Made by a program: the position numbers and the translations under genes
DNA from: Actinosynnema sp. ALI-1.44
GTDB taxonomy: Bacteria > Actinomycetota > Actinomycetes > Mycobacteriales > Pseudonocardiaceae
Assembly: GCF_001984155.1 (NCBI RefSeq)
Contig: NZ_MTQO01000054.1
Location: 620,001 to 684,000 of the forward strand
Direction of reading: 5' to 3'
DNA: 64,000 bases
The notes under the pieces: model-generated
Database searches by the model: none
Seen by the model: only the letters and a program-made list of their open reading frames with translations
Told to the model about the DNA's origin: nothing
Shown here: in pieces, positions 1 to 64,000 of the stretch
How positions within the stretch are numbered: the first letter of the stretch is position 1
Layout of the letters: each line of letters begins with the position of its first letter

Positions 1-128
1 CGCCGTCCGTCGACCGCACGGGGAGGAGTTCCGCGTCCTTGGCCGTGTCTCCGACCGTCGCCCGCCATGCCGTGGCAGCCTGCTCGACGTCGTCGAAAAG
101 GCCGGGCTCGACCAGTTCGATTGGTGGA

Positions 129-320
129 TCAGCGGGGGTTCACGCTGTGCCGGAGGTTGACCCACTGTCGTGGGGTCAGCACGAGCACCGGACCGGTCGG
201 GTCCTTGGAGTCGCGGATGGCTGTGCTGTCCGCTAAGAGGGCTACCTCAACGCATGCTCCGCCGTTGTCGCCGCTGTGGCTGCTTTTCCGCCACACCGCG
301 TCGGAGAGGTCCAGTGTCAT
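129..320 (-). CDS. DUF397 domain protein
   Basis: A 63-residue protein that is essentially one DUF397 domain: the WRKSSHSGDNGGACVEVA stretch near the N-terminus and IRDSKDPTGPVL further on are the family hallmarks. DUF397 proteins almost always sit directly after an XRE/DUF5753 regulator in actinomycetes and some (BldB/WhiJ-associated types) affect development; their biochemical role is unclear. Its ATG lies 74 bp inside the 3' end of the upstream XRE gene, so the two are very probably co-transcribed and translationally coupled. Assignment to the family is firm; function is not. Confidence 0.85.
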   Translation of the reverse strand: MTLDLSDAVWRKSSHSGDNGGACVEVALLADSTAIRDSKDPTGPVLVLTPRQWVNLRHSVNPR

Positions 321-1173
321 GCGCTCGCTCGATTCGCGTCTCGTCGGCCATACACAGGATCAGGTCCCGAGACTCCACGGGCCCCGGAGCGGCGGCCTGC
401 AGGCGGTTCCACAACCCAGTGTATGCCCGCACGGCGTCCGGGCGATCGAGGTAATCGGCGTCAATCAAGTCCTCCACATAGACGACATCGGATGAGGCGT
501 CGTGGTCGAACCTCAGCATGATGAAGTTGATCCATGCGGCACCGAACGTCTGAGCATCGAACGGAAGCACCTGTAGTTCGACGTTCGGCTGCGCGGCGAC
601 TTCGGCTATCCGGGCCAGCTGATCGCGCATGATCGACGGGTCACCGATGTTCCGGCGGAGCGCCGACTCGCTGATGATGAAACGCAGCAGCACTTCGTTG
701 TCCAGGATCGACTGCCGTTCCAGCCGCACCTCGACCTGCCGTTCGACCTCGTCATCGGTGGCCCGAGGCCGCGCGGTCGCGAGCATCGAGCGGATGTATG
801 CCTCGGTCTGCAGCACGCCCGGGACGATTTCGGCCTGGTACCAACGCAACTCCGACGCGTCCTGTTCGAGGTCGAGGTACTGTCGGAACCAGTTGGGAAT
901 CACATTGCGGTACCCGCTCCACCGTCCGCGCTGCCTCCCGGCGCGGGCGAGGTCTCGCATGCCGTCGCACAAACTCCTGTCGACCTTGTAGTACTTGAGC
1001 AGCACGTTGAGATCGGTGATCTTGATCCCGCTCTGGCCGAGTTCGAGGCGGCTGATCTTGGTGGACGCCGCGTCGATCTGCTCGGCGGCTTCGTCCTGCG
1101 TCCTGCCCGCTTCCTCGCGGGCGCGCCGCAACGCGTTGCCCAGTCGGCGTCGTTGAATGGTCGGGGTTGTCAC
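247..1173 (-). CDS. XRE-family regulator with DUF5753 domain
   Basis: A 308-residue DNA-binding regulator. Residues about 10-65 form a helix-turn-helix (RRAREEAGRTQDEAAEQIDA, then TKISRLELGQ). The rest is the DUF5753 sensor-like region with the typical WYQAEIVPGVLQTEAY segment. GTG is the start. The family partners with DUF397 proteins, and a DUF397 gene overlaps this one at the 3' end. The last 25 residues, read through the overlap, are basic and unlike the usual C-terminus, so the coding end may have been extended by loss of an earlier stop. Ligand and target are unknown. Confidence 0.85.
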   Translation of the reverse strand: MTTPTIQRRRLGNALRRAREEAGRTQDEAAEQIDAASTKISRLELGQSGIKITDLNVLLKYYKVDRSLCDGMRDLARAGRQRGRWSGYRNVIPNWFRQYLDLEQDASELRWYQAEIVPGVLQTEAYIRSMLATARPRATDDEVERQVEVRLERQSILDNEVLLRFIISESALRRNIGDPSIMRDQLARIAEVAAQPNVELQVLPFDAQTFGAAWINFIMLRFDHDASSDVVYVEDLIDADYLDRPDAVRAYTGLWNRLQAAAPGPVESRDLILCMADETRIERAHDTGPLRRGVAEKQPQRRQRRSMR

Positions 1174-1295
1174 AGGTGCCTATATTGGACTTCCGGCCAA
1201 GCGCTGGCGAGCGCTTTCATTCGATCGTGGGAACTTTGTGGCAGGAGTCCGGATTCGGCGTGAAGATCCTGAGTGGGAGCCTATTTTAGGGAGCC

Positions 1296-1601
1296 GTGGT
1301 GTTTCAGGAGCTGGATGAGGCCGTGCAGGGAACGCTCGCGGTGCTGGAGCGAGTGGCCGCCGAGGGCGATGACCATGCGGCGGCCGCCCTTGCCAGGACA
1401 GAGGTCGCGCCGTTGGTCCGAGCAGTGCGTGTGCTCTTGCGGGAGCACCGTCCTGACGAGAACGGCTGCTGCGCGGTGTGCCGTCGGCGTTGGTGGCAAT
1501 GGCGACGGCCGAACGTGCCTTGTCGTGTCTATCTGGCCGCGCGTCTGGCGTTGCTTGACGAACCCGACGCGGGTGCGCGGCACGCGTTGCGGATCGTCTG
1601 A
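1296..1601 (+). CDS. Small Cys-motif hypothetical protein
   Basis: A 101-residue soluble protein; tandem GTG codons at 1296 and 1299 are possible starts, preceded by AGGGAG. The first 50 residues look like an acidic amphipathic helix pair. A central CCAVCRRRW segment places Cys residues in a CxxC arrangement, with another Cys in RRPNVPCRVYLAARLALL. The pattern suggests a metal- or redox-binding knuckle, but the fourth ligand is not obvious. The stop overlaps the next start (TGATG), so it is coupled to the phosphatase-fold gene at 1601. I do not recognise a named family; similar small genes are common in Pseudonocardiales. Confidence 0.6.
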   Translation: MVFQELDEAVQGTLAVLERVAAEGDDHAAAALARTEVAPLVRAVRVLLREHRPDENGCCAVCRRRWWQWRRPNVPCRVYLAARLALLDEPDAGARHALRIV

Positions 1602-2206
1602 TGCTCAAGGTTGAACAACAGCGGTTGGCGGATGCGTCGCCGGTCACCGGCACGATGCGCGTGGCCGTCTGGGACATCGAGGGCCGGGATACCGATTTGC
1701 GGCGCCTCGCGCGGACCGTGTCGGCTGACGTGGTCTGCGTTCTCGGGATATCCGGATCGGCTGAGGATGGCCGACTGGGCCTGCTCGCGCGGGAGTGGGG
1801 CATGTCCGCTCATGTGGCGCGCGATCCCGCTGGCGACAACGTGGTGATCTTCACTGGATGCCGCGTCGAAGTACGCGAGTTCCTGGCCGCACCGACAGCG
1901 GTCGCCATCGTGCGGGCTGACGGCTGGGAGTTGACAGTCGTGGCGACCGACTTGTGTGGCGTGGACACCGGAGCCCAGTTCCGGCACATCCGCGCATTGT
2001 CGAACCTCACCGGAGACGTCATCCTGTGCGGTTGCTTCCTGGGTATCGATCATTTGCTGACCACGGCAGGTTTCCGGAACGCGGCTGGCGAATCCGTGTG
2101 GGTGGCCTCCGGCTTGCTGGACTACGTGGTGGCCGACCCCGCTGCCCGAAACGTGTCTGATCGCGGCCCGGTGGCAATCACCTTGTATCGACCCGGTGGG
2201 GAATGA
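1601..2206 (+). CDS. Degenerate endonuclease/exonuclease/phosphatase-fold protein
   Basis: A 201-residue protein whose strand order resembles the EEP (exonuclease III/DNase I-like) fold: VAVWDIEG at the start, VVCVLGISG where active enzymes carry the Glu, DVILCGCFLG where they carry GDFN, and VSDRGPVAITL where they carry SDHxP. The usual Asp/Asn and His catalytic residues are therefore replaced (GDFN to GCFL, SDH to SDR), so it is probably a pseudo-enzyme or binding protein. It follows the Cys-motif gene with a one-base TGATG overlap. The fold call is by eye and moderately uncertain. Confidence 0.55.
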   Translation: MLKVEQQRLADASPVTGTMRVAVWDIEGRDTDLRRLARTVSADVVCVLGISGSAEDGRLGLLAREWGMSAHVARDPAGDNVVIFTGCRVEVREFLAAPTAVAIVRADGWELTVVATDLCGVDTGAQFRHIRALSNLTGDVILCGCFLGIDHLLTTAGFRNAAGESVWVASGLLDYVVADPAARNVSDRGPVAITLYRPGGE

Positions 2207-2210
2207 CCGC

Positions 2211-2846
2211 TCAGCTCCCACCTGGCAACTCGGGCTCAACCATCTGAGCCACTTGCGCAGCCATCTCGCACGCTTTTTGGTGGTTACCGGCTGCGCCAAC
2301 CCGCACATCCACACGCGAGGTGTCGGTGATGGCCAAGCTTATCGTGCAGGTGGTTCCGAACGGGTATTGGACTGCTTGGTGTTTGCCGACCTTTCCAAGC
2401 TGTTTGACCTCTCCGGTCGCCTGTACATCCTTAATGCTGAGCAAGGCGTAGATGTCAATTTGTACGGTGTGGTCGCCTTGCCGCGACGAGTGCCAACGAC
2501 AACCCTTGTCGTCATCTGTCGACCCGTCCGTGGTCTTGCCCGCCAGTAGGGACAGGGCCGCCATGTCGGACGCAGTCAGCAAGGAGCACGGGTCGGCGTT
2601 TCTGATGGGGCTGTTGCCCGTGCTCTTGCTGGTTGGTGTCGGCGGTCTACCCGTGTTTCCTCCGCCTGGGATTGTCGCGCGACCTGTGTTCGGCGTGGGC
2701 TGTGTACTGCCAGGTGTCGGCAGGCCGTCCGTTGCGGTGGTACATCCGGCCATGGTCGCGGCCGAGACCACGATGGCCGCGGCCAGACGCGTCAGAGAGG
2801 GCTTCACAGGTTCAGAGCTCTTTCTGGTGTCGGCTCCCGGCTTCAT
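2211..2846 (-). CDS. DUF3558 lipoprotein
   Basis: A 211-residue secreted lipoprotein. A basic N-terminus and hydrophobic stretch end in the lipobox TMAGC (lipidated Cys about residue 35), followed by a Pro/Thr-rich spacer. The mature domain begins NADPCSLLTASDMAAL and ends with CEMAAQVAQMVEPELP, the conserved Cys-containing ends of DUF3558. The family is restricted to actinomycetes and its function is not established. Its ATG overlaps the stop of the upstream gene (ATGA), so the two form an operon. Confidence 0.8.
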   Translation of the reverse strand: MKPGADTRKSSEPVKPSLTRLAAAIVVSAATMAGCTTATDGLPTPGSTQPTPNTGRATIPGGGNTGRPPTPTSKSTGNSPIRNADPCSLLTASDMAALSLLAGKTTDGSTDDDKGCRWHSSRQGDHTVQIDIYALLSIKDVQATGEVKQLGKVGKHQAVQYPFGTTCTISLAITDTSRVDVRVGAAGNHQKACEMAAQVAQMVEPELPGGS

Positions 2847-3262
2847 GCCGGTTCGATGTTACCGAAGGCGGCGCGTTTGGCTTCCTCCGTGGCTTTGTAG
2901 TTGGCCATCGCCGAACGAATGCCCTCCTCCGCCTTGTGCAGGGACTGCTGAAGTTGGGCGAGTTGGGTCAGGAAACCTTGGCTGTCGACTGCCACCTGCT
3001 GCACGTACGGTCGCATGACATGGGCGGTGTGGCTGGTTCCCAGCGGCAACGGCTGCGTCAAGTCGGCCAGTTCTACTTCCTGGTCGGTTGCCCACTCGCG
3101 CAGACGTTGGATGGCTTTGATCAAAGCGTCACCACCGGTTTCGCTGACCTCGAAGCTGCCGTTGGCGGCCATGTTCGCGAAAGATGCCACGCTGGCGCCT
3201 ATGGAGTCCCAGCTGATCTCCGGCTGGGCGGCGCTATCGCCGCCGTCGTCGTTGACATGCAT
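2843..3262 (-). CDS. Hypothetical helical protein upstream of DUF3558 lipoprotein
   Basis: A 139-residue, largely alpha-helical protein with no signal peptide or membrane segment. Its length, acidic N-terminus and long helices with a Gln/Ala-rich C-terminal half recall ESX/WXG100-like or PE-like small proteins, which often precede DUF3558 lipoproteins in Pseudonocardiales, but there is no clear WXG turn. It is translationally coupled (ATGA) to the lipoprotein at 2211-2846. Function unknown; an exported or surface-associated partner of the lipoprotein is a guess from context only. Confidence 0.65.
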   Translation of the reverse strand: MHVNDDGGDSAAQPEISWDSIGASVASFANMAANGSFEVSETGGDALIKAIQRLREWATDQEVELADLTQPLPLGTSHTAHVMRPYVQQVAVDSQGFLTQLAQLQQSLHKAEEGIRSAMANYKATEEAKRAAFGNIEPA

Positions 3263-3398
3263 GCTGTCCCCTCGTCACAACCACTCTCGGTGACGGTATC
3301 CGCACGCTTGCCCGGAATCCGGGGAAACGGATTCCTGTCACACGTTAGGGGTATCGCGGGCGTCCAGCTGAATCGATGTGGGTCGGTACGTTCGAGTC

Positions 3399-3596
3399 AT
3401 GGGTGATGAATCCGAAACCACAGACGCCGTCCGTACGGCCGCCGATGCCACGTCTGAGCATCTCGGCCGGATCGCGTCGATTGTCGCGACCGCTGTCAGG
3501 GACATCGTGGTGGAGATCGGCAGATGGGCCGACGACATCGCCGCCGCGCGTACCCCGGTCCCGGAGAAACCGGACGAGGCCAAGCCCGCCTCGTGA
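3399..3596 (+). CDS. Small acidic hypothetical protein
   Basis: A 65-residue protein taken from the ATG at 3399; an in-frame ATG at 3378 would add seven residues but has no better ribosome site. Residues 10-50 (DAVRTAADATSEHLGRIASI and the following segment) form a predicted amphipathic helix and the tail is Pro/Lys-rich. No family recognised. It ends just before the KstR-type operators of hsaA and may be transcribed separately. Confidence 0.5.
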   Translation: MGDESETTDAVRTAADATSEHLGRIASIVATAVRDIVVEIGRWADDIAAARTPVPEKPDEAKPAS

Positions 3597-3612
3597 TCCG
3601 CCGTGACAGAAA

Positions 3613-3657
3613 CTGGAACGTGTTCTAGTCTGGTCCAGTAGGGAGAACACGTTCCAG
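3613..3657. promoter_or_regulatory. Two KstR-type operators upstream of hsaA
   Basis: Two imperfect palindromes resemble the KstR consensus (TAGAACACGTTCTA): CTGGAACGTGTTCTAG at 3613-3628 and GAGAACACGTTCCAG at 3643-3657. They sit 45 and 16 bp upstream of the hsaA ATG at 3673, with GGGAG just before the start. KstR is a TetR-family repressor of sterol genes relieved by 3-oxo-cholestenoyl-CoA-type metabolites; its gene is not in this window. Confidence 0.8.
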
Positions 3658-3672
3658 TTTCGGGAGCTGCTC

Positions 3673-7119
<3,447 letters not shown>

Positions 7120-8032
7120 CGTCCGCCAGCCGCGCGACGTGCTCGTGCGGCTGGCCGAACAGGTGTGCGCTGTTGTGCGCCCGCTTGAAGTAGCGGTGCG
7201 CGTCGTGTTCCCACGTGATCGCGATGCCGCCGTGCAGCTGGATCATCTCACCGGCCACAGTGGACAGGGTGTCGGCGCAGTGCGCGGCGGCCGCGGCGGC
7301 GAGGTCCAGGTCCTCGGCGGCGGCGTAGGAGATCGACCTCGCCGTCTCGACGAGAACGTACATATCGGCCATCCGGTGCTTCAACGCCTGAAAGCTCCCG
7401 ATCGGCCTGCCGAACTGGACGCGTGTCTTGGTGTACTCCACCGTCATGTCGAGGCATTGTTGGGCGGCGCCGACCTGTTCGGCGCTCAACGCGACCAGCG
7501 CGATGTCACGCAGGTGTGGCGCGGGCGGCCCGATCCGGGTTCCGCCGGAAAGGTGCACGGTCGCCAGTCGCCTGGATTCGTCCATCGTGGGGGTATGCAC
7601 GCGATGCGTGGAATCGCCGAGAAAAAGACCGTCGGGTGTGGCGACGAGCAACACATCGGCGACATCGCCGTCCAGTACGAACGGAACTGTTCCGGAAACG
7701 GAATCCGCCCACAGCACCGTCGCCGCTGTGCTGCCGTCGACAATTCCGGGGAGGAGATCCGCGCACGCCGACGCGTTACCGCTCAGTAGCAGGGCTTGCG
7801 TGGCCAGCACGGTGGACAACATCGGGATCCGTGCCAGCACACGGCCGGTTTCCTCGAGGACGACGTGGGATTCCAGCAATGTCGCGCCCGCGCCGCCGTA
7901 TTCCTCCGGAACGGCCAGTCCGGCGACGCCGATCTGGCGGCACAGCGCGGACCACGAGACGTCGGCGCGGTTGAGCATGTGCCGCACGGCGTCCCGCAGA
8001 TCGTCGTGTTCGGTGCCGAGCATACGCCCATC

Positions 8033-8054
8033 AAACCAAACAATCGCTTGGTTT
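8033..8054. promoter_or_regulatory. KstR2-like inverted repeat
   Basis: A 22-bp element with perfect 7-bp arms AAACCAA and TTGGTTT around ACAATCGC. It resembles the KstR2 site AnCAAGnnCTTGnT but the inner half reads CAATCG instead of CACTTG. It shares CAATCGCT with the site at 17777-17798. It lies between the acyl-CoA dehydrogenase start (8023) and the kinase gene, so could control either or both. Confidence 0.6.
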
Positions 8055-9726
8055 GCTACCGGATCACCCGTGCCGCTTCACTCGAACGTGGGTTGGGTTC
8101 GATAAGGTTGACGCCGTCAGGTACACGCACGCGAGGAAAGAAGTCGTCATCGAAGAGGGGCAGCTGGTCGCCGGTCGCTACCGGCTGCTGGACCACATCG
8201 GCAGTGGCGCGATGGGAATCGTCTGGCGGGCACGCGACGAGCGGCTTGACCGAACGGTTGCTGTCAAGCAACTGATGATGCGCGCCGGGCTCTCGGAGAG
8301 CCAGGCCGCTGACGCACGCCGCCGGGCGATGCGCGAGGGCCGGATCGCCGCGCGGTTGCAGCACCGCAACGCCATCGCGTTGTTCGACGTGGCCGAGCAC
8401 GACGGTGATCCCTGCCTGATCATGGAGTACCTGCCGTCGCTGAGCCTGTCCGGGCTGCTGGCCGAGCGCGGCACGCTCCCGCCGGAAGAGGCGGCGCAGA
8501 TCGGCGTGCAGGTCGCCACAGCGCTGACCGCCGCGCACGCCGCCGGGATCGTGCACAGGGACGTGAAGCCGGGCAACATCCTGATCGACCAGGGCGGTCA
8601 GGTGAAGATCACCGACTTCGGCATCTCCCGGTCGACCGACGACGGCACGATGACCCAGTCCTCGGTGGGCATGCTCGCCGGCACGCCCGCCTACCTGGCG
8701 CCGGAAGTGGCCAGGGGACAGGACCCGACCAGGGCCTCGGACGTGTTCTCCCTCGGTGCGACGCTGTACCACGTCGTCGAGGGCCAGCCGCCGTACGGCT
8801 TCAAGGACAACCCGTTGGCCCAGCTCTACGCCGTGGCCATGGGCAAGGTGCCCGAGCCCAAGCAGGCCGGGCCGATGAGCAAGACCCTGATGCGGCTGCT
8901 CAGCGCCGAACCCGCGGACCGGCCGACCATGCCGGAACTGGTCGCCTCGTTCGGCGAACTCGCCGGTGGCGCGACCGTGGTCGTGCCCAGGGAGACGATC
9001 AATCCGCCGGTGGCCCCGAAACCGGTACCGAACCAACCGGCGCCGGTGCAGCAGACCCTGATCGCCCCGACGCCCGCGGCGGCCCCGACGGCTGTCTCGG
9101 TGCAGGCGGCGCCCAAGCCCGTCGAGCAGCGGCCCGTGTCGCCGCCGCGTACCCCGCCGCCCCCGCCTCCTCGGCCCGCTGAACCTCGCAAACCGGGCGG
9201 AAGCAAGCGTGTCGCGGGCATCGTCGGCGCGATCGTCGCGGCGGCCGTGCTGGGTGGTGTCATCGCCACTGTGCTCAGCACAAGCGGCTCGAAGGACCAA
9301 GGCGCGCAACAACCGACCATCACCCAGCCGCAGGACACAGTGACCAAGCTGGTCACGCCCACACAGACGCCGTCGCAGCCATCGAACCCGTCGAACGCCG
9401 TCGGCAACGAGGGCGGCGCGATCGACTGGCGCTCGGCCGGGCTCGCGGTCGTCGCCTACTACAGCGGCGACAAGTCCGCCCAGGAGCGGTGGGGGATGCT
9501 GACGCCGAAGGCGCAGCAGATGTTCGGCGACTTCGCCGCGTTCGAGCAGTACTGGGCGCAGTACCCGCAGGTCAGCGGGCGAGGTGCGAACCGGACAGCC
9601 ACGGACCCGGACGGCGGCGAACAGATCGCGTACAACGTGAACTACGGCGGCGGCAACACCACGACCCGCACGGTTCGCATCGTCCGCCAGGGTGGCAAGC
9701 TGCTCATCGACTCCGACGCCAAATGA
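8053..9726 (+). CDS. Transmembrane Ser/Thr protein kinase
   Basis: Eukaryotic-type kinase of the Pkn family. The catalytic domain begins at VAGRYRLLDHIGSGAMGIVW, with VAVKQLM (ATP Lys), IVHRDVKPGNIL (catalytic loop), ITDFGISRS (DFG) and PAYLAPEVARG. A Pro/Ala-rich juxtamembrane linker, a single membrane span (IVGAIVAAAVLGGVIATVL) and an extracellular C-terminal domain of about 110 residues follow; there are no PASTA repeats. The start is uncertain: the only standard in-frame start is the TTG at 8053, inside the operator-like repeat; an ATC at 8149 behind GAGGAAAG would start at IEEGQLVAGRY, where homologous kinases begin. Confidence 0.88.
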   Translation: MLPDHPCRFTRTWVGFDKVDAVRYTHARKEVVIEEGQLVAGRYRLLDHIGSGAMGIVWRARDERLDRTVAVKQLMMRAGLSESQAADARRRAMREGRIAARLQHRNAIALFDVAEHDGDPCLIMEYLPSLSLSGLLAERGTLPPEEAAQIGVQVATALTAAHAAGIVHRDVKPGNILIDQGGQVKITDFGISRSTDDGTMTQSSVGMLAGTPAYLAPEVARGQDPTRASDVFSLGATLYHVVEGQPPYGFKDNPLAQLYAVAMGKVPEPKQAGPMSKTLMRLLSAEPADRPTMPELVASFGELAGGATVVVPRETINPPVAPKPVPNQPAPVQQTLIAPTPAAAPTAVSVQAAPKPVEQRPVSPPRTPPPPPPRPAEPRKPGGSKRVAGIVGAIVAAAVLGGVIATVLSTSGSKDQGAQQPTITQPQDTVTKLVTPTQTPSQPSNPSNAVGNEGGAIDWRSAGLAVVAYYSGDKSAQERWGMLTPKAQQMFGDFAAFEQYWAQYPQVSGRGANRTATDPDGGEQIAYNVNYGGGNTTTRTVRIVRQGGKLLIDSDAK

Positions 9727-9799
9727 GCGGTTGATCCGCGCGATAGACTCGATGTCCGCGCGTGACCCCGTGCCACAACTTAACCCGACAGGAGATCGG

Positions 9800-10675
9800 A
9801 TGTCCGCCGGCCGTGACATGTCCGAGTACGTTGAGCCGTTCCAGGACATGGCGGTGGTCGCCTGGCTTGAGGCAGCGGGCATCGACGCGACACTGCCGTC
9901 ACCGGACCGGGTCTACGACGCGTACCTCGGCGGATCCCACAACACCGCGATCGACCGCGCGTTCGTCGACAAGGTCGAGCAGATCCTGCCGCCGATCAAG
10001 CCGCTGGCCCGCAACAACCGCTCGTTCCTGCGCCGCGCGGTGAAAGAGGCGGGCGTGACCGGGATCACCCAGTTCCTCGACATCGGCTCCGGCGCGCCGA
10101 CGGTCGGCAACGTGCACGAGATCGCCTTGCGGGCCAACCCGGACGCGCACGTCGTCTACGTCGACTCGAACACCATCGCGGTGCAGAGTTCACTGATCAA
10201 ACTGCAGGAGCAGAACGTCACCGACCGCGTGACCATGATCCAGGAGGACCTGCGCAACCCGGACGGCATCCTCGACCACCCGAGGACCCGCGCGCTGATC
10301 GACTTCGACAAGCCGGTCTGCCTGCAGATGGTCGCCCTGCTGCACTTCATCGGCGACGACGACAACCCGGCCGACCTGATCGCGCACTACCGCTCGCGAC
10401 TGGCGCCCGGCAGCCTGCTCGTGATGTCGCACCTGGCATCCGACGACGCGACGCAGGAGCAGAAAGACCAGGTGGCGACCTTCGTGGACGCGTACAGGAA
10501 CACCACGACCCGCCTCTGCACGCGGACCAAGGCCGAGTTGGAGCGCCTGTTCGACGGCTGGGAGCTGCAGGACCCAGGCATCGTGCACCTGCAGGACTGG
10601 CGGCCGGACAACCCGGTCGACCGCGAACCGTCGGCGTATCACCTGGCCTGGTGCGGAGTCGGCCGCAAGCCCTAA
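9800..10675 (+). CDS. SAM-dependent methyltransferase (DUF574/Methyltransf_19)
   Basis: A 291-residue protein of the actinomycete-specific DUF574 family. Landmarks: SPDRVYDAYLGGSHNTAIDR near residue 35, the SAM-binding FLDIGSGAPTVGNVHEIA, HVVYVDSNTIAV, and PVCLQMVALLHFI. The ATG at 9800 is preceded by AGGAG with six-base spacing, which decides against upstream in-frame ATGs. Substrate is unknown for the whole family. It stands between the kinase and the convergent enoyl-CoA hydratase; the stops of the latter two overlap by 4 bases. Confidence 0.88.
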   Translation: MSAGRDMSEYVEPFQDMAVVAWLEAAGIDATLPSPDRVYDAYLGGSHNTAIDRAFVDKVEQILPPIKPLARNNRSFLRRAVKEAGVTGITQFLDIGSGAPTVGNVHEIALRANPDAHVVYVDSNTIAVQSSLIKLQEQNVTDRVTMIQEDLRNPDGILDHPRTRALIDFDKPVCLQMVALLHFIGDDDNPADLIAHYRSRLAPGSLLVMSHLASDDATQEQKDQVATFVDAYRNTTTRLCTRTKAELERLFDGWELQDPGIVHLQDWRPDNPVDREPSAYHLAWCGVGRKP

Positions 10676-11439
10676 CGACCCTTCCAGTTCACCTGCCGTT
10701 TCGTGTCGAACGCGGCCACGGCCGCATGGAAGTCGTCACTGCCGAACACCCTGCTGACGATGTCGTCGCCATCGGGCAACGCGGCCCGGCGCAGTCGTGC
10801 GATGGCCTGCTTGGCCGCCCACATGCTCAACGGCGAGTTCCGCAGCACCGTCCCGACCACGGCGGTCGCCGTGCGGGCCAGGTCGTCGTCACCGCACAGT
10901 TCGTGCACGAAACCGGCGGCTTTGGCGTCGCCGCCGGTCAGCAGTTTGGCCCTGAGCAGCATGTCCATCGCCCGCGACGGGCCAAGGTGGTGGACCAGCA
11001 GTGAATACGTGTTCATGGACAGGCAGTTGCCGAGCGTACGGGCGATCGGCACACCGAACCGCGCGGATGTCGCAGCCACACGCAGATCACACACGGCCGC
11101 GATGGCGATACCGGCGCCGACGCAGTAACCGCGGATGACCGCGATCGTAGGCACAGTCACGTCCTCCAGGCGCGTGAGCACCTCCGCGATCCGCTGTTCG
11201 TACGCGAGTCCGTCCGCACCGGTCTCGAACTGCTGGAACTGCGTGATGTCGGTGCCTGACACGAACGCCTGACGACCGGCGCCCCGCAGCACCATCGCCC
11301 GGATCCCGTCGTCGCTGTCCGCGCGTTCGCACGCCTCGGCCAAAGATTCGTACATCTCGAACGTCATGGCGTTGTGCTTGTCCGGACGGTTGAAGGTGAC
11401 CGTGAGGACCGGACCTTCCTGTTCGACCACAACGCTCAT
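10672..11439 (-). CDS. Enoyl-CoA hydratase/isomerase family protein
   Basis: A 255-residue crotonase-fold enzyme: VTFNRPDKHNAMTFEM, FVSGTDITQFQQF (first oxyanion-hole strand, with SGTDI instead of the common AGADL) and YCVGAGIAIAAVCDLRVA. The second catalytic Glu position reads GNCLS rather than GxxPE, so hydratase activity is uncertain and a CoA isomerase, hydrolase or lyase is possible. Last gene of a three-gene operon with a class III CoA-transferase (4-base overlap) and a MatC-type transporter. Confidence 0.82.
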   Translation of the reverse strand: MSVVVEQEGPVLTVTFNRPDKHNAMTFEMYESLAEACERADSDDGIRAMVLRGAGRQAFVSGTDITQFQQFETGADGLAYEQRIAEVLTRLEDVTVPTIAVIRGYCVGAGIAIAAVCDLRVAATSARFGVPIARTLGNCLSMNTYSLLVHHLGPSRAMDMLLRAKLLTGGDAKAAGFVHELCGDDDLARTATAVVGTVLRNSPLSMWAAKQAIARLRRAALPDGDDIVSRVFGSDDFHAAVAAFDTKRQVNWKGR

Positions 11440-12599
11440 GACTGCCCTCCGACCAGCGCGTCCACTTCGTCATTGGTGTACCCCACAGCGAGCAACGCCG
11501 CACGCGTGTCCGCGCCGAGCGCAGGCCCGGCCGCGTTGCGCCGCGTCGGCGTACGGGAGAACCGCATCGGCGAGCCCAATTGGCGCACCCCGCCCGGTGC
11601 GTCCCAGAGGAAATTCCGCTCGGTGAGCGCGTCGGAGGTGAAAACCTCGCCGTAGTCGGAGATCGGGGCGCACGGCACGTGGGCGTCGTCCAACGCCGTG
11701 ACCAGTTCGGCGACAGCCCTGTGCCGAGTGGCCTCCTCGATCAGCCGGATCAACTCGTCGACGTGCTCCTTGCGGCGGTACGCGTCGGCGAACCGCTCCT
11801 GGTCGACGAGTGCTTGCAGGCCAAGGACTCCGCACAGGCCACGCCACGCTTTCGGCGTGATCGCGCCGACGGTGAGCCAGCCGTCCGCGCACCGCACGGC
11901 CTGGTACGGCGCCTGCCCCTGGTGGGCGGTGCCGAGCGGGCCACCGACCTCGCCTGTGGCGAAGTACTTCCCGGCCTCCCAGACCGCCAGCGAGACACCG
12001 GATTCCAACAGGCTCACGTCGATGTGCTGGCCATCGCCGCTGCGGTCGCGTTCCCGCAGCGCGGCAAGGACCGCCATCGCGACGTACATCCCGCACACCA
12101 GGTCGCAGACCGGGATGCCGATCTTGGCAGGTGGTCCGCCGGGAGGCCCGGTGATGCTCATCAGGCCGCTGCGCGCCTGCGCCATGATGTCAAGGCCCGG
12201 TAGCGTCGCAAGTGGACCGTCCTGGCCCCAGCCGGACGCCGACGCGTAGATCAGGCCGGGATTGGACGCGCGCAGCGTGTCGTAGTCGAGTCCCAGTCCA
12301 CGCAATGCGCCTGGCCGGAGGTTCTCCACGAGCACGTCGGCGTCGTCGGCCAGCCGCCGGAAGGCCGCGCGGCCGTCCGGTGTCTTCAGGTCGAGCGCGA
12401 CGGATTTCTTGTTCCGGTTCAGCCGGGCGAACGGCGAACTCGCGCCGTCGACGAACGGCCCGGCCTGCCTGACCGGGTCGCCGCCCGCCGGGTTCTCGAT
12501 CTTCAGCACCCGCGCGCCCAGGTCGGCGAGCTGCATGGTGGCGTACGGGCCCGCCATGAACACGCCGACCTCGAGCACCGTGATTCCAGTGAGTGGCAT
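11436..12599 (-). CDS. Class III CoA-transferase (CaiB/BaiF)
   Basis: A 387-residue family III CoA-transferase: VLEVGVFMAGPYATMQLADLGA at the N-terminus, FARLNRNKKSVALDLK, VENLRPGAL, and GLDIMAQARSGLM, whose Asp corresponds to the catalytic Asp that forms the anhydride intermediate. It would move CoA between carboxylic acids, for example from succinyl-CoA to a dicarboxylate. It lies 3 bp after the transporter gene and overlaps the enoyl-CoA hydratase by 4 bp, suggesting uptake, activation and conversion of one acid. Confidence 0.87.
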   Translation of the reverse strand: MPLTGITVLEVGVFMAGPYATMQLADLGARVLKIENPAGGDPVRQAGPFVDGASSPFARLNRNKKSVALDLKTPDGRAAFRRLADDADVLVENLRPGALRGLGLDYDTLRASNPGLIYASASGWGQDGPLATLPGLDIMAQARSGLMSITGPPGGPPAKIGIPVCDLVCGMYVAMAVLAALRERDRSGDGQHIDVSLLESGVSLAVWEAGKYFATGEVGGPLGTAHQGQAPYQAVRCADGWLTVGAITPKAWRGLCGVLGLQALVDQERFADAYRRKEHVDELIRLIEEATRHRAVAELVTALDDAHVPCAPISDYGEVFTSDALTERNFLWDAPGGVRQLGSPMRFSRTPTRRNAAGPALGADTRAALLAVGYTNDEVDALVGGQS

Positions 12600-12602
12600 G
12601 CC

Positions 12603-13871
12603 CTACAGCCAACCCGGAACCACGAGAACCAGCCACGTGACGAGCGGCGCAACAGCGATCATCGTGAACCCCCACGCCATCAGCCGCTTGAACACCAGCT
12701 CACGCGACTCCGGTGGTGCGCTGGCCACGGTGAGCGCGCCGCTGGTGGAGAACGGGCTCGCGTCCACCACGGACGACGACAGCGCGAGCGCCGTGATCAG
12801 TCCGATCGCGCCGACCTGCCCGGTCTGCAGGAACGGCACGGCGAGCGGGATCAACGCGCCGAGGATGCCGGTGGTCGACGCGAACGCCGACACCGCGGCG
12901 CCGATCAGGCAGATCAGCAGCGCTCCGAGCAGCGGCACGCCGATGCCCGCCACGCCGTGGCCGAGGTAGTCGACCGTGCCGATGTCCTCCAGCAGGCTGA
13001 CGTACGTCACGATGCCGCAGATCAGCAGAACCGTGGTCCATGCGACCTGGTTGACGGCGTCCCGCGTGGTCGATGGCGAGACGAGCGTCAGCAGTGCGAC
13101 CACGCTCAACGACAGCAGACCGACGTCGAGGTCGAAGAACAGCGCCCCCACCGCAACGCCGACGATGCCGACCAGGGTGAGGACTCGGTTGAGGTCCAGT
13201 CTGACGGGTGCCTGGACCGTGCCGGGGCCGGAGGGAGCGGGGGCCATCTCGTCGGTGACCCTGCGCCGCAGCAGCTGCCGCCCACCGAAGATCACGAACA
13301 CCACGGCGCTGAGCAGCACGTTGAAGACGAACGAGGCGATGAACAGGGTCATCGGGCTGCCGGGCAGATTGCTGCGCTCCACCACGCCGTTGGTGATGCC
13401 GCCGAAGATGCTCAGTGGCGAGAACCCGCCCGCGCTGGCGCCGTTGATCACGAGCAGGCCCATCAGCACCGGGTTGATCTTGTAACTGGTGGCGAAGCCC
13501 ATCGCGATCGGCGCGACGATCGCGACCGCGGCGGGCACCACCGCGCCGAACGCGGTCAGCACGGCCGTGATCAGGAACATAATCCACGGGATCGCCACGA
13601 CCCGGCCGCCGACCACCCGGACGGCGACGGTCACCAGCCAGTCCACCGTGCCGTTGCTCCTGGCGATGGCGAACAGGTAGGTGACACCGACGAGGATCAC
13701 GAAGAGATTGCTCGGAAAACCGCCGACGATCTCGTCGGTGGATTTGCCGACGACCAGCGTGCCGACGGCGAAGGCGGCGACGAACGCCAGTACGCCCATG
13801 TTGATCGAGAGCGTGGTGCCCAGCACGAACACCGCGACGAGAACCAGTATCGAGATGATTTCGACCGACAT
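12603..13871 (-). CDS. MatC-type dicarboxylate transporter
   Basis: A 422-residue inner-membrane permease with about twelve hydrophobic segments. The N-terminal half matches the dicarboxylate carrier MatC family (LAFVAAFAVGTLVVGKSTDEIVGGFPSNLF, then GASAGGFSPLSIFG). The family imports malonate and related C3-C4 diacids. An inverted repeat (13886-13902) sits 15 bp upstream of the ATG. Operon with the CoA-transferase and enoyl-CoA hydratase; the true substrate is not evident. Confidence 0.82.
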   Translation of the reverse strand: MSVEIISILVLVAVFVLGTTLSINMGVLAFVAAFAVGTLVVGKSTDEIVGGFPSNLFVILVGVTYLFAIARSNGTVDWLVTVAVRVVGGRVVAIPWIMFLITAVLTAFGAVVPAAVAIVAPIAMGFATSYKINPVLMGLLVINGASAGGFSPLSIFGGITNGVVERSNLPGSPMTLFIASFVFNVLLSAVVFVIFGGRQLLRRRVTDEMAPAPSGPGTVQAPVRLDLNRVLTLVGIVGVAVGALFFDLDVGLLSLSVVALLTLVSPSTTRDAVNQVAWTTVLLICGIVTYVSLLEDIGTVDYLGHGVAGIGVPLLGALLICLIGAAVSAFASTTGILGALIPLAVPFLQTGQVGAIGLITALALSSSVVDASPFSTSGALTVASAPPESRELVFKRLMAWGFTMIAVAPLVTWLVLVVPGWL

Positions 13872-13885
13872 ACGCGGCTCCGGGG

Positions 13886-13902
13886 ATTCCGCAATTCGGA
13901 AT
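13886..13902. promoter_or_regulatory. Inverted repeat upstream of matC-like gene
   Basis: Perfect arms ATTCCG and CGGAAT separated by CAATT, 15 bp upstream of the transporter start on the minus strand. The size and placement suit a GntR- or TetR-type operator; no regulator gene is adjacent. Confidence 0.5.
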
Positions 13903-13967
13903 TAACTGTTCGTCCATAGAAAATTAGACGGACAGCCCGGAGCTCGTCAAGGTACGGAGACCGCTGC

Positions 13968-14855
13968 TCAGCCGACGGGGCTTTCCCGCGGCGCGGTTCG
14001 CCTGCTCAGCCAGAACGCGAAGATCCCCGCCGGGATGAACATGACGACGCCGTACACCGCGGCCGGAACAGCCATCTGAGGGTTGTTCAACAACGCTGGG
14101 CTGAGCGCGATCGTGATGGCCAGCGTGCTGTTGTGAATGCCGACCTCCATCGACGACGCGATCGACTGGCGCCGGCCGACTTTGAGCAGGCGCGGCACGG
14201 CGTACCCGACGGCGAGGCTGATCACGCAGAACAGCAACGCGATCGTGCCGACCGACTGCGCGTACGAGCCGATGTTCGCCCGTTCCTGGAACACCGCGAC
14301 GGCGATCGTGGCGGCCATGAACACGATCGCGGCCACCTTGAGCGGCTTGAGCGTCCGGTCGGCGAACGCGGTGAACCGGCGCCGGACCAGCATCCCGATC
14401 GCCACCGGCACCAGCACGATCGCGAACACCTGCAGCATCTTGTCGAACTGCAGGCCGAGTTCCCCGCTGCCGGGCATGAACCCGGTCAGCGACAGGTTCA
14501 CCACGATCGGCAGCGTCACCACCGCGATCACCGCGTTGATCGCGGTCAGCGTGATGTTCAAGGCGACGTCGCCCCCGGCCAGGTGGCTGAATAGGTTCGC
14601 CGTGGTGCCGCCGGGCGACGCGGCGAGCAACATCATCCCCACGGCCAGCGTCGGCGCCAGGTCGAACAGCAGGATCAGGCCGAGGCAGATCGCGGGCAGC
14701 AGCAGGACCTGACACGCCAGCGCGACCGCGGTCGCCTTCGGCACGGCCGCCACGCGTTTGAAGTCCTGCACAGTCAGGGACATCCCCAGGCCGAGCATGA
14801 TCACCCCGAGGGCGATCGGCAGGAACACCGTGGTCACCACGGACGATGAAGTCAC
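13968..14855 (-). CDS. BASS-family (bile acid:sodium symporter-like) transporter
   Basis: A 295-residue membrane protein with nine or ten hydrophobic segments. Family hallmarks: ALGVIMLGLGMSLTVQDFKRV at the N-terminus, LAASPGGTTANLFSHLAGG (substrate/ion binding) and SMEVGIHNSTLAITIAL. Start is the GTG at 14855 behind GGGAGG with 5-base spacing; longer in-frame extensions are not protein-like. BASS proteins carry bile acids, pantothenate or 2-oxo acids; next to a sterol locus a steroid acid is attractive but unproven. Its promoter region is shared with the divergent esterase. Confidence 0.85.
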   Translation of the reverse strand: MTSSSVVTTVFLPIALGVIMLGLGMSLTVQDFKRVAAVPKATAVALACQVLLLPAICLGLILLFDLAPTLAVGMMLLAASPGGTTANLFSHLAGGDVALNITLTAINAVIAVVTLPIVVNLSLTGFMPGSGELGLQFDKMLQVFAIVLVPVAIGMLVRRRFTAFADRTLKPLKVAAIVFMAATIAVAVFQERANIGSYAQSVGTIALLFCVISLAVGYAVPRLLKVGRRQSIASSMEVGIHNSTLAITIALSPALLNNPQMAVPAAVYGVVMFIPAGIFAFWLSRRTAPRESPVG

Positions 14856-14943
14856 CGGACCTCCCTGAACCGGACAATCCGGTGATTGTGTCAACCGGAC
14901 CGGTGTTCGGCCAGGGCGCGGGTGACATCGTGCCAAGCCGTTA

Positions 14944-14959
14944 TGTCCGCTAACGGACA
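14944..14959. promoter_or_regulatory. Perfect inverted repeat in the BASS/esterase intergenic region
   Basis: TGTCCG and CGGACA flank CTAA, giving a perfect 16-bp dyad between the divergent transporter and esterase genes. A second CCGG-rich pair (about 14870-14903, CCGGACAATCCGG and related) lies nearer the transporter. The layout fits a TetR-type operator controlling one or both genes. Confidence 0.5.
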
Positions 14960-15027
14960 ACATGGTTGACAGGTAACCGGCAGGCAGCCAAGTTGGGAAC
15001 ACGGTGCCGGACCGACGGAGGTCGAGC

Positions 15028-15987
15028 ATGCGATTGCGCGGACTGCTGCTGTCTTTGGTGCTGTTCCTCAGCGTTCTCGTCAGTGGAGTTCTCGTCAGTG
15101 CGCCCGCAGCGGCAAGCACCGGCGGCGCCACGGTCGTGCGCGAACAGCAACTCAGCGAACGACTGCTGGAGCTGACCGTGCGTTCAAAGGCCGTCGGACG
15201 CGAAGTCGGCGTGCGGCTGCTGCTGCCCAAGGACTACCGGCGTGCGCCGTATCGCACCTGGCCGACCCTGTACCTGTTGCACGGGTGTTGTGACGGCAAC
15301 AACGGTCACCGGTCATGGACCACCATGACCGACGTCGAGGAGTTCACCGCCAACACCAATGTCCTGATTGTCATGCCGGAAGGCGGACCGGCCGGGTTCT
15401 ACTCGGACTGGCTGACCGGACCGGCGTGGGAAACCTTCCACCTGAAGGAACTCAGGCGTCTGGTCGAACGCGGGTACCGGTCCGGTCACGACCGCGTGGC
15501 CGCCGGCCTGTCCATGGGCGGGTTCGGCGCGTTGTCCTACGCCGCAAGGCATCCCGGGTTCTTCAAGGCCGCGGCGTCGTACAGCGGCCTTGTCCACACG
15601 ACATTCCAGGGCAAGATCGGCACCGACGTGGTCGCCGGGCTCGTCCGGCAGGCCGGCGGCGACCCGCTGGCCCTGTGGGGAGACCCCGAGGCGCAGGCCG
15701 ACGTCTGGGCCGCGCACAACCCGTACGACCTGGCCGGGCGGCTGCGCGGCATCCCCGTCTACCTGGCCACCGGCAACGGCGAACCAGGCCCGCTCGACCC
15801 ACCGGGCACAGGCTTCGACCGCTCCGAGCAGTTCCTCGGCATGCAGTCGGCCGCGGTGGCCGAACGCCTACGCGCCAAGCACGTCCGCGTCATCACGGAC
15901 TTCTACGGACCGGGCACGCACTCCTGGCCCTACTGGCAGCGGGCGCTGCACCGGTCATTCCCGATGTTGCTCGCGGCCTTGCGCTGA
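15028..15987 (+). CDS. Secreted esterase (alpha/beta hydrolase, antigen 85/esterase D-like)
   Basis: A 319-residue secreted hydrolase. The N-terminus has a signal peptide (MRLRGLLLSLVLFLSVLVSG, cleavage near AAAS). Catalytic features: LYLLHGCCDGNNGH (oxyanion region), the nucleophile elbow GLSMGGFGALSYAARHPG and a C-terminal GTHSWPYWQRAL with the likely His. This is the esterase superfamily that includes antigen 85 mycolyltransferases and S-formylglutathione hydrolase; without the Ag85 fibronectin-binding segment it is best called an esterase. Start ATG 15028 follows GGAGG; the GTG at 15004 lacks one. Confidence 0.83.
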   Translation: MRLRGLLLSLVLFLSVLVSGVLVSAPAAASTGGATVVREQQLSERLLELTVRSKAVGREVGVRLLLPKDYRRAPYRTWPTLYLLHGCCDGNNGHRSWTTMTDVEEFTANTNVLIVMPEGGPAGFYSDWLTGPAWETFHLKELRRLVERGYRSGHDRVAAGLSMGGFGALSYAARHPGFFKAAASYSGLVHTTFQGKIGTDVVAGLVRQAGGDPLALWGDPEAQADVWAAHNPYDLAGRLRGIPVYLATGNGEPGPLDPPGTGFDRSEQFLGMQSAAVAERLRAKHVRVITDFYGPGTHSWPYWQRALHRSFPMLLAALR

Positions 15988-16093
15988 CCTGTTCGGCTCC
16001 GCCGAGCGGCATCGCATGGCCGCGCGGGCGAACCCGGCGAGTGGGCCCACTTGCCGCAGCCGTCGGCGCGCTATGCCGAACCCTCCTGAACAC

Positions 16094-17002
16094 TCACGAG
16101 GTTCCGTACACTGGCAGCGGTTGGTTTGCCTGTGCCAGGAGGTGCTTGACCACGGGCGTGAGCTCCGCGGGCGACCAGCGTGCGGGTTTGGTGGCGGTGG
16201 GCCCGGGGCGCCAGCCTTCGGTGAGGCAGATCCGTCCACCGTCCACTTCGAAAACTCGACCGGTGACCTCGCGGGATTCCACGCTGCCGAGCCAGACCAC
16301 CAGCGGCGAGACGTTCTCCGGTGCCATCGCGTCGAACCCGCCCTCAGGCGCGGCCATGGTGGACGCGAACGTCTGCTCGGTCATCCGGGTGCGGGCAGCG
16401 GGCGCGATCGCGTTCACGGTCACGCCGTAGCGGGCCAGTTCGGCGGACGCGACCAGCGTCAGCCCCACGATTCCCGCCTTCGCCGCGCTGTAGTTGCCCT
16501 GGCCGACGCTGCCGAGCAGACCCGCGCCGGAACTGGTGTTGATCACGCGGGCGTCCGGGAGCGCACCGGACTTGGCCGCCGCGCGCCAGTGCGCCGCGGC
16601 GTGGTGCACGGTGGCGAAGTGGCCCTTGAGGTGCACGCGGACGACCGCGTCCCATTCCTCCTCGGCCATGGTCACCAGCATGCGGTCACGCAGGAAGCCC
16701 GCGTTGTTGACCAGCACGTCGAGTCGGCCAAACGTTTGCACGGCTGTCTCGACGAGCCGAGCGGCGCCGTCCCACGAGGCCACGTCGTCGTTGTTCGCGA
16801 CGGCTGAGCCACCCGCTGCCTCGATTTCCGCGACCACGTCGGCCGCGGGACCCGCGGAAGCGCCCGACCCGTCCAGGCCGACGCCGTAGTCGTTCACCAC
16901 GACGTGCGCGCCCTCGGCCGCGAACGCCAAAGCATGCGCTCGGCCGATTCCCCGCGCCGCCCCGGTGACGATGACAACGCGGCCAGAACAGAGCTTGCTC
17001 AA
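16094..17002 (-). CDS. SDR, Rv3548c-like 3-hydroxyacyl-CoA dehydrogenase type
   Basis: A 302-residue short-chain dehydrogenase of the MFE-2 hydroxyacyl-CoA dehydrogenase type: VIVTGAARGIGRAHALAFAAEGA, VLVNNAGFLRDRMLVTMAEEEWDAVVRVHLKGHF, catalytic Ser in NTSSGAGLLGSVGQ and YSAAK, then a C-terminal extension. It corresponds to Rv3548c of the mycobacterial KstR2 region. The start is a TTG that overlaps the stop of the preceding SDR (TTGA). With its partner it lies divergent from echA20 around a KstR2-like site, so a step in HIP-CoA degradation is likely; the exact substrate is unknown. Confidence 0.85.
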   Translation of the reverse strand: MSKLCSGRVVIVTGAARGIGRAHALAFAAEGAHVVVNDYGVGLDGSGASAGPAADVVAEIEAAGGSAVANNDDVASWDGAARLVETAVQTFGRLDVLVNNAGFLRDRMLVTMAEEEWDAVVRVHLKGHFATVHHAAAHWRAAAKSGALPDARVINTSSGAGLLGSVGQGNYSAAKAGIVGLTLVASAELARYGVTVNAIAPAARTRMTEQTFASTMAAPEGGFDAMAPENVSPLVVWLGSVESREVTGRVFEVDGGRICLTEGWRPGPTATKPARWSPAELTPVVKHLLAQANQPLPVYGTS

Positions 17003-17739
17003 GGCGTCTCCCTAGAGAAGTAGACGGGCAGTTCACCCCCGCCGTGCACGAGCAGGGTCGCGCCGGTGACGTAGGAAGCCAGCGGAGAAGCCAGGAACAC
17101 CGCGCACGCACCGACCTCGGCAGGTTCGGCCAAGCGTCCCAAGGGGACAGCGGCGGCCGATTCGGCGAGGACGTCGGCGAAGGCGTCTTCGGTGATGTCG
17201 GTGCGGACCATGCCGACGGCGAGGGAGTTGACGCGCACCTTGGGCGCCCATTCCGCCGCCAGGCTCGCTGCCAGGTTGTTCACGCCCGCTTTGGCCGCGC
17301 CGTAGGCGACCGACTGCGGAGCGGGGCGAGATCCGTTGATACTGCTGATCATCACGATCGAGCCGCCGCTGTCCTGCTGTTGCATGACGGTGTTCACGCG
17401 CTGCGAGACCAGCAGGGGCGCTACGAGGTTGAGCCGGATGACAGCCTCGTGGAACCGGGGCGATGCCGTGGCCGTGTCGGCGACGGGTGCGCCGCCTGCG
17501 TTGTTGACCAGGACATCCAACCGTCCGTAGCGGTCGACGACCGACGTGACCATGGCGTCGATCTGCTCGACGTCCCGGATGTCGCACGCGACGAAGTCCG
17601 CGACCGGATCGGCCGGCTGCGTGCGGCCGCAGATGACCACGGTCGCCCCGGCGGACTGGAACGCCTGCGTGACACCGAGTCCGACGCCACGCGCGCCGCC
17701 GGTCACCAGGACCACCGAGCCTTCGAGTGCGAGGTGCAC
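16999..17739 (-). CDS. SDR, Rv3549c-like
   Basis: A 246-residue classical SDR: VLVTGGARGVGLGVTQAF (NAD(P)-binding), LVNNAGG, SSINGSRPAPQSVAYGAAKAG (Ser-Tyr-Lys), and a C-terminal ASYVTGATLLVHGGGELPVYF. It corresponds in position to Rv3549c. GTG 17739 is chosen because AAGGAG lies 7 bases upstream; an ATG at 17787 would reach into the operator. First gene of a two-SDR operon facing away from echA20. Confidence 0.84.
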   Translation of the reverse strand: MHLALEGSVVLVTGGARGVGLGVTQAFQSAGATVVICGRTQPADPVADFVACDIRDVEQIDAMVTSVVDRYGRLDVLVNNAGGAPVADTATASPRFHEAVIRLNLVAPLLVSQRVNTVMQQQDSGGSIVMISSINGSRPAPQSVAYGAAKAGVNNLAASLAAEWAPKVRVNSLAVGMVRTDITEDAFADVLAESAAAVPLGRLAEPAEVGACAVFLASPLASYVTGATLLVHGGGELPVYFSRETP

Positions 17740-17776
17740 GCCTGACTCCTTCTCATGGGCTCCCGGTCCTGATAAG

Positions 17777-17798
17777 TTACCAAGCAATCGCTAGGTTA
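17777..17798. promoter_or_regulatory. KstR2-like operator between SDR operon and echA20
   Basis: A dyad with arms ACCAAGC and GCTAGGT (one mismatch) around AATC. It keeps AnCAAG of the KstR2 consensus on one side but has ATCG instead of CTTG on the other, like the site at 8033. It lies 14 bp upstream of the echA20 ATG and 38 bp upstream of the SDR GTG, suitable for control of both directions. Confidence 0.65.
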
Positions 17799-17811
17799 GG
17801 AAGAAGGGTCC

Positions 17812-18564
17812 ATGGGGATCACCAGCAACCGGGCGGGCCCCGGCGTCACCCGGGTCACCATCGACTTCCCACCGGTGAACGCGCCACCGGTCCAGGGCTG
17901 GTTCGACCTCGCCACGGCCATCACCGCGGCGGGCGACGACCCGGAAACTCGCGTGGTGATACTCCGCGCCGAGGGCAGAGGCTTCTGCGCGGGCGTGGAC
18001 ATCAAGGAAATGCAGCGGTCCACCGGCCACGACGCGCTGATCGGCGCCAACCGCGGCTGCGCGGCGGCCTTCGGAGCTGTGTACGACTGCGCGGTGCCGG
18101 TCATCGCGGCCGTTCAAGGGTTCTGCCTCGGCGGCGGCGTCGGCCTCGTCGGCAACAGCGACATCGTGATCGCCGCGGAAGACGCCTACTTCGGACTGCC
18201 CGAAGTAGACAGAGGCGCGCTCGGCGCGGCCACCCACCTGGCCAGGCTGGTCCCCCAGCACCTGATGCGAACCCTGTACTACACGGCGAGGAACATCGAC
18301 GCCGCCCAACTGCACCACCACGGATCGGTCTACGAGGTCGTGCCACGCGACAAGCTCGACGAAGCGGCACGCACCCTGGCCGACGAGATCGCGGCGAAGG
18401 ACACACGCGTGATCCGCCGCGCCAAAGAGGCGATCAACGGGATCGACCCGCAGCCGGTGCACCGCAGCTACCGCTACGAACAAGGCTTCACGTTCGAACT
18501 GAACCTGACCGGCGCCTCGGACGAGGCACGCGACGCTTTCATCAACGGAGCGAACAATGCGTGA
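17812..18564 (+). CDS. echA20: EchA20, HIEC-CoA ring hydrolase
   Basis: A 250-residue crotonase-family enzyme that, in mycobacteria, hydrolyses the first of the remaining C/D rings in HIP-derived CoA thioesters. Landmarks: VTIDFPPVNAPPVQGWFDLA, GFCAGVDIKEMQ and FCLGGGVGLVGNSDIVIA (oxyanion hole), then YFGLPEVDRGALGAATHLARLVPQHLMR. First gene of the echA20-ipdA-ipdB-ipdC operon, overlapping ipdA by 8 bp, with GAAGAAGGG as ribosome site and a KstR2-like operator upstream. Confidence 0.9.
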   Translation: MGITSNRAGPGVTRVTIDFPPVNAPPVQGWFDLATAITAAGDDPETRVVILRAEGRGFCAGVDIKEMQRSTGHDALIGANRGCAAAFGAVYDCAVPVIAAVQGFCLGGGVGLVGNSDIVIAAEDAYFGLPEVDRGALGAATHLARLVPQHLMRTLYYTARNIDAAQLHHHGSVYEVVPRDKLDEAARTLADEIAAKDTRVIRRAKEAINGIDPQPVHRSYRYEQGFTFELNLTGASDEARDAFINGANNA

Positions 18565-19378
18565 CAAGCGGATGACGCCGTCCGACGTGGTGGCGGAACT
18601 GTCCGACGGGATGACCATCGGCATCGGTGGCTGGGGCTCGCGACGCAAACCCATGGCGCTCGTCCGCGCGATCCTGGACTCCCCGGTACGGGACCTGACG
18701 ATCGTGTCCTACGGCGGCCCCGACGTCGGCCTGCTCGCCGCCGCGGGCAAGATCCGCGAACTGGTCTACGGGTTCGTCTCGCTCGACACCGTCGCCTACG
18801 ACCCGTACTTCCAGAAAGCAAGGCAGGCGGGCGGTCTGGACGTGACCGAGCTCGACGAAGGCATGTTCCAGTGTGGACTGCTCGCCGCCGGGCACCGGCT
18901 GCCGTTCCTGCCGATCCGCGCCGGGCTCGGCTCGGACGTCATGCGGACCAACCCGGAACTACGCACAGTGCGATCCCCGTACGACGGCGAAGAACTCGTG
19001 GCGATGCCCGCGTTGCACCTCGACGTCGCCCTGGTGCACATGAATCGGGCCGACCGGCACGGAAACGCCCAGTACCTCGGCCCGGACCCGTACTTCGACG
19101 ACCTGTTCTGCCTGGCCGCGAAGCGCCGGTACGTCTCGTGTGAGCAGGTGGTGGACACGTTCGACGGCCCGGTGCAGACCTTGCTGTTGAACAGGATGAT
19201 GGTCGACGGGGTCGTGGAAACGCCCAACGGCGCGCACTTCACCAGCTGCGCACCGGACTACACCCGGGACGAGAAGTTCCAGCGGCTCTACGCCGAGGCG
19301 GACTGGGATTCCTTCGCCGACCGGTTCCTGACCGGCGGCGAGCACGGCTACCAGGAGGCGGTGCGCTCATGGCAGTGA
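18557..19378 (+). CDS. ipdA: COCHEA-CoA hydrolase alpha subunit IpdA
   Basis: Alpha subunit of the IpdAB heterotetramer, a class I CoA-transferase fold re-used as a hydrolase that opens the last steroid ring (COCHEA-CoA). 273 residues. GMTIGIGGWGSRRKP at the N-terminus, the family ELDEGMFQ segment (residues 98-105, containing the glutamate region important for hydrolysis), and LVHMNRADRHGNAQYLGPDPYFDDLF. It overlaps echA20 by 8 bp and ipdB by 10 bp, implying stoichiometric translation with IpdB. Confidence 0.92.
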   Translation: MRDKRMTPSDVVAELSDGMTIGIGGWGSRRKPMALVRAILDSPVRDLTIVSYGGPDVGLLAAAGKIRELVYGFVSLDTVAYDPYFQKARQAGGLDVTELDEGMFQCGLLAAGHRLPFLPIRAGLGSDVMRTNPELRTVRSPYDGEELVAMPALHLDVALVHMNRADRHGNAQYLGPDPYFDDLFCLAAKRRYVSCEQVVDTFDGPVQTLLLNRMMVDGVVETPNGAHFTSCAPDYTRDEKFQRLYAEADWDSFADRFLTGGEHGYQEAVRSWQ

Positions 19379-20079
19379 CCAGGGCCGAGGTGTGCGTGGC
19401 GGCGTGCGCGGATCTGTTCGCCGGGGACGGCGAGATCCTGGCCAGCCCCATGGGTTTCGTCCCCGGTCTCGGTGCGAAGCTGGCCAGGCTGACGAGCGAG
19501 CCCGACCTGCTGCTCTCCGACGGCGAGGCTTACCTGCTGACCGCGGACGGCAGAGTCGAGGGCTGGATACCGTACCGCAAGGTCTTCGACGTGGTCGCAC
19601 ACGGCACCAGGCACGTGGTGATGGGCGCGAACCAGCTCGACAAGTTCGGCAACCAGAACATCTCGGCGATCGGCGACCACGGCAAACCGACCAGGCAGTT
19701 GCTCGGGTTCCGCGGCGCGCCCGGCAACACGGTGAACAACAAGACCAGCTACTGGGTTCCCAGGCACAGCAAGCGAGTCATGGTGGACGCTGTCGACGTG
19801 GTCTCGGGCGTCGGTTACGACAAGGACGCGGGGCCGTTCCACAACATCCACCGCGTGGTCACCAACCTCGCGGTGTTCGACTTCGACACGCCCGATCGCA
19901 GTATGCGGATCGCGTCCGTGCACCCCGGTGTCGACGTGCAGGAAGTGCACGACCAGACCGGATTCGAGTTGCCACGCGACGAGCCCGCTGTCACGCGGGA
20001 GCCGAGCGAGCAGGAGCTCGAACTGATCAGGACGGTGCTGGACCCGGACAGCAAACGAGATCGCGAGGTACGCGCGTGA
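19369..20079 (+). CDS. ipdB: COCHEA-CoA hydrolase beta subunit IpdB
   Basis: Beta subunit of IpdAB. 236 residues: RAEVCVAACADLFAGDGEIL, SPMGFVPGLGAKLA, VVMGANQLDKFGNQNISAIG, GAPGNTVNNKTSYWVPRHSK and FDTPDRSMRIASVHPG are typical. It lacks the catalytic Glu of true CoA-transferase beta subunits, consistent with a hydrolase. The start overlaps ipdA by 10 bp and the stop overlaps ipdC (GTGA). Confidence 0.92.
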   Translation: MAVTRAEVCVAACADLFAGDGEILASPMGFVPGLGAKLARLTSEPDLLLSDGEAYLLTADGRVEGWIPYRKVFDVVAHGTRHVVMGANQLDKFGNQNISAIGDHGKPTRQLLGFRGAPGNTVNNKTSYWVPRHSKRVMVDAVDVVSGVGYDKDAGPFHNIHRVVTNLAVFDFDTPDRSMRIASVHPGVDVQEVHDQTGFELPRDEPAVTREPSEQELELIRTVLDPDSKRDREVRA

Positions 20080-21140
20080 AAACCGCCCTCACGCGCCTGG
20101 TCGGCGTCGAGCACCCGGTGGTGCAGACGGGGATGGGGTGGGTCGCCGGGCCGCGGCTGGTCGCGGCGAGCGCGGCGGCGGGCGGGCTCGGCATCCTGGC
20201 ATCGGCGACGATGACCTACGAGGAACTCGAAAAAGCCATCCAGGAGACCAAAAGCCGGACAGACAAGCCGTTCGGCGTCAACCTCCGGTCGGACGCGGTC
20301 GACGCGGACGCCCGCATCGACCTGCTGATCAGGGAACGGATCCGCGTCGCGTCCTTCGCGCGGGCACCGAAAGCTGACCTGATCAAGAAGCTCAAGGACG
20401 CCGGAACGCTGGTGATCCCGTCGGTCGGCGCGGTCCGGCACGCCGAGAAAGTCGCCGCGTGGGGCGCGGACGCGGTGATCGCCCAGGGCGGTGAAGCGGG
20501 CGGCCACACCGGTTCGGTCGCGAGCACCCTGCTGATCCCGTCCGTTGTGGACGCGGTGGACATCCCCGTCATCGCCGCCGGGGGCTTCTTCGACGGCCGT
20601 GGCCTGGCCGCCGCCCTGGCCTACGGCGCGGCGGGAATCGCGATGGGCACACGATTCCTGCTGACCAAGGAAAGCACAGTGCCAGACGAGGTCAAGCAGC
20701 TCTACCTCGGCAAAGGCCTGGACGGCACGGTCGTCACCACGCGTGTGGACGGCGTGCCGCATCGGGTCCTGAGGACCGAACTGGTCGAGAAACTGGAGAA
20801 ATCCGGGCGGTTCAGGGGGCTCCTGACCGCCGTGGCCAACGCGGCGCGGTTCAAGAAGCTCAGCGGCCTGTCGTGGTCGTCGATGGCCCGCGAGGGCTGG
20901 TCGATGCGCCGGGACACGCCACTGGCGCAGGTGATCATGGCAGCGAACACGCCCGTGTTGTTGCGTGCCGGTCTGGTCGAAGGCCGGACGGACGCGGGCG
21001 TGCTGGCCGCCGGGCAGGTCGTCGGCCGCCTGGACGACCTGCCCGCGTGCGCCGACGTGATCAGGAAAACCGTCGCCGAAGCCGAAGCGGTCCTAGCCAA
21101 GCTCGGGCAGGCGAGCCTGGTACAGCCAAGCGGTGAATAG
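20076..21140 (+). CDS. ipdC: IpdC, NMO-fold flavin oxidoreductase of HIP-CoA degradation
   Basis: A 354-residue FMN protein of the nitronate monooxygenase/2-nitropropane dioxygenase fold (Rv3553-like), which desaturates a hydroxylated HIP-derived CoA ester before ring opening. Landmarks: HPVVQTGMGWVAGPRLVAAS, AVIAQGGEAGGHTGSVAS (phosphate loop), IPVIAAGGFFDGRGLAAAL and GIAMGTRFLLTKES. GTG start overlaps the ipdB stop. Its last 48 bases overlap the 3' end of the convergent M1 peptidase gene, marking the junction with an unrelated block. Confidence 0.9.
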   Translation: MKTALTRLVGVEHPVVQTGMGWVAGPRLVAASAAAGGLGILASATMTYEELEKAIQETKSRTDKPFGVNLRSDAVDADARIDLLIRERIRVASFARAPKADLIKKLKDAGTLVIPSVGAVRHAEKVAAWGADAVIAQGGEAGGHTGSVASTLLIPSVVDAVDIPVIAAGGFFDGRGLAAALAYGAAGIAMGTRFLLTKESTVPDEVKQLYLGKGLDGTVVTTRVDGVPHRVLRTELVEKLEKSGRFRGLLTAVANAARFKKLSGLSWSSMAREGWSMRRDTPLAQVIMAANTPVLLRAGLVEGRTDAGVLAAGQVVGRLDDLPACADVIRKTVAEAEAVLAKLGQASLVQPSGE

Positions 21141-22376
21141 GTCGCCGAGCGGGCGCGGCGAATGCCGCTGCGCGTGCTGCGTGAAGTCCTCGATGGACAC
21201 CGAGCCGTGCCGGTTCTGGGTGGTCCAGTCCCGCAGCATCGCGAAGAACGCCGCGTCGCCCAGCCGCAACCTCAAGGCGTGCACGGCCAGCGCGCCACGC
21301 TTGTACAGCAGGTCGTCGAACATCCGCTCGACACCTGGGTCCGCGAGCACGAGATCCTGCGGCAGCTTGGCGATCCTCGTCCACGTCGCCCTGGCCAACG
21401 CGTCGGCGGACTGACCACCGGAAGCCTGCGACCACAGCCATTCCGAATAAGCGGCGAAGCCCTCGTTGAGCCAGATCTGCCGCCAGTCCGCGATGGACAC
21501 GCTGTTGCCGAACCACTGGTGCGCCAACTCGTGCGCCACCAGGCGCTCGTAGCCACGACGGCCGTCGACGTGGTTGGCGCCGAAGATCGACATCCCCTGT
21601 GCCTCGATCGGGATGTCCAGATCGTCGTCGGTGACGACGACGGTGTAGGCGCTGAACGGGTACGGCCCGAACATCCGCTCGAACGCGATCATCATGTCGG
21701 TCTGCCTGCCGAAGTCATGCGCGTACCCCTCCATGAGGCGCAAGGGGTACGCGGCACGCATCGGCACGCGTTCGTCGGCACGCTCCAAGTACTCGTAACG
21801 TCCGATCTGAATGGTGGCGAGATACGTCGCCATCGGCTCGAGTTGCAGGTACACCCACGTGGTGGTCGACGCCGACACCCGGCCGTCGATCAGGTCACCG
21901 TTCGCGACGACGCGGTACGGTGACCCGGTCGTCACCGAGATCCGATATGTCGCTTTGTCGCTGGGGCGGTCGTTGCACGGGAACCACGACGGAGCACCGA
22001 CAGGCTGACTGGCCACCAGCACGCCGTCCTCCAGGTGATCCCAGCCCAGCTCACCCCAGTGCCTGGTGTTGATCGGTGTGGGGTTGCCGACGTAGCGCAC
22101 CTCCGCTGTGAACTGCTGCCCGGCGGCGATCTTCGCCTGCACGGCCAGTTTGTGCGCGCGGTGAGCGAAGCGGGCAGGCCTGCCGTCCACCGTTACCCGG
22201 TTCACCTTGAACATGCCGAGGTCCAGCGTGAACCGGGTGAGCGCGGTGGTGGCCACCGCCGTGATCTTCGCTCTACCGGACAGTCTGCCCGCACCGACCC
22301 GGTAGTCCAGTTCCAGGTCGTAGTGCTCAACGTGGTAGCTCAGGTCACCGTGAGCCGGCAGGTACGGGTCGATCAC
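21093..22376 (-). CDS. M1-family zinc metallopeptidase, candidate poly-lysine hydrolase
   Basis: A 427-residue soluble M1 aminopeptidase without a signal peptide. The zinc site is complete: HELAH at 282-286 and Glu305 in LNEGFAAY, 18 residues downstream; the usual GAMEN motif is replaced by EAQGMS at about 258-263. It lacks the large C-terminal helical domain of full-length M1 enzymes. Its GTG start overlaps the stop of the Pls-type NRPS (GTGA). In Streptomyces albulus an M1-type aminopeptidase degrades poly-epsilon-lysine, so this gene may cleave the polymer of its partner (inference). Confidence 0.85.
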   Translation of the reverse strand: MIDPYLPAHGDLSYHVEHYDLELDYRVGAGRLSGRAKITAVATTALTRFTLDLGMFKVNRVTVDGRPARFAHRAHKLAVQAKIAAGQQFTAEVRYVGNPTPINTRHWGELGWDHLEDGVLVASQPVGAPSWFPCNDRPSDKATYRISVTTGSPYRVVANGDLIDGRVSASTTTWVYLQLEPMATYLATIQIGRYEYLERADERVPMRAAYPLRLMEGYAHDFGRQTDMMIAFERMFGPYPFSAYTVVVTDDDLDIPIEAQGMSIFGANHVDGRRGYERLVAHELAHQWFGNSVSIADWRQIWLNEGFAAYSEWLWSQASGGQSADALARATWTRIAKLPQDLVLADPGVERMFDDLLYKRGALAVHALRLRLGDAAFFAMLRDWTTQNRHGSVSIEDFTQHAQRHSPRPLGDLFTAWLYQARLPELG

Positions 22377-25300
22377 GACCTAAAAGTAGGCCACGCGGAG
22401 ATCGGATTGCCCAGCCACCTGGTGTCGGCTGGGACACCTTCGCCGCGCATGACGAGCGAAGCCGGACCGATCGTGGTGCGGGCGCCGACCTTCGCACCGG
22501 GCAGGATGATGCCGTGCGGGCCCAGCGTCGAGCCGTCGTCCATCAACACCTCGGACATGCTCATGATCCGGTCGTGGAACAGGTGCGTCTGCAGCACGCA
22601 GCCGCGGTTGACGCTGACGCCGTCGCCCAACGACACCAGGTCCGCCTCGGGCAGCCAGTACGTATCGAGGTAGACGCCCTTGCCGATCTTCGCACCCATG
22701 GTGCGCAGCCAGCCGGTGAGCAGCGGGGTGCCGGTGGCCGACGTGACCAGCCACGGTCCGGCGAGCACCTCGACGAACGTGTCCGCAAGCTCGTTGCGCC
22801 ACACGAACGAGCTCCACAGCGGATGCTCGACCGCGCGGAACCGCCCGACAAGCAACCATTTCGCGGCCGTGGTCACCGCGCACGCGACGAGCCCGGCGCC
22901 GAACAGCACACCGCCTGACAGCAGTGCGGCCACTGCCCAGCCGAACTGCAGGACGAGACCGTTGAACGCGGCCAACGCGAGCACGGCCAACGCGACACCT
23001 GCCATCACAGGGATGACACGGCACAACTCGACCAACGCGCGGGCGAGCACGAGTCGCTTCGGCGGATCGAACGTTCGGCTGTCGTCGCTCTCGGCCACGG
23101 TCCGCCGCAGTTTCATCGGCGGCATACCGAGCCACGACGAACCCGCCTTGGCACGCTTCGGCGTCGCGGACAGGACACCCACCAGACCGCCGTTCGGGAC
23201 GGCACGGCCAGGCGCGGTCATCCCCGAGTTGCCGAGGAACGCCCGCTTGCCGACGCGTGCCTCACCGATACGCACCCAGCCACCGGCCAGCTCGTACGTG
23301 GCGACCATGGTGTCGTCGGCGAGGAAGGCGCCGTCGCGGATGGTCGTCATCTTCGGGATGGCCAGCACGGTCGACGCCTCCACGCGACGGCCGACCTTCG
23401 CCCCGAGCAGCCGCAGCCACACCGGCGTGAACAAGCTGGCGTACATCGGGAACAGCAGGATCCGGGACAGGTCCATCAGGCGCTCGGTCGCCCAGGCCTG
23501 CCAGCCGATCCGGCTGTGCACCGGGTGGTGCCCGGCGCGCAGCCCGACACCGAGCAACCGCACGGACACCAGGATCAGCGCGGCGAAGCTGCCCATGGCG
23601 GCGATTGTCGCCAGCGGCACGGCCAGCAGGACGCTCGACAGGCCACCGTCGACGAACGCCGACAGCACCAGCAAGCCCGGCACGGCACCGAGGACCGGGT
23701 ACATGCCCATCAGCAGTGACGTGATGCCGTACGCGATGACCCAGCGCAGTTTGCGCGGTGCACGCGCTGACGGCCACGACCGCCCAGGCTTGCCGGACCT
23801 CACCGCCGGAGCCCCGGCCCAACGCTGCCCCGGGCGGACCGCGCCCATCACAGCCGAGCCTGGGGCGATCTCGGCGCGCTTGCCGACGCGAGCGCCGGGG
23901 AACAGCGTGCTGCGGGCGCCGACCACGGCACCGGCACCGATCCGGATCTTGCCGATGTGCAGGCGGTCGCCGTCCATCCAGTAGCCGCTCAGGTCGACCT
24001 CTGGTTCCACCGCGCTCGCCTTGCCGAGCTTGAGCATCCCGGTCACCGGCGGCACCGAGTGCAGGTCGGCGTCACGGCCGATCCTGGCCCCGAGCGCGCG
24101 GGCGTAGTACGTGATCCACGGCGCACCGGACAGGTTCGACACGCCGGTCAGCCCGGCGATCCGCTCGGCCGTCCACAGTCGCAGGTGGACGCTGCCGCCG
24201 CGCTTGTACTTGCCTGGCTTGAGGCCGCGCAGCAGCAACCGGGCGCTGCCCGCGGCGATGCCGAGGCGGCCGACGGGGCTGACGAACAGCAACCAGCCGA
24301 GCCCGACCCACCACCACGAGATGGTCGGCGCCCACGAGAACGAGAAGATGTTGTTGATCGCGGCGAGCGCGACAAGCCAGCGCGCGCCGACGAGCGTCAG
24401 CAGCGGCGCCATCAACGCGGTCGTCGCCACGGAGAAGCCGCGTGGCATCGGCTCGACAGTGCGGCTCGTGGTCGTGGCCACGCCCAGCTCGTCCAGGCGC
24501 TTGGCCATCTGGCCGAGCTTGGAGTGCTGGTAGACGTCACTCACCGACAGGCCCGGGTACTGCCGCCGGACGAGCGAGACGAGCTGCGCCGCGCCCAGGC
24601 TGCTGCCGCCGCGGGCGAAGAAGTCCTCGTCCAGCTTCTCCACGCCGATGCCGAGGATCTCGGTCCACTGCTCGGCCAGCCAGCCCGCGGTACCGGACAG
24701 GCCGGTCGTGACGGTCTTCAGCGGCCACGGCAGCGCGTTGCGGTCCACCTTGCCGGACGTACGGGTCGGCAACGTGTCGACGACCGCCAGCAACGGCACC
24801 AGAGCCGCGGGCAGGGCCGTCCTGAGCCGCTCCAGCGCGTCGGCCTGGTCGAAGTTCTCGGCGACGACGTAACCGACGAGCACCTGGTTGCCGGCCTTGG
24901 TCTTGCGCACGGCGGCAGCGGCACCGGCCACGCCGGGCAACGCCTGGAGTGCCGCGTCGACCTCGCCCAGTTCGATCCGGCGTCCGCCGAGCTTGACCTG
25001 CTCGTCGGCGCGGCCGATGAACAGCAGACCTTCGGCCTCGGCTTTGACCAGGTCACCACTGCGGTACGCGCGCTCCCAGCCAAGCGACTCCAGCGGCGCG
25101 AACTTCGCGGCGTCCTTCTCGTGGTCCAGGTAGCGGGCCAGGCCGACGCCACCGATCACGAGCTCGCCGATCTCGCCCATCGGCACAGGGCGGCCCTGCT
25201 GGTCGACGACGGCGAGGTCCCAGCCGTCCAGCGGCAGGCCGATGCGGACGGGGCCTTCACCGGTCAGCTGCGCGGCGCACGCGACGACAGTGGCCTCGGT

Positions 25301-26215
25301 CGGGCCGTAGGTGTTCCACACCTCTCGACCTTCGACGGCCAGACGTTCGGCCAGCTCAGGCGGGCACGCCTCGCCGCCGAAGATGAGCAGCCGGACCTCG
25401 TCGAGCGCCTCGACGGGCCACAACGCGGCGAGCGTGGGCACCGTCGATACGACGGTGATCTCACGCTCCAGCAGCCATGGGCCCAGGTCCATGCCGGTAC
25501 GGACAAGCGCGCGAGGAGCGGGCACGAGGCACGCTCCGTGCCGCCACGCGAGCCACATCTCTTCACACGACGCGTCGAACGCGACTGACAGCCCGGCGAG
25601 GACGCGGTCCGCCGGTCCGATGGGCTCTTCCTGCAGGAACAACCTGGCTTCGGCGTCGACGAACGCGGCAGCGCTGCGGTGGCTGACGGCGACGCCCTTC
25701 GGGGTGCCGGTCGAGCCGGACGTGAAGATGATCCAGGCGTCGTCGTCCGGGCCGGGGCCCGTGCCGCAGCGCATGGGCGGGCTGAGCGGCCGGATCTCGC
25801 CCTGGGACCCGATGACGGCGCAGACCTTGGCCTCGGCCCAGACCAGTTCGGCGCGTTCATCGGGGTCGTCGGCGTCGACGGGGACGTACGCGGCACCGGC
25901 CGCGAGCACGGCGAGGATCGCCAGGTAGAGCTCGGCGGTGCCGGACTCGACACGGATACCGACGCGGTCGCCGACGCCGATGCCCTCGTCGGCGAGGATG
26001 TCGCGCCGGGCCTCGACCTCGGTCATGAGCTGGCGGTAGGTGAGCACAGCCGTGCCGTCGTCGAGAGCGGCGGCGTTCGGGTGCTGACGCGCGGTCGCTG
26101 TCAGGATGTCGACGAGCGTGCGCGTGGGCGGTGTGGAGCCGCCCGAGTACAGGATTGAGGGGTTCTCAACCGTTCCGGAATCGAGCAGCAGCTGACTTTC
26201 GTCCAGGACGGTCAA
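22373..26215 (-). CDS. pls: Pls/PosA-type nonribosomal peptide synthetase (poly-amino-acid synthetase)
   Basis: A 1280-residue membrane synthetase with poly-epsilon-lysine synthetase architecture. An adenylation domain (about 25-505) carries IIFTSGSTGTPKGVAVSHRS, NTYGPTEAT, RSGDLVKAE and TSGKVDRNAL; a carrier domain (510-575) carries FFARGGSSLGAA with the phosphopantetheine Ser near 539. The C-terminal 700 residues hold several membrane spans alternating with hexapeptide-repeat-like modules, and no canonical condensation HHxxxDG. Aligning by eye to GrsA gives specificity residues D214 A215 E218 S257 I278 G280 T302 V310 V311 K489, very near the recalled Lys code. TTG 26215 follows AGGAG; another TTG lies at 26233. 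Confidence 0.88.
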   Translation of the reverse strand: MTVLDESQLLLDSGTVENPSILYSGGSTPPTRTLVDILTATARQHPNAAALDDGTAVLTYRQLMTEVEARRDILADEGIGVGDRVGIRVESGTAELYLAILAVLAAGAAYVPVDADDPDERAELVWAEAKVCAVIGSQGEIRPLSPPMRCGTGPGPDDDAWIIFTSGSTGTPKGVAVSHRSAAAFVDAEARLFLQEEPIGPADRVLAGLSVAFDASCEEMWLAWRHGACLVPAPRALVRTGMDLGPWLLEREITVVSTVPTLAALWPVEALDEVRLLIFGGEACPPELAERLAVEGREVWNTYGPTEATVVACAAQLTGEGPVRIGLPLDGWDLAVVDQQGRPVPMGEIGELVIGGVGLARYLDHEKDAAKFAPLESLGWERAYRSGDLVKAEAEGLLFIGRADEQVKLGGRRIELGEVDAALQALPGVAGAAAAVRKTKAGNQVLVGYVVAENFDQADALERLRTALPAALVPLLAVVDTLPTRTSGKVDRNALPWPLKTVTTGLSGTAGWLAEQWTEILGIGVEKLDEDFFARGGSSLGAAQLVSLVRRQYPGLSVSDVYQHSKLGQMAKRLDELGVATTTSRTVEPMPRGFSVATTALMAPLLTLVGARWLVALAAINNIFSFSWAPTISWWWVGLGWLLFVSPVGRLGIAAGSARLLLRGLKPGKYKRGGSVHLRLWTAERIAGLTGVSNLSGAPWITYYARALGARIGRDADLHSVPPVTGMLKLGKASAVEPEVDLSGYWMDGDRLHIGKIRIGAGAVVGARSTLFPGARVGKRAEIAPGSAVMGAVRPGQRWAGAPAVRSGKPGRSWPSARAPRKLRWVIAYGITSLLMGMYPVLGAVPGLLVLSAFVDGGLSSVLLAVPLATIAAMGSFAALILVSVRLLGVGLRAGHHPVHSRIGWQAWATERLMDLSRILLFPMYASLFTPVWLRLLGAKVGRRVEASTVLAIPKMTTIRDGAFLADDTMVATYELAGGWVRIGEARVGKRAFLGNSGMTAPGRAVPNGGLVGVLSATPKRAKAGSSWLGMPPMKLRRTVAESDDSRTFDPPKRLVLARALVELCRVIPVMAGVALAVLALAAFNGLVLQFGWAVAALLSGGVLFGAGLVACAVTTAAKWLLVGRFRAVEHPLWSSFVWRNELADTFVEVLAGPWLVTSATGTPLLTGWLRTMGAKIGKGVYLDTYWLPEADLVSLGDGVSVNRGCVLQTHLFHDRIMSMSEVLMDDGSTLGPHGIILPGAKVGARTTIGPASLVMRGEGVPADTRWLGNPISAWPTFRS

Positions 26216-26467
26216 TCGAACTCCTGACGTCAAGAGGTAGGCCGACCGATAAGCATAACGAATCGGTGAACTGGCTGCGTTCAGATGTGGGCGCTATCTC
26301 CCGCGTGTCGCGCAGACATCGGATCCCACTCTTCCGGATCTAGACATCGACGGGTCATTACGGTGTGTTACTGGTGATTGTTGTTTGCTTCTGGTGGGTA
26401 CGCACAACCAGGTGCCCGCCGAGGCCGCCTCTACGCTGGGCTCCACCTGAGGGGATCGGAGCTCGTT

Positions 26468-27223
26468 GTGGCGGATGTCGTCCAACCACGTCATGTCCTG
26501 TGCGCCGTCGGGCCGGGCCTCGGCATCGGGGAACTCGAAGATGTCGTGCACCGCTCCGGCGGGCCGGAGTTCACGGTGGACCGGGAGCACTTCCAGAACG
26601 AATCGGATCCACGGATGGTGGCCGCGTTCAAGGCGTGCCTGGCGGAGGTCAGCTTCACCGACGAGGACTGGGCAGCTGTCGCCGAACACGACTCCGTGGC
26701 CTACGTGCTGTCGCCCCCGATGACAGCGGACACCTCCGTGGACGTGTCACGGCGTGTCCTCGCCGTGGCGGGCGCGTTGCTGCACAACGGTGTCACGGCG
26801 GTGAAGAACGAGAGCAACGGGCTGGCGCACGGCCGGGACCGTTGGCTCACGCTCGCGGACGAACTGGCTGACGCCGACGACGAGCTCGGGAAACTCGTGC
26901 TGCACAGCGCGTTCGTCAAACGGCTGATCTCGGACGACAGCCTGTATTACACCTGCGGCATGCACCTGCTCGGCGCACCTGAGGTCGAGATCGACGCCAC
27001 CGCGCGGGCCGGGACACCGGACGAGCGGGCCGAACTCGCCGACGGCGTAGCCGGCTACCTGCTGACCGAGGAGCGCGCCACCAGGATCCAGGACGGCGAA
27101 GGATTCCGGCTCAGCCCGCGGTCCCCGCGCTGGCTCATGCACCGGTATCCCTGCGACCGCTACGAAGACGGCGACTTCTTCCACAACCCCTACGGCGCCT
27201 GGCGACTGACTCCCAGCGACTGA
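26468..27223 (+). CDS. Hypothetical protein
   Basis: A 251-residue soluble protein that I do not recognise. GTG 26468 with GGAG seven bases upstream is preferred over an in-frame start 30 codons earlier. No signal peptide, membrane segment or clear catalytic motif; it is acidic with helical stretches (LADELADADDELGKLVLHSA) and ends in a segment rich in aromatics and charges (RYPCDRYEDGDFFHNPYGAW). It is transcribed away from pls and ends in a very strong terminator whose stem includes the last base of its stop codon. Confidence 0.65.
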   Translation: MADVVQPRHVLCAVGPGLGIGELEDVVHRSGGPEFTVDREHFQNESDPRMVAAFKACLAEVSFTDEDWAAVAEHDSVAYVLSPPMTADTSVDVSRRVLAVAGALLHNGVTAVKNESNGLAHGRDRWLTLADELADADDELGKLVLHSAFVKRLISDDSLYYTCGMHLLGAPEVEIDATARAGTPDERAELADGVAGYLLTEERATRIQDGEGFRLSPRSPRWLMHRYPCDRYEDGDFFHNPYGAWRLTPSD

Positions 27224-27257
27224 AACAGCGGCAGGCCACCCTGGCCTGCCGCTGTTT
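27223..27257. terminator. Strong bidirectional hairpin terminator
   Basis: A perfect 16-bp stem: AAACAGCGGCAGGCCA pairs with TGGCCTGCCGCTGTTT around a CCC loop. It begins at the last base of the preceding stop codon and lies 22 bp from the stop of the convergent M14 peptidase gene. A-rich and T-rich stem ends give a short U-tract in both directions, so it can serve both genes. Confidence 0.9.
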
Positions 27258-27278
27258 GGATCTCAGGTCACGCACGGT

Positions 27279-29789
27279 TCAGCGGCGGCGTTCCTTGTTG
27301 GCACGCGCCGAGTTGGTGCAGACTTCGCCGACATCCACGGTCTGCCCGCGGTCGGCGAACACATCGGCGATGCCGACGAGCTTGCCGTTGCGGTTGGTGC
27401 AGGTGAGGGTGTAGGCCTCCCTGGTGCCATACGTCGGCGGGACCGGCGAGGAGAACTCGACCCTGCCGTTGCCCCAGTCGTCCGGGTTGGCCGGGTCGAC
27501 CTGGTCGTAGTTGACCATCACCGCCGTGTAGTTGCCCGGCGGCGGGTCGAACAGGGTCGCCTTCTCCGACGTCGTGCCGCCGGCCGCGGACGACGTGACC
27601 AGTTCACCGGCCGAGTTGTAGACGAACAGGTCCCAGTCGGTCTGCGGGTTCGCCCACTGCACGATCACGTCGAACCGGCCGTTGTCCACCTCGGGCAGGC
27701 CCTTGACGGTGAACGGCATGCTCTCCGACACCGGGTTGCCCGGGTAGCCGGTGTTCTCCGCGGGCACTCCCGGCGGGTTGGCCAGCGGCGCCGCCGCCTG
27801 CTTCGGGCCCTGCGGCTCACGGCCGTACCGTCCGGCGACATACGGACGGGTCGACGGGTTGATCGACCACGCGAACCGCCCGCCGGTCGACGAGTACGTC
27901 GAGTCGAGCGTGTCGGTGACGTACAGCGGAGGTTTGGTCGAGCCGTCCGGCTGCAGCACCGGCGAGGTCGGCGTCTGGAACGTCTTGTGCAGCTTGAGCT
28001 GGTAGCCCCGTGGAGCAGAACCGATCAGCGTCGAGTGCGCCGCCGGGTCGGCCGCGTTGCCGAGCATGTCGAGGAACGCGGCACGGTTGCCGCCCTTGCC
28101 CGCACCGGCAGCCGGTGCCGTGCCGGTGTACTCGGCCACCACCGCGTTCTGGTACGCCGGGTGGAAACCGGCGGTGTTGATCTCGAACGTGTAGCCGAGG
28201 CCGCCGGTGGTCCAGAAGGACCAGTCCTCGGTCGTGCCGGTGGTGTCGTACAGACCCCAGCTCGGGATGCTGCGGTAGCCGTTGCGGGACGCCATCTTGT
28301 CGCCGAGGGCCTTGAGCACGGGCTCGTCCAACGGCGGGCGGGTGTCGGCGACGCCCGGCGGACGGAGGATCAGGTTGCCGGACGTGTGCAGCGTGAGCAG
28401 GTTCGTGACCTGCCGTTTCGACACGAGGTCGCGGATGTTGCGGGTCTCCGGCTCGGAGAACGGCCCGGCGCCGCGGAACGTCTCGCTGTTCCAGCCGACA
28501 CCCGCGCCGGTGCCGCCCCAGAACGTGGCGTAGTTGCGGTTCGGGTCAGTCCCGCGGTCCTTGCCTGCCGGGTTCGCCTTGCACACACCGGTGCGGAACT
28601 GCGGCGGCGAGTCGGATGCCTGGCAGTTCTTGCGCTTCATCTCGTAGTCGAAACGGGAGAAATCGCCCTTGGGCTCGGCCTCGCGGGAGATGGCGAAACC
28701 GTCGACGTTCACGACCGGCACGACGATGTTGCGGGTCTTGCCGACCAGCGCCTTGATCGCCGGGTCCCGCTGGTAGCCGTTGACCAGTTCGTACGCCCAT
28801 TCGATGGCGTGCTCACTGGCCGGCCATTCACGGGCGTGGTGCACACCGAGCATGAGGTTGACCGGCTTGCCGTCGGCGGCGTTGGTCACGTCGGTGGCGA
28901 TCTCCACACCGGTGACGTCCCTGCCCTCGACCGACGAGTGGTTCAGGACGAACGCCTTGACCAGCTTCGGGTTGCGGCGCGCCAGTTCCTTGAGTTCGTA
29001 CTCGTACTCGTACAGGTGCCGGTAGCTGGTACGGCCGGACGGCAGACCGGAAGCCTGGGTCCTGGCGGCGTACTCCTCGTTCTTCGCGGCGTCTTCCCGA
29101 GCGGTCCTCGACAGGTCCGGGTCGACCGTGGTCGACCGCATACCGCTGTCGCGCAACGTCTTGCGGTCGGCGTCGTCTGCCAGGACGACCTCGACGCCGG
29201 TGTCGTCGCCCTTCTCGGTGACGTCGAGCCCCAGCCCGAGGAGCTTGTTCTTGTCCGCGCGCGACGGCGTCTCGACCCGCACGATCTCCGCCCGCTGCGG
29301 CTGCTCCGGTGTTCCGCTCGCAGTGCCCTGCGGGGTCAGCGCGAGGAAGTCGATGCCGAGGTTGACCGCCCGTGCGGAGCCGGAGTACCGGCAGCCCTGC
29401 ACGACGAGCTGCTGTCCCTTCTTGACGAAGCTCTCGGCGAGTTCCCGGCTGCGCAACGCCGACGACGCGGCCACGACCTTGCCGGTCGCCTTGTCGAAGA
29501 CCGCGAGGTCCCAGTCCCCTTCCGCGTTGTCGCGCGGCGCGAGCCGGGCCTGGATCAACCCGTCCACGGTCGAAGTGACCTCACGCTGGTCGACCGCCTG
29601 CGCCCGCCGCGACTGGATCGACTCGTAACAGGCCCGGTTGGCCGACCCGCCGGCTCGCAGAACGTTGTCCGCCGCGGTCGCGGACGGCACAGTGACACCG
29701 AAGACCACCAGGCCGGCGGCCCCCAGCGCGATCCCCGTCCGCAAGGCCAACGGGGATCTGTGTCTTGACCCCATAGGTTCGCACCTCAT
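27279..29789 (-). CDS. Secreted M14 zinc carboxypeptidase (copy 1)
   Basis: An 836-residue secreted enzyme. A signal peptide (GIALGAAGLVVFGVTVPSA, cleavage near ATAAD) precedes a prodomain of about 230 residues. The M14 domain shows the zinc motif in GVHHAREWPASEHAIEWAYE, then RKNCQ, TDPNRNYATFWGG, LLTLHTSGNLILRPPG and the catalytic Glu in GYTFEIN. The C-terminal 200 residues are a prepeptidase-like beta-domain (DWDLFVYNSAGELV). ATG at 29789 or 29774 may start it. It is a tandem paralogue of the gene at 30479. Confidence 0.88.
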   Translation of the reverse strand: MRCEPMGSRHRSPLALRTGIALGAAGLVVFGVTVPSATAADNVLRAGGSANRACYESIQSRRAQAVDQREVTSTVDGLIQARLAPRDNAEGDWDLAVFDKATGKVVAASSALRSRELAESFVKKGQQLVVQGCRYSGSARAVNLGIDFLALTPQGTASGTPEQPQRAEIVRVETPSRADKNKLLGLGLDVTEKGDDTGVEVVLADDADRKTLRDSGMRSTTVDPDLSRTAREDAAKNEEYAARTQASGLPSGRTSYRHLYEYEYELKELARRNPKLVKAFVLNHSSVEGRDVTGVEIATDVTNAADGKPVNLMLGVHHAREWPASEHAIEWAYELVNGYQRDPAIKALVGKTRNIVVPVVNVDGFAISREAEPKGDFSRFDYEMKRKNCQASDSPPQFRTGVCKANPAGKDRGTDPNRNYATFWGGTGAGVGWNSETFRGAGPFSEPETRNIRDLVSKRQVTNLLTLHTSGNLILRPPGVADTRPPLDEPVLKALGDKMASRNGYRSIPSWGLYDTTGTTEDWSFWTTGGLGYTFEINTAGFHPAYQNAVVAEYTGTAPAAGAGKGGNRAAFLDMLGNAADPAAHSTLIGSAPRGYQLKLHKTFQTPTSPVLQPDGSTKPPLYVTDTLDSTYSSTGGRFAWSINPSTRPYVAGRYGREPQGPKQAAAPLANPPGVPAENTGYPGNPVSESMPFTVKGLPEVDNGRFDVIVQWANPQTDWDLFVYNSAGELVTSSAAGGTTSEKATLFDPPPGNYTAVMVNYDQVDPANPDDWGNGRVEFSSPVPPTYGTREAYTLTCTNRNGKLVGIADVFADRGQTVDVGEVCTNSARANKERRR

Positions 29790-30005
29790 CTCGCTCCACC
29801 CAGCTGACCGGCCGACCTTAAGTCACCGACGGGGTCGGCTGGGGCCGCCGAAAGTAGGCACTACCGACGGTGGTGTGAACAAGCACCGCTAGAGTTCCGC
29901 CCCGCGTGGCCGTGCTCGCAGGCAGGCACGGGCCATCGCATCCGCGCCTGCCCGGTCAACGCGGGAGAATCGGGCAGGCGTGGATGAACGGCCTATGTTC
30001 TCGCG

Positions 30006-30352
30006 GTGTTCTTCGTGTACAGGTCCCACTACGAGGGTCCATTGACCGAACCCGGCGACACCACTGTCGGCCCCGCGCTGGACCGCTGCAACCGCTGCCA
30101 GGCTTCAACCTCAACGAAGACCCGTGGCCAGGGCCACCGCGCGACCACGAACTGACCGACGGCCGCGACCCGGACCAGTCCAAACTGCACGTCACCGACC
30201 ACCTCGCCCAACTGGCGATCCACATCGACGACACGTTCGGCTACCAGCAGTGGTACCTGTTCGACAGCACCTGGGCCGCAGCGCATCCGGACCTCGCCCA
30301 GTCCCTGCTGCGCTACGCCGGACACTGGGACCCGTTGGAGCGAACGGACTAG
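30006..30352 (+). pseudogene. Frameshifted gene remnant
   Basis: Two protein-like segments in different frames appear to be parts of one gene. From GTG 30006 the first frame reads VFFVYRSHYEGPL and then DRCNRC; near 30095-30105 the next frame takes over as PGFNLNEDPWPGPP and continues to a well-formed C-terminus (HLAQLAIHIDDTFGYQQWYL, then FDSTWAAAHPDLAQSLLRYA). A one-base loss at about 30098 plus a large internal deletion would explain this, as the N-terminal start and C-terminal end are intact but little lies between. I cannot name the parent family. It lies between two M14 paralogues. Confidence 0.5.
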
Positions 30353-30478
30353 GCAGCGTCCTGTAGGTGGTTGAGCTGGGCGTCTGCTGTTTGTTTCGGG
30401 CAGCAACTGTGCCGAGCGCGTCTAGGCCACCGGGTTGGCGTGAGGGAGGTCGTTCGCCCGGCTGGAGTCCGTCTGTGC

Positions 30479-32941
30479 CTACCTCCTGCCTCGTCGAGCG
30501 GGTTCGCAGACGCCAGTGACGTCCGTGGTTTGGCCGCGGTCGACGAACACGTCACGGGTTCCGACCAGATTGCCGGACCGGTCGGCGCACGTGAGGGTGT
30601 ACGCCTCGCGGGTGCCGTGGACGGGTTGCTGGGGTTGGACGAACTCGACCGCGCCGGACCAGTCCTCTGGGTTGGCTGGGTCCGCCTGACCATAGTTCAC
30701 CACGGCGAGGGTGTAGTCGCCTGGCACCGGGTCCAGGAGGACTGCCCGCTCACGGACTCCCGCGTACAGCGGGTCCGTGGCCGAGGCGCCGACGATGTGG
30801 CCGTCCTCGTCCAGGATGTACACGTCCCAGTCGCCGTTGGCGGTCCTGGAAGACACCGTCACACGGACCTGGCCGTTGTCGTGCTGGGGTAAGCCCTTGA
30901 TGGTGAAGGGGATCCGTTCGGCCGCCGGATCGGCGGGGAAGGCCGGGTTCACCGGTGGCATGCCCGGTGGGTTCGCCAGTGCGAAACCTGGCTGGGCCGG
31001 TGCCAGTGGTGTGCGGCCGATCCGGTCGCCGACGTACGGGCGGGTCGACGGGTTCACCGCCCATTCGAAGCGCCCGCCGGGGGCGGTCAGCGTGGATTCC
31101 AGCCGGTCGGTGTAGTAGATCGGGGGCGTCGTGCCGCCGTCCGGTTGGACCACGGGCGAGGTCGGGGTCTGGAAGGATTTGCGGAGCTTGAGCTGGTAGC
31201 CGCGCGGGGCACTGCCGACCACTGTGGAATGCGCCGACGCGTCCGCGGTGTTGCCGAGCATGTCGAGGAACGCGCGTCGGTTGCCGCCCTTGCCGGCGCC
31301 CGCGGCAGGCGCTGTCCCGGTGTATTCGGCGACCACGGCGTTGGCGTACGCCGGGTGGAAGTGTTCGTGGCCGATCTCGAAGGTGAACCCGAAGCCGCCC
31401 GTCGCCCAGTACGACCAGTCCTCGGTGCCGCCGGACACGGTGTAGAGCTCCCAGATCCGTTGGCTGACGTAGCCGTTGCGCGAGGCCATCTTGTCGCCGA
31501 GGGCCTTGTACGCCGGTTCGTCGGCCGACGACTGCACGTCCGAGTTGCCCGGCGGACGGAGAACCAGGTTGCTGAAGGTGTGCAACGTGATCAGGTTCGT
31601 GACCTGACGTGTCGACACCATGTCCCTGATGTTGCGGGATTCCGGCTCGCTGAACGGCCCCGGGCCCCGGTAGCCCTCACCGTCCCACCTCATCTCCGCG
31701 CCCGCGCCACCCCAGAACCCGCCGTAGTTGCGGTTCGGGTCCACGCCACGGCGCCAGCCCGCGGGGTTTCCCGCGCACACGCCGGTCCGGTATTCCGGCG
31801 GCGAGTCATGGACGCTGCAGTTCTTGCGTTTCCACTCGTAGGCGAACTTGTCGCCCGAGTCGCCGCGCCGTCCCTCACGGGAGACGGAGAACCCGTCCGG
31901 GTTGACCACCGGCACGATCAGATTGCGCGTCCTGTCGACCAGCGACCGGATTTCCGCATCCGCCCCATACCCGTTGATCAGCTCGTACGCCCACTCCACC
32001 GAGTGTTCCACTGTGGGCCATTCGCGGGCGTGGTGCGCGCCCATCAGGAAGAAGACAGGTCTGCCGTCTCCGCTGTTCGCGACGTCCCGCGCGATCTCCA
32101 GACCGACGACGTCACGACCCTCGAGCGTCGGATGCGGGGCGGTGACCGCCTTGGCCAGAGCCGGGTTCCGCCGAGCAAGCTCCTTGAGCTCGTAGTTCAC
32201 CTCATAGAGCGTGCGGTAGCTCGTACGTCCGGACGGAAGCGTGGAGGACGCCGTTCTCGACGCGTACGCCTTGTCCGCCTCCGCGTACGCCCGCGTTGTC
32301 TTGGCGAGATCGGCGTCGACAACCTGGTATCCCATGCCGCTGTCTCGCAGCTTCTTGCGGTCGTCGTCACCGTTGAGCACCACGACGACGCCTGTCGCGT
32401 CGGCCTTCTCGGTCACGTCCAGACCGAGGCCCATCAGCTTGCCTTTGTCCGCCTGTCGTGGCGTCTCGACGCGCACGAGCTCGGCGCGTTCCGCCGGGCC
32501 GACGGGTGGCACAGCGAGGAAATCGAGGCCCAACGTGACTGTTCGGGCCGCACCGCCGTACCGGCATGCCTGAACGACCAGAACCTGGTCCTTCTTGACG
32601 GCCCCCTCCGCCAGCTCCTGGCTGCGCAACGCACTGGACGCCGCGACCACGCGCCCGTCCGCCTTGGCGAACACGGCGACATCCCAGTCACCGCCCGGGC
32701 CTTCCCGTTCGCGGAGCCGCGCGTGCACCAGACCGTCTACTGTGGATCTCACTTCTCTTCGGTCGGTGCCGGGAGTTCCACCGGCGAGGAGGGCAGCATG
32801 ACACGGGCGCGCGACGGCCTGGTCAGCGCGCAACACACGCTGCTCGGCGACCGCGACCGGCGGTGTGAGCGCCAGGACTACCAGGCTGGTGATGGCCAGT
32901 GCGGTGACGGTTCGCTTCAATGACCCCATGCTCCGCACCAT
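30479..32941 (-). CDS. Secreted M14 zinc carboxypeptidase (copy 2)
   Basis: An 820-residue paralogue of the upstream copy with the same order: signal peptide (LKRTVTALAITSLVVLALTP), prodomain, M14 catalytic domain (GAHHAREWPTVEHSVEWAYE, VDPNRNYGGFWGG, LITLHTFSNLVLRPPG, FGFTFEIGHEHFHP) and C-terminal beta-domain (NGDWDVYILDEDGHIVGASA). Zinc and catalytic residues are intact in both copies, so both may be active. The start is ambiguous among ATG 32941, ATG 32929 and GTG 32953; none has a strong ribosome site. Probably involved in scavenging extracellular peptides. Confidence 0.86.
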   Translation of the reverse strand: MVRSMGSLKRTVTALAITSLVVLALTPPVAVAEQRVLRADQAVARPCHAALLAGGTPGTDRREVRSTVDGLVHARLREREGPGGDWDVAVFAKADGRVVAASSALRSQELAEGAVKKDQVLVVQACRYGGAARTVTLGLDFLAVPPVGPAERAELVRVETPRQADKGKLMGLGLDVTEKADATGVVVVLNGDDDRKKLRDSGMGYQVVDADLAKTTRAYAEADKAYASRTASSTLPSGRTSYRTLYEVNYELKELARRNPALAKAVTAPHPTLEGRDVVGLEIARDVANSGDGRPVFFLMGAHHAREWPTVEHSVEWAYELINGYGADAEIRSLVDRTRNLIVPVVNPDGFSVSREGRRGDSGDKFAYEWKRKNCSVHDSPPEYRTGVCAGNPAGWRRGVDPNRNYGGFWGGAGAEMRWDGEGYRGPGPFSEPESRNIRDMVSTRQVTNLITLHTFSNLVLRPPGNSDVQSSADEPAYKALGDKMASRNGYVSQRIWELYTVSGGTEDWSYWATGGFGFTFEIGHEHFHPAYANAVVAEYTGTAPAAGAGKGGNRRAFLDMLGNTADASAHSTVVGSAPRGYQLKLRKSFQTPTSPVVQPDGGTTPPIYYTDRLESTLTAPGGRFEWAVNPSTRPYVGDRIGRTPLAPAQPGFALANPPGMPPVNPAFPADPAAERIPFTIKGLPQHDNGQVRVTVSSRTANGDWDVYILDEDGHIVGASATDPLYAGVRERAVLLDPVPGDYTLAVVNYGQADPANPEDWSGAVEFVQPQQPVHGTREAYTLTCADRSGNLVGTRDVFVDRGQTTDVTGVCEPARRGRR

Positions 32942-33021
32942 AGACCCAGCCACCGACAGTTCCGGCTGGTTCGACGTTCGCCCTTATGGGCCAACGTTTT
33001 CGCCTCATCAGCCTGGCCAGG

Positions 33022-34173
33022 TCAGCCGAGCCGCTCGACGATCGTCACGTTGGCCTGGCCGCCGCCCTCGCACATCGTCTGCAGACCGAACCGCCCACCG
33101 GTGCGCTCCAGCTCGTGCAGCAACGTGGTGAACAGGCGTGTGCCGGTCGCGCCGATCGGGTGGCCGAGCGCGATGGCGCCGCCGTTGACGTTGACCCGGT
33201 CGAGATCGACCTTGAGTTCCTTGGCCCAGGCCAGCACCACGCTCGCGAACGCCTCGTTGGCCTCGAACAGGTCGATGTCCGAGACGCTCATCCCGGCCCG
33301 CTCCAACGCGTGCCGCGTCGCGCGGATCGGCGCGGTCAGCATGTACACGGGGTCCGCACCACGGGCCGACATGTGGTGGATACGCGCACGAGGTGTGAGC
33401 TTGTGCCGCAACACCATGCGTTCGGACGCGATCAGCACGGCGCTGGCGCCGTCGGAGATCTGACTCGACAACGCCGCTGTCACGACTCCGTCCGGCCGCA
33501 ACGGCGCGAGTTTGGCCATCTTGGCCAGGCTGGTGTCCCGGCGTGGCCCTTCGTCGTGCTCGAACCCGCCCAGTGGGACGATCTCACGGGTGAACCGGCC
33601 CGCGTCCTGCGCCGCGGCGGCCTTCCGGTGGCTGGCGAGGGCGAACTCCTCCATCTCGAACCGGGACAGCTCCCAGCGGGCGGCGATCATGTCCGCCGAG
33701 CGGAACTGGTTGATCTCCTCGGTGCCGTAACGGTGGTCCCAGCCCCGCGACCCGTGCGTCGGCGTCGGGAAGCCGAACTGCTCGCCGACCACCATGGCCG
33801 AACCGATCGGGACCTGGCTCATGTTCTGCACACCGCCCGCCACGACCAGGTCGGAGCCGCTCATCACCGCCTGTGCGGCGAAGTGCAGCGCCTGCTGGCT
33901 CGACCCGCACTGCCGGTCGACCGTCACTCCCGGCACGTCTTCCGGGAACCCCGCGGCCAGCCACGCGGTCCGCGCGATGTCGCCGGACTGGGGGCCGAGC
34001 GTGTCCACGCAGCCGAACACGACGTCGTCGACCTCGCCGGGGTCGATCGGGCTGTCGGAGAACAGCGCTTTGATCACGTGCGCCCCCAGGTCGGCGGGGT
34101 GCACGCCGGACAGCGCGCCACCACGCCGCCCGACCGGCGTGCGTACGGCGTCGATGATGTACGCGTCGGACAC
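33022..34173 (-). CDS. fadA6: Thiolase FadA6
   Basis: A 383-residue thiolase, in mycobacteria the Rv3556c product that cleaves the last beta-keto CoA ester of HIP degradation. Catalytic Cys89 in TVDRQCGSSQQ, His in [18 protein letters not shown] and the second Cys in MCEGGGQANVTIVERLG. It is last in the fadE30-ipdF-kstR2-fadA6 series, 28 bp after kstR2, the same order as in M. tuberculosis, which supports the symbol. Confidence 0.88.
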   Translation of the reverse strand: MSDAYIIDAVRTPVGRRGGALSGVHPADLGAHVIKALFSDSPIDPGEVDDVVFGCVDTLGPQSGDIARTAWLAAGFPEDVPGVTVDRQCGSSQQALHFAAQAVMSGSDLVVAGGVQNMSQVPIGSAMVVGEQFGFPTPTHGSRGWDHRYGTEEINQFRSADMIAARWELSRFEMEEFALASHRKAAAAQDAGRFTREIVPLGGFEHDEGPRRDTSLAKMAKLAPLRPDGVVTAALSSQISDGASAVLIASERMVLRHKLTPRARIHHMSARGADPVYMLTAPIRATRHALERAGMSVSDIDLFEANEAFASVVLAWAKELKVDLDRVNVNGGAIALGHPIGATGTRLFTTLLHELERTGGRFGLQTMCEGGGQANVTIVERLG

Positions 34174-34201
34174 GGGTTCTCCCTTCAGAGAATGCGGGGT
34201 T

Positions 34202-34849
34202 TCATGGGCGGCGGGCGGGTGCCTTCACCGGGCGGCGGCGGGTGGAGATGCCGTCGAGCAGGATGCCGAGGTACTGCTCCGCCACGTCCTGCGCGGACAG
34301 CTGGCCACCGGGCCGGTACCAGTGCACGGCGACCCACACGGTGTCCCTGATGAACCGGTACACGAGCTCGACGTCCAGGTCGGGCCGGAAGGCACCGGCC
34401 CGCACACCCTCCTCGAGCACACCGACCCAGATCTTGCGGAACTCGACGCCGCGCTCGGCGATGTAGCCGAACCGGTCGAACGTCGCGAGGTGCTTGGCGT
34501 CGTTCTGGTAGATCGCGACCGCGGCGTGCTGCTTGTCGATGCTCTCCAGGGAGGCGACCACGATCGCCTCCAGCGTCGCCTTCGGCGGCATGCCGGACTC
34601 GACGATCTGCCGGTACCGGCCGAACAGCTCGCCGAGGAAGCCGGTCAGTATCTCGTCCACCATGGACTCCTTGGAGTCGAAGTGGTGGTAGAGGCTGCCG
34701 GACAGGATCCCCGCGGCGTCGGCGATGTCGCGCACGGTCGTCGCGCGGAACCCGCGCTCGGCGAACATCTCCGCCGCCAGCCGCAGCAGCTCGGCGCGGC
34801 GCGCCGACACGCCCGCTCCTGGTTCCTTCTTCACGGTCGAACTCCTCAT
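34202..34849 (-). CDS. kstR2: TetR-family regulator KstR2
   Basis: A 215-residue TetR repressor closely resembling mycobacterial KstR2: RRAELLRLAAEMFAERGFRA, the helix-turn-helix TTVRDIADAAGILSGSLYHH, KESMVDEILTGFL and a C-terminal RPDLDVELVYRFIRDTVWVA. KstR2 binds HIP-CoA and represses the C/D-ring genes. ATG 34849 overlaps the ipdF stop (ATGA); a GTG five codons in is an alternative. It is embedded in the operon it should control, whose operator at 36774 matches the KstR2 consensus exactly, implying autoregulation. Confidence 0.93.
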   Translation of the reverse strand: MRSSTVKKEPGAGVSARRAELLRLAAEMFAERGFRATTVRDIADAAGILSGSLYHHFDSKESMVDEILTGFLGELFGRYRQIVESGMPPKATLEAIVVASLESIDKQHAAVAIYQNDAKHLATFDRFGYIAERGVEFRKIWVGVLEEGVRAGAFRPDLDVELVYRFIRDTVWVAVHWYRPGGQLSAQDVAEQYLGILLDGISTRRRPVKAPARRP

Positions 34850-35619
34850 CAGGGGTGCTGACTGCTCACCGACACCACCTCGCCGGTCATGTACGAGGCG
34901 TAGTCGCTGGCCAGGAACACCATCACATTCGCGACCTCCCACGGCTGCGCGGCACGCCCGAAGGCCTCCCGCCCGGCGAGTTCGGTCAACAGGTCCTCGC
35001 TGGTCACCTTGGCGAGGAACGGGTGCGCGGCCAGGCTCGGGGCCACCGCGTTGACCCTGATCCCGTGCTCGGCCGCGTCCATCGCCGCACACCTGGTGAA
35101 CGCCATGACCCCGGCCTTGGCGGCGGCGTAGTGCGCCTGGCCGCGCTGTGCTCGCCAGCCGACGACCGAGGCGTTGTTGACGATGGCACCGCCGCCGCCT
35201 TGGTCCACCATGCGTTTCAGCGCCGCCCGCGTGCACCGGAACGTGCCGTTGAGCGTCACGTCGAGCACCCGGCTCCATTCGTCGTCGGTCATGTCCAGTA
35301 CCGACCTGGTGCCGCCGAGACCGGCATTGTTGATCATCACGTCGATCCGGCCGAACGCGCTCACCGCGCCGTGCACCAACGCGCCGACCTGTTCCTCGTC
35401 GGTCACGTCGCACCGCAGCGCGGCGACCCGGCCGCCGTGCTCGGCTTCCAGTTCGTCCAGCGCCTCGGCCAGCCTGCGTTCGTGGTGGTCGCTGATCACC
35501 ACGTTGGCGCCCTCTTCGAGACAGCGCCGCGCGGTGGCCGAGCCGATTCCCGTGCCCGCCGCGGCGGTCACCACGACGGTCTTGCCCGCGAGCAGGTCGT
35601 GTCCTTGTGGCTGGTTCAC
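34849..35619 (-). CDS. ipdF: SDR IpdF
   Basis: A 256-residue short-chain dehydrogenase (Rv3559c-like) that oxidises or reduces the C5 hydroxyl of HIP-derived CoA esters in mycobacteria. VVVTAAAGTGIGSATARRCLEEGA is the cofactor loop, MINNAGLGG follows, and NNASVVGWRAQRGQAHYAAAKAG holds the Ser, Tyr and Lys. GTG 35619 overlaps the fadE30 stop (GTGA) and the stop overlaps kstR2 (ATGA), so translation of the three genes is chained. Confidence 0.88.
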   Translation of the reverse strand: MNQPQGHDLLAGKTVVVTAAAGTGIGSATARRCLEEGANVVISDHHERRLAEALDELEAEHGGRVAALRCDVTDEEQVGALVHGAVSAFGRIDVMINNAGLGGTRSVLDMTDDEWSRVLDVTLNGTFRCTRAALKRMVDQGGGGAIVNNASVVGWRAQRGQAHYAAAKAGVMAFTRCAAMDAAEHGIRVNAVAPSLAAHPFLAKVTSEDLLTELAGREAFGRAAQPWEVANVMVFLASDYASYMTGEVVSVSSQHP

Positions 35620-36761
35620 GGGCGTGGCTCCTTCGGCAGGCCGAGCACGCGCTCGGCGATGATCGTGCGCTGGATCTCGTCCGAACCGCCGTAGATCGTG
35701 TCCGCACGGCTGAACAGGAACAGCCGCTGCCACTCGTCCAGGTCGCCGTTCTCGGCGACGATCGACGCCTGGCCGCGGACCTGCATCGCGAGTTCGCCGA
35801 GATCACGGTGCCACCGCGCCCACACCAGCTTCGACACGGACGCCTCGTAACCCGGGTCCGCACGCGACAACGTGCGCAGCGCGTGCGCCCGCATCACATC
35901 GAGGCCGACCCGCGACCGCGCCAGCCGATGCGCGATCACCGGGTCGTCGATCGCCCCGGTCCGCTTGGCCAGATCGATCAAGGCGGCCAGCTCCCGCCGG
36001 AAACCGACCTGCTGGCCGAGCGTGGCCACGCCGCGCTCGAACGCGAGCGTCGCCATCGCCACCCGCCAGCCGTCGCCGACCTCACCCACGACCATGTCCC
36101 GCGCTGTGCGCGCCTTGTCGAAGAAGACCTCGTTGAACTCCGACGTCCCGGTCAGCTGCCGGATCGGCCGGACCTCCACACCCGGTTGGCGCATCGGCAC
36201 CAGCAGGTACGAGAGGCCCTCCCGCCTGCGCGAGCCCGGTTCGGTGCGGGCAAGCACGAAGCACCAGTCCGCCTCGTGTGCCAGCGACGTCCACACCTTC
36301 TGGCCGGTGACGACCCATTCGTCGCCGTCCAGTGTGGCCGTTGTGGACACCGACGCCAGGTCGGACCCGGCGCCCGGTTCGGAGTACCCCTGGCACCAGA
36401 GTTCTTCGACAGCGCGGATCCCCGGCAGGAACCGGGCCTGCTGCGCCTGCGTGCCGAACGCGATCAACGTCGGTCCGAGCAGCTCCTCTCCGATGTGGTT
36501 GACGCGTGCGGGCGCGTTCGCCGCCGCGTACTCCTCGTGGAAGACCACCTGGTCCCGCGTGCTCGCGCCGCGGCCACCGTGCTCCACCGGCCAGCCAAGG
36601 CAACTCCAGCCCGCCTTCGCCAGCGTGCGGTCCCATTCCCGGCGCTGCTCGTAGTGCTCGTGCTCGCGGCCGGGTCCGCCCGCACCACGCAGATCCGCGA
36701 ACTCGCCGCGGAGGTTCTCCGCGAGCCAGGCGCGCAACTGTTGACGGAAGTCGCCGTTCAC
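35616..36761 (-). CDS. fadE30: Acyl-CoA dehydrogenase FadE30
   Basis: A 381-residue acyl-CoA dehydrogenase (Rv3560c-like) acting early on HIP-CoA. Landmarks: FRQQLRAWLAENLRGEFADL, GWPVEHGGRGAST, WCQGYSEPGAGSDLASVSTT, VVTGQKVWTS, FERGVATLGQQ and the C-terminal DTIYGGSDEIQRTIIAERVL. The GTG at 36761 gives the family N-terminus; no ribosome site precedes it and a KstR2 operator begins 13 bp upstream, suggesting a leaderless transcript. Divergent from fadD3. Confidence 0.9.
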   Translation of the reverse strand: MNGDFRQQLRAWLAENLRGEFADLRGAGGPGREHEHYEQRREWDRTLAKAGWSCLGWPVEHGGRGASTRDQVVFHEEYAAANAPARVNHIGEELLGPTLIAFGTQAQQARFLPGIRAVEELWCQGYSEPGAGSDLASVSTTATLDGDEWVVTGQKVWTSLAHEADWCFVLARTEPGSRRREGLSYLLVPMRQPGVEVRPIRQLTGTSEFNEVFFDKARTARDMVVGEVGDGWRVAMATLAFERGVATLGQQVGFRRELAALIDLAKRTGAIDDPVIAHRLARSRVGLDVMRAHALRTLSRADPGYEASVSKLVWARWHRDLGELAMQVRGQASIVAENGDLDEWQRLFLFSRADTIYGGSDEIQRTIIAERVLGLPKEPRP

Positions 36762-36773
36762 GTACGCTAGCCT

Positions 36774-36787
36774 ACCAAGCACTTGCT
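36774..36787. promoter_or_regulatory. KstR2 operator between fadE30 and fadD3
   Basis: ACCAAGCACTTGCT matches the KstR2 consensus AnCAAGnnCTTGnT at every fixed position. It occupies the 39-bp gap between the divergent fadE30 (GTG 36761) and fadD3 (GTG 36801) starts, so one dimer site can shut both promoters. This is the best KstR2 site in the window. Confidence 0.9.
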
Positions 36788-36800
36788 TGAGGAGGTGAGT

Positions 36801-38255
36801 GTGCGCCGAGAAACCATTCCCGCCGCGCTCCTCGAAGCGGCCGAACGCTTCGGCGACGCCGAAGCAGTGGTCGACGGACAGGTCCGGCTGACCTTCCACG
36901 AGTTGCACAACCGCGTGATGGCAGTCGCGTACGGCCTGCACTCGAGCGGAATCGCACGGGGTGACCGGGTCGCGATCTTCGGCCCGAACACGCACCACTG
37001 GGTGACGTCAGCACTCGGTGTGCTGTACGCGGGTGCCACACTGGTACCGATCAACACCCGCTTCACCACTGCCGAGACCTTGGACGTGGTCAACCGCAGC
37101 GGCGCGCGGGGGTTGTTCGTGGAAGGCGAATTCCTCGGCAAGGACCGGGAGGCCGACCTGCTCGAGGCCGACGCGACGCTGGCGTCGAGACTGCGGATCT
37201 TCCGGATGCCGATGGAATGGCCGGAGGCCACCTTCGATTCGCCCGCTCAGCCGGACGACGTGGCCGACATCCTCTACACGTCCGGCACCACAGGGCGCAG
37301 CAAGGGCGCGATGAGCGCGCAGACGCAGACGCTCGCCACCGCACGGGCCTGGGCGGAGCGGACCGAGCTCAGTGCTTCCGACAGATACCTCATCGTGAAC
37401 CCCTTCTTCCACAGTTTCGGTTACAAGGCAGGAATCCTGACGTGCCTGCTGACGGGCGCGACGATCGTGCCCCAGGCCGTTTTCGACGTCGCCGAGACGA
37501 TTCGGCTGATCTCTTCCGAACGTATCAGCGTGTTGCCGGGTGCGCCCACGATCTTCCAGTCGCTTGTGGATAACTCGCCGAGCCCGCCGAGGATCAGGCT
37601 GGCGGTCACCGGCGCGGCGGTCGTCCCGATCACGCTGGTCGAACGCATGCGGGAAGAGCTGTGCGACACCGTGCTCACCGCGTACGGCCTGACCGAATGC
37701 CCGGTCGTGACGCTGTGCTCCCCGTCGGACAGCGCGGAAACCATCGCCAGGACAGCCGGGCGCGCGGCCGCGGGATGTGAGGTCCGGATCAGCCCGACCG
37801 GCGAGATCCTCGTCCGCGGCCCGAACGTGATGCTCGGCTACCTCGATGATCCGGAGGCGACCGCGGCGGCCATCGACGACGACGGCTGGCTGCACACCGG
37901 TGATCTCGGAAACCTCGACGAGGCGGGGAATCTGACCATCACCGACCGGATCAAGGACATGTACATCTGCGGCGGTTTCAACGTCTACCCGGCTGAGGTG
38001 GAGCAGGTGCTCGCCCGGTTGCCCGGCGTCGCGGAGGCCGCGGTGATCGGCGTTCCGGACGCCCGGCTCGGCGAGGTCGGCAGGGCGCACATCGTCCGGA
38101 AAAGTGGCGTCGACCTGTCCGAGGACGACGTCATCAGTTTTTGTCGGACCCTGCTGGCAAACTTCAAAGTGCCAAGGCAGGTGGAGTTCCTCGCGGCGCT
38201 GCCGCGCAACCCGTCGGGCAAGGTGCTGAAACGAGTCCTAAGGGGAGAGTCATGA
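36801..38255 (+). CDS. fadD3: HIP-CoA synthetase FadD3
   Basis: A 484-residue AMP-forming acyl-CoA ligase that activates HIP, the C/D-ring fragment released by HsaD, at the expense of ATP. Motifs: LYTSGTTGRSKGAMS (ATP loop), YGLTECPVVT, GWLHTGDLGNLDEAG, KDMYICGGFNVYPAEVEQ and NPSGKVLKRVL with the catalytic Lys. GTG 36801 follows GAGGAGG closely; a TTG at 36783 lies within the operator. Heads an operon with echA (ATGA overlap), fadE31 and a second FadE, divergent from fadE30-ipdF-kstR2. Confidence 0.92.
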   Translation: MRRETIPAALLEAAERFGDAEAVVDGQVRLTFHELHNRVMAVAYGLHSSGIARGDRVAIFGPNTHHWVTSALGVLYAGATLVPINTRFTTAETLDVVNRSGARGLFVEGEFLGKDREADLLEADATLASRLRIFRMPMEWPEATFDSPAQPDDVADILYTSGTTGRSKGAMSAQTQTLATARAWAERTELSASDRYLIVNPFFHSFGYKAGILTCLLTGATIVPQAVFDVAETIRLISSERISVLPGAPTIFQSLVDNSPSPPRIRLAVTGAAVVPITLVERMREELCDTVLTAYGLTECPVVTLCSPSDSAETIARTAGRAAAGCEVRISPTGEILVRGPNVMLGYLDDPEATAAAIDDDGWLHTGDLGNLDEAGNLTITDRIKDMYICGGFNVYPAEVEQVLARLPGVAEAAVIGVPDARLGEVGRAHIVRKSGVDLSEDDVISFCRTLLANFKVPRQVEFLAALPRNPSGKVLKRVLRGES

Positions 38256-39082
38256 GCGTCGTCCGTTACGAGCGGCAGGGCCCGGTCGCGATCGTCACGA
38301 TGAACCGGCCCGAGTACCGCAACGCGCAGAACTCGGCGATGACGTACGCGCTGGACGAGGCGTTCACCCGCGCGGTCGACGACGCCGAGGTCAAGGTGAT
38401 CGTCCTTGCCGGGGAAGGCAAGCACTTCTCGGCGGGGCACGACATAGGCACGCCCGAACGGGATGTGGACGTGTCCTTCGAGCGCAAGGCCGTGATGTGG
38501 TGGGACCACGTCGGCAGATCGGGCGGCGACCAGCGCTACGCCAGGGAAATGGAGGTGTACCTGGGAATGTGCCGTCGCTGGCGGGAGATTCCCAAACCGA
38601 CGGTGGCGATGGTGCAGGGTGCGTGCATCGCCGGTGGCCTGATGCTGGCGTGGGTGTGCGACCTGATCGTCGCGTCGGAGGACGCGTTCTTCGCGGATCC
38701 CGTCGTACGGATGGGAATCCCCGGCGTGGAGTACTTCGCGCACCCCTGGGTGCTCGGCCCGCGCGCGGCCAAGGAGGTGCTCTTCACGGGCGACCGGTTC
38801 ACCGCCCGGCAGGCGCGGGAGTGGGGCATGGTCAGCCGGGTGGTGCCGCGGGAGTCGTTGGCCGAGGAGGCGTTAGGGCTCGCCGGCCGGATCGCCGAGA
38901 TGCCCCAGTTCGGGCTCGCCCTCGCCAAACGCGCCGTGAACCAGGCAGAGGACCTGATGGGCCTGCGTTCGGGGATGGACTCGGTGTTCGGCCTGCACCA
39001 CTTCGCCCACGCGCACAACGCCGAGGTCTCCTCGGACTCCCTCGCGGGCATGGATGCCCGCTCGATGAAGGAACGCAAGTAG
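38252..39082 (+). CDS. Enoyl-CoA hydratase family protein in the fadD3 operon
   Basis: A 276-residue crotonase-fold enzyme: VTMNRPEYRNAQNSAMTYAL, GKHFSAGHDIG (oxyanion loop), ACIAGGLMLAWVCDLIVASED. An insertion around residues 65-95 rich in Trp, Arg and Asp (WWDHVGRSGG) is typical of the EchA12/EchA13-like group. ATG 38252 overlaps the fadD3 stop. In the mycobacterial locus fadD3 is followed directly by fadE31, so this gene is an extra member; a hydration step in HIP-CoA beta-oxidation is inferred from context only. Confidence 0.83.
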   Translation: MSVVRYERQGPVAIVTMNRPEYRNAQNSAMTYALDEAFTRAVDDAEVKVIVLAGEGKHFSAGHDIGTPERDVDVSFERKAVMWWDHVGRSGGDQRYAREMEVYLGMCRRWREIPKPTVAMVQGACIAGGLMLAWVCDLIVASEDAFFADPVVRMGIPGVEYFAHPWVLGPRAAKEVLFTGDRFTARQAREWGMVSRVVPRESLAEEALGLAGRIAEMPQFGLALAKRAVNQAEDLMGLRSGMDSVFGLHHFAHAHNAEVSSDSLAGMDARSMKERK

Positions 39083-39085
39083 CCC

Positions 39086-40198
39086 ATGGACCTCGATCTC
39101 GACGCCGCCACCCTGGCCTTCCAGGCCGAAGTCCGGTCGTGGCTCGCCGCGAACACGCCTGCCGACCTGCCGTCGATGGACACGGCCGACGGCTTCGAAG
39201 CCCACCGCGCCTGGGAGAGAACGCTTTTCGACGCACGCCTGTCGGTGGTGTCGTGGCCGGAGGAGTTCGGCGGCAGGAACGCGTCCCTGCTCCAGTGGGT
39301 GGTCTTCGAGGAGGAGTACTACGCGGCGGGTGCGCCCGCCCGGGTCAGTCAGAACGGCATCTTCCTGCTGGCGCCGACGTTGTTCGCGCACGGCACGGCC
39401 GAGCAGTGTGCCCGGTTGCTCCCCACGATGGCCAACGCCGAACAGGTGTGGGCCCAGGCCTGGTCGGAACCGGAGGCGGGCAGCGACCTCGCCGCGATCC
39501 GGGCGGCCGCGCGGCGGACCGACGGCGGATGGCTGCTGAGCGGGCAGAAGACGTGGAGTTCCCGGGCGACGTTCGCCGACCGCGGGTTCGGCCTGTTCCG
39601 GACCTCCGGGGAGCGCCACCGCGGCCTGACGTACTTCATGTTCTCGTTGCGGGCGCCCGGGGTGACCGTGCGGCCGATCGCACAGCTCGACGGTGAGCCG
39701 GGTTTCGCCGAGATCTTCCTCGACGACGTGTTCGTGCCGGACGACGACGTGATCGGCGACGTCGACAACGGCTGGAAGGTCGCGATGAGCACGGCGAGCA
39801 ACGAGCGTGGTCTGTCGTTGCGCAGTCCCGGGCGGTTCCTGGCAACCGCGCGGCGTCTGGTCGAACTCTGGGAAACCTCACCGGATCCGGTGTTACGGGA
39901 CCGCGTCGTGGACGCGTGGCTCGGGGCGCAGGCGTACCGGCTGTACACCTTCGGCACTGTCACCCGGCTGGCGTCGGGCGGCAGCCTCGGCGCGGAGTCC
40001 AGTGTGAACAAGCTCTTCTGGTCGGATCTGGACATCGCGATGCACGAGACGGCGCTGGACCTGCTCGGCGGCGAAGGCGAGACCACCGGTGACTGGCTCG
40101 ACGGCTACCTGTTCTCGCTCGCGGGCCCGATCTACGCGGGCACGAACGAGATCCAGCGCAACGTCGTGGCCGAACGGATATTGGGGCTACCGCGATGA
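39086..40198 (+). CDS. fadE31: Acyl-CoA dehydrogenase FadE31
   Basis: A 370-residue acyl-CoA dehydrogenase resembling Rv3562: DAATLAFQAEVRSWLAANTP, SWPEEFGGRNASLLQWVVFE, WAQAWSEPEAGSDLAAIRAA, SGQKTWSSRATFADRGFGLF, RSPGRFLATARRLVELW and GPIYAGTNEIQRNVVAERIL. It overlaps the following short FadE by 4 bp, as expected for two subunits of a heteromeric steroid ACAD. Three bases separate it from the enoyl-CoA hydratase. Confidence 0.82.
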   Translation: MDLDLDAATLAFQAEVRSWLAANTPADLPSMDTADGFEAHRAWERTLFDARLSVVSWPEEFGGRNASLLQWVVFEEEYYAAGAPARVSQNGIFLLAPTLFAHGTAEQCARLLPTMANAEQVWAQAWSEPEAGSDLAAIRAAARRTDGGWLLSGQKTWSSRATFADRGFGLFRTSGERHRGLTYFMFSLRAPGVTVRPIAQLDGEPGFAEIFLDDVFVPDDDVIGDVDNGWKVAMSTASNERGLSLRSPGRFLATARRLVELWETSPDPVLRDRVVDAWLGAQAYRLYTFGTVTRLASGGSLGAESSVNKLFWSDLDIAMHETALDLLGGEGETTGDWLDGYLFSLAGPIYAGTNEIQRNVVAERILGLPR

Positions 40199-41064
40199 AA
40201 TTCACCCTTTCCGAAGAACAGACCCAGTTCGCGGACACCCTGGACGCGCTGCTCGCCAAGTCCGATGCGGCCAGGGCATGGGCCACGGGCAACCACGAAC
40301 CCGGCCTGGCTGTCTGGCGGCACCTGGCGGATCTCGGCGCGACGACCATCGCCACGGACGGCGAACCTGTGGACATGGTCGTGGTCATGGAGGCCATCGG
40401 CTACCACGCGATTCCCGGCCCGGCCATCGAAACGATCGCGGTTCTGCCGGAGTGGCTGGATGGCGCGTTACTGGCCACAACGGCCATTCCGCCGCACGTT
40501 TCGTATGCGGTTGACGCGGACGTGGCCGATCGCGTGTTCGTGGTGCAGGACGGAACGCTGTTCGCCGCCGTCCCTGGCAAGCGTGTCACGTCAGTGGATC
40601 CGTGCCGGGCGTTGTTCGAGGTGACCGCGACAGCTGAGATCGGCCCGTTGGCCGGAGCGTTCGATCGTGGTGTGCTCGCGTGCGCCGCGCAGTTGTTGGG
40701 AGCGGGGCGCGCGTTGTTGGCGAAGTCCGTCGAGTACGTCAAACAACGCACCCAGTTCGGCAAGCCAATCGGTTCGTACCAGGCGGTGAAGCACCACCTG
40801 GCCGCGGTCCATGTCGGCTTGGAGCTGGCCCGGCCGGTGGTGTACGGCGCCGCGTTGGGCGTGCTTCCGGCCTCCGCGGCGAAGATCGCCGCGGGCGATG
40901 CGGCGTACCGCGCCGCGCGCACAGCTTTACAGGTCCACGGTGCCATCGGTTACACCACCGAGAACGACCTCAGCCTGTGGTTGACCAAAGTCCGGGCCCT
41001 GCATTCGGCGTGGGGCACCGGGCAGGTCCACCGGGCGAGGGTGATGACGGAGCTCAGCGCGTGA
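40195..41064 (+). CDS. Acyl-CoA dehydrogenase, short partner subunit (FadE32/33-like)
   Basis: A 289-residue short acyl-CoA dehydrogenase: FTLSEEQTQFADTLDALLAK at the N-terminus, VVVMEAIGYHAIPGPAIET, VKQRTQFGKPIGSYQAVKHHLAAVH and LQVHGAIGYTTENDLSLWLT. The middle beta-domain is reduced. Coupled to fadE31 by ATGA, it is the likely second subunit. In mycobacteria fadE32 and fadE33 follow fadE31; only one is here, and the other may be the relocated gene at 7088. FadE32 acts late, on a dicarboxylic CoA intermediate. Confidence 0.8.
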   Translation: MKFTLSEEQTQFADTLDALLAKSDAARAWATGNHEPGLAVWRHLADLGATTIATDGEPVDMVVVMEAIGYHAIPGPAIETIAVLPEWLDGALLATTAIPPHVSYAVDADVADRVFVVQDGTLFAAVPGKRVTSVDPCRALFEVTATAEIGPLAGAFDRGVLACAAQLLGAGRALLAKSVEYVKQRTQFGKPIGSYQAVKHHLAAVHVGLELARPVVYGAALGVLPASAAKIAAGDAAYRAARTALQVHGAIGYTTENDLSLWLTKVRALHSAWGTGQVHRARVMTELSA

Positions 41065-41155
41065 TCAACCAGTAGGTCGGCGCCAGTCGGGTACGGACCA
41101 CCGTGCGTTGACAGGCATACTGGTCACATTCCCGCACCCCACTGACACCTCGCCG

Positions 41156-41199
41156 TCGTGAGTGTTCTGGCCTGTTCCAACCGGACTAAACACTCACGA
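41156..41199. terminator. Stem-loop between convergent fadE and fadA5 genes
   Basis: An 11-bp perfect stem, TCGTGAGTGTT pairing with AACACTCACGA, closes a 22-base loop between the 3' ends of the FadE gene (41064) and fadA5 (41207). Position between convergent genes suggests a bidirectional terminator. The right arm (AACACTCACGAGG) recurs at 16089-16101 over the SDR stop, so it may be a dispersed element. Confidence 0.6.
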
Positions 41200-41206
41200 G
41201 GGTCTT

Positions 41207-42346
<1,140 letters not shown>

Positions 42347-42362
42347 TCATCGTGATCGAAAA

Positions 42363-42457
42363 TAGAACACGTTCTCGTCATCAGCAAGACTGATGCCGCG
42401 CCAGGTCTTTCGTTGAGTTAACGGTGTATGCTCTAATCGGCCATAGAACGTGTTCCA
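42363..42457. promoter_or_regulatory. Two KstR-type operators between fadA5 and cyp125
   Basis: TAGAACACGTTCTC at 42363-42376 lies 38 bp upstream of the fadA5 start; TAGAACGTGTTCCA at 42444-42457 lies 36 bp upstream of the cyp125 GTG. Each differs from the KstR consensus by one or two bases, so each divergent promoter appears to have its own site. Confidence 0.85.
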
Positions 42458-42492
42458 CGCCGTAGTGGGGGACGACTCTTCAGGAGGCAGAC

Positions 42493-43716
42493 GTGGCCGA
42501 ACCCAGGATCCCCGAAGGCTTCGACTTCACCGATCCCGACGTTTATGCCACACGGCTACCGCATGAGGAATTCGCCGAACTGCGCCGCTGCGCACCCGTC
42601 TGGTGGAACAGCACACCCAACCGGGACTGCGGGTTCGACGACGACGGGTACTGGGTGGTCAGCAGGCACCAGGACGTCAAAGAGGTGTCCCGCAACTCGG
42701 ATGTCTACTCCACCAGTGAGAACACCGCGATCATCCGCTTCGGCCCCGACATCACCAGGGACAAGATCGAGGCGCAGCGGCTGATCATGCTGAACATGGA
42801 CCCGCCGCAGCACACCAAGGTCCGCGCGATCATCCAGCGCGGCTTCACGCCCCGCGCGATCAACAGCCTGCGCGACGCGCTGGCCGACCGCGCCGAGCGG
42901 ATCGTGAAAACCGCTGTCACGGAGGGAACCGGCGACTTCGTCCTCGATGTCGCCTGTGAACTGCCCTTACAGGCCATCGCGGAACTGCTGGGTGTGCCGC
43001 AGGACGACCGGCACAAGCTGTTCGACTGGTCGAACCGGATGATCTCGTACGACGACCCGGAAGCGTCCCAACCGGAACTCGCCTCGGCGGAACTGCTCGG
43101 CTACTCGTGGAACATGGCCGAGGAGCGCAAACGCTGCCCGGCGCACGACATCGTGACCACTTTGGTCAACGCCAACATCGACGGCGAGAACCTGACCTCC
43201 GAGGAGTTCGGCTTCTTCGTGCTGCTGCTCGCGGTGGCGGGCAACGAGACCACCCGCAACGCGATCACCCACGGCATGTACGCGTTCCTGAACAACCCCG
43301 AGCAGTGGGAACGGTACAAGGCCGAACGCCCGGCGACCGCGGCCGACGAGATCGTCCGCTGGGCGACCCCGGTGATGGTCTTCCAGCGAACGGCCAAAGT
43401 GGACACCGAGTTGTCCGGTGTGGAGATCAAGGCGGGTCAGCGCGTCGGCCTGTTCTACAGCTCGGCGAACTACGACCCCGAGGTGTTCGACGACCCGTAC
43501 AAGTTCGACATCGGCCGTGACCCCAACCCGCACCTGGGTTTCGGTGGGACGGGGGCGCACTACTGCATCGGCGCCAACCTGGCCCGCCTGGAGATCGACC
43601 TGATGTTCAACGCGATCGCCGAGCACATGCCGAACATCGCGAAGGCTGCGGACCCGGTGCGGCTGCGCTCGGGCTGGCTGAACGGGTTCAAGGAGTTCCA
43701 GGTCACCTACGTGTGA
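42493..43716 (+). CDS. cyp125: Steroid C26/C27 monooxygenase CYP125
   Basis: A 407-residue cytochrome P450 that oxidises the terminal methyl of the sterol side chain to the carboxylic acid. I-helix LLAVAGNETTRNAITHG, ExxR in DEIVRWATPV, and the haem loop HLGFGGTGAHYCIGANLARL with Cys358. The N-terminus (PEGFDFTDPDVYATRLPHEE) and WWNSTP segment are typical of CYP125 rather than CYP142. GTG start follows CAGGAGG. A KstR-type operator precedes it; ferredoxin and reductase partners are not in this window. Confidence 0.92.
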   Translation: MAEPRIPEGFDFTDPDVYATRLPHEEFAELRRCAPVWWNSTPNRDCGFDDDGYWVVSRHQDVKEVSRNSDVYSTSENTAIIRFGPDITRDKIEAQRLIMLNMDPPQHTKVRAIIQRGFTPRAINSLRDALADRAERIVKTAVTEGTGDFVLDVACELPLQAIAELLGVPQDDRHKLFDWSNRMISYDDPEASQPELASAELLGYSWNMAEERKRCPAHDIVTTLVNANIDGENLTSEEFGFFVLLLAVAGNETTRNAITHGMYAFLNNPEQWERYKAERPATAADEIVRWATPVMVFQRTAKVDTELSGVEIKAGQRVGLFYSSANYDPEVFDDPYKFDIGRDPNPHLGFGGTGAHYCIGANLARLEIDLMFNAIAEHMPNIAKAADPVRLRSGWLNGFKEFQVTYV

Positions 43717-43785
43717 TCGAGAATGCCTCTTCGGGCGCCCCGGAGTCCGTTTCGCCGGGGCGTGCCCGAGGGGGATTCTGCACCC

Positions 43786-44382
43786 ATGCGAAGGATCCTG
43801 CTCGGCATCGGTTGTGGACTGCTGCTGGCCGCGTGCGGCTCGGGCAACGGCACCGCCCAGTCGCCCGTGACCACGACACCCAGCTCGGAACCGCCTGCCA
43901 CGACGGCGTCCAAGGGCCCGATGCGGACCGGGACGAAGACCGCGTCGACCGGCGTGCCCGCGGTGGACAACTCGTGCGGGCCGGTGGAGATCTGCGGCAA
44001 GGCGGAGGTGGCCGGCGGGCAGACGCTGTCGACGGACTTCTTCACGGTGCTGAGTGAACTCAACAACAAGAGCTGCGCCGACTGGGCGGCGGGCTCGGCG
44101 GGGAAACTCGCGCTGCCCAAGGTGACCAACTCCGAGCGGACGCTGAACTTCTTCACCGAGGACCCGATCGCCTACTCCGGCCCGGCGTCCTACACGGATG
44201 CCGCGCTGCTCAAGGAAGCGACGCTCCAGGTCAACTCGAAGACCTACACGACGGGCGACAAAGGACAGTCCGAAGTCACCATGGCGGAGAACGGCAGCGG
44301 TTCGATCACCCTCACAGACTGGTCGGCCGAAGACGGGGACAAGGTGACCGCGAAGATCTACTGGTCCTGCACGGACAGGTGA
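43786..44382 (+). CDS. Hypothetical lipoprotein
   Basis: A 198-residue predicted lipoprotein: MRRILLGIGCGLLLAACGSG has a lipobox with Cys17. A Thr/Ser/Pro-rich spacer leads to a globular domain of about 140 residues with four Cys (SCGPVEICGK, SCADW, WSCTDR) that could form two disulfides. No family recognised. ATG 43786 is preceded by a G-rich ribosome site. It begins 69 bp after cyp125 and its stop abuts the ltp3 stop with no spacing (TGATCA), so it may be co-transcribed with cyp125. Confidence 0.75.
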   Translation: MRRILLGIGCGLLLAACGSGNGTAQSPVTTTPSSEPPATTASKGPMRTGTKTASTGVPAVDNSCGPVEICGKAEVAGGQTLSTDFFTVLSELNNKSCADWAAGSAGKLALPKVTNSERTLNFFTEDPIAYSGPASYTDAALLKEATLQVNSKTYTTGDKGQSEVTMAENGSGSITLTDWSAEDGDKVTAKIYWSCTDR

Positions 44383-45537
44383 TCAGCTCGGCTTGTCCGC
44401 GCTCACGACCCACATCGCGAAGTACTGCGACCCGCCGCCGTAGGCGTGCCCCAAAGCGACCCTCGCGTCGGCGACCTGGTGCGCCCCGGCACGTCCCATC
44501 ACCTGCATGGCCGCCTCGGCGAACCGGATCATCCCCGACGCGCCGATCGGGTTGGACGACAGCACGCCGCCCGACGGGTTGACCGGCAGCAGGCCGCCGA
44601 TCTCGGTCTCGCCCGCCTCGGTGAGCTTCCAGCCGTCGCCGGTCCCGGTGAACCCGAGGTTCTCCAGCCACATCGGCTCGAACCACGAGAACGGCACGTA
44701 GATCTCGGCGGCGTCGACCTCGGTGAGCGGGTCGTCGATGCCCGCCTGCTTCCACAGCGCGGCCGCCGCGTCCCGGCCCGCCTGCGGGTTGACCTGGTCA
44801 CGCCCGGCGAAGGTGGTCGGTTCGGTGCGCATCGCGGTCGCGGTGATCCACGCGGCGCCAGGACCGGCCGACTTCTCGTCCGCGATGACGACCGCGCAGG
44901 CGCCGTCCGACGACGGGCACGTCTCGTCGTAGCGGATGGGGTCCCACAGCATCTTGGACGCCCGGACCGATTCGACGGTGATGTCGGGTTGTTTGAGGTG
45001 TGCATGGGGGTTCAACGCGCCGTTGCGCCGATCCTTCGCCGCGACCATCGCTCCGATGTGCTCCGGCGCGCCTGCCCGGCGGATGTACGAGCGCACGTGC
45101 GGCGCGAAGTATCCGCCCGCGCCCGCGTGCACCGGCATGGTGAACGGCGTGGGGATGGACAACGCCCACATGGCGTTGGACTCGGACTGCTTCTCGAACG
45201 CCACCGCGAGTACCCGGCGGTGCACCCCGCCCTGTACCAGGGACGCCGCGACGTTCGCGGTCGAGCCGCCGACCGAACCGGCGGTGTGCACGCGCAGCAG
45301 CGGCTTGCCGACCGCGCCGAGGGCGTCGGCGAGGAACAGTTCGGGCATCATCACGCCCTCGAACATGTCCGGTGCCTTGCCCACGACGACCGCGTCGATG
45401 TCGGGCCAGTCGACGTTCGCGTCGGCCAGTGCCCGGTCGATCGCCTCACGGCACAAGCCGGCCATGGAGACGTCGAGGCGTTTCGCGGTGTGGTCCGTCT
45501 GCCCGGTCCCGATCACCGCGGCCAGTTGTCCGGCCAT
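44383..45537 (-). CDS. ltp3: Lipid-transfer/thiolase-like protein Ltp3
   Basis: A 384-residue thiolase-superfamily protein of the SCP-x type (Rv3523-like): VIGTGQTDHTAKRLDVSMAG, HTAGSVGGSTANVAAS where classical thiolases have the nucleophilic Cys, and NPSGGVLSSNPIGASGMIRF near the C-terminus. The Cys is replaced (AGSVGGS), suggesting an aldolase-like or accessory role rather than thiolysis. ATG overlaps the ltp4 stop (ATGA). Third gene of DUF35-ltp4-ltp3, matching the Rv3521-3523 order. Confidence 0.82.
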   Translation of the reverse strand: MAGQLAAVIGTGQTDHTAKRLDVSMAGLCREAIDRALADANVDWPDIDAVVVGKAPDMFEGVMMPELFLADALGAVGKPLLRVHTAGSVGGSTANVAASLVQGGVHRRVLAVAFEKQSESNAMWALSIPTPFTMPVHAGAGGYFAPHVRSYIRRAGAPEHIGAMVAAKDRRNGALNPHAHLKQPDITVESVRASKMLWDPIRYDETCPSSDGACAVVIADEKSAGPGAAWITATAMRTEPTTFAGRDQVNPQAGRDAAAALWKQAGIDDPLTEVDAAEIYVPFSWFEPMWLENLGFTGTGDGWKLTEAGETEIGGLLPVNPSGGVLSSNPIGASGMIRFAEAAMQVMGRAGAHQVADARVALGHAYGGGSQYFAMWVVSADKPS

Positions 45538-46589
45538 CAGTCCCGTCCCTCCATCAGGCACACGAGGTTGTGTTGCAGCGCGGGTCCGCTGGTGGCGTGC
45601 GCCAACGCGCGGTCGGCATGGCCGCCGCTGATCTGCCTGGCGGCTTCGCCGATCCGGATCAACCCGGCTGAGAACATCGGATTGCCGCACAGCGCGCCAC
45701 CGGACGGGTTGATCCTGCTCCCGTTGAGCCCGAGTGCGTTGCGCAGCAACAACTCCTGGTGGGTGAACGGTGCGTGCAGTTCGGCGACGTCGACCTTGTC
45801 GAATCCCGCGTCCCTGGCGGCGGCCACCGTCGACGGTGACGTGGTCAGGTCCCGTCCACCCAGGTTCGCCGAGTCGACGCGGTGCGCGATGCCCGTGATC
45901 CACGCCGGGCGTTCGGCCAGCTCCCGTGCCCGGTCCTCGGCGGCGAGCACGAGCGCGGCGGCGCCGTCGGTGACCGGCGCGCAGTCGTGTTTGCGCAACG
46001 GATCAGCCAGGTAGGGTCGCGTGAGCAGGTCGTCGACCGTCACGTCGCCCTTGACCTGCGCCAGCGGGTTGGACTTCGCGTCCGCCCGGCTGCGGACGGC
46101 GACTTCGGCCATCTGCTGCTCGGTCCAGATGCCCTGATCGAGACCCGCGCGCGCCTGCAGACCCGCGACGCTGACCGAGTCCGGCCACAGCGGGGCGACC
46201 GTGTACGGGTCGAGCTGCATGGTCATCACGCGGCGCAGCTTTCCCGCCGATGACTTGCCGAATCCGTACACGAGCGCGACATCCACCTCGCCGGTCTGGA
46301 TCTTCACCCACGCCTCGTAACAGGCCCAGGCCGCGTCGGCCTCCACATGCGACTCGTTGATCGGCGGGAACGCACCGATCGCGTCAACCGCTGCGATGAA
46401 CGAGAAAGCACGGCCCGCGACGTAGTCCGACGATCCGGAGCACCAGAAGTCGATGTCCGACTTGGCCAAGCCGAGCCCGCCGAGCACCTCGTGGAACACC
46501 GGTACGAGCATCTCGACGCCATTGGTCGTGCCGTGCGTCTCGCGTACGGCCGGCGCCTGGGCGAAACCGACTACGGCGACATCTCTCAC
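45537..46589 (-). CDS. ltp4: Lipid-transfer/thiolase-like protein Ltp4
   Basis: A 350-residue thiolase-superfamily protein (Rv3522-like): VAVVGFAQAPAVRETHGTTN, VEADAAWACYEAWVKIQTGE in the nucleophile region, HDCAPVTDGAAALVLAAEDR, and INPSGGALCGNPMFSAGLIR. GTG 46589 has GAGG upstream and lies 7 bp after the DUF35 gene; an upstream in-frame start would run through that gene. Ltp3/Ltp4 with a DUF35 protein probably form a complex analogous to Ltp2-ChsH2 retro-aldolase. Confidence 0.82.
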   Translation of the reverse strand: MRDVAVVGFAQAPAVRETHGTTNGVEMLVPVFHEVLGGLGLAKSDIDFWCSGSSDYVAGRAFSFIAAVDAIGAFPPINESHVEADAAWACYEAWVKIQTGEVDVALVYGFGKSSAGKLRRVMTMQLDPYTVAPLWPDSVSVAGLQARAGLDQGIWTEQQMAEVAVRSRADAKSNPLAQVKGDVTVDDLLTRPYLADPLRKHDCAPVTDGAAALVLAAEDRARELAERPAWITGIAHRVDSANLGGRDLTTSPSTVAAARDAGFDKVDVAELHAPFTHQELLLRNALGLNGSRINPSGGALCGNPMFSAGLIRIGEAARQISGGHADRALAHATSGPALQHNLVCLMEGRD

Positions 46590-46596
46590 CGGTGCC

Positions 46597-47538
46597 TCAC
46601 AGGTGCTGGGAGTAGGTCTCGAACGGCGCGTCAGCCTCGCCGCTCGGTTCGAAGTGGTCGATGTTGGCCAGCGACTGCTGCCATTCCGCACGGGGTCGCC
46701 AGACAGCCTTGACACGCATGCCCATCCGCACCGACGAAGCGTCACACCCGAGGATGAGGTGCTGGAACGCGATGTCGGCGCCGTCGAGCAAGACGTACGC
46801 GGCGACGTACGGCGGCGCGATGCGCTGGCCGAGGAACGGCACGTTGACGATGCAGAACGTGGTGACAGTGCCGTGATCCGGCAGTTCGACCTCGTCCACT
46901 GTGGGCACACCGTCGGTCGGGCACGCGCCACGCGGCGGGATGTAGACCTTCTGGCACGCCGGGCAGCGTTGCCCGAGCAGTCGCCCTTCCTGGAGACCGT
47001 TGAGGTAACGGGTCTCCTCGGCTGAGGCCGTGTGCGTGTAGGCGAGCCGAACGGGCGTGGTCACCATCGTGACGGCTTCGCCTTGACCCGCTTGCGTTTC
47101 GACGGCTTCACCCGGTTCGAAGCAGGCGATGTCGTGGATGCTGCCGACGGGATCCGTGGCCCAGCGGACCCGGACGCGCATGCCGGTGTGGATGTCGTCG
47201 GAGCTGGGGACGTCGACCGCGTGCAGTATCGACGTATCCGCGCCGTCGAGCTGGATCAGGGCCCAGGCGAACGGGCGTGTCAATGGTTGGCCGTCGTCGG
47301 GCTCAGACACCCATGTCCACGATCGGACGGTGCCCGCGGCGGCGACTTCCACCCACTCGGTGAGTTTCCGCGCGGTGACCGGGTCATATTCGACCGGGGG
47401 TACGTGCACGCGGCCGTCGTCGCCGCGAACGCCCTCGATCCGCCGGTCGCGCAGGCCGGTCATGAACCTGCCGAGGACCGGACCGAGTGACCGGGTGTAG
47501 TCGAACTCGACGTTGAGCGGCGCGCTGAGCGAGGTCAC
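46597..47538 (-). CDS. Tandem DUF35 (OB-fold) acyl-CoA-binding protein, Rv3521-like
   Basis: A 313-residue protein with two OB-fold DUF35 modules. The N-terminal one (about 60-150, WVSEPDDGQPLTRPFAWALI) has no zinc ribbon. The C-terminal one (about 175-300) has RYLNGLQEGRLLGQRCPACQ, YIPPRGACPTDG and APPYVAAYVLLDGADIAFQH. The zinc ribbon shows only three Cys (CPAC and CPTD), the fourth being Asp. DUF35 proteins deliver or bind CoA esters for thiolase-like partners. GTG 47538 lies 8 bp from a KstR-type site; no ribosome site is visible. Confidence 0.83.
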   Translation of the reverse strand: MTSLSAPLNVEFDYTRSLGPVLGRFMTGLRDRRIEGVRGDDGRVHVPPVEYDPVTARKLTEWVEVAAAGTVRSWTWVSEPDDGQPLTRPFAWALIQLDGADTSILHAVDVPSSDDIHTGMRVRVRWATDPVGSIHDIACFEPGEAVETQAGQGEAVTMVTTPVRLAYTHTASAEETRYLNGLQEGRLLGQRCPACQKVYIPPRGACPTDGVPTVDEVELPDHGTVTTFCIVNVPFLGQRIAPPYVAAYVLLDGADIAFQHLILGCDASSVRMGMRVKAVWRPRAEWQQSLANIDHFEPSGEADAPFETYSQHL

Positions 47539-47546
47539 AGTGGAAG

Positions 47547-47616
47547 TGAAACACGTTATCGCGAGGCTGGCAAATGGTCACTGGATAGCCCTTGTATCGA
47601 CCTGTAACACGTTCTA
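47547..47616. promoter_or_regulatory. Two KstR-type operators between DUF35-ltp operon and fadD
   Basis: TGAAACACGTTATC at 47547-47560 adjoins the DUF35 start (8 bases between site and start codon) and TGTAACACGTTCTA at 47603-47616 ends 11 bp before the fadD ATG. The second overlaps a TAGATT hexamer placed as a -10 element for a leaderless fadD transcript. Confidence 0.8.
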
Positions 47617-47627
47617 GATTTGCGGGT

Positions 47628-49148
47628 ATGACCGCGATAGGGCTCTGGAACATCGCCGCTGACCTGCCCGATCACCCCGCCGTCGTGGATCCGGACGGCG
47701 CCGTCGTGACCTACGGGGAGCTGGCGGCAAGAGCCAACCGCTACGGCCGCGGACTGCAGGAACTCGGCCTGACGCCGGGTGACACGGTCGTGATGGCCTT
47801 GCCGAACTCGGCGGACCTGTTGGCACTGTACTTCGCGGTGCTGCAGACCGGCCTGTACGTGGTGCCGGTGAACTGGCACCTGGTCGGACCGGAGGTCGCG
47901 TACATCATCGAGGACAGCGGGGCGAAGGTCTTCATAGCGCACTCGCGGTTCACCGAGATGGCGACAGAGGCGGGCGGGAAAGTCGCGGCGAAGTTCGCGA
48001 TCGGTGACATCCCGGGCTTCTCGCCGTTGGAGTCGTTGGGCGCGTCGGCGGGTTCGGGGCGTCCCGCCGATCGCACGGCAGGCGCACCGATGGTCTACAC
48101 CTCCGGCACCACCGGCCGCCCGAAAGGCGTGCGGAGGCCGTTGACCGGAACGGATCCCGATGACGTGCCACCCGCGTCGATGTGGTTCTTCGGGATATTC
48201 GGCATCAAACCGTTCGACGACCACGTGCACATCTGCGGCTCGCCGCTGTACCACACGGCGGTGCTGAACTTCGCGGGCATCTCGATCCAAATGGGACATA
48301 CAGTGGTCCTGATGGAGAAGTGGGACCCGGAGGAGATGCTGAGGCTGATCCAGGACCACAAGGTGACCCACAGCCACATGGTGCCGACCCAGTTCCACCG
48401 CCTGCTGGCCCTACCGGAAGACGTGCGCTCGCGATACGACGTGTCTTCGCTACGCGTGATGATCCACGGCGCGGCCCCGTGTCCACTGGAGACGAAACGC
48501 CGAATGCTCGACTGGTGGGGCCCAGTGGTGGTGGAGTACTACGCGGCAACAGAAGGCGGCGGGACATCGATCTCGGCAGAGGAATGGCTGCGCAAACCAG
48601 GCTCGGTCGGAAAAGCCTGGCCAGGCTCGGTAGTACGCGTACTGGACGACAACGGCAACGACATGCCCGTCGGCGAACCAGGCCTGGTGTACATGAAGAT
48701 GGGAACCTCGAGCTTCGAGTACCACAAGGACAAGGAGAAGACGCTGGCATCCCGCGTCGGCGACCTGTTCACCCTGGGAGACGTCGGCCACCTGGACGAA
48801 GACGGCTACCTGTACCTGCACGACCGCAAGGCAGACATGATCATCTCCGGCGGGGTGAACATCTACCCGGCGGAGATAGAAGGAGAACTCGCGGTCCACC
48901 CCAAGGTCGCGGACATAGCGGTATTCGGCCTCCCCCACGAGGACTGGGGCGAGGAAATCAAGGCAGTGGTGCAGCCCGCGCCGGGTGTGAGCCCGGACGA
49001 CGCACTGACAGAGGAACTCCTGGAGTACGCACGCGGACGCCTCGCCAAGTTCAAACTGCCCCGAAGCATCGACTATGTCGACGAACTACCACGCGACCCG
49101 AACGGCAAGCTGTATAAGCGAAAGATCCGTGCCAAGTACTTGCCTTAA
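47628..49148 (+). CDS. Acyl-CoA synthetase (FadD family)
   Basis: A 506-residue AMP-forming ligase: MVYTSGTTGRPKGVRRPLTG, YYAATEGGGTSISAEEWLRK, DLFTLGDVGHLDEDGYLYLH, KADMIISGGVNIYPAEIEGE and DPNGKLYKRKI (catalytic Lys). KstR-type control marks it as a sterol gene, probably activating a side-chain carboxylate. It does not resemble the recalled FadD17 sequence and differs from the FadD19 in this window, so no symbol is given; a FadD4-like group is possible. It converges on echA19 across a repeat-rich gap. Confidence 0.87.
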   Translation: MTAIGLWNIAADLPDHPAVVDPDGAVVTYGELAARANRYGRGLQELGLTPGDTVVMALPNSADLLALYFAVLQTGLYVVPVNWHLVGPEVAYIIEDSGAKVFIAHSRFTEMATEAGGKVAAKFAIGDIPGFSPLESLGASAGSGRPADRTAGAPMVYTSGTTGRPKGVRRPLTGTDPDDVPPASMWFFGIFGIKPFDDHVHICGSPLYHTAVLNFAGISIQMGHTVVLMEKWDPEEMLRLIQDHKVTHSHMVPTQFHRLLALPEDVRSRYDVSSLRVMIHGAAPCPLETKRRMLDWWGPVVVEYYAATEGGGTSISAEEWLRKPGSVGKAWPGSVVRVLDDNGNDMPVGEPGLVYMKMGTSSFEYHKDKEKTLASRVGDLFTLGDVGHLDEDGYLYLHDRKADMIISGGVNIYPAEIEGELAVHPKVADIAVFGLPHEDWGEEIKAVVQPAPGVSPDDALTEELLEYARGRLAKFKLPRSIDYVDELPRDPNGKLYKRKIRAKYLP

Positions 49149-50021
49149 CGGGCAATCAGCTAGCGGAGAGCAACCGCAGCCCGGTCCTGGTCACCGAGCG
49201 GGTAGACCCAGCCCCCACGGCCAGCGCGCTAGCGCAGAGCAGGCGGCGTGCGCGCAAGCGCAGGGCAGGCGGCGTGCGCGCTAGCGCAGAGTGGTGCTTC
49301 GGGGGTGTCTCCTGCCCGTCGGCCTGGGCGAAGCCAACCACGGGCTGTCAAGAGGTCGGCCCACCCAAAGTAGCCCGGCGACAGCCATACCGATCCTCTT
49401 GACAGTCCGTGGTTCCCTGGGGCAGGTCGACGGGCAGGGGACGCCCGCGCCCTGAACCCCGGGTCATGAAAAGTATGCGCCGGGAGGAACACGGCGCGAA
49501 GACCTCCTGCTCAGAGGTCTGCCTCCCGGCGAGGGACCCCTTCTTTTTGTCTTTTCAGACCCGGAATCTCGAGTATTCCGGGTCGGGTGACCACGCCTTA
49601 CTCCTGGTCAAGGCTCGGATGCTGCGGGGGAAAGATAGCCCCTCGCCGGGTGGCAGACCTCAAAGCAGGAGATGGGGTGGGTGTACTCCCTGCCCACAGC
49701 CGAGATCCTGTTGTGTGTACCCGAGGCGAGGGCGCCTCCTGCCCGTCGACCTGCCCCAGGGAACCACGGACTATCAAGAGGATCGGTACCGCCATCGCCG
49801 GGGCTCCTGGGCAGGCCGACCTCTTGACAGCCCGTGGTTGGCTTCGCCCAGGCCGACGGGCAGGAGACACCCCCGAAGCCCACCCCTGCGCTTGCGCGCA
49901 AGCCGCAAACCCCCTGCGCTGGTGCGCGGCCGCAAACCCCCTGCGCTTGCGCGCTGGCCGTTGCGGGTTGCTTTGCGCCTATGCATTGACAGTCCGGCGC
50001 CCCGGGCTTGTCGCTGGGCTT
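49149..50021. repeat. Nested inverted-repeat (palindromic) element between convergent genes
   Basis: No gene is supported here. Arms 49296-49361 and 49814-49879 are a perfect 66-bp inverted repeat; inside them 49388-49438 and 49738-49788 match inversely at 50 of 51 bases; further in, 49501-49538 and 49637-49674 match inversely at roughly four fifths of positions. The outer and middle arms are diverged copies of one roughly 50-bp module (starts CCTGCCCGTCG, ends TCAAGAGG), present four times in alternating orientation. A GACCCGGAAT/ATTCCGGGTC hairpin (49558-49584) sits near the centre. GCGC-rich tandem units flank both sides. Confidence 0.85.
49224..49291. repeat. 26-bp tandem repeat, left flank of the palindrome
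   Basis: Units 49224-49249 and 49250-49275 differ at two positions (GCGCGCTAGCGCAGAG against GCGCGCAAGCGCAGGG) and share GCAGGCGGCGT; a partial third unit follows to 49291. On the right flank, at 49884-49955, related units of 27-28 bp (CTGCGCTTGCGCGCAAGCCG, then CAAACCCC) run in the opposite sense. Each unit is internally self-complementary around GCGC. Confidence 0.75.
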
Positions 50022-50795
50022 TTAGCGGCCTTGGAAGTTTGGCTTGCGCTTTTCCGCGAAAGCTCGGGGTCCTTCCTTCGCGTCCTCGCTCTGGAAGACG
50101 GCTATGCCCAGCCGGGCGTCGATCTTGAAGGCGTCGTTCTCCGGCATGGCTTCGGTTTCGCGGATCGTTCGGAGGATTGCCTTGACCGCCAGTGGCCCGT
50201 TGGCTGCTATCAGCTCAGCGAGTTCCAACGCCTTCGGCAGTGCTTGTCCGTCGGGCACCACGTGACCGATCAACCCGATGCGCTGAGCCTCGGTCGCTGT
50301 GATGTGCCGTCCCGTCAGCAGGAGGTCACAGGCGACCGTATAGGGAATCTGCCGTGGCAACCGGACCGCCGAACCGCCCAGTGGGAAAAGGCCCCACTTC
50401 GGCTCGGACACACCGAACCGGGCGCTTTCACCGGCAACCCTGATGTCCGTTGCCTGCAGGATCTCTGTCCCGCCCGCGATCGCCGGTCCTTCGACCGCCG
50501 CGATCAGCGGCTTGGTCAGCCTCCTGCCTTTCAACAGGGGCTCGATCACCGAGAGGTCCCAGTCCGCTGCCTTGTCCCCCGGGTGACTGGCTGTCATCGC
50601 CTTCAGGTCCGCGCCCGCGCAGAACGCTCCGTTTGCCCCGGTCAGGACGCATGCCCTGATCGCGTCGTCCTTGTCCACTTCGTCCCAGGCGTCGCGCATG
50701 ATCGACATCATCTCCGCGGACAACGCGTTTCGCGCATCCGGGCGGTTCATGGTCACGATGAGCACGTGCCCTTGCCGCTCTACCAGGCAGTCCAT
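50022..50795 (-). CDS. echA19: Enoyl-CoA hydratase EchA19
   Basis: A 257-residue crotonase-fold hydratase for the first side-chain beta-oxidation cycle, close to Rv3516: [78 protein letters not shown] (with catalytic Glu region) and [13 protein letters not shown] at the C-terminus. Divergent from fadD19 with a shared KstR-type operator, the same pairing as in mycobacteria. Confidence 0.91.
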
Positions 50796-50833
50796 CGACT
50801 TCCTTCCGGTCGGAACGGGGGATTGTTCAGAAC

Positions 50834-50847
50834 GATAACATGTTCTA
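50834..50847. promoter_or_regulatory. KstR-type operator between echA19 and fadD19
   Basis: GATAACATGTTCTA keeps AAC and GTT at the right spacing and one perfect outer half. It lies 38 bp from the echA19 start and 10 bp from the fadD19 GTG, and its right half runs into TACTTT, a plausible -10 for a leaderless fadD19 message. Confidence 0.75.
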
Positions 50848-50857
50848 CTTTGGGGTG

Positions 50858-52462
50858 GTGACCTTCAATATCGCCGATCTCGTGGAGCACGCCGTCGATG
50901 TCGTGCCCGAGCGGATCGCCGCGATCTGCGGCGAGCGCCGGGTCACCTATTCCGAGTTGGAGCAGCGCGCGAACCGGCTCGCGCACCATCTGGCCGCCAA
51001 CGGCGTTGGGCGTGGCTCGCACGTCGGCGTGTACTCGCGGAACTCCGTCCAGGCGGTCGAGACCATGCTGGCCGCGTACAAGCTCCGCGCGGTCGCGGTG
51101 AACGTCAACTACCGCTATGTCGCCAGCGAACTGCGGTACATCTTCGACGACGCCGACCTGGTCGCCCTTGTGCACGAGCGGCGTGACGCCGCCAAGGTCG
51201 CGGCGGCGCGGACCGACAGACTGAAACACGTTATCGTCGTCGACGATGACTCCGGTGTGGACTACGAAGGCTGCGAGTACGAGGCAGCCCTCCGCGAGGG
51301 CCACCCGGACCGGGACTTCGAGCCCCGCAGCCCGGACGACACCTACATCCTGTACACCGGCGGCACCACGGGTAATCCCAAGGGTGTCGTGTGGCGCCAG
51401 GAAGACGTGTGGCGTGTGCTCGGCGGCGGCATCGACTTCATGACCGGCGCGCGGATCGAGGACGAGTGGCAGCAGGCCAACACCGGCCTGCAGTACAGCC
51501 TCGTCCGCTTCCCGATCCCGCCGTTGATCCACGGTGCCACCCAATGGGCGACGTTCCAGAGCCTGTTCTCCGGCGGCACCGTCGTCTTCGTCCCGCAGTT
51601 CGACGCGCACGAGGTCTGGCGCACCATCGAACAGCACAAGGCGCAGGTCATCCTGATCACCGGGGACGCGATGGCCCGGCCGATGATCGAGGCGTTGCAG
51701 GAGCGCGAGTACGACACGTCCTCCGTCGTCGCGATCGCCAGCACGGCCGCGTTGTTCTCGCCCTCGGTCAAGGACCAGTACCTGGCCGCCCTGCCGAACG
51801 TGGTGATCACCGACTCGATCGGGTCGTCCGAGGCCGGGTTCTCCGGCCTCAGCATCGTCCAAAGGGGAGTCGAGCACCGCGGCGGCCCCCGGGTCAGGAT
51901 CGACGCGGACAACACCGTGATCGACGAGGACAACCGGCCCGTCGAGCCCGGAGTCGTCGGCAGGCTCGCCCGCGGCGGCCACATCCCGCTCGGCTACTAC
52001 AAGGACGAGGCCAAGACCAAGGCGTTGTTCGTCGAGGTCGACGGGAAGCGGTACGTGGTTCCCGGTGACTTCGCGCGCGTCGAGGAAGACGGCACGGTCA
52101 CACTCCTCGGACGCGGCAACATGTGCGTCAACTCGGGCGGCGAGAAGATCTTCCCCGAGGAGGTCGAGGGCGCGCTGAAGTCGCACCCCGACGTCTTCGA
52201 CGCGCTGGTGATCGGTGTCCCGGACGAGCGCTTCGGCCAACGCGTCGCCGCGGTCGTGCAACCGCGTGACGGCAGGACGCCGACACTGTCCGAACTGGAC
52301 GAACACGCTCGTGGCGCGATCGCCGGCTACAAGGTGCCGCGCAGCCTGTGGTTGGTCGACGAGATCAAACGCTCCCCGAGCGGCAAGCCGGACTACCGGT
52401 GGGCGCAGGCGCACGCGCAGGAGAACGAAGCCACCGAACACACGACGGTAGTGGTGAAATAG
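50858..52462 (+). CDS. fadD19: Steroid side-chain CoA ligase FadD19
   Basis: A 534-residue AMP-forming ligase that activates the C26/C27 carboxylate of the sterol side chain. Close to Rv3515c throughout: [45 protein letters not shown]-like [53 protein letters not shown] and [12 protein letters not shown] with the Lys. GTG 50858 (or 50855) is chosen since an ATG at 50840 lies inside the operator; no ribosome site. Stop and the next start share a base (TAGTG). Confidence 0.9.
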
Positions 52463-53550
52463 TGCGGACATCGCTGTGTGACACCTTCGGCATCGAGCAC
52501 CCGATCTTCGGGTTCACGCCATCCGAACACGTAGCCGCCGCGATCAGCCGGGCCGGTGGTCTCGGCGTGCTGGGCTGCGTGCGGTTCAACGACGCGGCCG
52601 ACCTCGCCAAGGCCCTCGACTGGATGGACGCCAACACCGACGGCAAACCGTACGGCGTCGACGTGGTGATGCCCGCGAAGATCCCGACCGAGGGCGCGGC
52701 GCTCGACCTGGACAAGCTGATCCCACCGGGGCACAAGGACTTCGTCGAGCGGACGCTGCACAGACTCGGGGTGCCACCGATCGGTGGCGAAGGCCGGGAC
52801 GGGGTGCTCGGTTGGCTGCACTCCGTGGCCCGGTCGCATGTCGACGTCGCGCTCGAACACCCGGTGAAGTTGATCGCGAACGCCCTCGGATCACCACCCG
52901 CGGACATCATCGAACGGGCACACGAACACGGTGTTCTCGTGGCCGCGTTGGCGGGCAAGGCCGAGCACGCGCGCAACCACGTCGCCAACGGCGTGGACAT
53001 CGTGGTGGCCCAAGGCTACGAAGCCGGTGGGCACACCGGGGAGATCGCCACGATGGTGCTCGTGCCGGAGATCGTGGACGCGGTCGACGTGCCTGTGCTC
53101 GCCGCTGGCGGTATCGGCAGCGGCCGTCAGGTCGCTGCCGCCATGGCGCTGGGCGCCGAGGGTGTCTGGATGGGCTCGTACTGGCTCACTACGGCGGAGT
53201 ACACGCAGTCGCTCGGCGAATCGGCGATGCAGCAGGCGTTGCTGGGCGCGACGTCCAGTGACACGGTCCGGACCCGGATCTACACCGGCAAACCGGCAAG
53301 GCTGCTCAGGACCAAGTGGACGGACGCGTGGGCGGCCGACGACGCGCCCGAACCGTTGCCGATGCCGTTGCAGAACCTGCTGGTCGCCGAGGCGCACAAC
53401 CGGATCAACCACGCGGGAGACCCCGCGGTGGTCTCGATGCCGGTCGGCCAGATCGTCGGCCGGATGTCGGCGGTCCGCCCGGTCGCCGAGATCATGGCGG
53501 AGTTGATCGCTGACACGAAGCGGACACTGGACCGGCTCAGGAACATGTGA
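52462..53550 (+). CDS. NMO-fold flavin oxidoreductase
   Basis: A 362-residue FMN protein of the nitronate monooxygenase fold, a distant relative of IpdC: TFGIEHPIFGFTPSEHVAAA, VVAQGYEAGGHTGEIATMVL, VPVLAAGGIGSGRQVAAAMA, GVWMGSYWLTTAEYTQSLGE. A segment at residues 80-130 with HKDFVERTLHRLG is specific to this subgroup. GTG 52462 overlaps the fadD19 stop by one base, so it shares the KstR-controlled transcript and probably acts on a side-chain or steroid CoA intermediate; the reaction is unknown. Confidence 0.84.
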   Translation: MRTSLCDTFGIEHPIFGFTPSEHVAAAISRAGGLGVLGCVRFNDAADLAKALDWMDANTDGKPYGVDVVMPAKIPTEGAALDLDKLIPPGHKDFVERTLHRLGVPPIGGEGRDGVLGWLHSVARSHVDVALEHPVKLIANALGSPPADIIERAHEHGVLVAALAGKAEHARNHVANGVDIVVAQGYEAGGHTGEIATMVLVPEIVDAVDVPVLAAGGIGSGRQVAAAMALGAEGVWMGSYWLTTAEYTQSLGESAMQQALLGATSSDTVRTRIYTGKPARLLRTKWTDAWAADDAPEPLPMPLQNLLVAEAHNRINHAGDPAVVSMPVGQIVGRMSAVRPVAEIMAELIADTKRTLDRLRNM

Positions 53551-53619
53551 GCGCTCCAGCGTGCGTACTTCCGGGCAAACGCTGGGAAGAACGCCGGGAA
53601 CCACGCATCGTTGGTCGGT

Positions 53620-53997
53620 ATGGGACGTCCGACCAAGATCACTGTCGCTTCGATGCTGGGGTTCGTCCACGGCATCCTGTCGCTGCTGTACGGCACGACC
53701 GGCTTGGTGTTCATGGACGCACCGTGGATGTATGACAACAAGGTATACCAAGTGTTGTTGGTTGCTCAGTTGCTTGTCGGCGGCCTGATGATGGTGGCAA
53801 GCGTGGTGATCATGACCGGTCAGGGTTGGGCGCTGTACCAAGGGACTTTCCTGCTGCAGGCGGCGGCCGCGGCGGTGTGTGCGGTCGCGTTCTTCCCCAG
53901 CGGCCTGGTTGTGGTCCCGTTCGCGCTCGCTGTCCCGCTCACCGGGGCCCTGTTGCTCACCAGACCGGACAGCAAGTGGTACCTGGGGATTCGCTGA
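53620..53997 (+). CDS. Small four-span membrane protein
   Basis: A 125-residue protein with four hydrophobic segments: VASMLGFVHGILSLLYGTTG, VLLVAQLLVGGLMMVASVVI, LLQAAAAAVCAVAF and VVVPFALAVPLTGALLLT. ATG 53620 is preferred over a TTG at 53611. The pattern is common to uncharacterised actinobacterial membrane proteins; no function can be given. It lies between the sterol genes but without a recognisable KstR site. Confidence 0.65.
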   Translation: MGRPTKITVASMLGFVHGILSLLYGTTGLVFMDAPWMYDNKVYQVLLVAQLLVGGLMMVASVVIMTGQGWALYQGTFLLQAAAAAVCAVAFFPSGLVVVPFALAVPLTGALLLTRPDSKWYLGIR

Positions 53998-54153
53998 CCG
54001 AATCGTGATGTATCCGGTGACCGAAGTGCCCGGAAGGGCAGCCTTGGGCGGCCAATTGGCCGCTGTGCGGGCTGAGTTGGCGTGAAACGTCACGAAATCG
54101 CCTGACCCGGCGACATACTCGGCGACGTCATCCCGGTGCCCCGAGGAGGCCGC

Positions 54154-54774
54154 ATGTCCAATGAGTACGGCCAGCAACAACACCCTGGCCAACAGTCACC
54201 GATGCCGGGCTTCGCCCCGCCGCAGTCCGGTTACCCGCAGACACCGCCGGGCGGTCAGCCCGCGTACCCGGCGCACCAGCAGTACCCGGGCGGGCCGGGT
54301 GGTTACGGCACCGGTTACGGCGGACAGCCCACCGCCAAGCCCGGCTCGGTCACCGGTGCCGCGGTGCTCGGCTTCATCCAGGCCGGTATCACCCTGATCA
54401 CCACGGGCATCCTGTTCTCGGCGCTGTTCGGCACGGCGTCGGCCCAGGACGCCAGCGCGGCGGCCAGCTGGGCGCTCGCATTGGCTCAGCTGGCCGGACT
54501 GGTCCTGCTGATCTTCGGTGCGGTCCAGTTGATGTCCGGTACGTCCCGCACGCTGTACGTGGTCGGCGCGATCCTGGAACTGGTGATCTGCGCCTACTAC
54601 CTGATCAACATCCTGGGCACGGACACCGGTGGGATGTTCACCGAGCAGTTCGAAAGCATCAAGAACGCACTGGCGGTGTTCCCGGTCATCTTCGCGATCA
54701 TGCCCTTGATCGGCCTGATCCTCGCACTGGGTTCGGCCGCGGGGAACTACGTCTCGGCCACGCGCGGTCGCTGA
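54154..54774 (+). CDS. Pro/Gln-rich membrane protein
   Basis: A 206-residue protein with a disordered N-terminal 65 residues rich in Pro, Gln, Gly and Tyr (QQQHPGQQSPMPGFAPPQSG) and four membrane spans (VLGFIQAGITLITTGILFSA; ALAQLAGLVLLIFGAVQLMS; YVVGAILELVICAYYLINIL; VIFAIMPLIGLILALGSAAG). ATG 54154 follows GAGGAGG. Such proteins are abundant in actinomycetes and some associate with cell-division or secretion machinery, but nothing here shows a role. Converges on chsE5 with 2 bp between stops. Confidence 0.75.
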   Translation: MSNEYGQQQHPGQQSPMPGFAPPQSGYPQTPPGGQPAYPAHQQYPGGPGGYGTGYGGQPTAKPGSVTGAAVLGFIQAGITLITTGILFSALFGTASAQDASAAASWALALAQLAGLVLLIFGAVQLMSGTSRTLYVVGAILELVICAYYLINILGTDTGGMFTEQFESIKNALAVFPVIFAIMPLIGLILALGSAAGNYVSATRGR

Positions 54775-54776
54775 CG

Positions 54777-55796
54777 TCAGGCAGGGGTTGACGCCAGCGC
54801 GGCGCCGATCTTGCGCAACTGCGCGGTGGCGCCGCCGAGCGTGAACTCGTTGCGTTTCGCGGCAACGAAATACCGGTGCGACGGGTGATCTGTGTCGATG
54901 CCCATGCCGCCGTGCACGTGCACCGCGGTGTGGGCCACCCTGTGCCCGGCGTCGGCCGCCCAGAACTTCGCCGCGGCGACCTCGACCTCGGCCGGTAACC
55001 CTTCGCTGACCCGCCACGCGGCCTGCCACAACGTCAACCGGATCGCCTCGACGTCGATGTAGGCGTCCGCCAGCCGTTGTGCCACGGCTTGGAACGAGCC
55101 GATCGGCCGATCGAACTGCACGCGGGTCCGCGCGTGTTCCGTGGTCAGTTCCAGCGCGCGTTCGGTGACTCCCAACTGCAGCGCGCACAGCCCGATGGTC
55201 ATCCGCGTGTGCAGCCAGTCGAGTACCTCCTGGCCACCGAGCAACCGCGTGGAATCCACTGGCACGTCGTCGAAGTCGAGCCAGGCCTCGCTGTCGCTGT
55301 CCACGATCCGCTGCCGGGTGATCGCGACTTCGGACGGCTTGACGACAAGGACCTTCACCCCGTCCGGCGACGAAGCGGGGACGAGGATCACCTCGGCGAG
55401 CGCTCCCGCGGGAACGCAGGACTTGCTGCCGGTCAGGCGCCAGCCGTCCGCCGCCGGTTCCGCGTACACCTCGTCTTCGGACAAGGCGGCGGTGTGGATC
55501 GCGTTCGCGTTGTCCGCCGTGCCGAATCGTTCCAGAGCTGACGCGGCGACGACGGATGCCAGGTAGGGTACGGGCGCGACCGCGCGGCCGAGTTCGACGA
55601 GCACACTGCACTGCTCGAGCAGCCCGAAGTCGGTCACCGACAGGATCCCGGCCTGGGCAAGGGAGTCCCACAGTTCAGGGTCGAACCGGTCGGCGCCCGA
55701 CTCGGCCGCGCGCAGCCGCTCGTCGGTCAGCGCCGCCATGATCGACCGGGTCAGCTTGCCGAGTTCGACCTGCGCCTCGGAGAACGAGAAGTCCAT
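54777..55796 (-). CDS. chsE5: Acyl-CoA dehydrogenase subunit ChsE5 (FadE27)
   Basis: A 339-residue short acyl-CoA dehydrogenase, partner of ChsE4 in the alpha2-beta2 enzyme that dehydrogenates 3-oxo-cholest-4-en-26-oyl-CoA. MDFSFSEAQVELGKLTRSIM, RFDPELWDSLAQAGIL, TRVQFDRPIGSFQAVAQRLA, VHVHGGMGIDTDHPSHRYFV and NEFTLGGATAQLRKIGAALA parallel FadE27. Second gene of the operon, 22 bp after chsE4. Confidence 0.88.
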   Translation of the reverse strand: MDFSFSEAQVELGKLTRSIMAALTDERLRAAESGADRFDPELWDSLAQAGILSVTDFGLLEQCSVLVELGRAVAPVPYLASVVAASALERFGTADNANAIHTAALSEDEVYAEPAADGWRLTGSKSCVPAGALAEVILVPASSPDGVKVLVVKPSEVAITRQRIVDSDSEAWLDFDDVPVDSTRLLGGQEVLDWLHTRMTIGLCALQLGVTERALELTTEHARTRVQFDRPIGSFQAVAQRLADAYIDVEAIRLTLWQAAWRVSEGLPAEVEVAAAKFWAADAGHRVAHTAVHVHGGMGIDTDHPSHRYFVAAKRNEFTLGGATAQLRKIGAALASTPA

Positions 55797-55818
55797 CGAT
55801 GTCCTTTTCCAGCCGAAG

Positions 55819-57000
<1,182 letters not shown>

Positions 57001-57014
57001 CCGACCTCCAGGAG

Positions 57015-57028
57015 TGAAACACGTTCTA
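57015..57028. promoter_or_regulatory. KstR-type operator upstream of chsE4
   Basis: TGAAACACGTTCTA, differing from the consensus only in its first arm, lies between the chsE4 start (57000) and the stop of the upstream dihydrofolate reductase-family gene, so chsE4-chsE5 have their own repressed promoter. Confidence 0.8.
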
Positions 57029-57045
57029 GTTCACCATAGCCTGGG

Positions 57046-57642
57046 TCAGGCCTTGGTGACCAGGTAGCGCAGGTGTGTCACGCCGACACCTTCCTGAACG
57101 GACACCGGCCCTTCCAGTTTGACCGGGGCCTTTGCCAGCTCGCCGAAGAACGGTGTGCCGCCGCCGAGTAACACTGGAACGAGGTCTACTTCGATCTCGT
57201 CGACCAGTCCGGCGTCCAGCGCCTGGCGGGTGATGGTGCCGCTGTTGAGGCCGACGTTCCTGCCGTCGGCCAGTTCCTTGGCCTTGGCGACGGCGGCCTC
57301 GATGCCCTCGGTCACGAACGTGAAGTGTTCGGAGGAGTGCTCCGGTGGGTTGTGGGTGAGCACGACGACGGGGCGCTGCAGCGGGTGCTCCCCGCCCCAA
57401 GCGTTGGTCATGTCGTACAGGAAACGGCCGACGACCAGTGCGCCGGTCGACTCGAGCAGCGCGCTGTACCGCCCGGCGCTCACCTGGGACATCCTCAGTG
57501 TCAGGCGTGTTCCGGATCCGCCGATCGACATCTCGACGTCGCCGTTGGTGTTCCAGGCGAAAAGGTGGTCGAACCCGCTCTGGCCCGGCCCGGCGACGTA
57601 CCCGTCCAGTGACATGCTCGCGCCCGCGAAAACCTTGCTCAT
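57046..57642 (-). CDS. Dihydrofolate reductase-family (RibD C-terminal) protein
   Basis: A 198-residue NADPH-binding reductase of the RibD C-terminal type: KVFAGASMSLDGYVAGPGQS, TGALVVGRFLYDMTNAWGGE, LNSGTITRQALDAGLVDEIE and PVLLGGGTPFFGEL. ATG 57642 has GGGAG nine bases upstream; an in-frame start 25 codons earlier has none. These YyaP/YwjB-like proteins reduce unidentified pterin- or flavin-like substrates. It is not obviously part of the sterol regulon. Confidence 0.8.
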   Translation of the reverse strand: MSKVFAGASMSLDGYVAGPGQSGFDHLFAWNTNGDVEMSIGGSGTRLTLRMSQVSAGRYSALLESTGALVVGRFLYDMTNAWGGEHPLQRPVVVLTHNPPEHSSEHFTFVTEGIEAAVAKAKELADGRNVGLNSGTITRQALDAGLVDEIEVDLVPVLLGGGTPFFGELAKAPVKLEGPVSVQEGVGVTHLRYLVTKA

Positions 57643-57766
57643 GACTGCTCCCTGATGTTCGTCCCTACTCACATGGAACGTCGAACGGGGGAGGAACTCA
57701 TCGACATGACGCGTCACTTTGTTCGCGTGATTGTCGTTGAACAGGGTGAGCGCGCCGGGACTTATT

Positions 57767-57836
57767 TAGAACCTGTTCCTTATTTTGGTGCGATTCTCCT
57801 GGTCGGAGCACTTGTCACGCTCGAGAACCTATTCTA
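57767..57836. promoter_or_regulatory. Two KstR-type operators upstream of hsd4A-mce4
   Basis: TAGAACCTGTTCCT at 57767-57780 and GAGAACCTATTCTA at 57823-57836 lie in the 236-bp gap before hsd4A (GTG 57879). They would control the hsd4A-SDR-yrbE4AB-mce4 transcript. The local sequence is unusually AT-rich (for example CTTATTTTGGTGCGATTC), consistent with a promoter region. Confidence 0.75.
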
Positions 57837-57878
57837 GTGTGAGCTGCGACGCAGCAGCGCTCGACGAGGAGTGAGCCC

Positions 57879-58736
57879 GTGGAGTTGACTAGGCCGCTTG
57901 AGGGAAAGGTCGCGGTGGTCACCGGTGCCGCGGCCGGGCTCGGCCGGGCCGAGGCGGTCGCGCTGGCCAGGGCGGGCGCGGACGTCGTGCTCGGCGACAT
58001 CACCGAGTCCGACGTGGTCGCCGAGATCGAGGACCTCGGCGGCAAAGCGGTGTTCGTCAAGGGTGACGTGTCCGAACGGGACACGGCGGACGCGTTGACG
58101 TCGACGGCGGTCGACCGGTTCGGCGGGCTGCACGTCCTGGTCAACAACGCGGGCGTGCTCCGCGACCGGATGCTGTTCAGCATGTCGGACGAGGAATGGG
58201 ACCTCGTCGTGAAGGTTCACTTGCGCGGGCACTTCCTGTTGTCGCGCAACGCGGCCGCGTACTGGCGTGCGCAGTCCAAGCAGTCCGGTGGCCCGGTGTA
58301 CGCGCGGATAGTCAACACCTCGTCCGAGGCGTTCCTGCTCGGCTCAGGCGGCCAGCCGAACTACGCGGCGGCCAAGGCCGGGATCACCGCGTTGACGTTG
58401 ACCAGCGCACGGTCGCTGGGCAAGTACGGGGTCCGGGCGAACGCGATCTGCCCGCGCGCCCGCACGTCGATGACTGTGGACGTCTTCGGAGAGGCACCGA
58501 CCGGCGACGACCCGCTGTCGCCGGACCACGTGGGCGAGTTCGTCGCCCACCTCGCAGCGCCCGCCGCGGACAAGATCAACGGACAGGTGTTCGTGGTGCA
58601 CGGCGGAACGGTCGCGCTGATGGCCGCGCCCACCGTCGAGCAGACGTTCACCAGCTTCGGCGATCTCACCGACGCCTTCGAGGAGCGCGACCCGAACAAG
58701 ACCTTCGCGTGCCTCGACACGATGTCACTGTCCTAG
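57879..58736 (+). CDS. hsd4A: Hydroxysteroid/hydroxyacyl-CoA dehydrogenase Hsd4A
   Basis: A 285-residue SDR of the MFE-2 type (Rv3502c-like) with reported 17-beta-hydroxysteroid and beta-hydroxyacyl-CoA dehydrogenase activity in sterol degraders. VAVVTGAAAGLGRAEAVALA, VLVNNAGVLRDRMLFSMSDE, NTSSEAFLLGSGGQPNYAAA (catalytic Ser and Tyr) and KAGITALTLTSARSLGKYGV. GTG start behind GAGGAG. First gene of the transcript that continues into the mce4 transporter, as in mycobacteria. Confidence 0.85.
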   Translation: MELTRPLEGKVAVVTGAAAGLGRAEAVALARAGADVVLGDITESDVVAEIEDLGGKAVFVKGDVSERDTADALTSTAVDRFGGLHVLVNNAGVLRDRMLFSMSDEEWDLVVKVHLRGHFLLSRNAAAYWRAQSKQSGGPVYARIVNTSSEAFLLGSGGQPNYAAAKAGITALTLTSARSLGKYGVRANAICPRARTSMTVDVFGEAPTGDDPLSPDHVGEFVAHLAAPAADKINGQVFVVHGGTVALMAAPTVEQTFTSFGDLTDAFEERDPNKTFACLDTMSLS

Positions 58737-58746
58737 AAGGAGAGCC

Positions 58747-58815
58747 ATGATGCTCCCACATCGCGACGACATGGGCCTCAGGGCTGGCCCGCCGCTGACC
58801 GAGGTGATGACGTGA
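58747..58815 (+). CDS. 22-codon leader ORF
   Basis: A short reading frame, MMLPHRDDMGLRAGPPLTEV plus MT, begins with ATG 58747 placed four bases after a strong AAGGAG (58737-58742). Its TGA overlaps the next start (TGATG at 58813-58817). It has no similarity I recognise. Either a coupling leader for the SDR at 58815 or the remnant of a deleted gene. Confidence 0.45.
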   Translation: MMLPHRDDMGLRAGPPLTEVMT

Positions 58816-59573
58816 TGGGCCGCCTGGCAGGGAAGACCGCGCTGATCACCGGCGCCGCGCGAGGACAGGGCGCGGCGGCGGCACGGCGGTTCGTCGCGGA
58901 GGGCGCGCGGGTGGCCATCGCGGACATCCTCGACGACCAGGGCAAGGAGCTCGCCGCCGAACTCGGCGAACACGCGGTGTACCACCACCTGGACGTGACG
59001 TCCGAAGGGGACTGGGCCGCCGCGGTCGAGCGGACGCTCGTCGAGTTCGGCACGCTGAACGTGTTGGTGAACAACGCGGGCATCCTGCACCTGAGGTCCA
59101 TTGTCGACACCACGGTCGCCGACTACGAACGGGTGATCAAGGTCAACCAGTTCGGCACGTTCCTCGGTATGCGCGCGGTCATCCCGGCGCTGACCGACGC
59201 CAAGGGCGGCTCGATCATCAACGTGTCCTCGGTGGAGGGGCTCGGCGGGATGGCCTTCCTGATCGCCTACACCGCCAGCAAGTTCGCGGTGCGGGGGATG
59301 ACGAAGGCGGCGGCCGTGGAACTCGGCCACCTGAACATCCGGGTGAACTCCATCCACCCCGGCGTCATCGACACCCAGATGGTCCGGGAGGCCGTCGAGG
59401 GCGTGGAAGTCGACGTGTCCAGGGTGGGCAAGCGAGTACCGTTGCGCCGGTGCGGACAACCCGAGGAGATCGCGGACCTGCAGGTGTTCCTCGCCAGCGA
59501 CGAGAGTTCGTACTCCACTGGAGCGGAATTCGTCGCCGACGGTGGCGCCACGGCGACACACTCACTACTTTGA
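58815..59573 (+). CDS. SDR, 3-alpha/20-beta-hydroxysteroid dehydrogenase type
   Basis: A 252-residue classical SDR: TALITGAARGQGAAAARRFV, DILDDQGKELAAELGEHAVY, VLVNNAGILHLRSIVDTTVA, NVSSVEGLGGMAFLIAYTAS (Ser, Tyr), KFAVRGMTKAAAVELGHLNI, IHPGVIDTQMV and ASDESSYSTGAEFVADGG. The pattern matches the FabG3/20-beta-hydroxysteroid dehydrogenase group. ATG 58815 is favoured by the TGATG overlap with the leader ORF; GTG 58812 is also possible. Seven bp before yrbE4A, in the mce4 transcript. Confidence 0.85.
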   Translation: MGRLAGKTALITGAARGQGAAAARRFVAEGARVAIADILDDQGKELAAELGEHAVYHHLDVTSEGDWAAAVERTLVEFGTLNVLVNNAGILHLRSIVDTTVADYERVIKVNQFGTFLGMRAVIPALTDAKGGSIINVSSVEGLGGMAFLIAYTASKFAVRGMTKAAAVELGHLNIRVNSIHPGVIDTQMVREAVEGVEVDVSRVGKRVPLRRCGQPEEIADLQVFLASDESSYSTGAEFVADGGATATHSLL

Positions 59574-59580
59574 CAGCCTC

Positions 59581-60375
59581 ATGACTCCCACCACGAAGAG
59601 GTCGAAGACGCCGGGCGTCGCCGCGCTGCGCCAGGTGGGGCGGATCTCGACGCTCGCATGGGAGGTGCTGCGGGCCATCCCGAAGCGGCCCTTCCAGTTC
59701 CGCGAGTTCGTCCAGCAGTGCTGGTTCTTCGCCAGCGTCACGATCCTGCCGACGGCACTGGTGGCGATCCCGTTCGGCGCGGTGATCGCGTTGCAGCTCG
59801 GTTCGCTGACGCAGCAGATCGGCGCGCAGTCGTTCACCGGCGCGGCCAGCGCGTTGGCGATCGTGCAACAGGCCAGCCCCCTGATCACCGCGCTGCTGGT
59901 CGCGGGCGCGGGCGGATCGGCGGTCTGCGCGGACATCGGCGCACGCAAGATCCGCGAGGAGATCGACGCGCTCGAAGTGCTCGGCGTGTCACCGGTGCAA
60001 CGCCTGATCGTGCCGAGGGTGCTCGCCGCGATGGTGGTCGCCGTGTTGCTCAACGGGCTGGTCAGCGTGGTGGGCACGATGGGTGGCTACTTCTTCAACG
60101 TGATCATGCAAGGCGGTACGCCTGGGGCGTACCTCGCCAGCTTCAACGCGTTGGCGCAGCTGCCGGACCTGTGGATCAGCGAGATCAAGGCGCTGCTGTA
60201 CGGTTTCGTTGCCGGGGTCATCGCGGCCTACCGCGGTCTCAACCCGGCCGCCGGGCCGAAAGGCGTCGGCGACGCGGTCAACCAGGCCGTGGTGATCACG
60301 TTCCTCCTGCTGTTCCTGATCAACGTCGTGCTGACCGGGATCTACCTGCGGATCGTGCCGCCGAAGGGCTTCTGA
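59581..60375 (+). CDS. yrbE4A: Mce4 permease subunit YrbE4A
   Basis: A 264-residue MlaE/YrbE-type permease of the Mce4 sterol importer. About five membrane spans (VTILPTALVAIPFGAVIALQ, ASPLITALLVAGAGGSAVCA, VLAAMVVAVLLNGLVSVVGT, VVITFLLLFLINVVLTGIYL) and the family EEIDALEVLGVSP loop that contacts the MceG ATPase. ATG 59581 is chosen, 7 bp after the SDR stop. The stop overlaps yrbE4B (TGATG). Confidence 0.93.
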   Translation: MTPTTKRSKTPGVAALRQVGRISTLAWEVLRAIPKRPFQFREFVQQCWFFASVTILPTALVAIPFGAVIALQLGSLTQQIGAQSFTGAASALAIVQQASPLITALLVAGAGGSAVCADIGARKIREEIDALEVLGVSPVQRLIVPRVLAAMVVAVLLNGLVSVVGTMGGYFFNVIMQGGTPGAYLASFNALAQLPDLWISEIKALLYGFVAGVIAAYRGLNPAAGPKGVGDAVNQAVVITFLLLFLINVVLTGIYLRIVPPKGF

Positions 60376-61235
60376 TGACAGCCGTGCAACCACGAGACCA
60401 AGAGCCCCGCGGGGCGATCTTGGACCTCGCCGCGCGGCCGTTCAACGGGCTCGAGCGCCTGGGCAGGCAGTTGTCCTTCTACAGCAGGGCGTTGCTGTGG
60501 GCGCCGCGCACGCTTCGGCGATACTCCCGTGAGGTCCTGCGGCTGCTGACCGAGGTCAGCTTCGGCACGGGCGCGCTCGCGGTCATCGGCGGCACGCTCG
60601 GCGTGATGATCGGGATGACCCTGTTCACCGGCACGATCGTGGGCCTGCAAGGCTATTCGTCGCTCAACCAGCTCGGCACGGGCGCGCTGACCGGGTTCCT
60701 GTCGGCCTACTTCAACACCCGTGAGGTGGCGCCGCTTTCCGCCGGGCTCGCGCTGTCGGCGACGGTCGGCTGCGGTTTCACCGCGCAGCTGGGCGCGATG
60801 CGGATCTCCGAGGAGATCGACGCGCTGGAGACGATGGCCGTGCCCAGCATGCCGTACCTGGTGACCACCCGTGTGCTCGCCGGGATCGCGGCCGTGATCC
60901 CGTTGTACGCGGTCGGCCTGTTGTCGTCCTATCTGGCTTCCCGTGCCGTCACGGTCTACTTCTACGGCCAGTCCGCCGGCACCTACGACCACTACTTCCA
61001 CCTGTTCCTGCCGCCGGAGGACGTGCTCTGGTCGTTCCTCAAGGTGATCGTGTTCAGCGTGGTCGTGATCCTGACGCACTGCTACTACGGCTACACCGCG
61101 TCCGGCGGCCCCGCCGGAGTGGGCGTGGCGGTCGGGCGCGCGGTGCGCGCGGCGATCGTCATGCTGTCCATCTTGGACTTTTTCCTCAGCCTCGCGATCT
61201 GGGGATCGACGACGACCGTGCGGATCGCCGGATGA
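60375..61235 (+). CDS. yrbE4B: Mce4 permease subunit YrbE4B
   Basis: A 286-residue MlaE/YrbE-type permease, partner of YrbE4A. GALAVIGGTLGVMIGMTLFT, the EEIDALETMAVPSMPYLVTT loop, VLAGIAAVIPLYAVGLLSSY, VIVFSVVVILTHCYYGYTAS and GGPAGVGVAVGRAVRAAIVM. ATG 60375 shares a base with the yrbE4A stop and the stop overlaps mce4A (ATGA), so the transporter genes are chained. Confidence 0.93.
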   Translation: MTAVQPRDQEPRGAILDLAARPFNGLERLGRQLSFYSRALLWAPRTLRRYSREVLRLLTEVSFGTGALAVIGGTLGVMIGMTLFTGTIVGLQGYSSLNQLGTGALTGFLSAYFNTREVAPLSAGLALSATVGCGFTAQLGAMRISEEIDALETMAVPSMPYLVTTRVLAGIAAVIPLYAVGLLSSYLASRAVTVYFYGQSAGTYDHYFHLFLPPEDVLWSFLKVIVFSVVVILTHCYYGYTASGGPAGVGVAVGRAVRAAIVMLSILDFFLSLAIWGSTTTVRIAG

Positions 61236-62548
61236 TCGCCCGCTACCGCTACCACCTGCTGGGACTGGTGTTCCTTGTGATCATCGCGCTGTTCCTCGCG
61301 CTGACGATCGCCGGGTACCGCAAGGCCTTCACGCCGGTGGTGACGGTCAGCCTGAAGACCGACAAGGTCGGCAACCAGATGCGGGAGGGCGCGGACGTCA
61401 AGGTCCGCGGCATGGTCGTCGGCGAGGTGCGCACGATCCGTGCGATGGGCGACCACGCGGTGCTGGGCCTGGCGCTGCAGCCGGACAAGGTCGGCGTCAT
61501 CCCCGCCAACGTCTCCGCGCGACTGCTGCCCAAGACGCTGTTCGGTGAACGTTATGTCGCGCTGCAACTGCCGCCCCAGCCGGAGACCAGGCGACTGGCC
61601 GAGGGTTCCGTCATCCCGCAGGACCGCAGTTCCTCGGCGATCGAGCTGGAACGCGTGCTCAACGACGTGCTGCCGGTCCTGCAGGCCGTGCAGCCGGAGA
61701 AGCTGGCGATGACGCTGAACTCGATCTCGACCGCGCTGCAGGGCAGGGGCGAGCAGCTCGGCCGGACGTTGGTGCAGCTCAACGAGTACCTCAAGCAGAT
61801 CAACCCGTCGCTGCCGGACCTGACCGCCGACATCCAAGCGCTTGCTTCCGTCTCGGGAACGGTCAACCAGGCCGCGCCGGACCTGCTGCAGGCGTTGTCG
61901 GACCTGACCACGACGACGAAGACGATCGTGGACGAGCAGGCGAACCTGCGGACGCTGTTCGGCTCGGTCACCAACGCGTCGGTCGACCTCGGCAACTTCC
62001 TCCAGGTCAACAAGAACAATCTGGTCAACCTGGTCGTCACGGCCCGCCCCACGCTCGAGGTGCTGGCCAGGTACGCGCCGGAGTACCCGTGCATGCTCGG
62101 CCAGATCGCCGACCGGGTGCCCGCGGCGGAGGCGGCGTTCGGCAAGGGCCAGGCACACCCGAACATGATGCGCGTGACGCTGGAGTTCACCGGCAACCGC
62201 GGCAAGTACCTGCCCGGTGTGGACACTCCGCGCTTCGACGACAAGCGCGGACCTCGCTGCTACGAACAGGTCAAGCTGCCCGCGGTGTTCCCGCAGTACC
62301 CGCCGGGCGGACCGATCAAGGACGGTTCGGTGAAACCACCGCCACCGCGCAACCAGGCCCCGACCAGCATCATCCCCGGGTCGACCTCGCCGCAGGCGGC
62401 CGGGGGCGTGGCCAACACGCCGCAGGAGCTCGACCTGGTGTCGGTACTGCTGGCGCAGAAGGTCGGCGTGGCGCCGGAGGACGTGCCCCGGTGGACCAGT
62501 TTCCTGATGGCGCCGGTGTACCGGGGCGCGGAGGTGACTGTCGAATGA
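61232..62548 (+). CDS. mce4A: Mce4A substrate-binding protein
   Basis: A 438-residue MCE protein: one N-terminal span (YHLLGLVFLVIIALFLALTI), the MlaD/MCE domain at about 38-115 (VGNQMREGADVKVRGMVVGE, LLPKTLFGERYVALQLPPQP), a long helical region to about 300 with leucine heptads, and a Pro-rich tail from about 345. The six Mce4 proteins form a hexameric tube that passes sterol across the envelope. ATG overlaps the yrbE4B stop. Confidence 0.92.
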   Translation: MIARYRYHLLGLVFLVIIALFLALTIAGYRKAFTPVVTVSLKTDKVGNQMREGADVKVRGMVVGEVRTIRAMGDHAVLGLALQPDKVGVIPANVSARLLPKTLFGERYVALQLPPQPETRRLAEGSVIPQDRSSSAIELERVLNDVLPVLQAVQPEKLAMTLNSISTALQGRGEQLGRTLVQLNEYLKQINPSLPDLTADIQALASVSGTVNQAAPDLLQALSDLTTTTKTIVDEQANLRTLFGSVTNASVDLGNFLQVNKNNLVNLVVTARPTLEVLARYAPEYPCMLGQIADRVPAAEAAFGKGQAHPNMMRVTLEFTGNRGKYLPGVDTPRFDDKRGPRCYEQVKLPAVFPQYPPGGPIKDGSVKPPPPRNQAPTSIIPGSTSPQAAGGVANTPQELDLVSVLLAQKVGVAPEDVPRWTSFLMAPVYRGAEVTVE

Positions 62549-63576
62549 GGAACATCGCCGGGCCGATCGTCAAGATGGCCCTGTTCGCGGTCGTCACCGT
62601 CACGTTGACCGCGCTGCTCGGTGCGACGATCGCCAACAGCAACTTCGGGTCGACGTCGGCCTACCGCGCCCGGTTCGCCGACGCCTCCGGCCTCAAGGTC
62701 GGTGACGACGTGCGGATCCTCGGGGTGAAGGTGGGCACGGTCGATTCGCTGTCGGTCGTGCAGGACAGGTACGCCGAGGTCCGGTTCGACATCGACGCGG
62801 GCAGGCGGCTGCCCGTGTCGGCCACCGCGTCCATCAAGTACCGCAACCTGGTCGGCCAGCGGTACCTCGCGCTCGGCACCGGCACGGGCAGTGCCGAGCT
62901 GCTGGCACCGGGCGGGACGATCCCGTTGGAACGCACCAAGGCCGCGCTGAACCTGACTGTGCTGTTCAACGGGTTCCAGCCGTTGTTCCAGGCGCTGAAG
63001 CCGGAGGACGTCAACAAGCTCGCCTTCGAGATCATCCAGGTCCTACAGGGCGAGGGCGGGACCGTCGACGCCATCCTGCGGCACACCGCGACGCTGACCT
63101 CCACCATCGCGGGGCGGGACAAGGTGATCGGTGATCTGGTCGACAACCTCAACAACGTCCTCGGCACCGTCAACGGCCGCACGGACCAGGTGTCCGACCT
63201 GATCATGAGCCTGCAGCAGCTGGTGTCCGGGCTGTCGGCCGACCGGCAGCCGATCGGTGAGGCGGTCTCGGCGCTCGGCTCGCTCACCGACACCACGGCC
63301 GGTCTGGTGCAGCAGGCCAGGCCGTCGCTCAAGCAGGACATCGGCCTGCTCGGCACGTTGTCGGAGAACCTGAACAAGCAGGAACCGCTGCTCGACGGCA
63401 TGCTCAAAGGCCTCGAACAGCGAGCAGACACGTTCACCCGCACGGTCAGCTACGGCAGCTGGCTGAACTTCTACCTGTGCCGGATGTCCGGAAACGTCGG
63501 CATTTCAGGGCTGAACCTGAACATGGCGCTGCTGCCGGTGCCGACGACGCAGATGCCGGAGAGGTGCGGCGCGTGA
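62545..63576 (+). CDS. mce4B: Mce4B substrate-binding protein
   Basis: A 343-residue MCE protein: N-terminal span (MALFAVVTVTLTALLGATIA), MCE domain (YRARFADASGLKVGDDVRIL, VKVGTVDSLSV, SATASIKYRNLVGQRYLALG) and helical region with IVGRD-like TIAGRDKVIGDLVDNLNNVL. ATG 62545 overlaps the mce4A stop (ATGA). A pair of Cys near the C-terminus (FYLCRM, ERCGA) is typical of the group. Confidence 0.92.
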   Translation: MRNIAGPIVKMALFAVVTVTLTALLGATIANSNFGSTSAYRARFADASGLKVGDDVRILGVKVGTVDSLSVVQDRYAEVRFDIDAGRRLPVSATASIKYRNLVGQRYLALGTGTGSAELLAPGGTIPLERTKAALNLTVLFNGFQPLFQALKPEDVNKLAFEIIQVLQGEGGTVDAILRHTATLTSTIAGRDKVIGDLVDNLNNVLGTVNGRTDQVSDLIMSLQQLVSGLSADRQPIGEAVSALGSLTDTTAGLVQQARPSLKQDIGLLGTLSENLNKQEPLLDGMLKGLEQRADTFTRTVSYGSWLNFYLCRMSGNVGISGLNLNMALLPVPTTQMPERCGA

Positions 63577-64000
63577 AGCCCCTCAAGGAACGCAACCAGG
63601 CCACGGTCGGCGCCGCGACGCTGGCGCTCATCGTGCTGTCCTCCCTCGCGGTGTTCTTCTCCGACGACCTGCCGATCATCGGCACCGGCACCACGTACTC
63701 CGCCTTCTTCAGCGAGGCCGCCGGGCTCGCCGACGGCAACGAGGTGCAGATCGCCGGTGTGAAGGTCGGCGAAGTGTCCACTGTGGTGCTGGCAGGCAAC
63801 CAGGTCAGGGTGCGGTTCAAGGTCCGCGACGTCCGGCTCGGCGACCAGACGCGGGCCGCGATCGGCATCAAGACCCTGCTCGGCGAGAAGTACCTGGCCC
63901 TGGAGCCCAACGGCGCCGGTGCGCAGGACCCGGCCGACACGATCCCCCGCGCGCGCACCACGACCCCGTTCGACGTGAACGCCGCGCTGGGCGAGCTGAG
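63573..64000 (+). CDS. mce4C: Mce4C substrate-binding protein (truncated by window edge)
   Basis: The first 142 residues of an MCE protein; the rest lies beyond the window. GTG overlaps the mce4B stop (GTGA). N-terminal span (VGAATLALIVLSSLAVFFSD), then FFSEAAGLADGNEVQIAGVK and IGIKTLLGEKYLALEPNGAG of the MCE domain. Continuation to mce4D-F is expected from the family operon. Confidence 0.88.
   Translation, partial: MKPLKERNQATVGAATLALIVLSSLAVFFSDDLPIIGTGTTYSAFFSEAAGLADGNEVQIAGVKVGEVSTVVLAGNQVRVRFKVRDVRLGDQTRAAIGIKTLLGEKYLALEPNGAGAQDPADTIPRARTTTPFDVNAALGEL

Follow-up and report, generated by a model that had tools for sequence, protein, structure and literature searches.

The window, by which we mean the whole 64,000-nucleotide stretch of DNA from a soil actinomycete that we analysed, very probably carries a pls-pldII operon, judging from its sequence: a gene for an epsilon-poly-L-lysine synthetase followed by a gene for an M1 peptidase that would hydrolyse the polymer. 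Epsilon-poly-lysine is an antimicrobial polymer. Both genes lie exactly where a preliminary description of this DNA had placed them (Table 1). In the mechanism that we propose, the adenylation (A) domain of the membrane synthetase would activate L-lysine, the activated lysine would be loaded onto the carrier domain, and the C-terminal domains would polymerise it to epsilon-poly-L-lysine; the M1 zinc peptidase encoded by the overlapping gene would then hydrolyse the polymer, which would either restrict chain length or shield the producer. The gene content, domain order, identity of the specificity code, zinc motif and conserved adjacency are observed at the window itself; for the identity and linkage of the product, for translational coupling and for the substrate of the peptidase, we infer from relatives.

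Table 1. Positions in the window of the synthetase and peptidase genes and of the features within them.
Feature	Position	Strand	Details and evidence
pls-type epsilon-poly-L-lysine synthetase (predicted)	22373..26215	-	1280 aa, TTG start; TIGR02353
Adenylation domain, code DAESIGTVVK	24716..26158	-	phmmer to 7WEW, residues 20-500, 695 bits
Carrier (thiolation) domain	24494..24682	-	Pfam PP-binding, residues 512-574; GGSS at 536
Pls/PosA-type C-terminal region, replacing condensation and thioesterase domains	22400..24427	-	TIGR02353 residues 597-1272
GTGA overlap, synthetase stop / peptidase start	22373..22376	-	Sequence; congener comparison
pldII-type M1 metallopeptidase	21093..22376	-	427 aa; Pfam Peptidase_M1 and Peptidase_M1_N above cut-off
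HELAH zinc site of the M1 peptidase	21519..21533	-	Residues 282-286

The synthetase belongs to the Pls/PosA family, scoring 742.8 bits against TIGR02353, for which the cut-off is 423.1, and its A and carrier domains agree with the earlier reading of an A-carrier-membrane enzyme of the Pls type. By TIGR02353 and Pfam it has the Pls architecture, an A domain, a carrier domain and the C-terminal region, with neither condensation nor thioesterase domains; in a simple hydropathy scan, the hydrophobic stretches of the C-terminal region fall in three blocks. The TTG start is supported by comparison in register with six congeners, four of which begin with ATG and two with TTG. The relative in K. banguiense is 91% identical to the window synthetase, and from this identity, together with the genomes classed in the same genus as the window's, we place the window in Kibdelosporangium. 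Third codon positions hold 202 of the 254 differences between the Pls genes of the window and of one congener (L131), and 82 of the 112 differences between their M1 genes, an excess that would be expected under purifying selection.

The specificity code of the A domain is that of the lysine enzyme. The best match of the synthetase in the PDB is the epsilon-poly-L-lysine synthase of Streptomyces albulus, 7WEW (5.9e-207); the two A domains are 71% identical and share the code DAESIGTVVK at 10/10 positions, which we placed from GrsA numbering after alignment to 7WEW. The preliminary description had read two mismatches to the lysine code. There are none, and we therefore reject a different amino acid substrate on the ground of such mismatches. 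In a tree of 55 A domains, which left out PosA and the Pls of Corynebacterium variabile, the window falls among 35 lysine-code rows together with the proven Pls, 7WEW, and is separated from the 20 rows that carry another code, including the DFECLSVVTK, DFEYLGTVTK and DGESVSVVNK enzymes. Within the 35 rows, a set of 25 contains the window and excludes 7WEW. Two observations count against the assignment: the identity of the whole protein to S. albulus-like Pls is 55-58%, and both this tree and a full-length tree (below) put the window beside, not among, the S. albulus-type genes.

The downstream gene encodes, as had been described, a complete HELAH...E M1 peptidase, with the Glu of NEGFA at residue 305 and a Tyr at residue 358; we take the roles of these residues in the window enzyme to be those assigned in the M1 family. 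In 173 of the 174 partner peptidases that were aligned (duplicates included), the zinc-site residues and the Tyr are conserved; the remaining row has a gap at this place. Hydropathy gave no indication of a membrane segment in the peptidase. Its closest solved relative, aligned over residues 3-385, is the zinc metalloprotease 6a8z / 6iff from Deinococcus, which is not known to act on poly-lysine. The GTGA overlap reported between the two genes is present and is conserved in 5/6 congeners; the K. banguiense pair overlaps by one base.

The association of an M1 gene with lysine-type synthetases extends far beyond the window. Among the best 80 of 593 named relatives, which come from genera including Kibdelosporangium, Streptomyces, Nocardia, Mycobacterium, Rhodococcus, Arthrobacter and Microbacterium, an M1 gene lies downstream on the same strand in 80/80, although these relatives lean to lysine-type enzymes since the search patterns included ASCEEMW. 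In a broader set of 211 distinct family genes, the M1 gene is found beside 159 of 168 genes with the lysine code, compared to none of the 43 others, in 20 of which the code was readable and in 23 unreadable. This set consists of 214 rows minus three duplicates: 80 named loci, 130 loci from 150 family genomes (30 short loci and 100 fetched stretches, among the matches listed by the search) and three genes of the window genome, with one stretch (L209) carrying two synthetase genes. The M1 match begins 631 and 1244 bases downstream in two rows and within 250 bases in the rest. One of the nine lysine-code genes that lack an M1 gene runs into a contig end; two M1-less genes in all lie at or near such an end, L209|6585 (room 0) and another (room 53). 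Thus, the unit of pls and M1 genes is widespread and ordinary in actinobacteria.

The same holds for the S. albulus-like pls genes, whose A domains are 74-93% identical to 7WEW, the closest stand-ins for S. albulus that we found being genomes with 93% identity. In each of the 12 loci fetched (of 23 listed), the adjoining gene encodes an M1 peptidase that is homologous to the window's, with 45-51% identity. The assignment of these S. albulus-like partners to the M1 class comes from the homology computed here at the 12 loci; we did not find PldII described as an M1 enzyme in the portions of the PldII literature available to us, and its zinc has been modelled at residues other than the M1 site (PMC9223678). 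Taken together, the identity of the code, the 71% identical A domain, the tree and the distribution of the M1 gene support the pairing of a producer with a hydrolase of a cationic homopolymer that the preliminary description had put forward.

The coupling of pls and pldII has been published, and the window pair adds a member to this unit. In S. albulus, pldII adjoins pls in a single operon with a 4-bp overlap (PMC4361855). Translational coupling of pldII to pls has been reported as well, and repression of pldII results in longer polymer (PMC9223678). The window pair resembles this operon in domain order, lysine code, 4-bp overlap and downstream peptidase, but differs in its tree group, its genus and the sterol genes that adjoin it. 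Since the window pair has every feature of the pls-pldII unit that can be tested by sequence, it belongs to a known type. A pls-peptidase operon outside Streptomyces, like that of the window, has also been reported from C. variabile; its Pls is 51% identical to that of S. albulus and produced epsilon-PL in S. coelicolor, but the polymer was undetectable in C. variabile's own culture (PMC8117764), and such genes may therefore be silent.

The most plausible of the alternatives, although an improbable one, is that the product is cationic but not poly-lysine, for example poly-ornithine or poly-diaminobutyrate, and that the M1 peptidase is specific to that polymer. Several polymers do come from relatives of Pls and PosA (PMC10522769), and the window genome itself encodes three family members above the TIGR02353 cut-off. 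One of these (L098) has the code DFECLSVVTK and lies between genes for an amino-acid kinase and a class-III aminotransferase, neighbours that resemble the ask and dat named for poly-diaminobutyrate clusters (PMC8117764). The code of the window synthetase, however, is that of the lysine enzyme and differs both from DFECLSVVTK and from the D M E H N G T V S K of PosA, the delta-poly-L-ornithine synthetase of Acinetobacter baumannii, which shares its family (PMC10522769); we saw no mention of an M1 partner of PosA in two parts of the Results of that paper. Moreover, the M1 partner is absent from all 43 genes in which we did not read the lysine code, if one bears in mind that more than half of these codes were the unreadable ones.

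It is less probable still that the peptidase is a general aminopeptidase that adjoins the synthetase by chance. The window genome does hold at least seven further M1 homologues, with 31-37% identity, but among the 211 genes the M1 gene adjoins 159 of 168 with the lysine code and none of the 43 others, and we reject chance adjacency on the basis of that distribution.

We considered finally whether the pair functions with the adjoining genes at 16094-21140, which encode, among others, two subunits of a CoA-transferase, a protein that resembles nitronate monooxygenase and a short-chain dehydrogenase, and which we take to be ipdA, ipdB and ipdC and to act in sterol degradation. This linkage is conserved, in that sterol genes adjoin the pair in 6/6 other Kibdelosporangium loci, but these genes were not found (at >35% identity over half the length) in the flanks of the other pls loci examined, which extended up to 8 kb and often 4 or 1.5 kb; in addition, the sterol block is inverted in one congener (L134), and the nearest sterol gene is convergent with the peptidase gene. 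Since the linkage is seen within the genus alone, the adjacency looks like an inherited or accidental neighbourhood and not like a shared function; we reject the functional link, the least probable of the three alternatives, in agreement with the earlier remark that nothing ties the pair to sterols.

A less expected result was the existence of second lysine-type synthetases that have no peptidase neighbour. In the window genome, another of the three family members (L097) has the same lysine code as the window synthetase, lacks an M1 gene and is flanked by two housekeeping genes that on visual inspection look like uppS and recO; copies in two other genomes (G027 and G114) have the same neighbours. 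Eight genomes of Pseudonocardiaceae hold a lysine-code copy that lacks an M1 gene, and seven of them also have a paired copy among the loci examined. In the eighth (G098), we found neither a paired copy nor, at E values up to 1e-60, a close homologue of the M1 peptidase, and the synthetase has diverged, with 39% identity to that of the window. Similarly, in a second genus (that of G150, probably Kitasatospora), 27 M1-less copies were fetched from 24 of the 70 genomes searched, the 24 having been picked for high scores or two matches, or, for G197, G200 and G186, for a single listed match. An M1-adjoined synthetase is also present in 23 of the 24, two of these being cut by a contig end; in the other genome, G186, the sole full synthetase has no M1 neighbour, and the gene for a PldII-class M1 peptidase (57% identity) lies elsewhere, with no synthetase adjoining. 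The code was checked in 14 of the 27 unpaired copies and is the lysine code in 13 and unreadable in one (L294). Most hydrolase-free copies thus come from genomes that also encode a paired synthetase or, failing that, a PldII-class peptidase.

To place these copies, we used a full-length tree built by a quick method from 54 chosen rows (26 paired, 23 unpaired and five outgroup). One group consists of 20 paired genes including the window's (SH-aLRT 99), and we found no unpaired copy in the window's lineage among the genes examined. A further group (support 99) combines the six S. albulus-like paired genes with 14 unpaired genes from the genus of G150, and seven unpaired copies from Pseudonocardiaceae join it with lower support (80); the divergent unpaired genes L226 and L209|1308 fall among the outgroup rows. 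Because the tree has long branches, we treat the apparent split of lysine-code synthetases into two lineages only as a lead. No common partner gene was found beside the hydrolase-free copies: apart from shadow frames of the synthetase, nothing but a few ORFs recurred there, and neither of the two that we scanned matched Pfam. A limited literature search returned no paper on duplicate poly-lysine synthetases, which is weak evidence of absence. We tentatively suggest, as a possibility that we consider rather unlikely, that there are two lysine-code lineages and that the second, hydrolase-free copy makes a distinct poly-lysine, longer-lived or bound to the wall, which the hydrolase would control in trans.

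The window pair predicts that epsilon-poly-lysine is produced in Kibdelosporangium. Among the genes of this sample whose code could be read, the M1 partner went with the lysine code alone, and it is thus a good genomic marker. The hydrolase-free second copies may offer a direct route to the purpose of the hydrolase, whether self-protection or control of polymer length.

In the genus of G150, probably Kitasatospora, we collected 27 lysine-type synthetases that lacked an adjoining M1 gene, spread over 24 genomes, and 23 of these genomes additionally carried a paired copy. The lysine code (DAESIGTVVK) was found in 13 of the 14 unpaired copies that were checked for it. A second synthetase with this code is also present in the genome of the window (L097); it is 57% identical to the window synthetase, has no adjoining M1 gene and is flanked by two genes that were judged by eye to be uppS and recO, flanks that on this judgement are common to the L097, G027 and G114 copies. 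We found a PldII-class M1 gene (L317), 57% identical to the window M1, that has no adjoining synthetase; the synthetase of the same genome (G186) is likewise unpaired. For the Pls/PosA family members of 736-942 aa in the table below, the A-domain code was unreadable in frame; split genes are one possible explanation, C-terminal regions that stand alone another.

Upstream of the window synthetase lie tandem M14 carboxypeptidase genes, the first of which (27279-29789) has a homologue close to the synthetase-M1 pair in all six other Kibdelosporangium loci.

A further locus of the window's genome (L098) is likely a poly-diaminobutyrate cluster; it is followed by a set of genes that resembles vanHAX with MurG.

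Features discussed, with their loci and positions
Feature	Locus	Position	Strand
M14 zinc carboxypeptidases (two, tandem, ~830 aa)	window	27279-29789; 30479-32953	minus
Second lysine-code synthetase	L097 (G000:C47)	8281-12123	
Lone PldII-class M1 gene	L317 (G186:C862)	33530-34816	
Amino-acid kinase, DFECLSVVTK synthetase, class-III aminotransferase (consecutive)	L098 (G000:C24)	6045-12695	
D-2-hydroxyacid dehydrogenase, ORF, D-Ala-D-Ala dipeptidase (M15), glycosyltransferase family 28 protein	L098 (G000:C24)	12696-16926	
Unpaired synthetases, genus of G150	L267-L274, L282-L284, L286, L288, L290, L292, L294-L298, L300, L302, L304, L306, L308, L310, L312		
Family members, 736-942 aa	L101, L111, L125, L138-L140, L148, L189, L198, L204, L206
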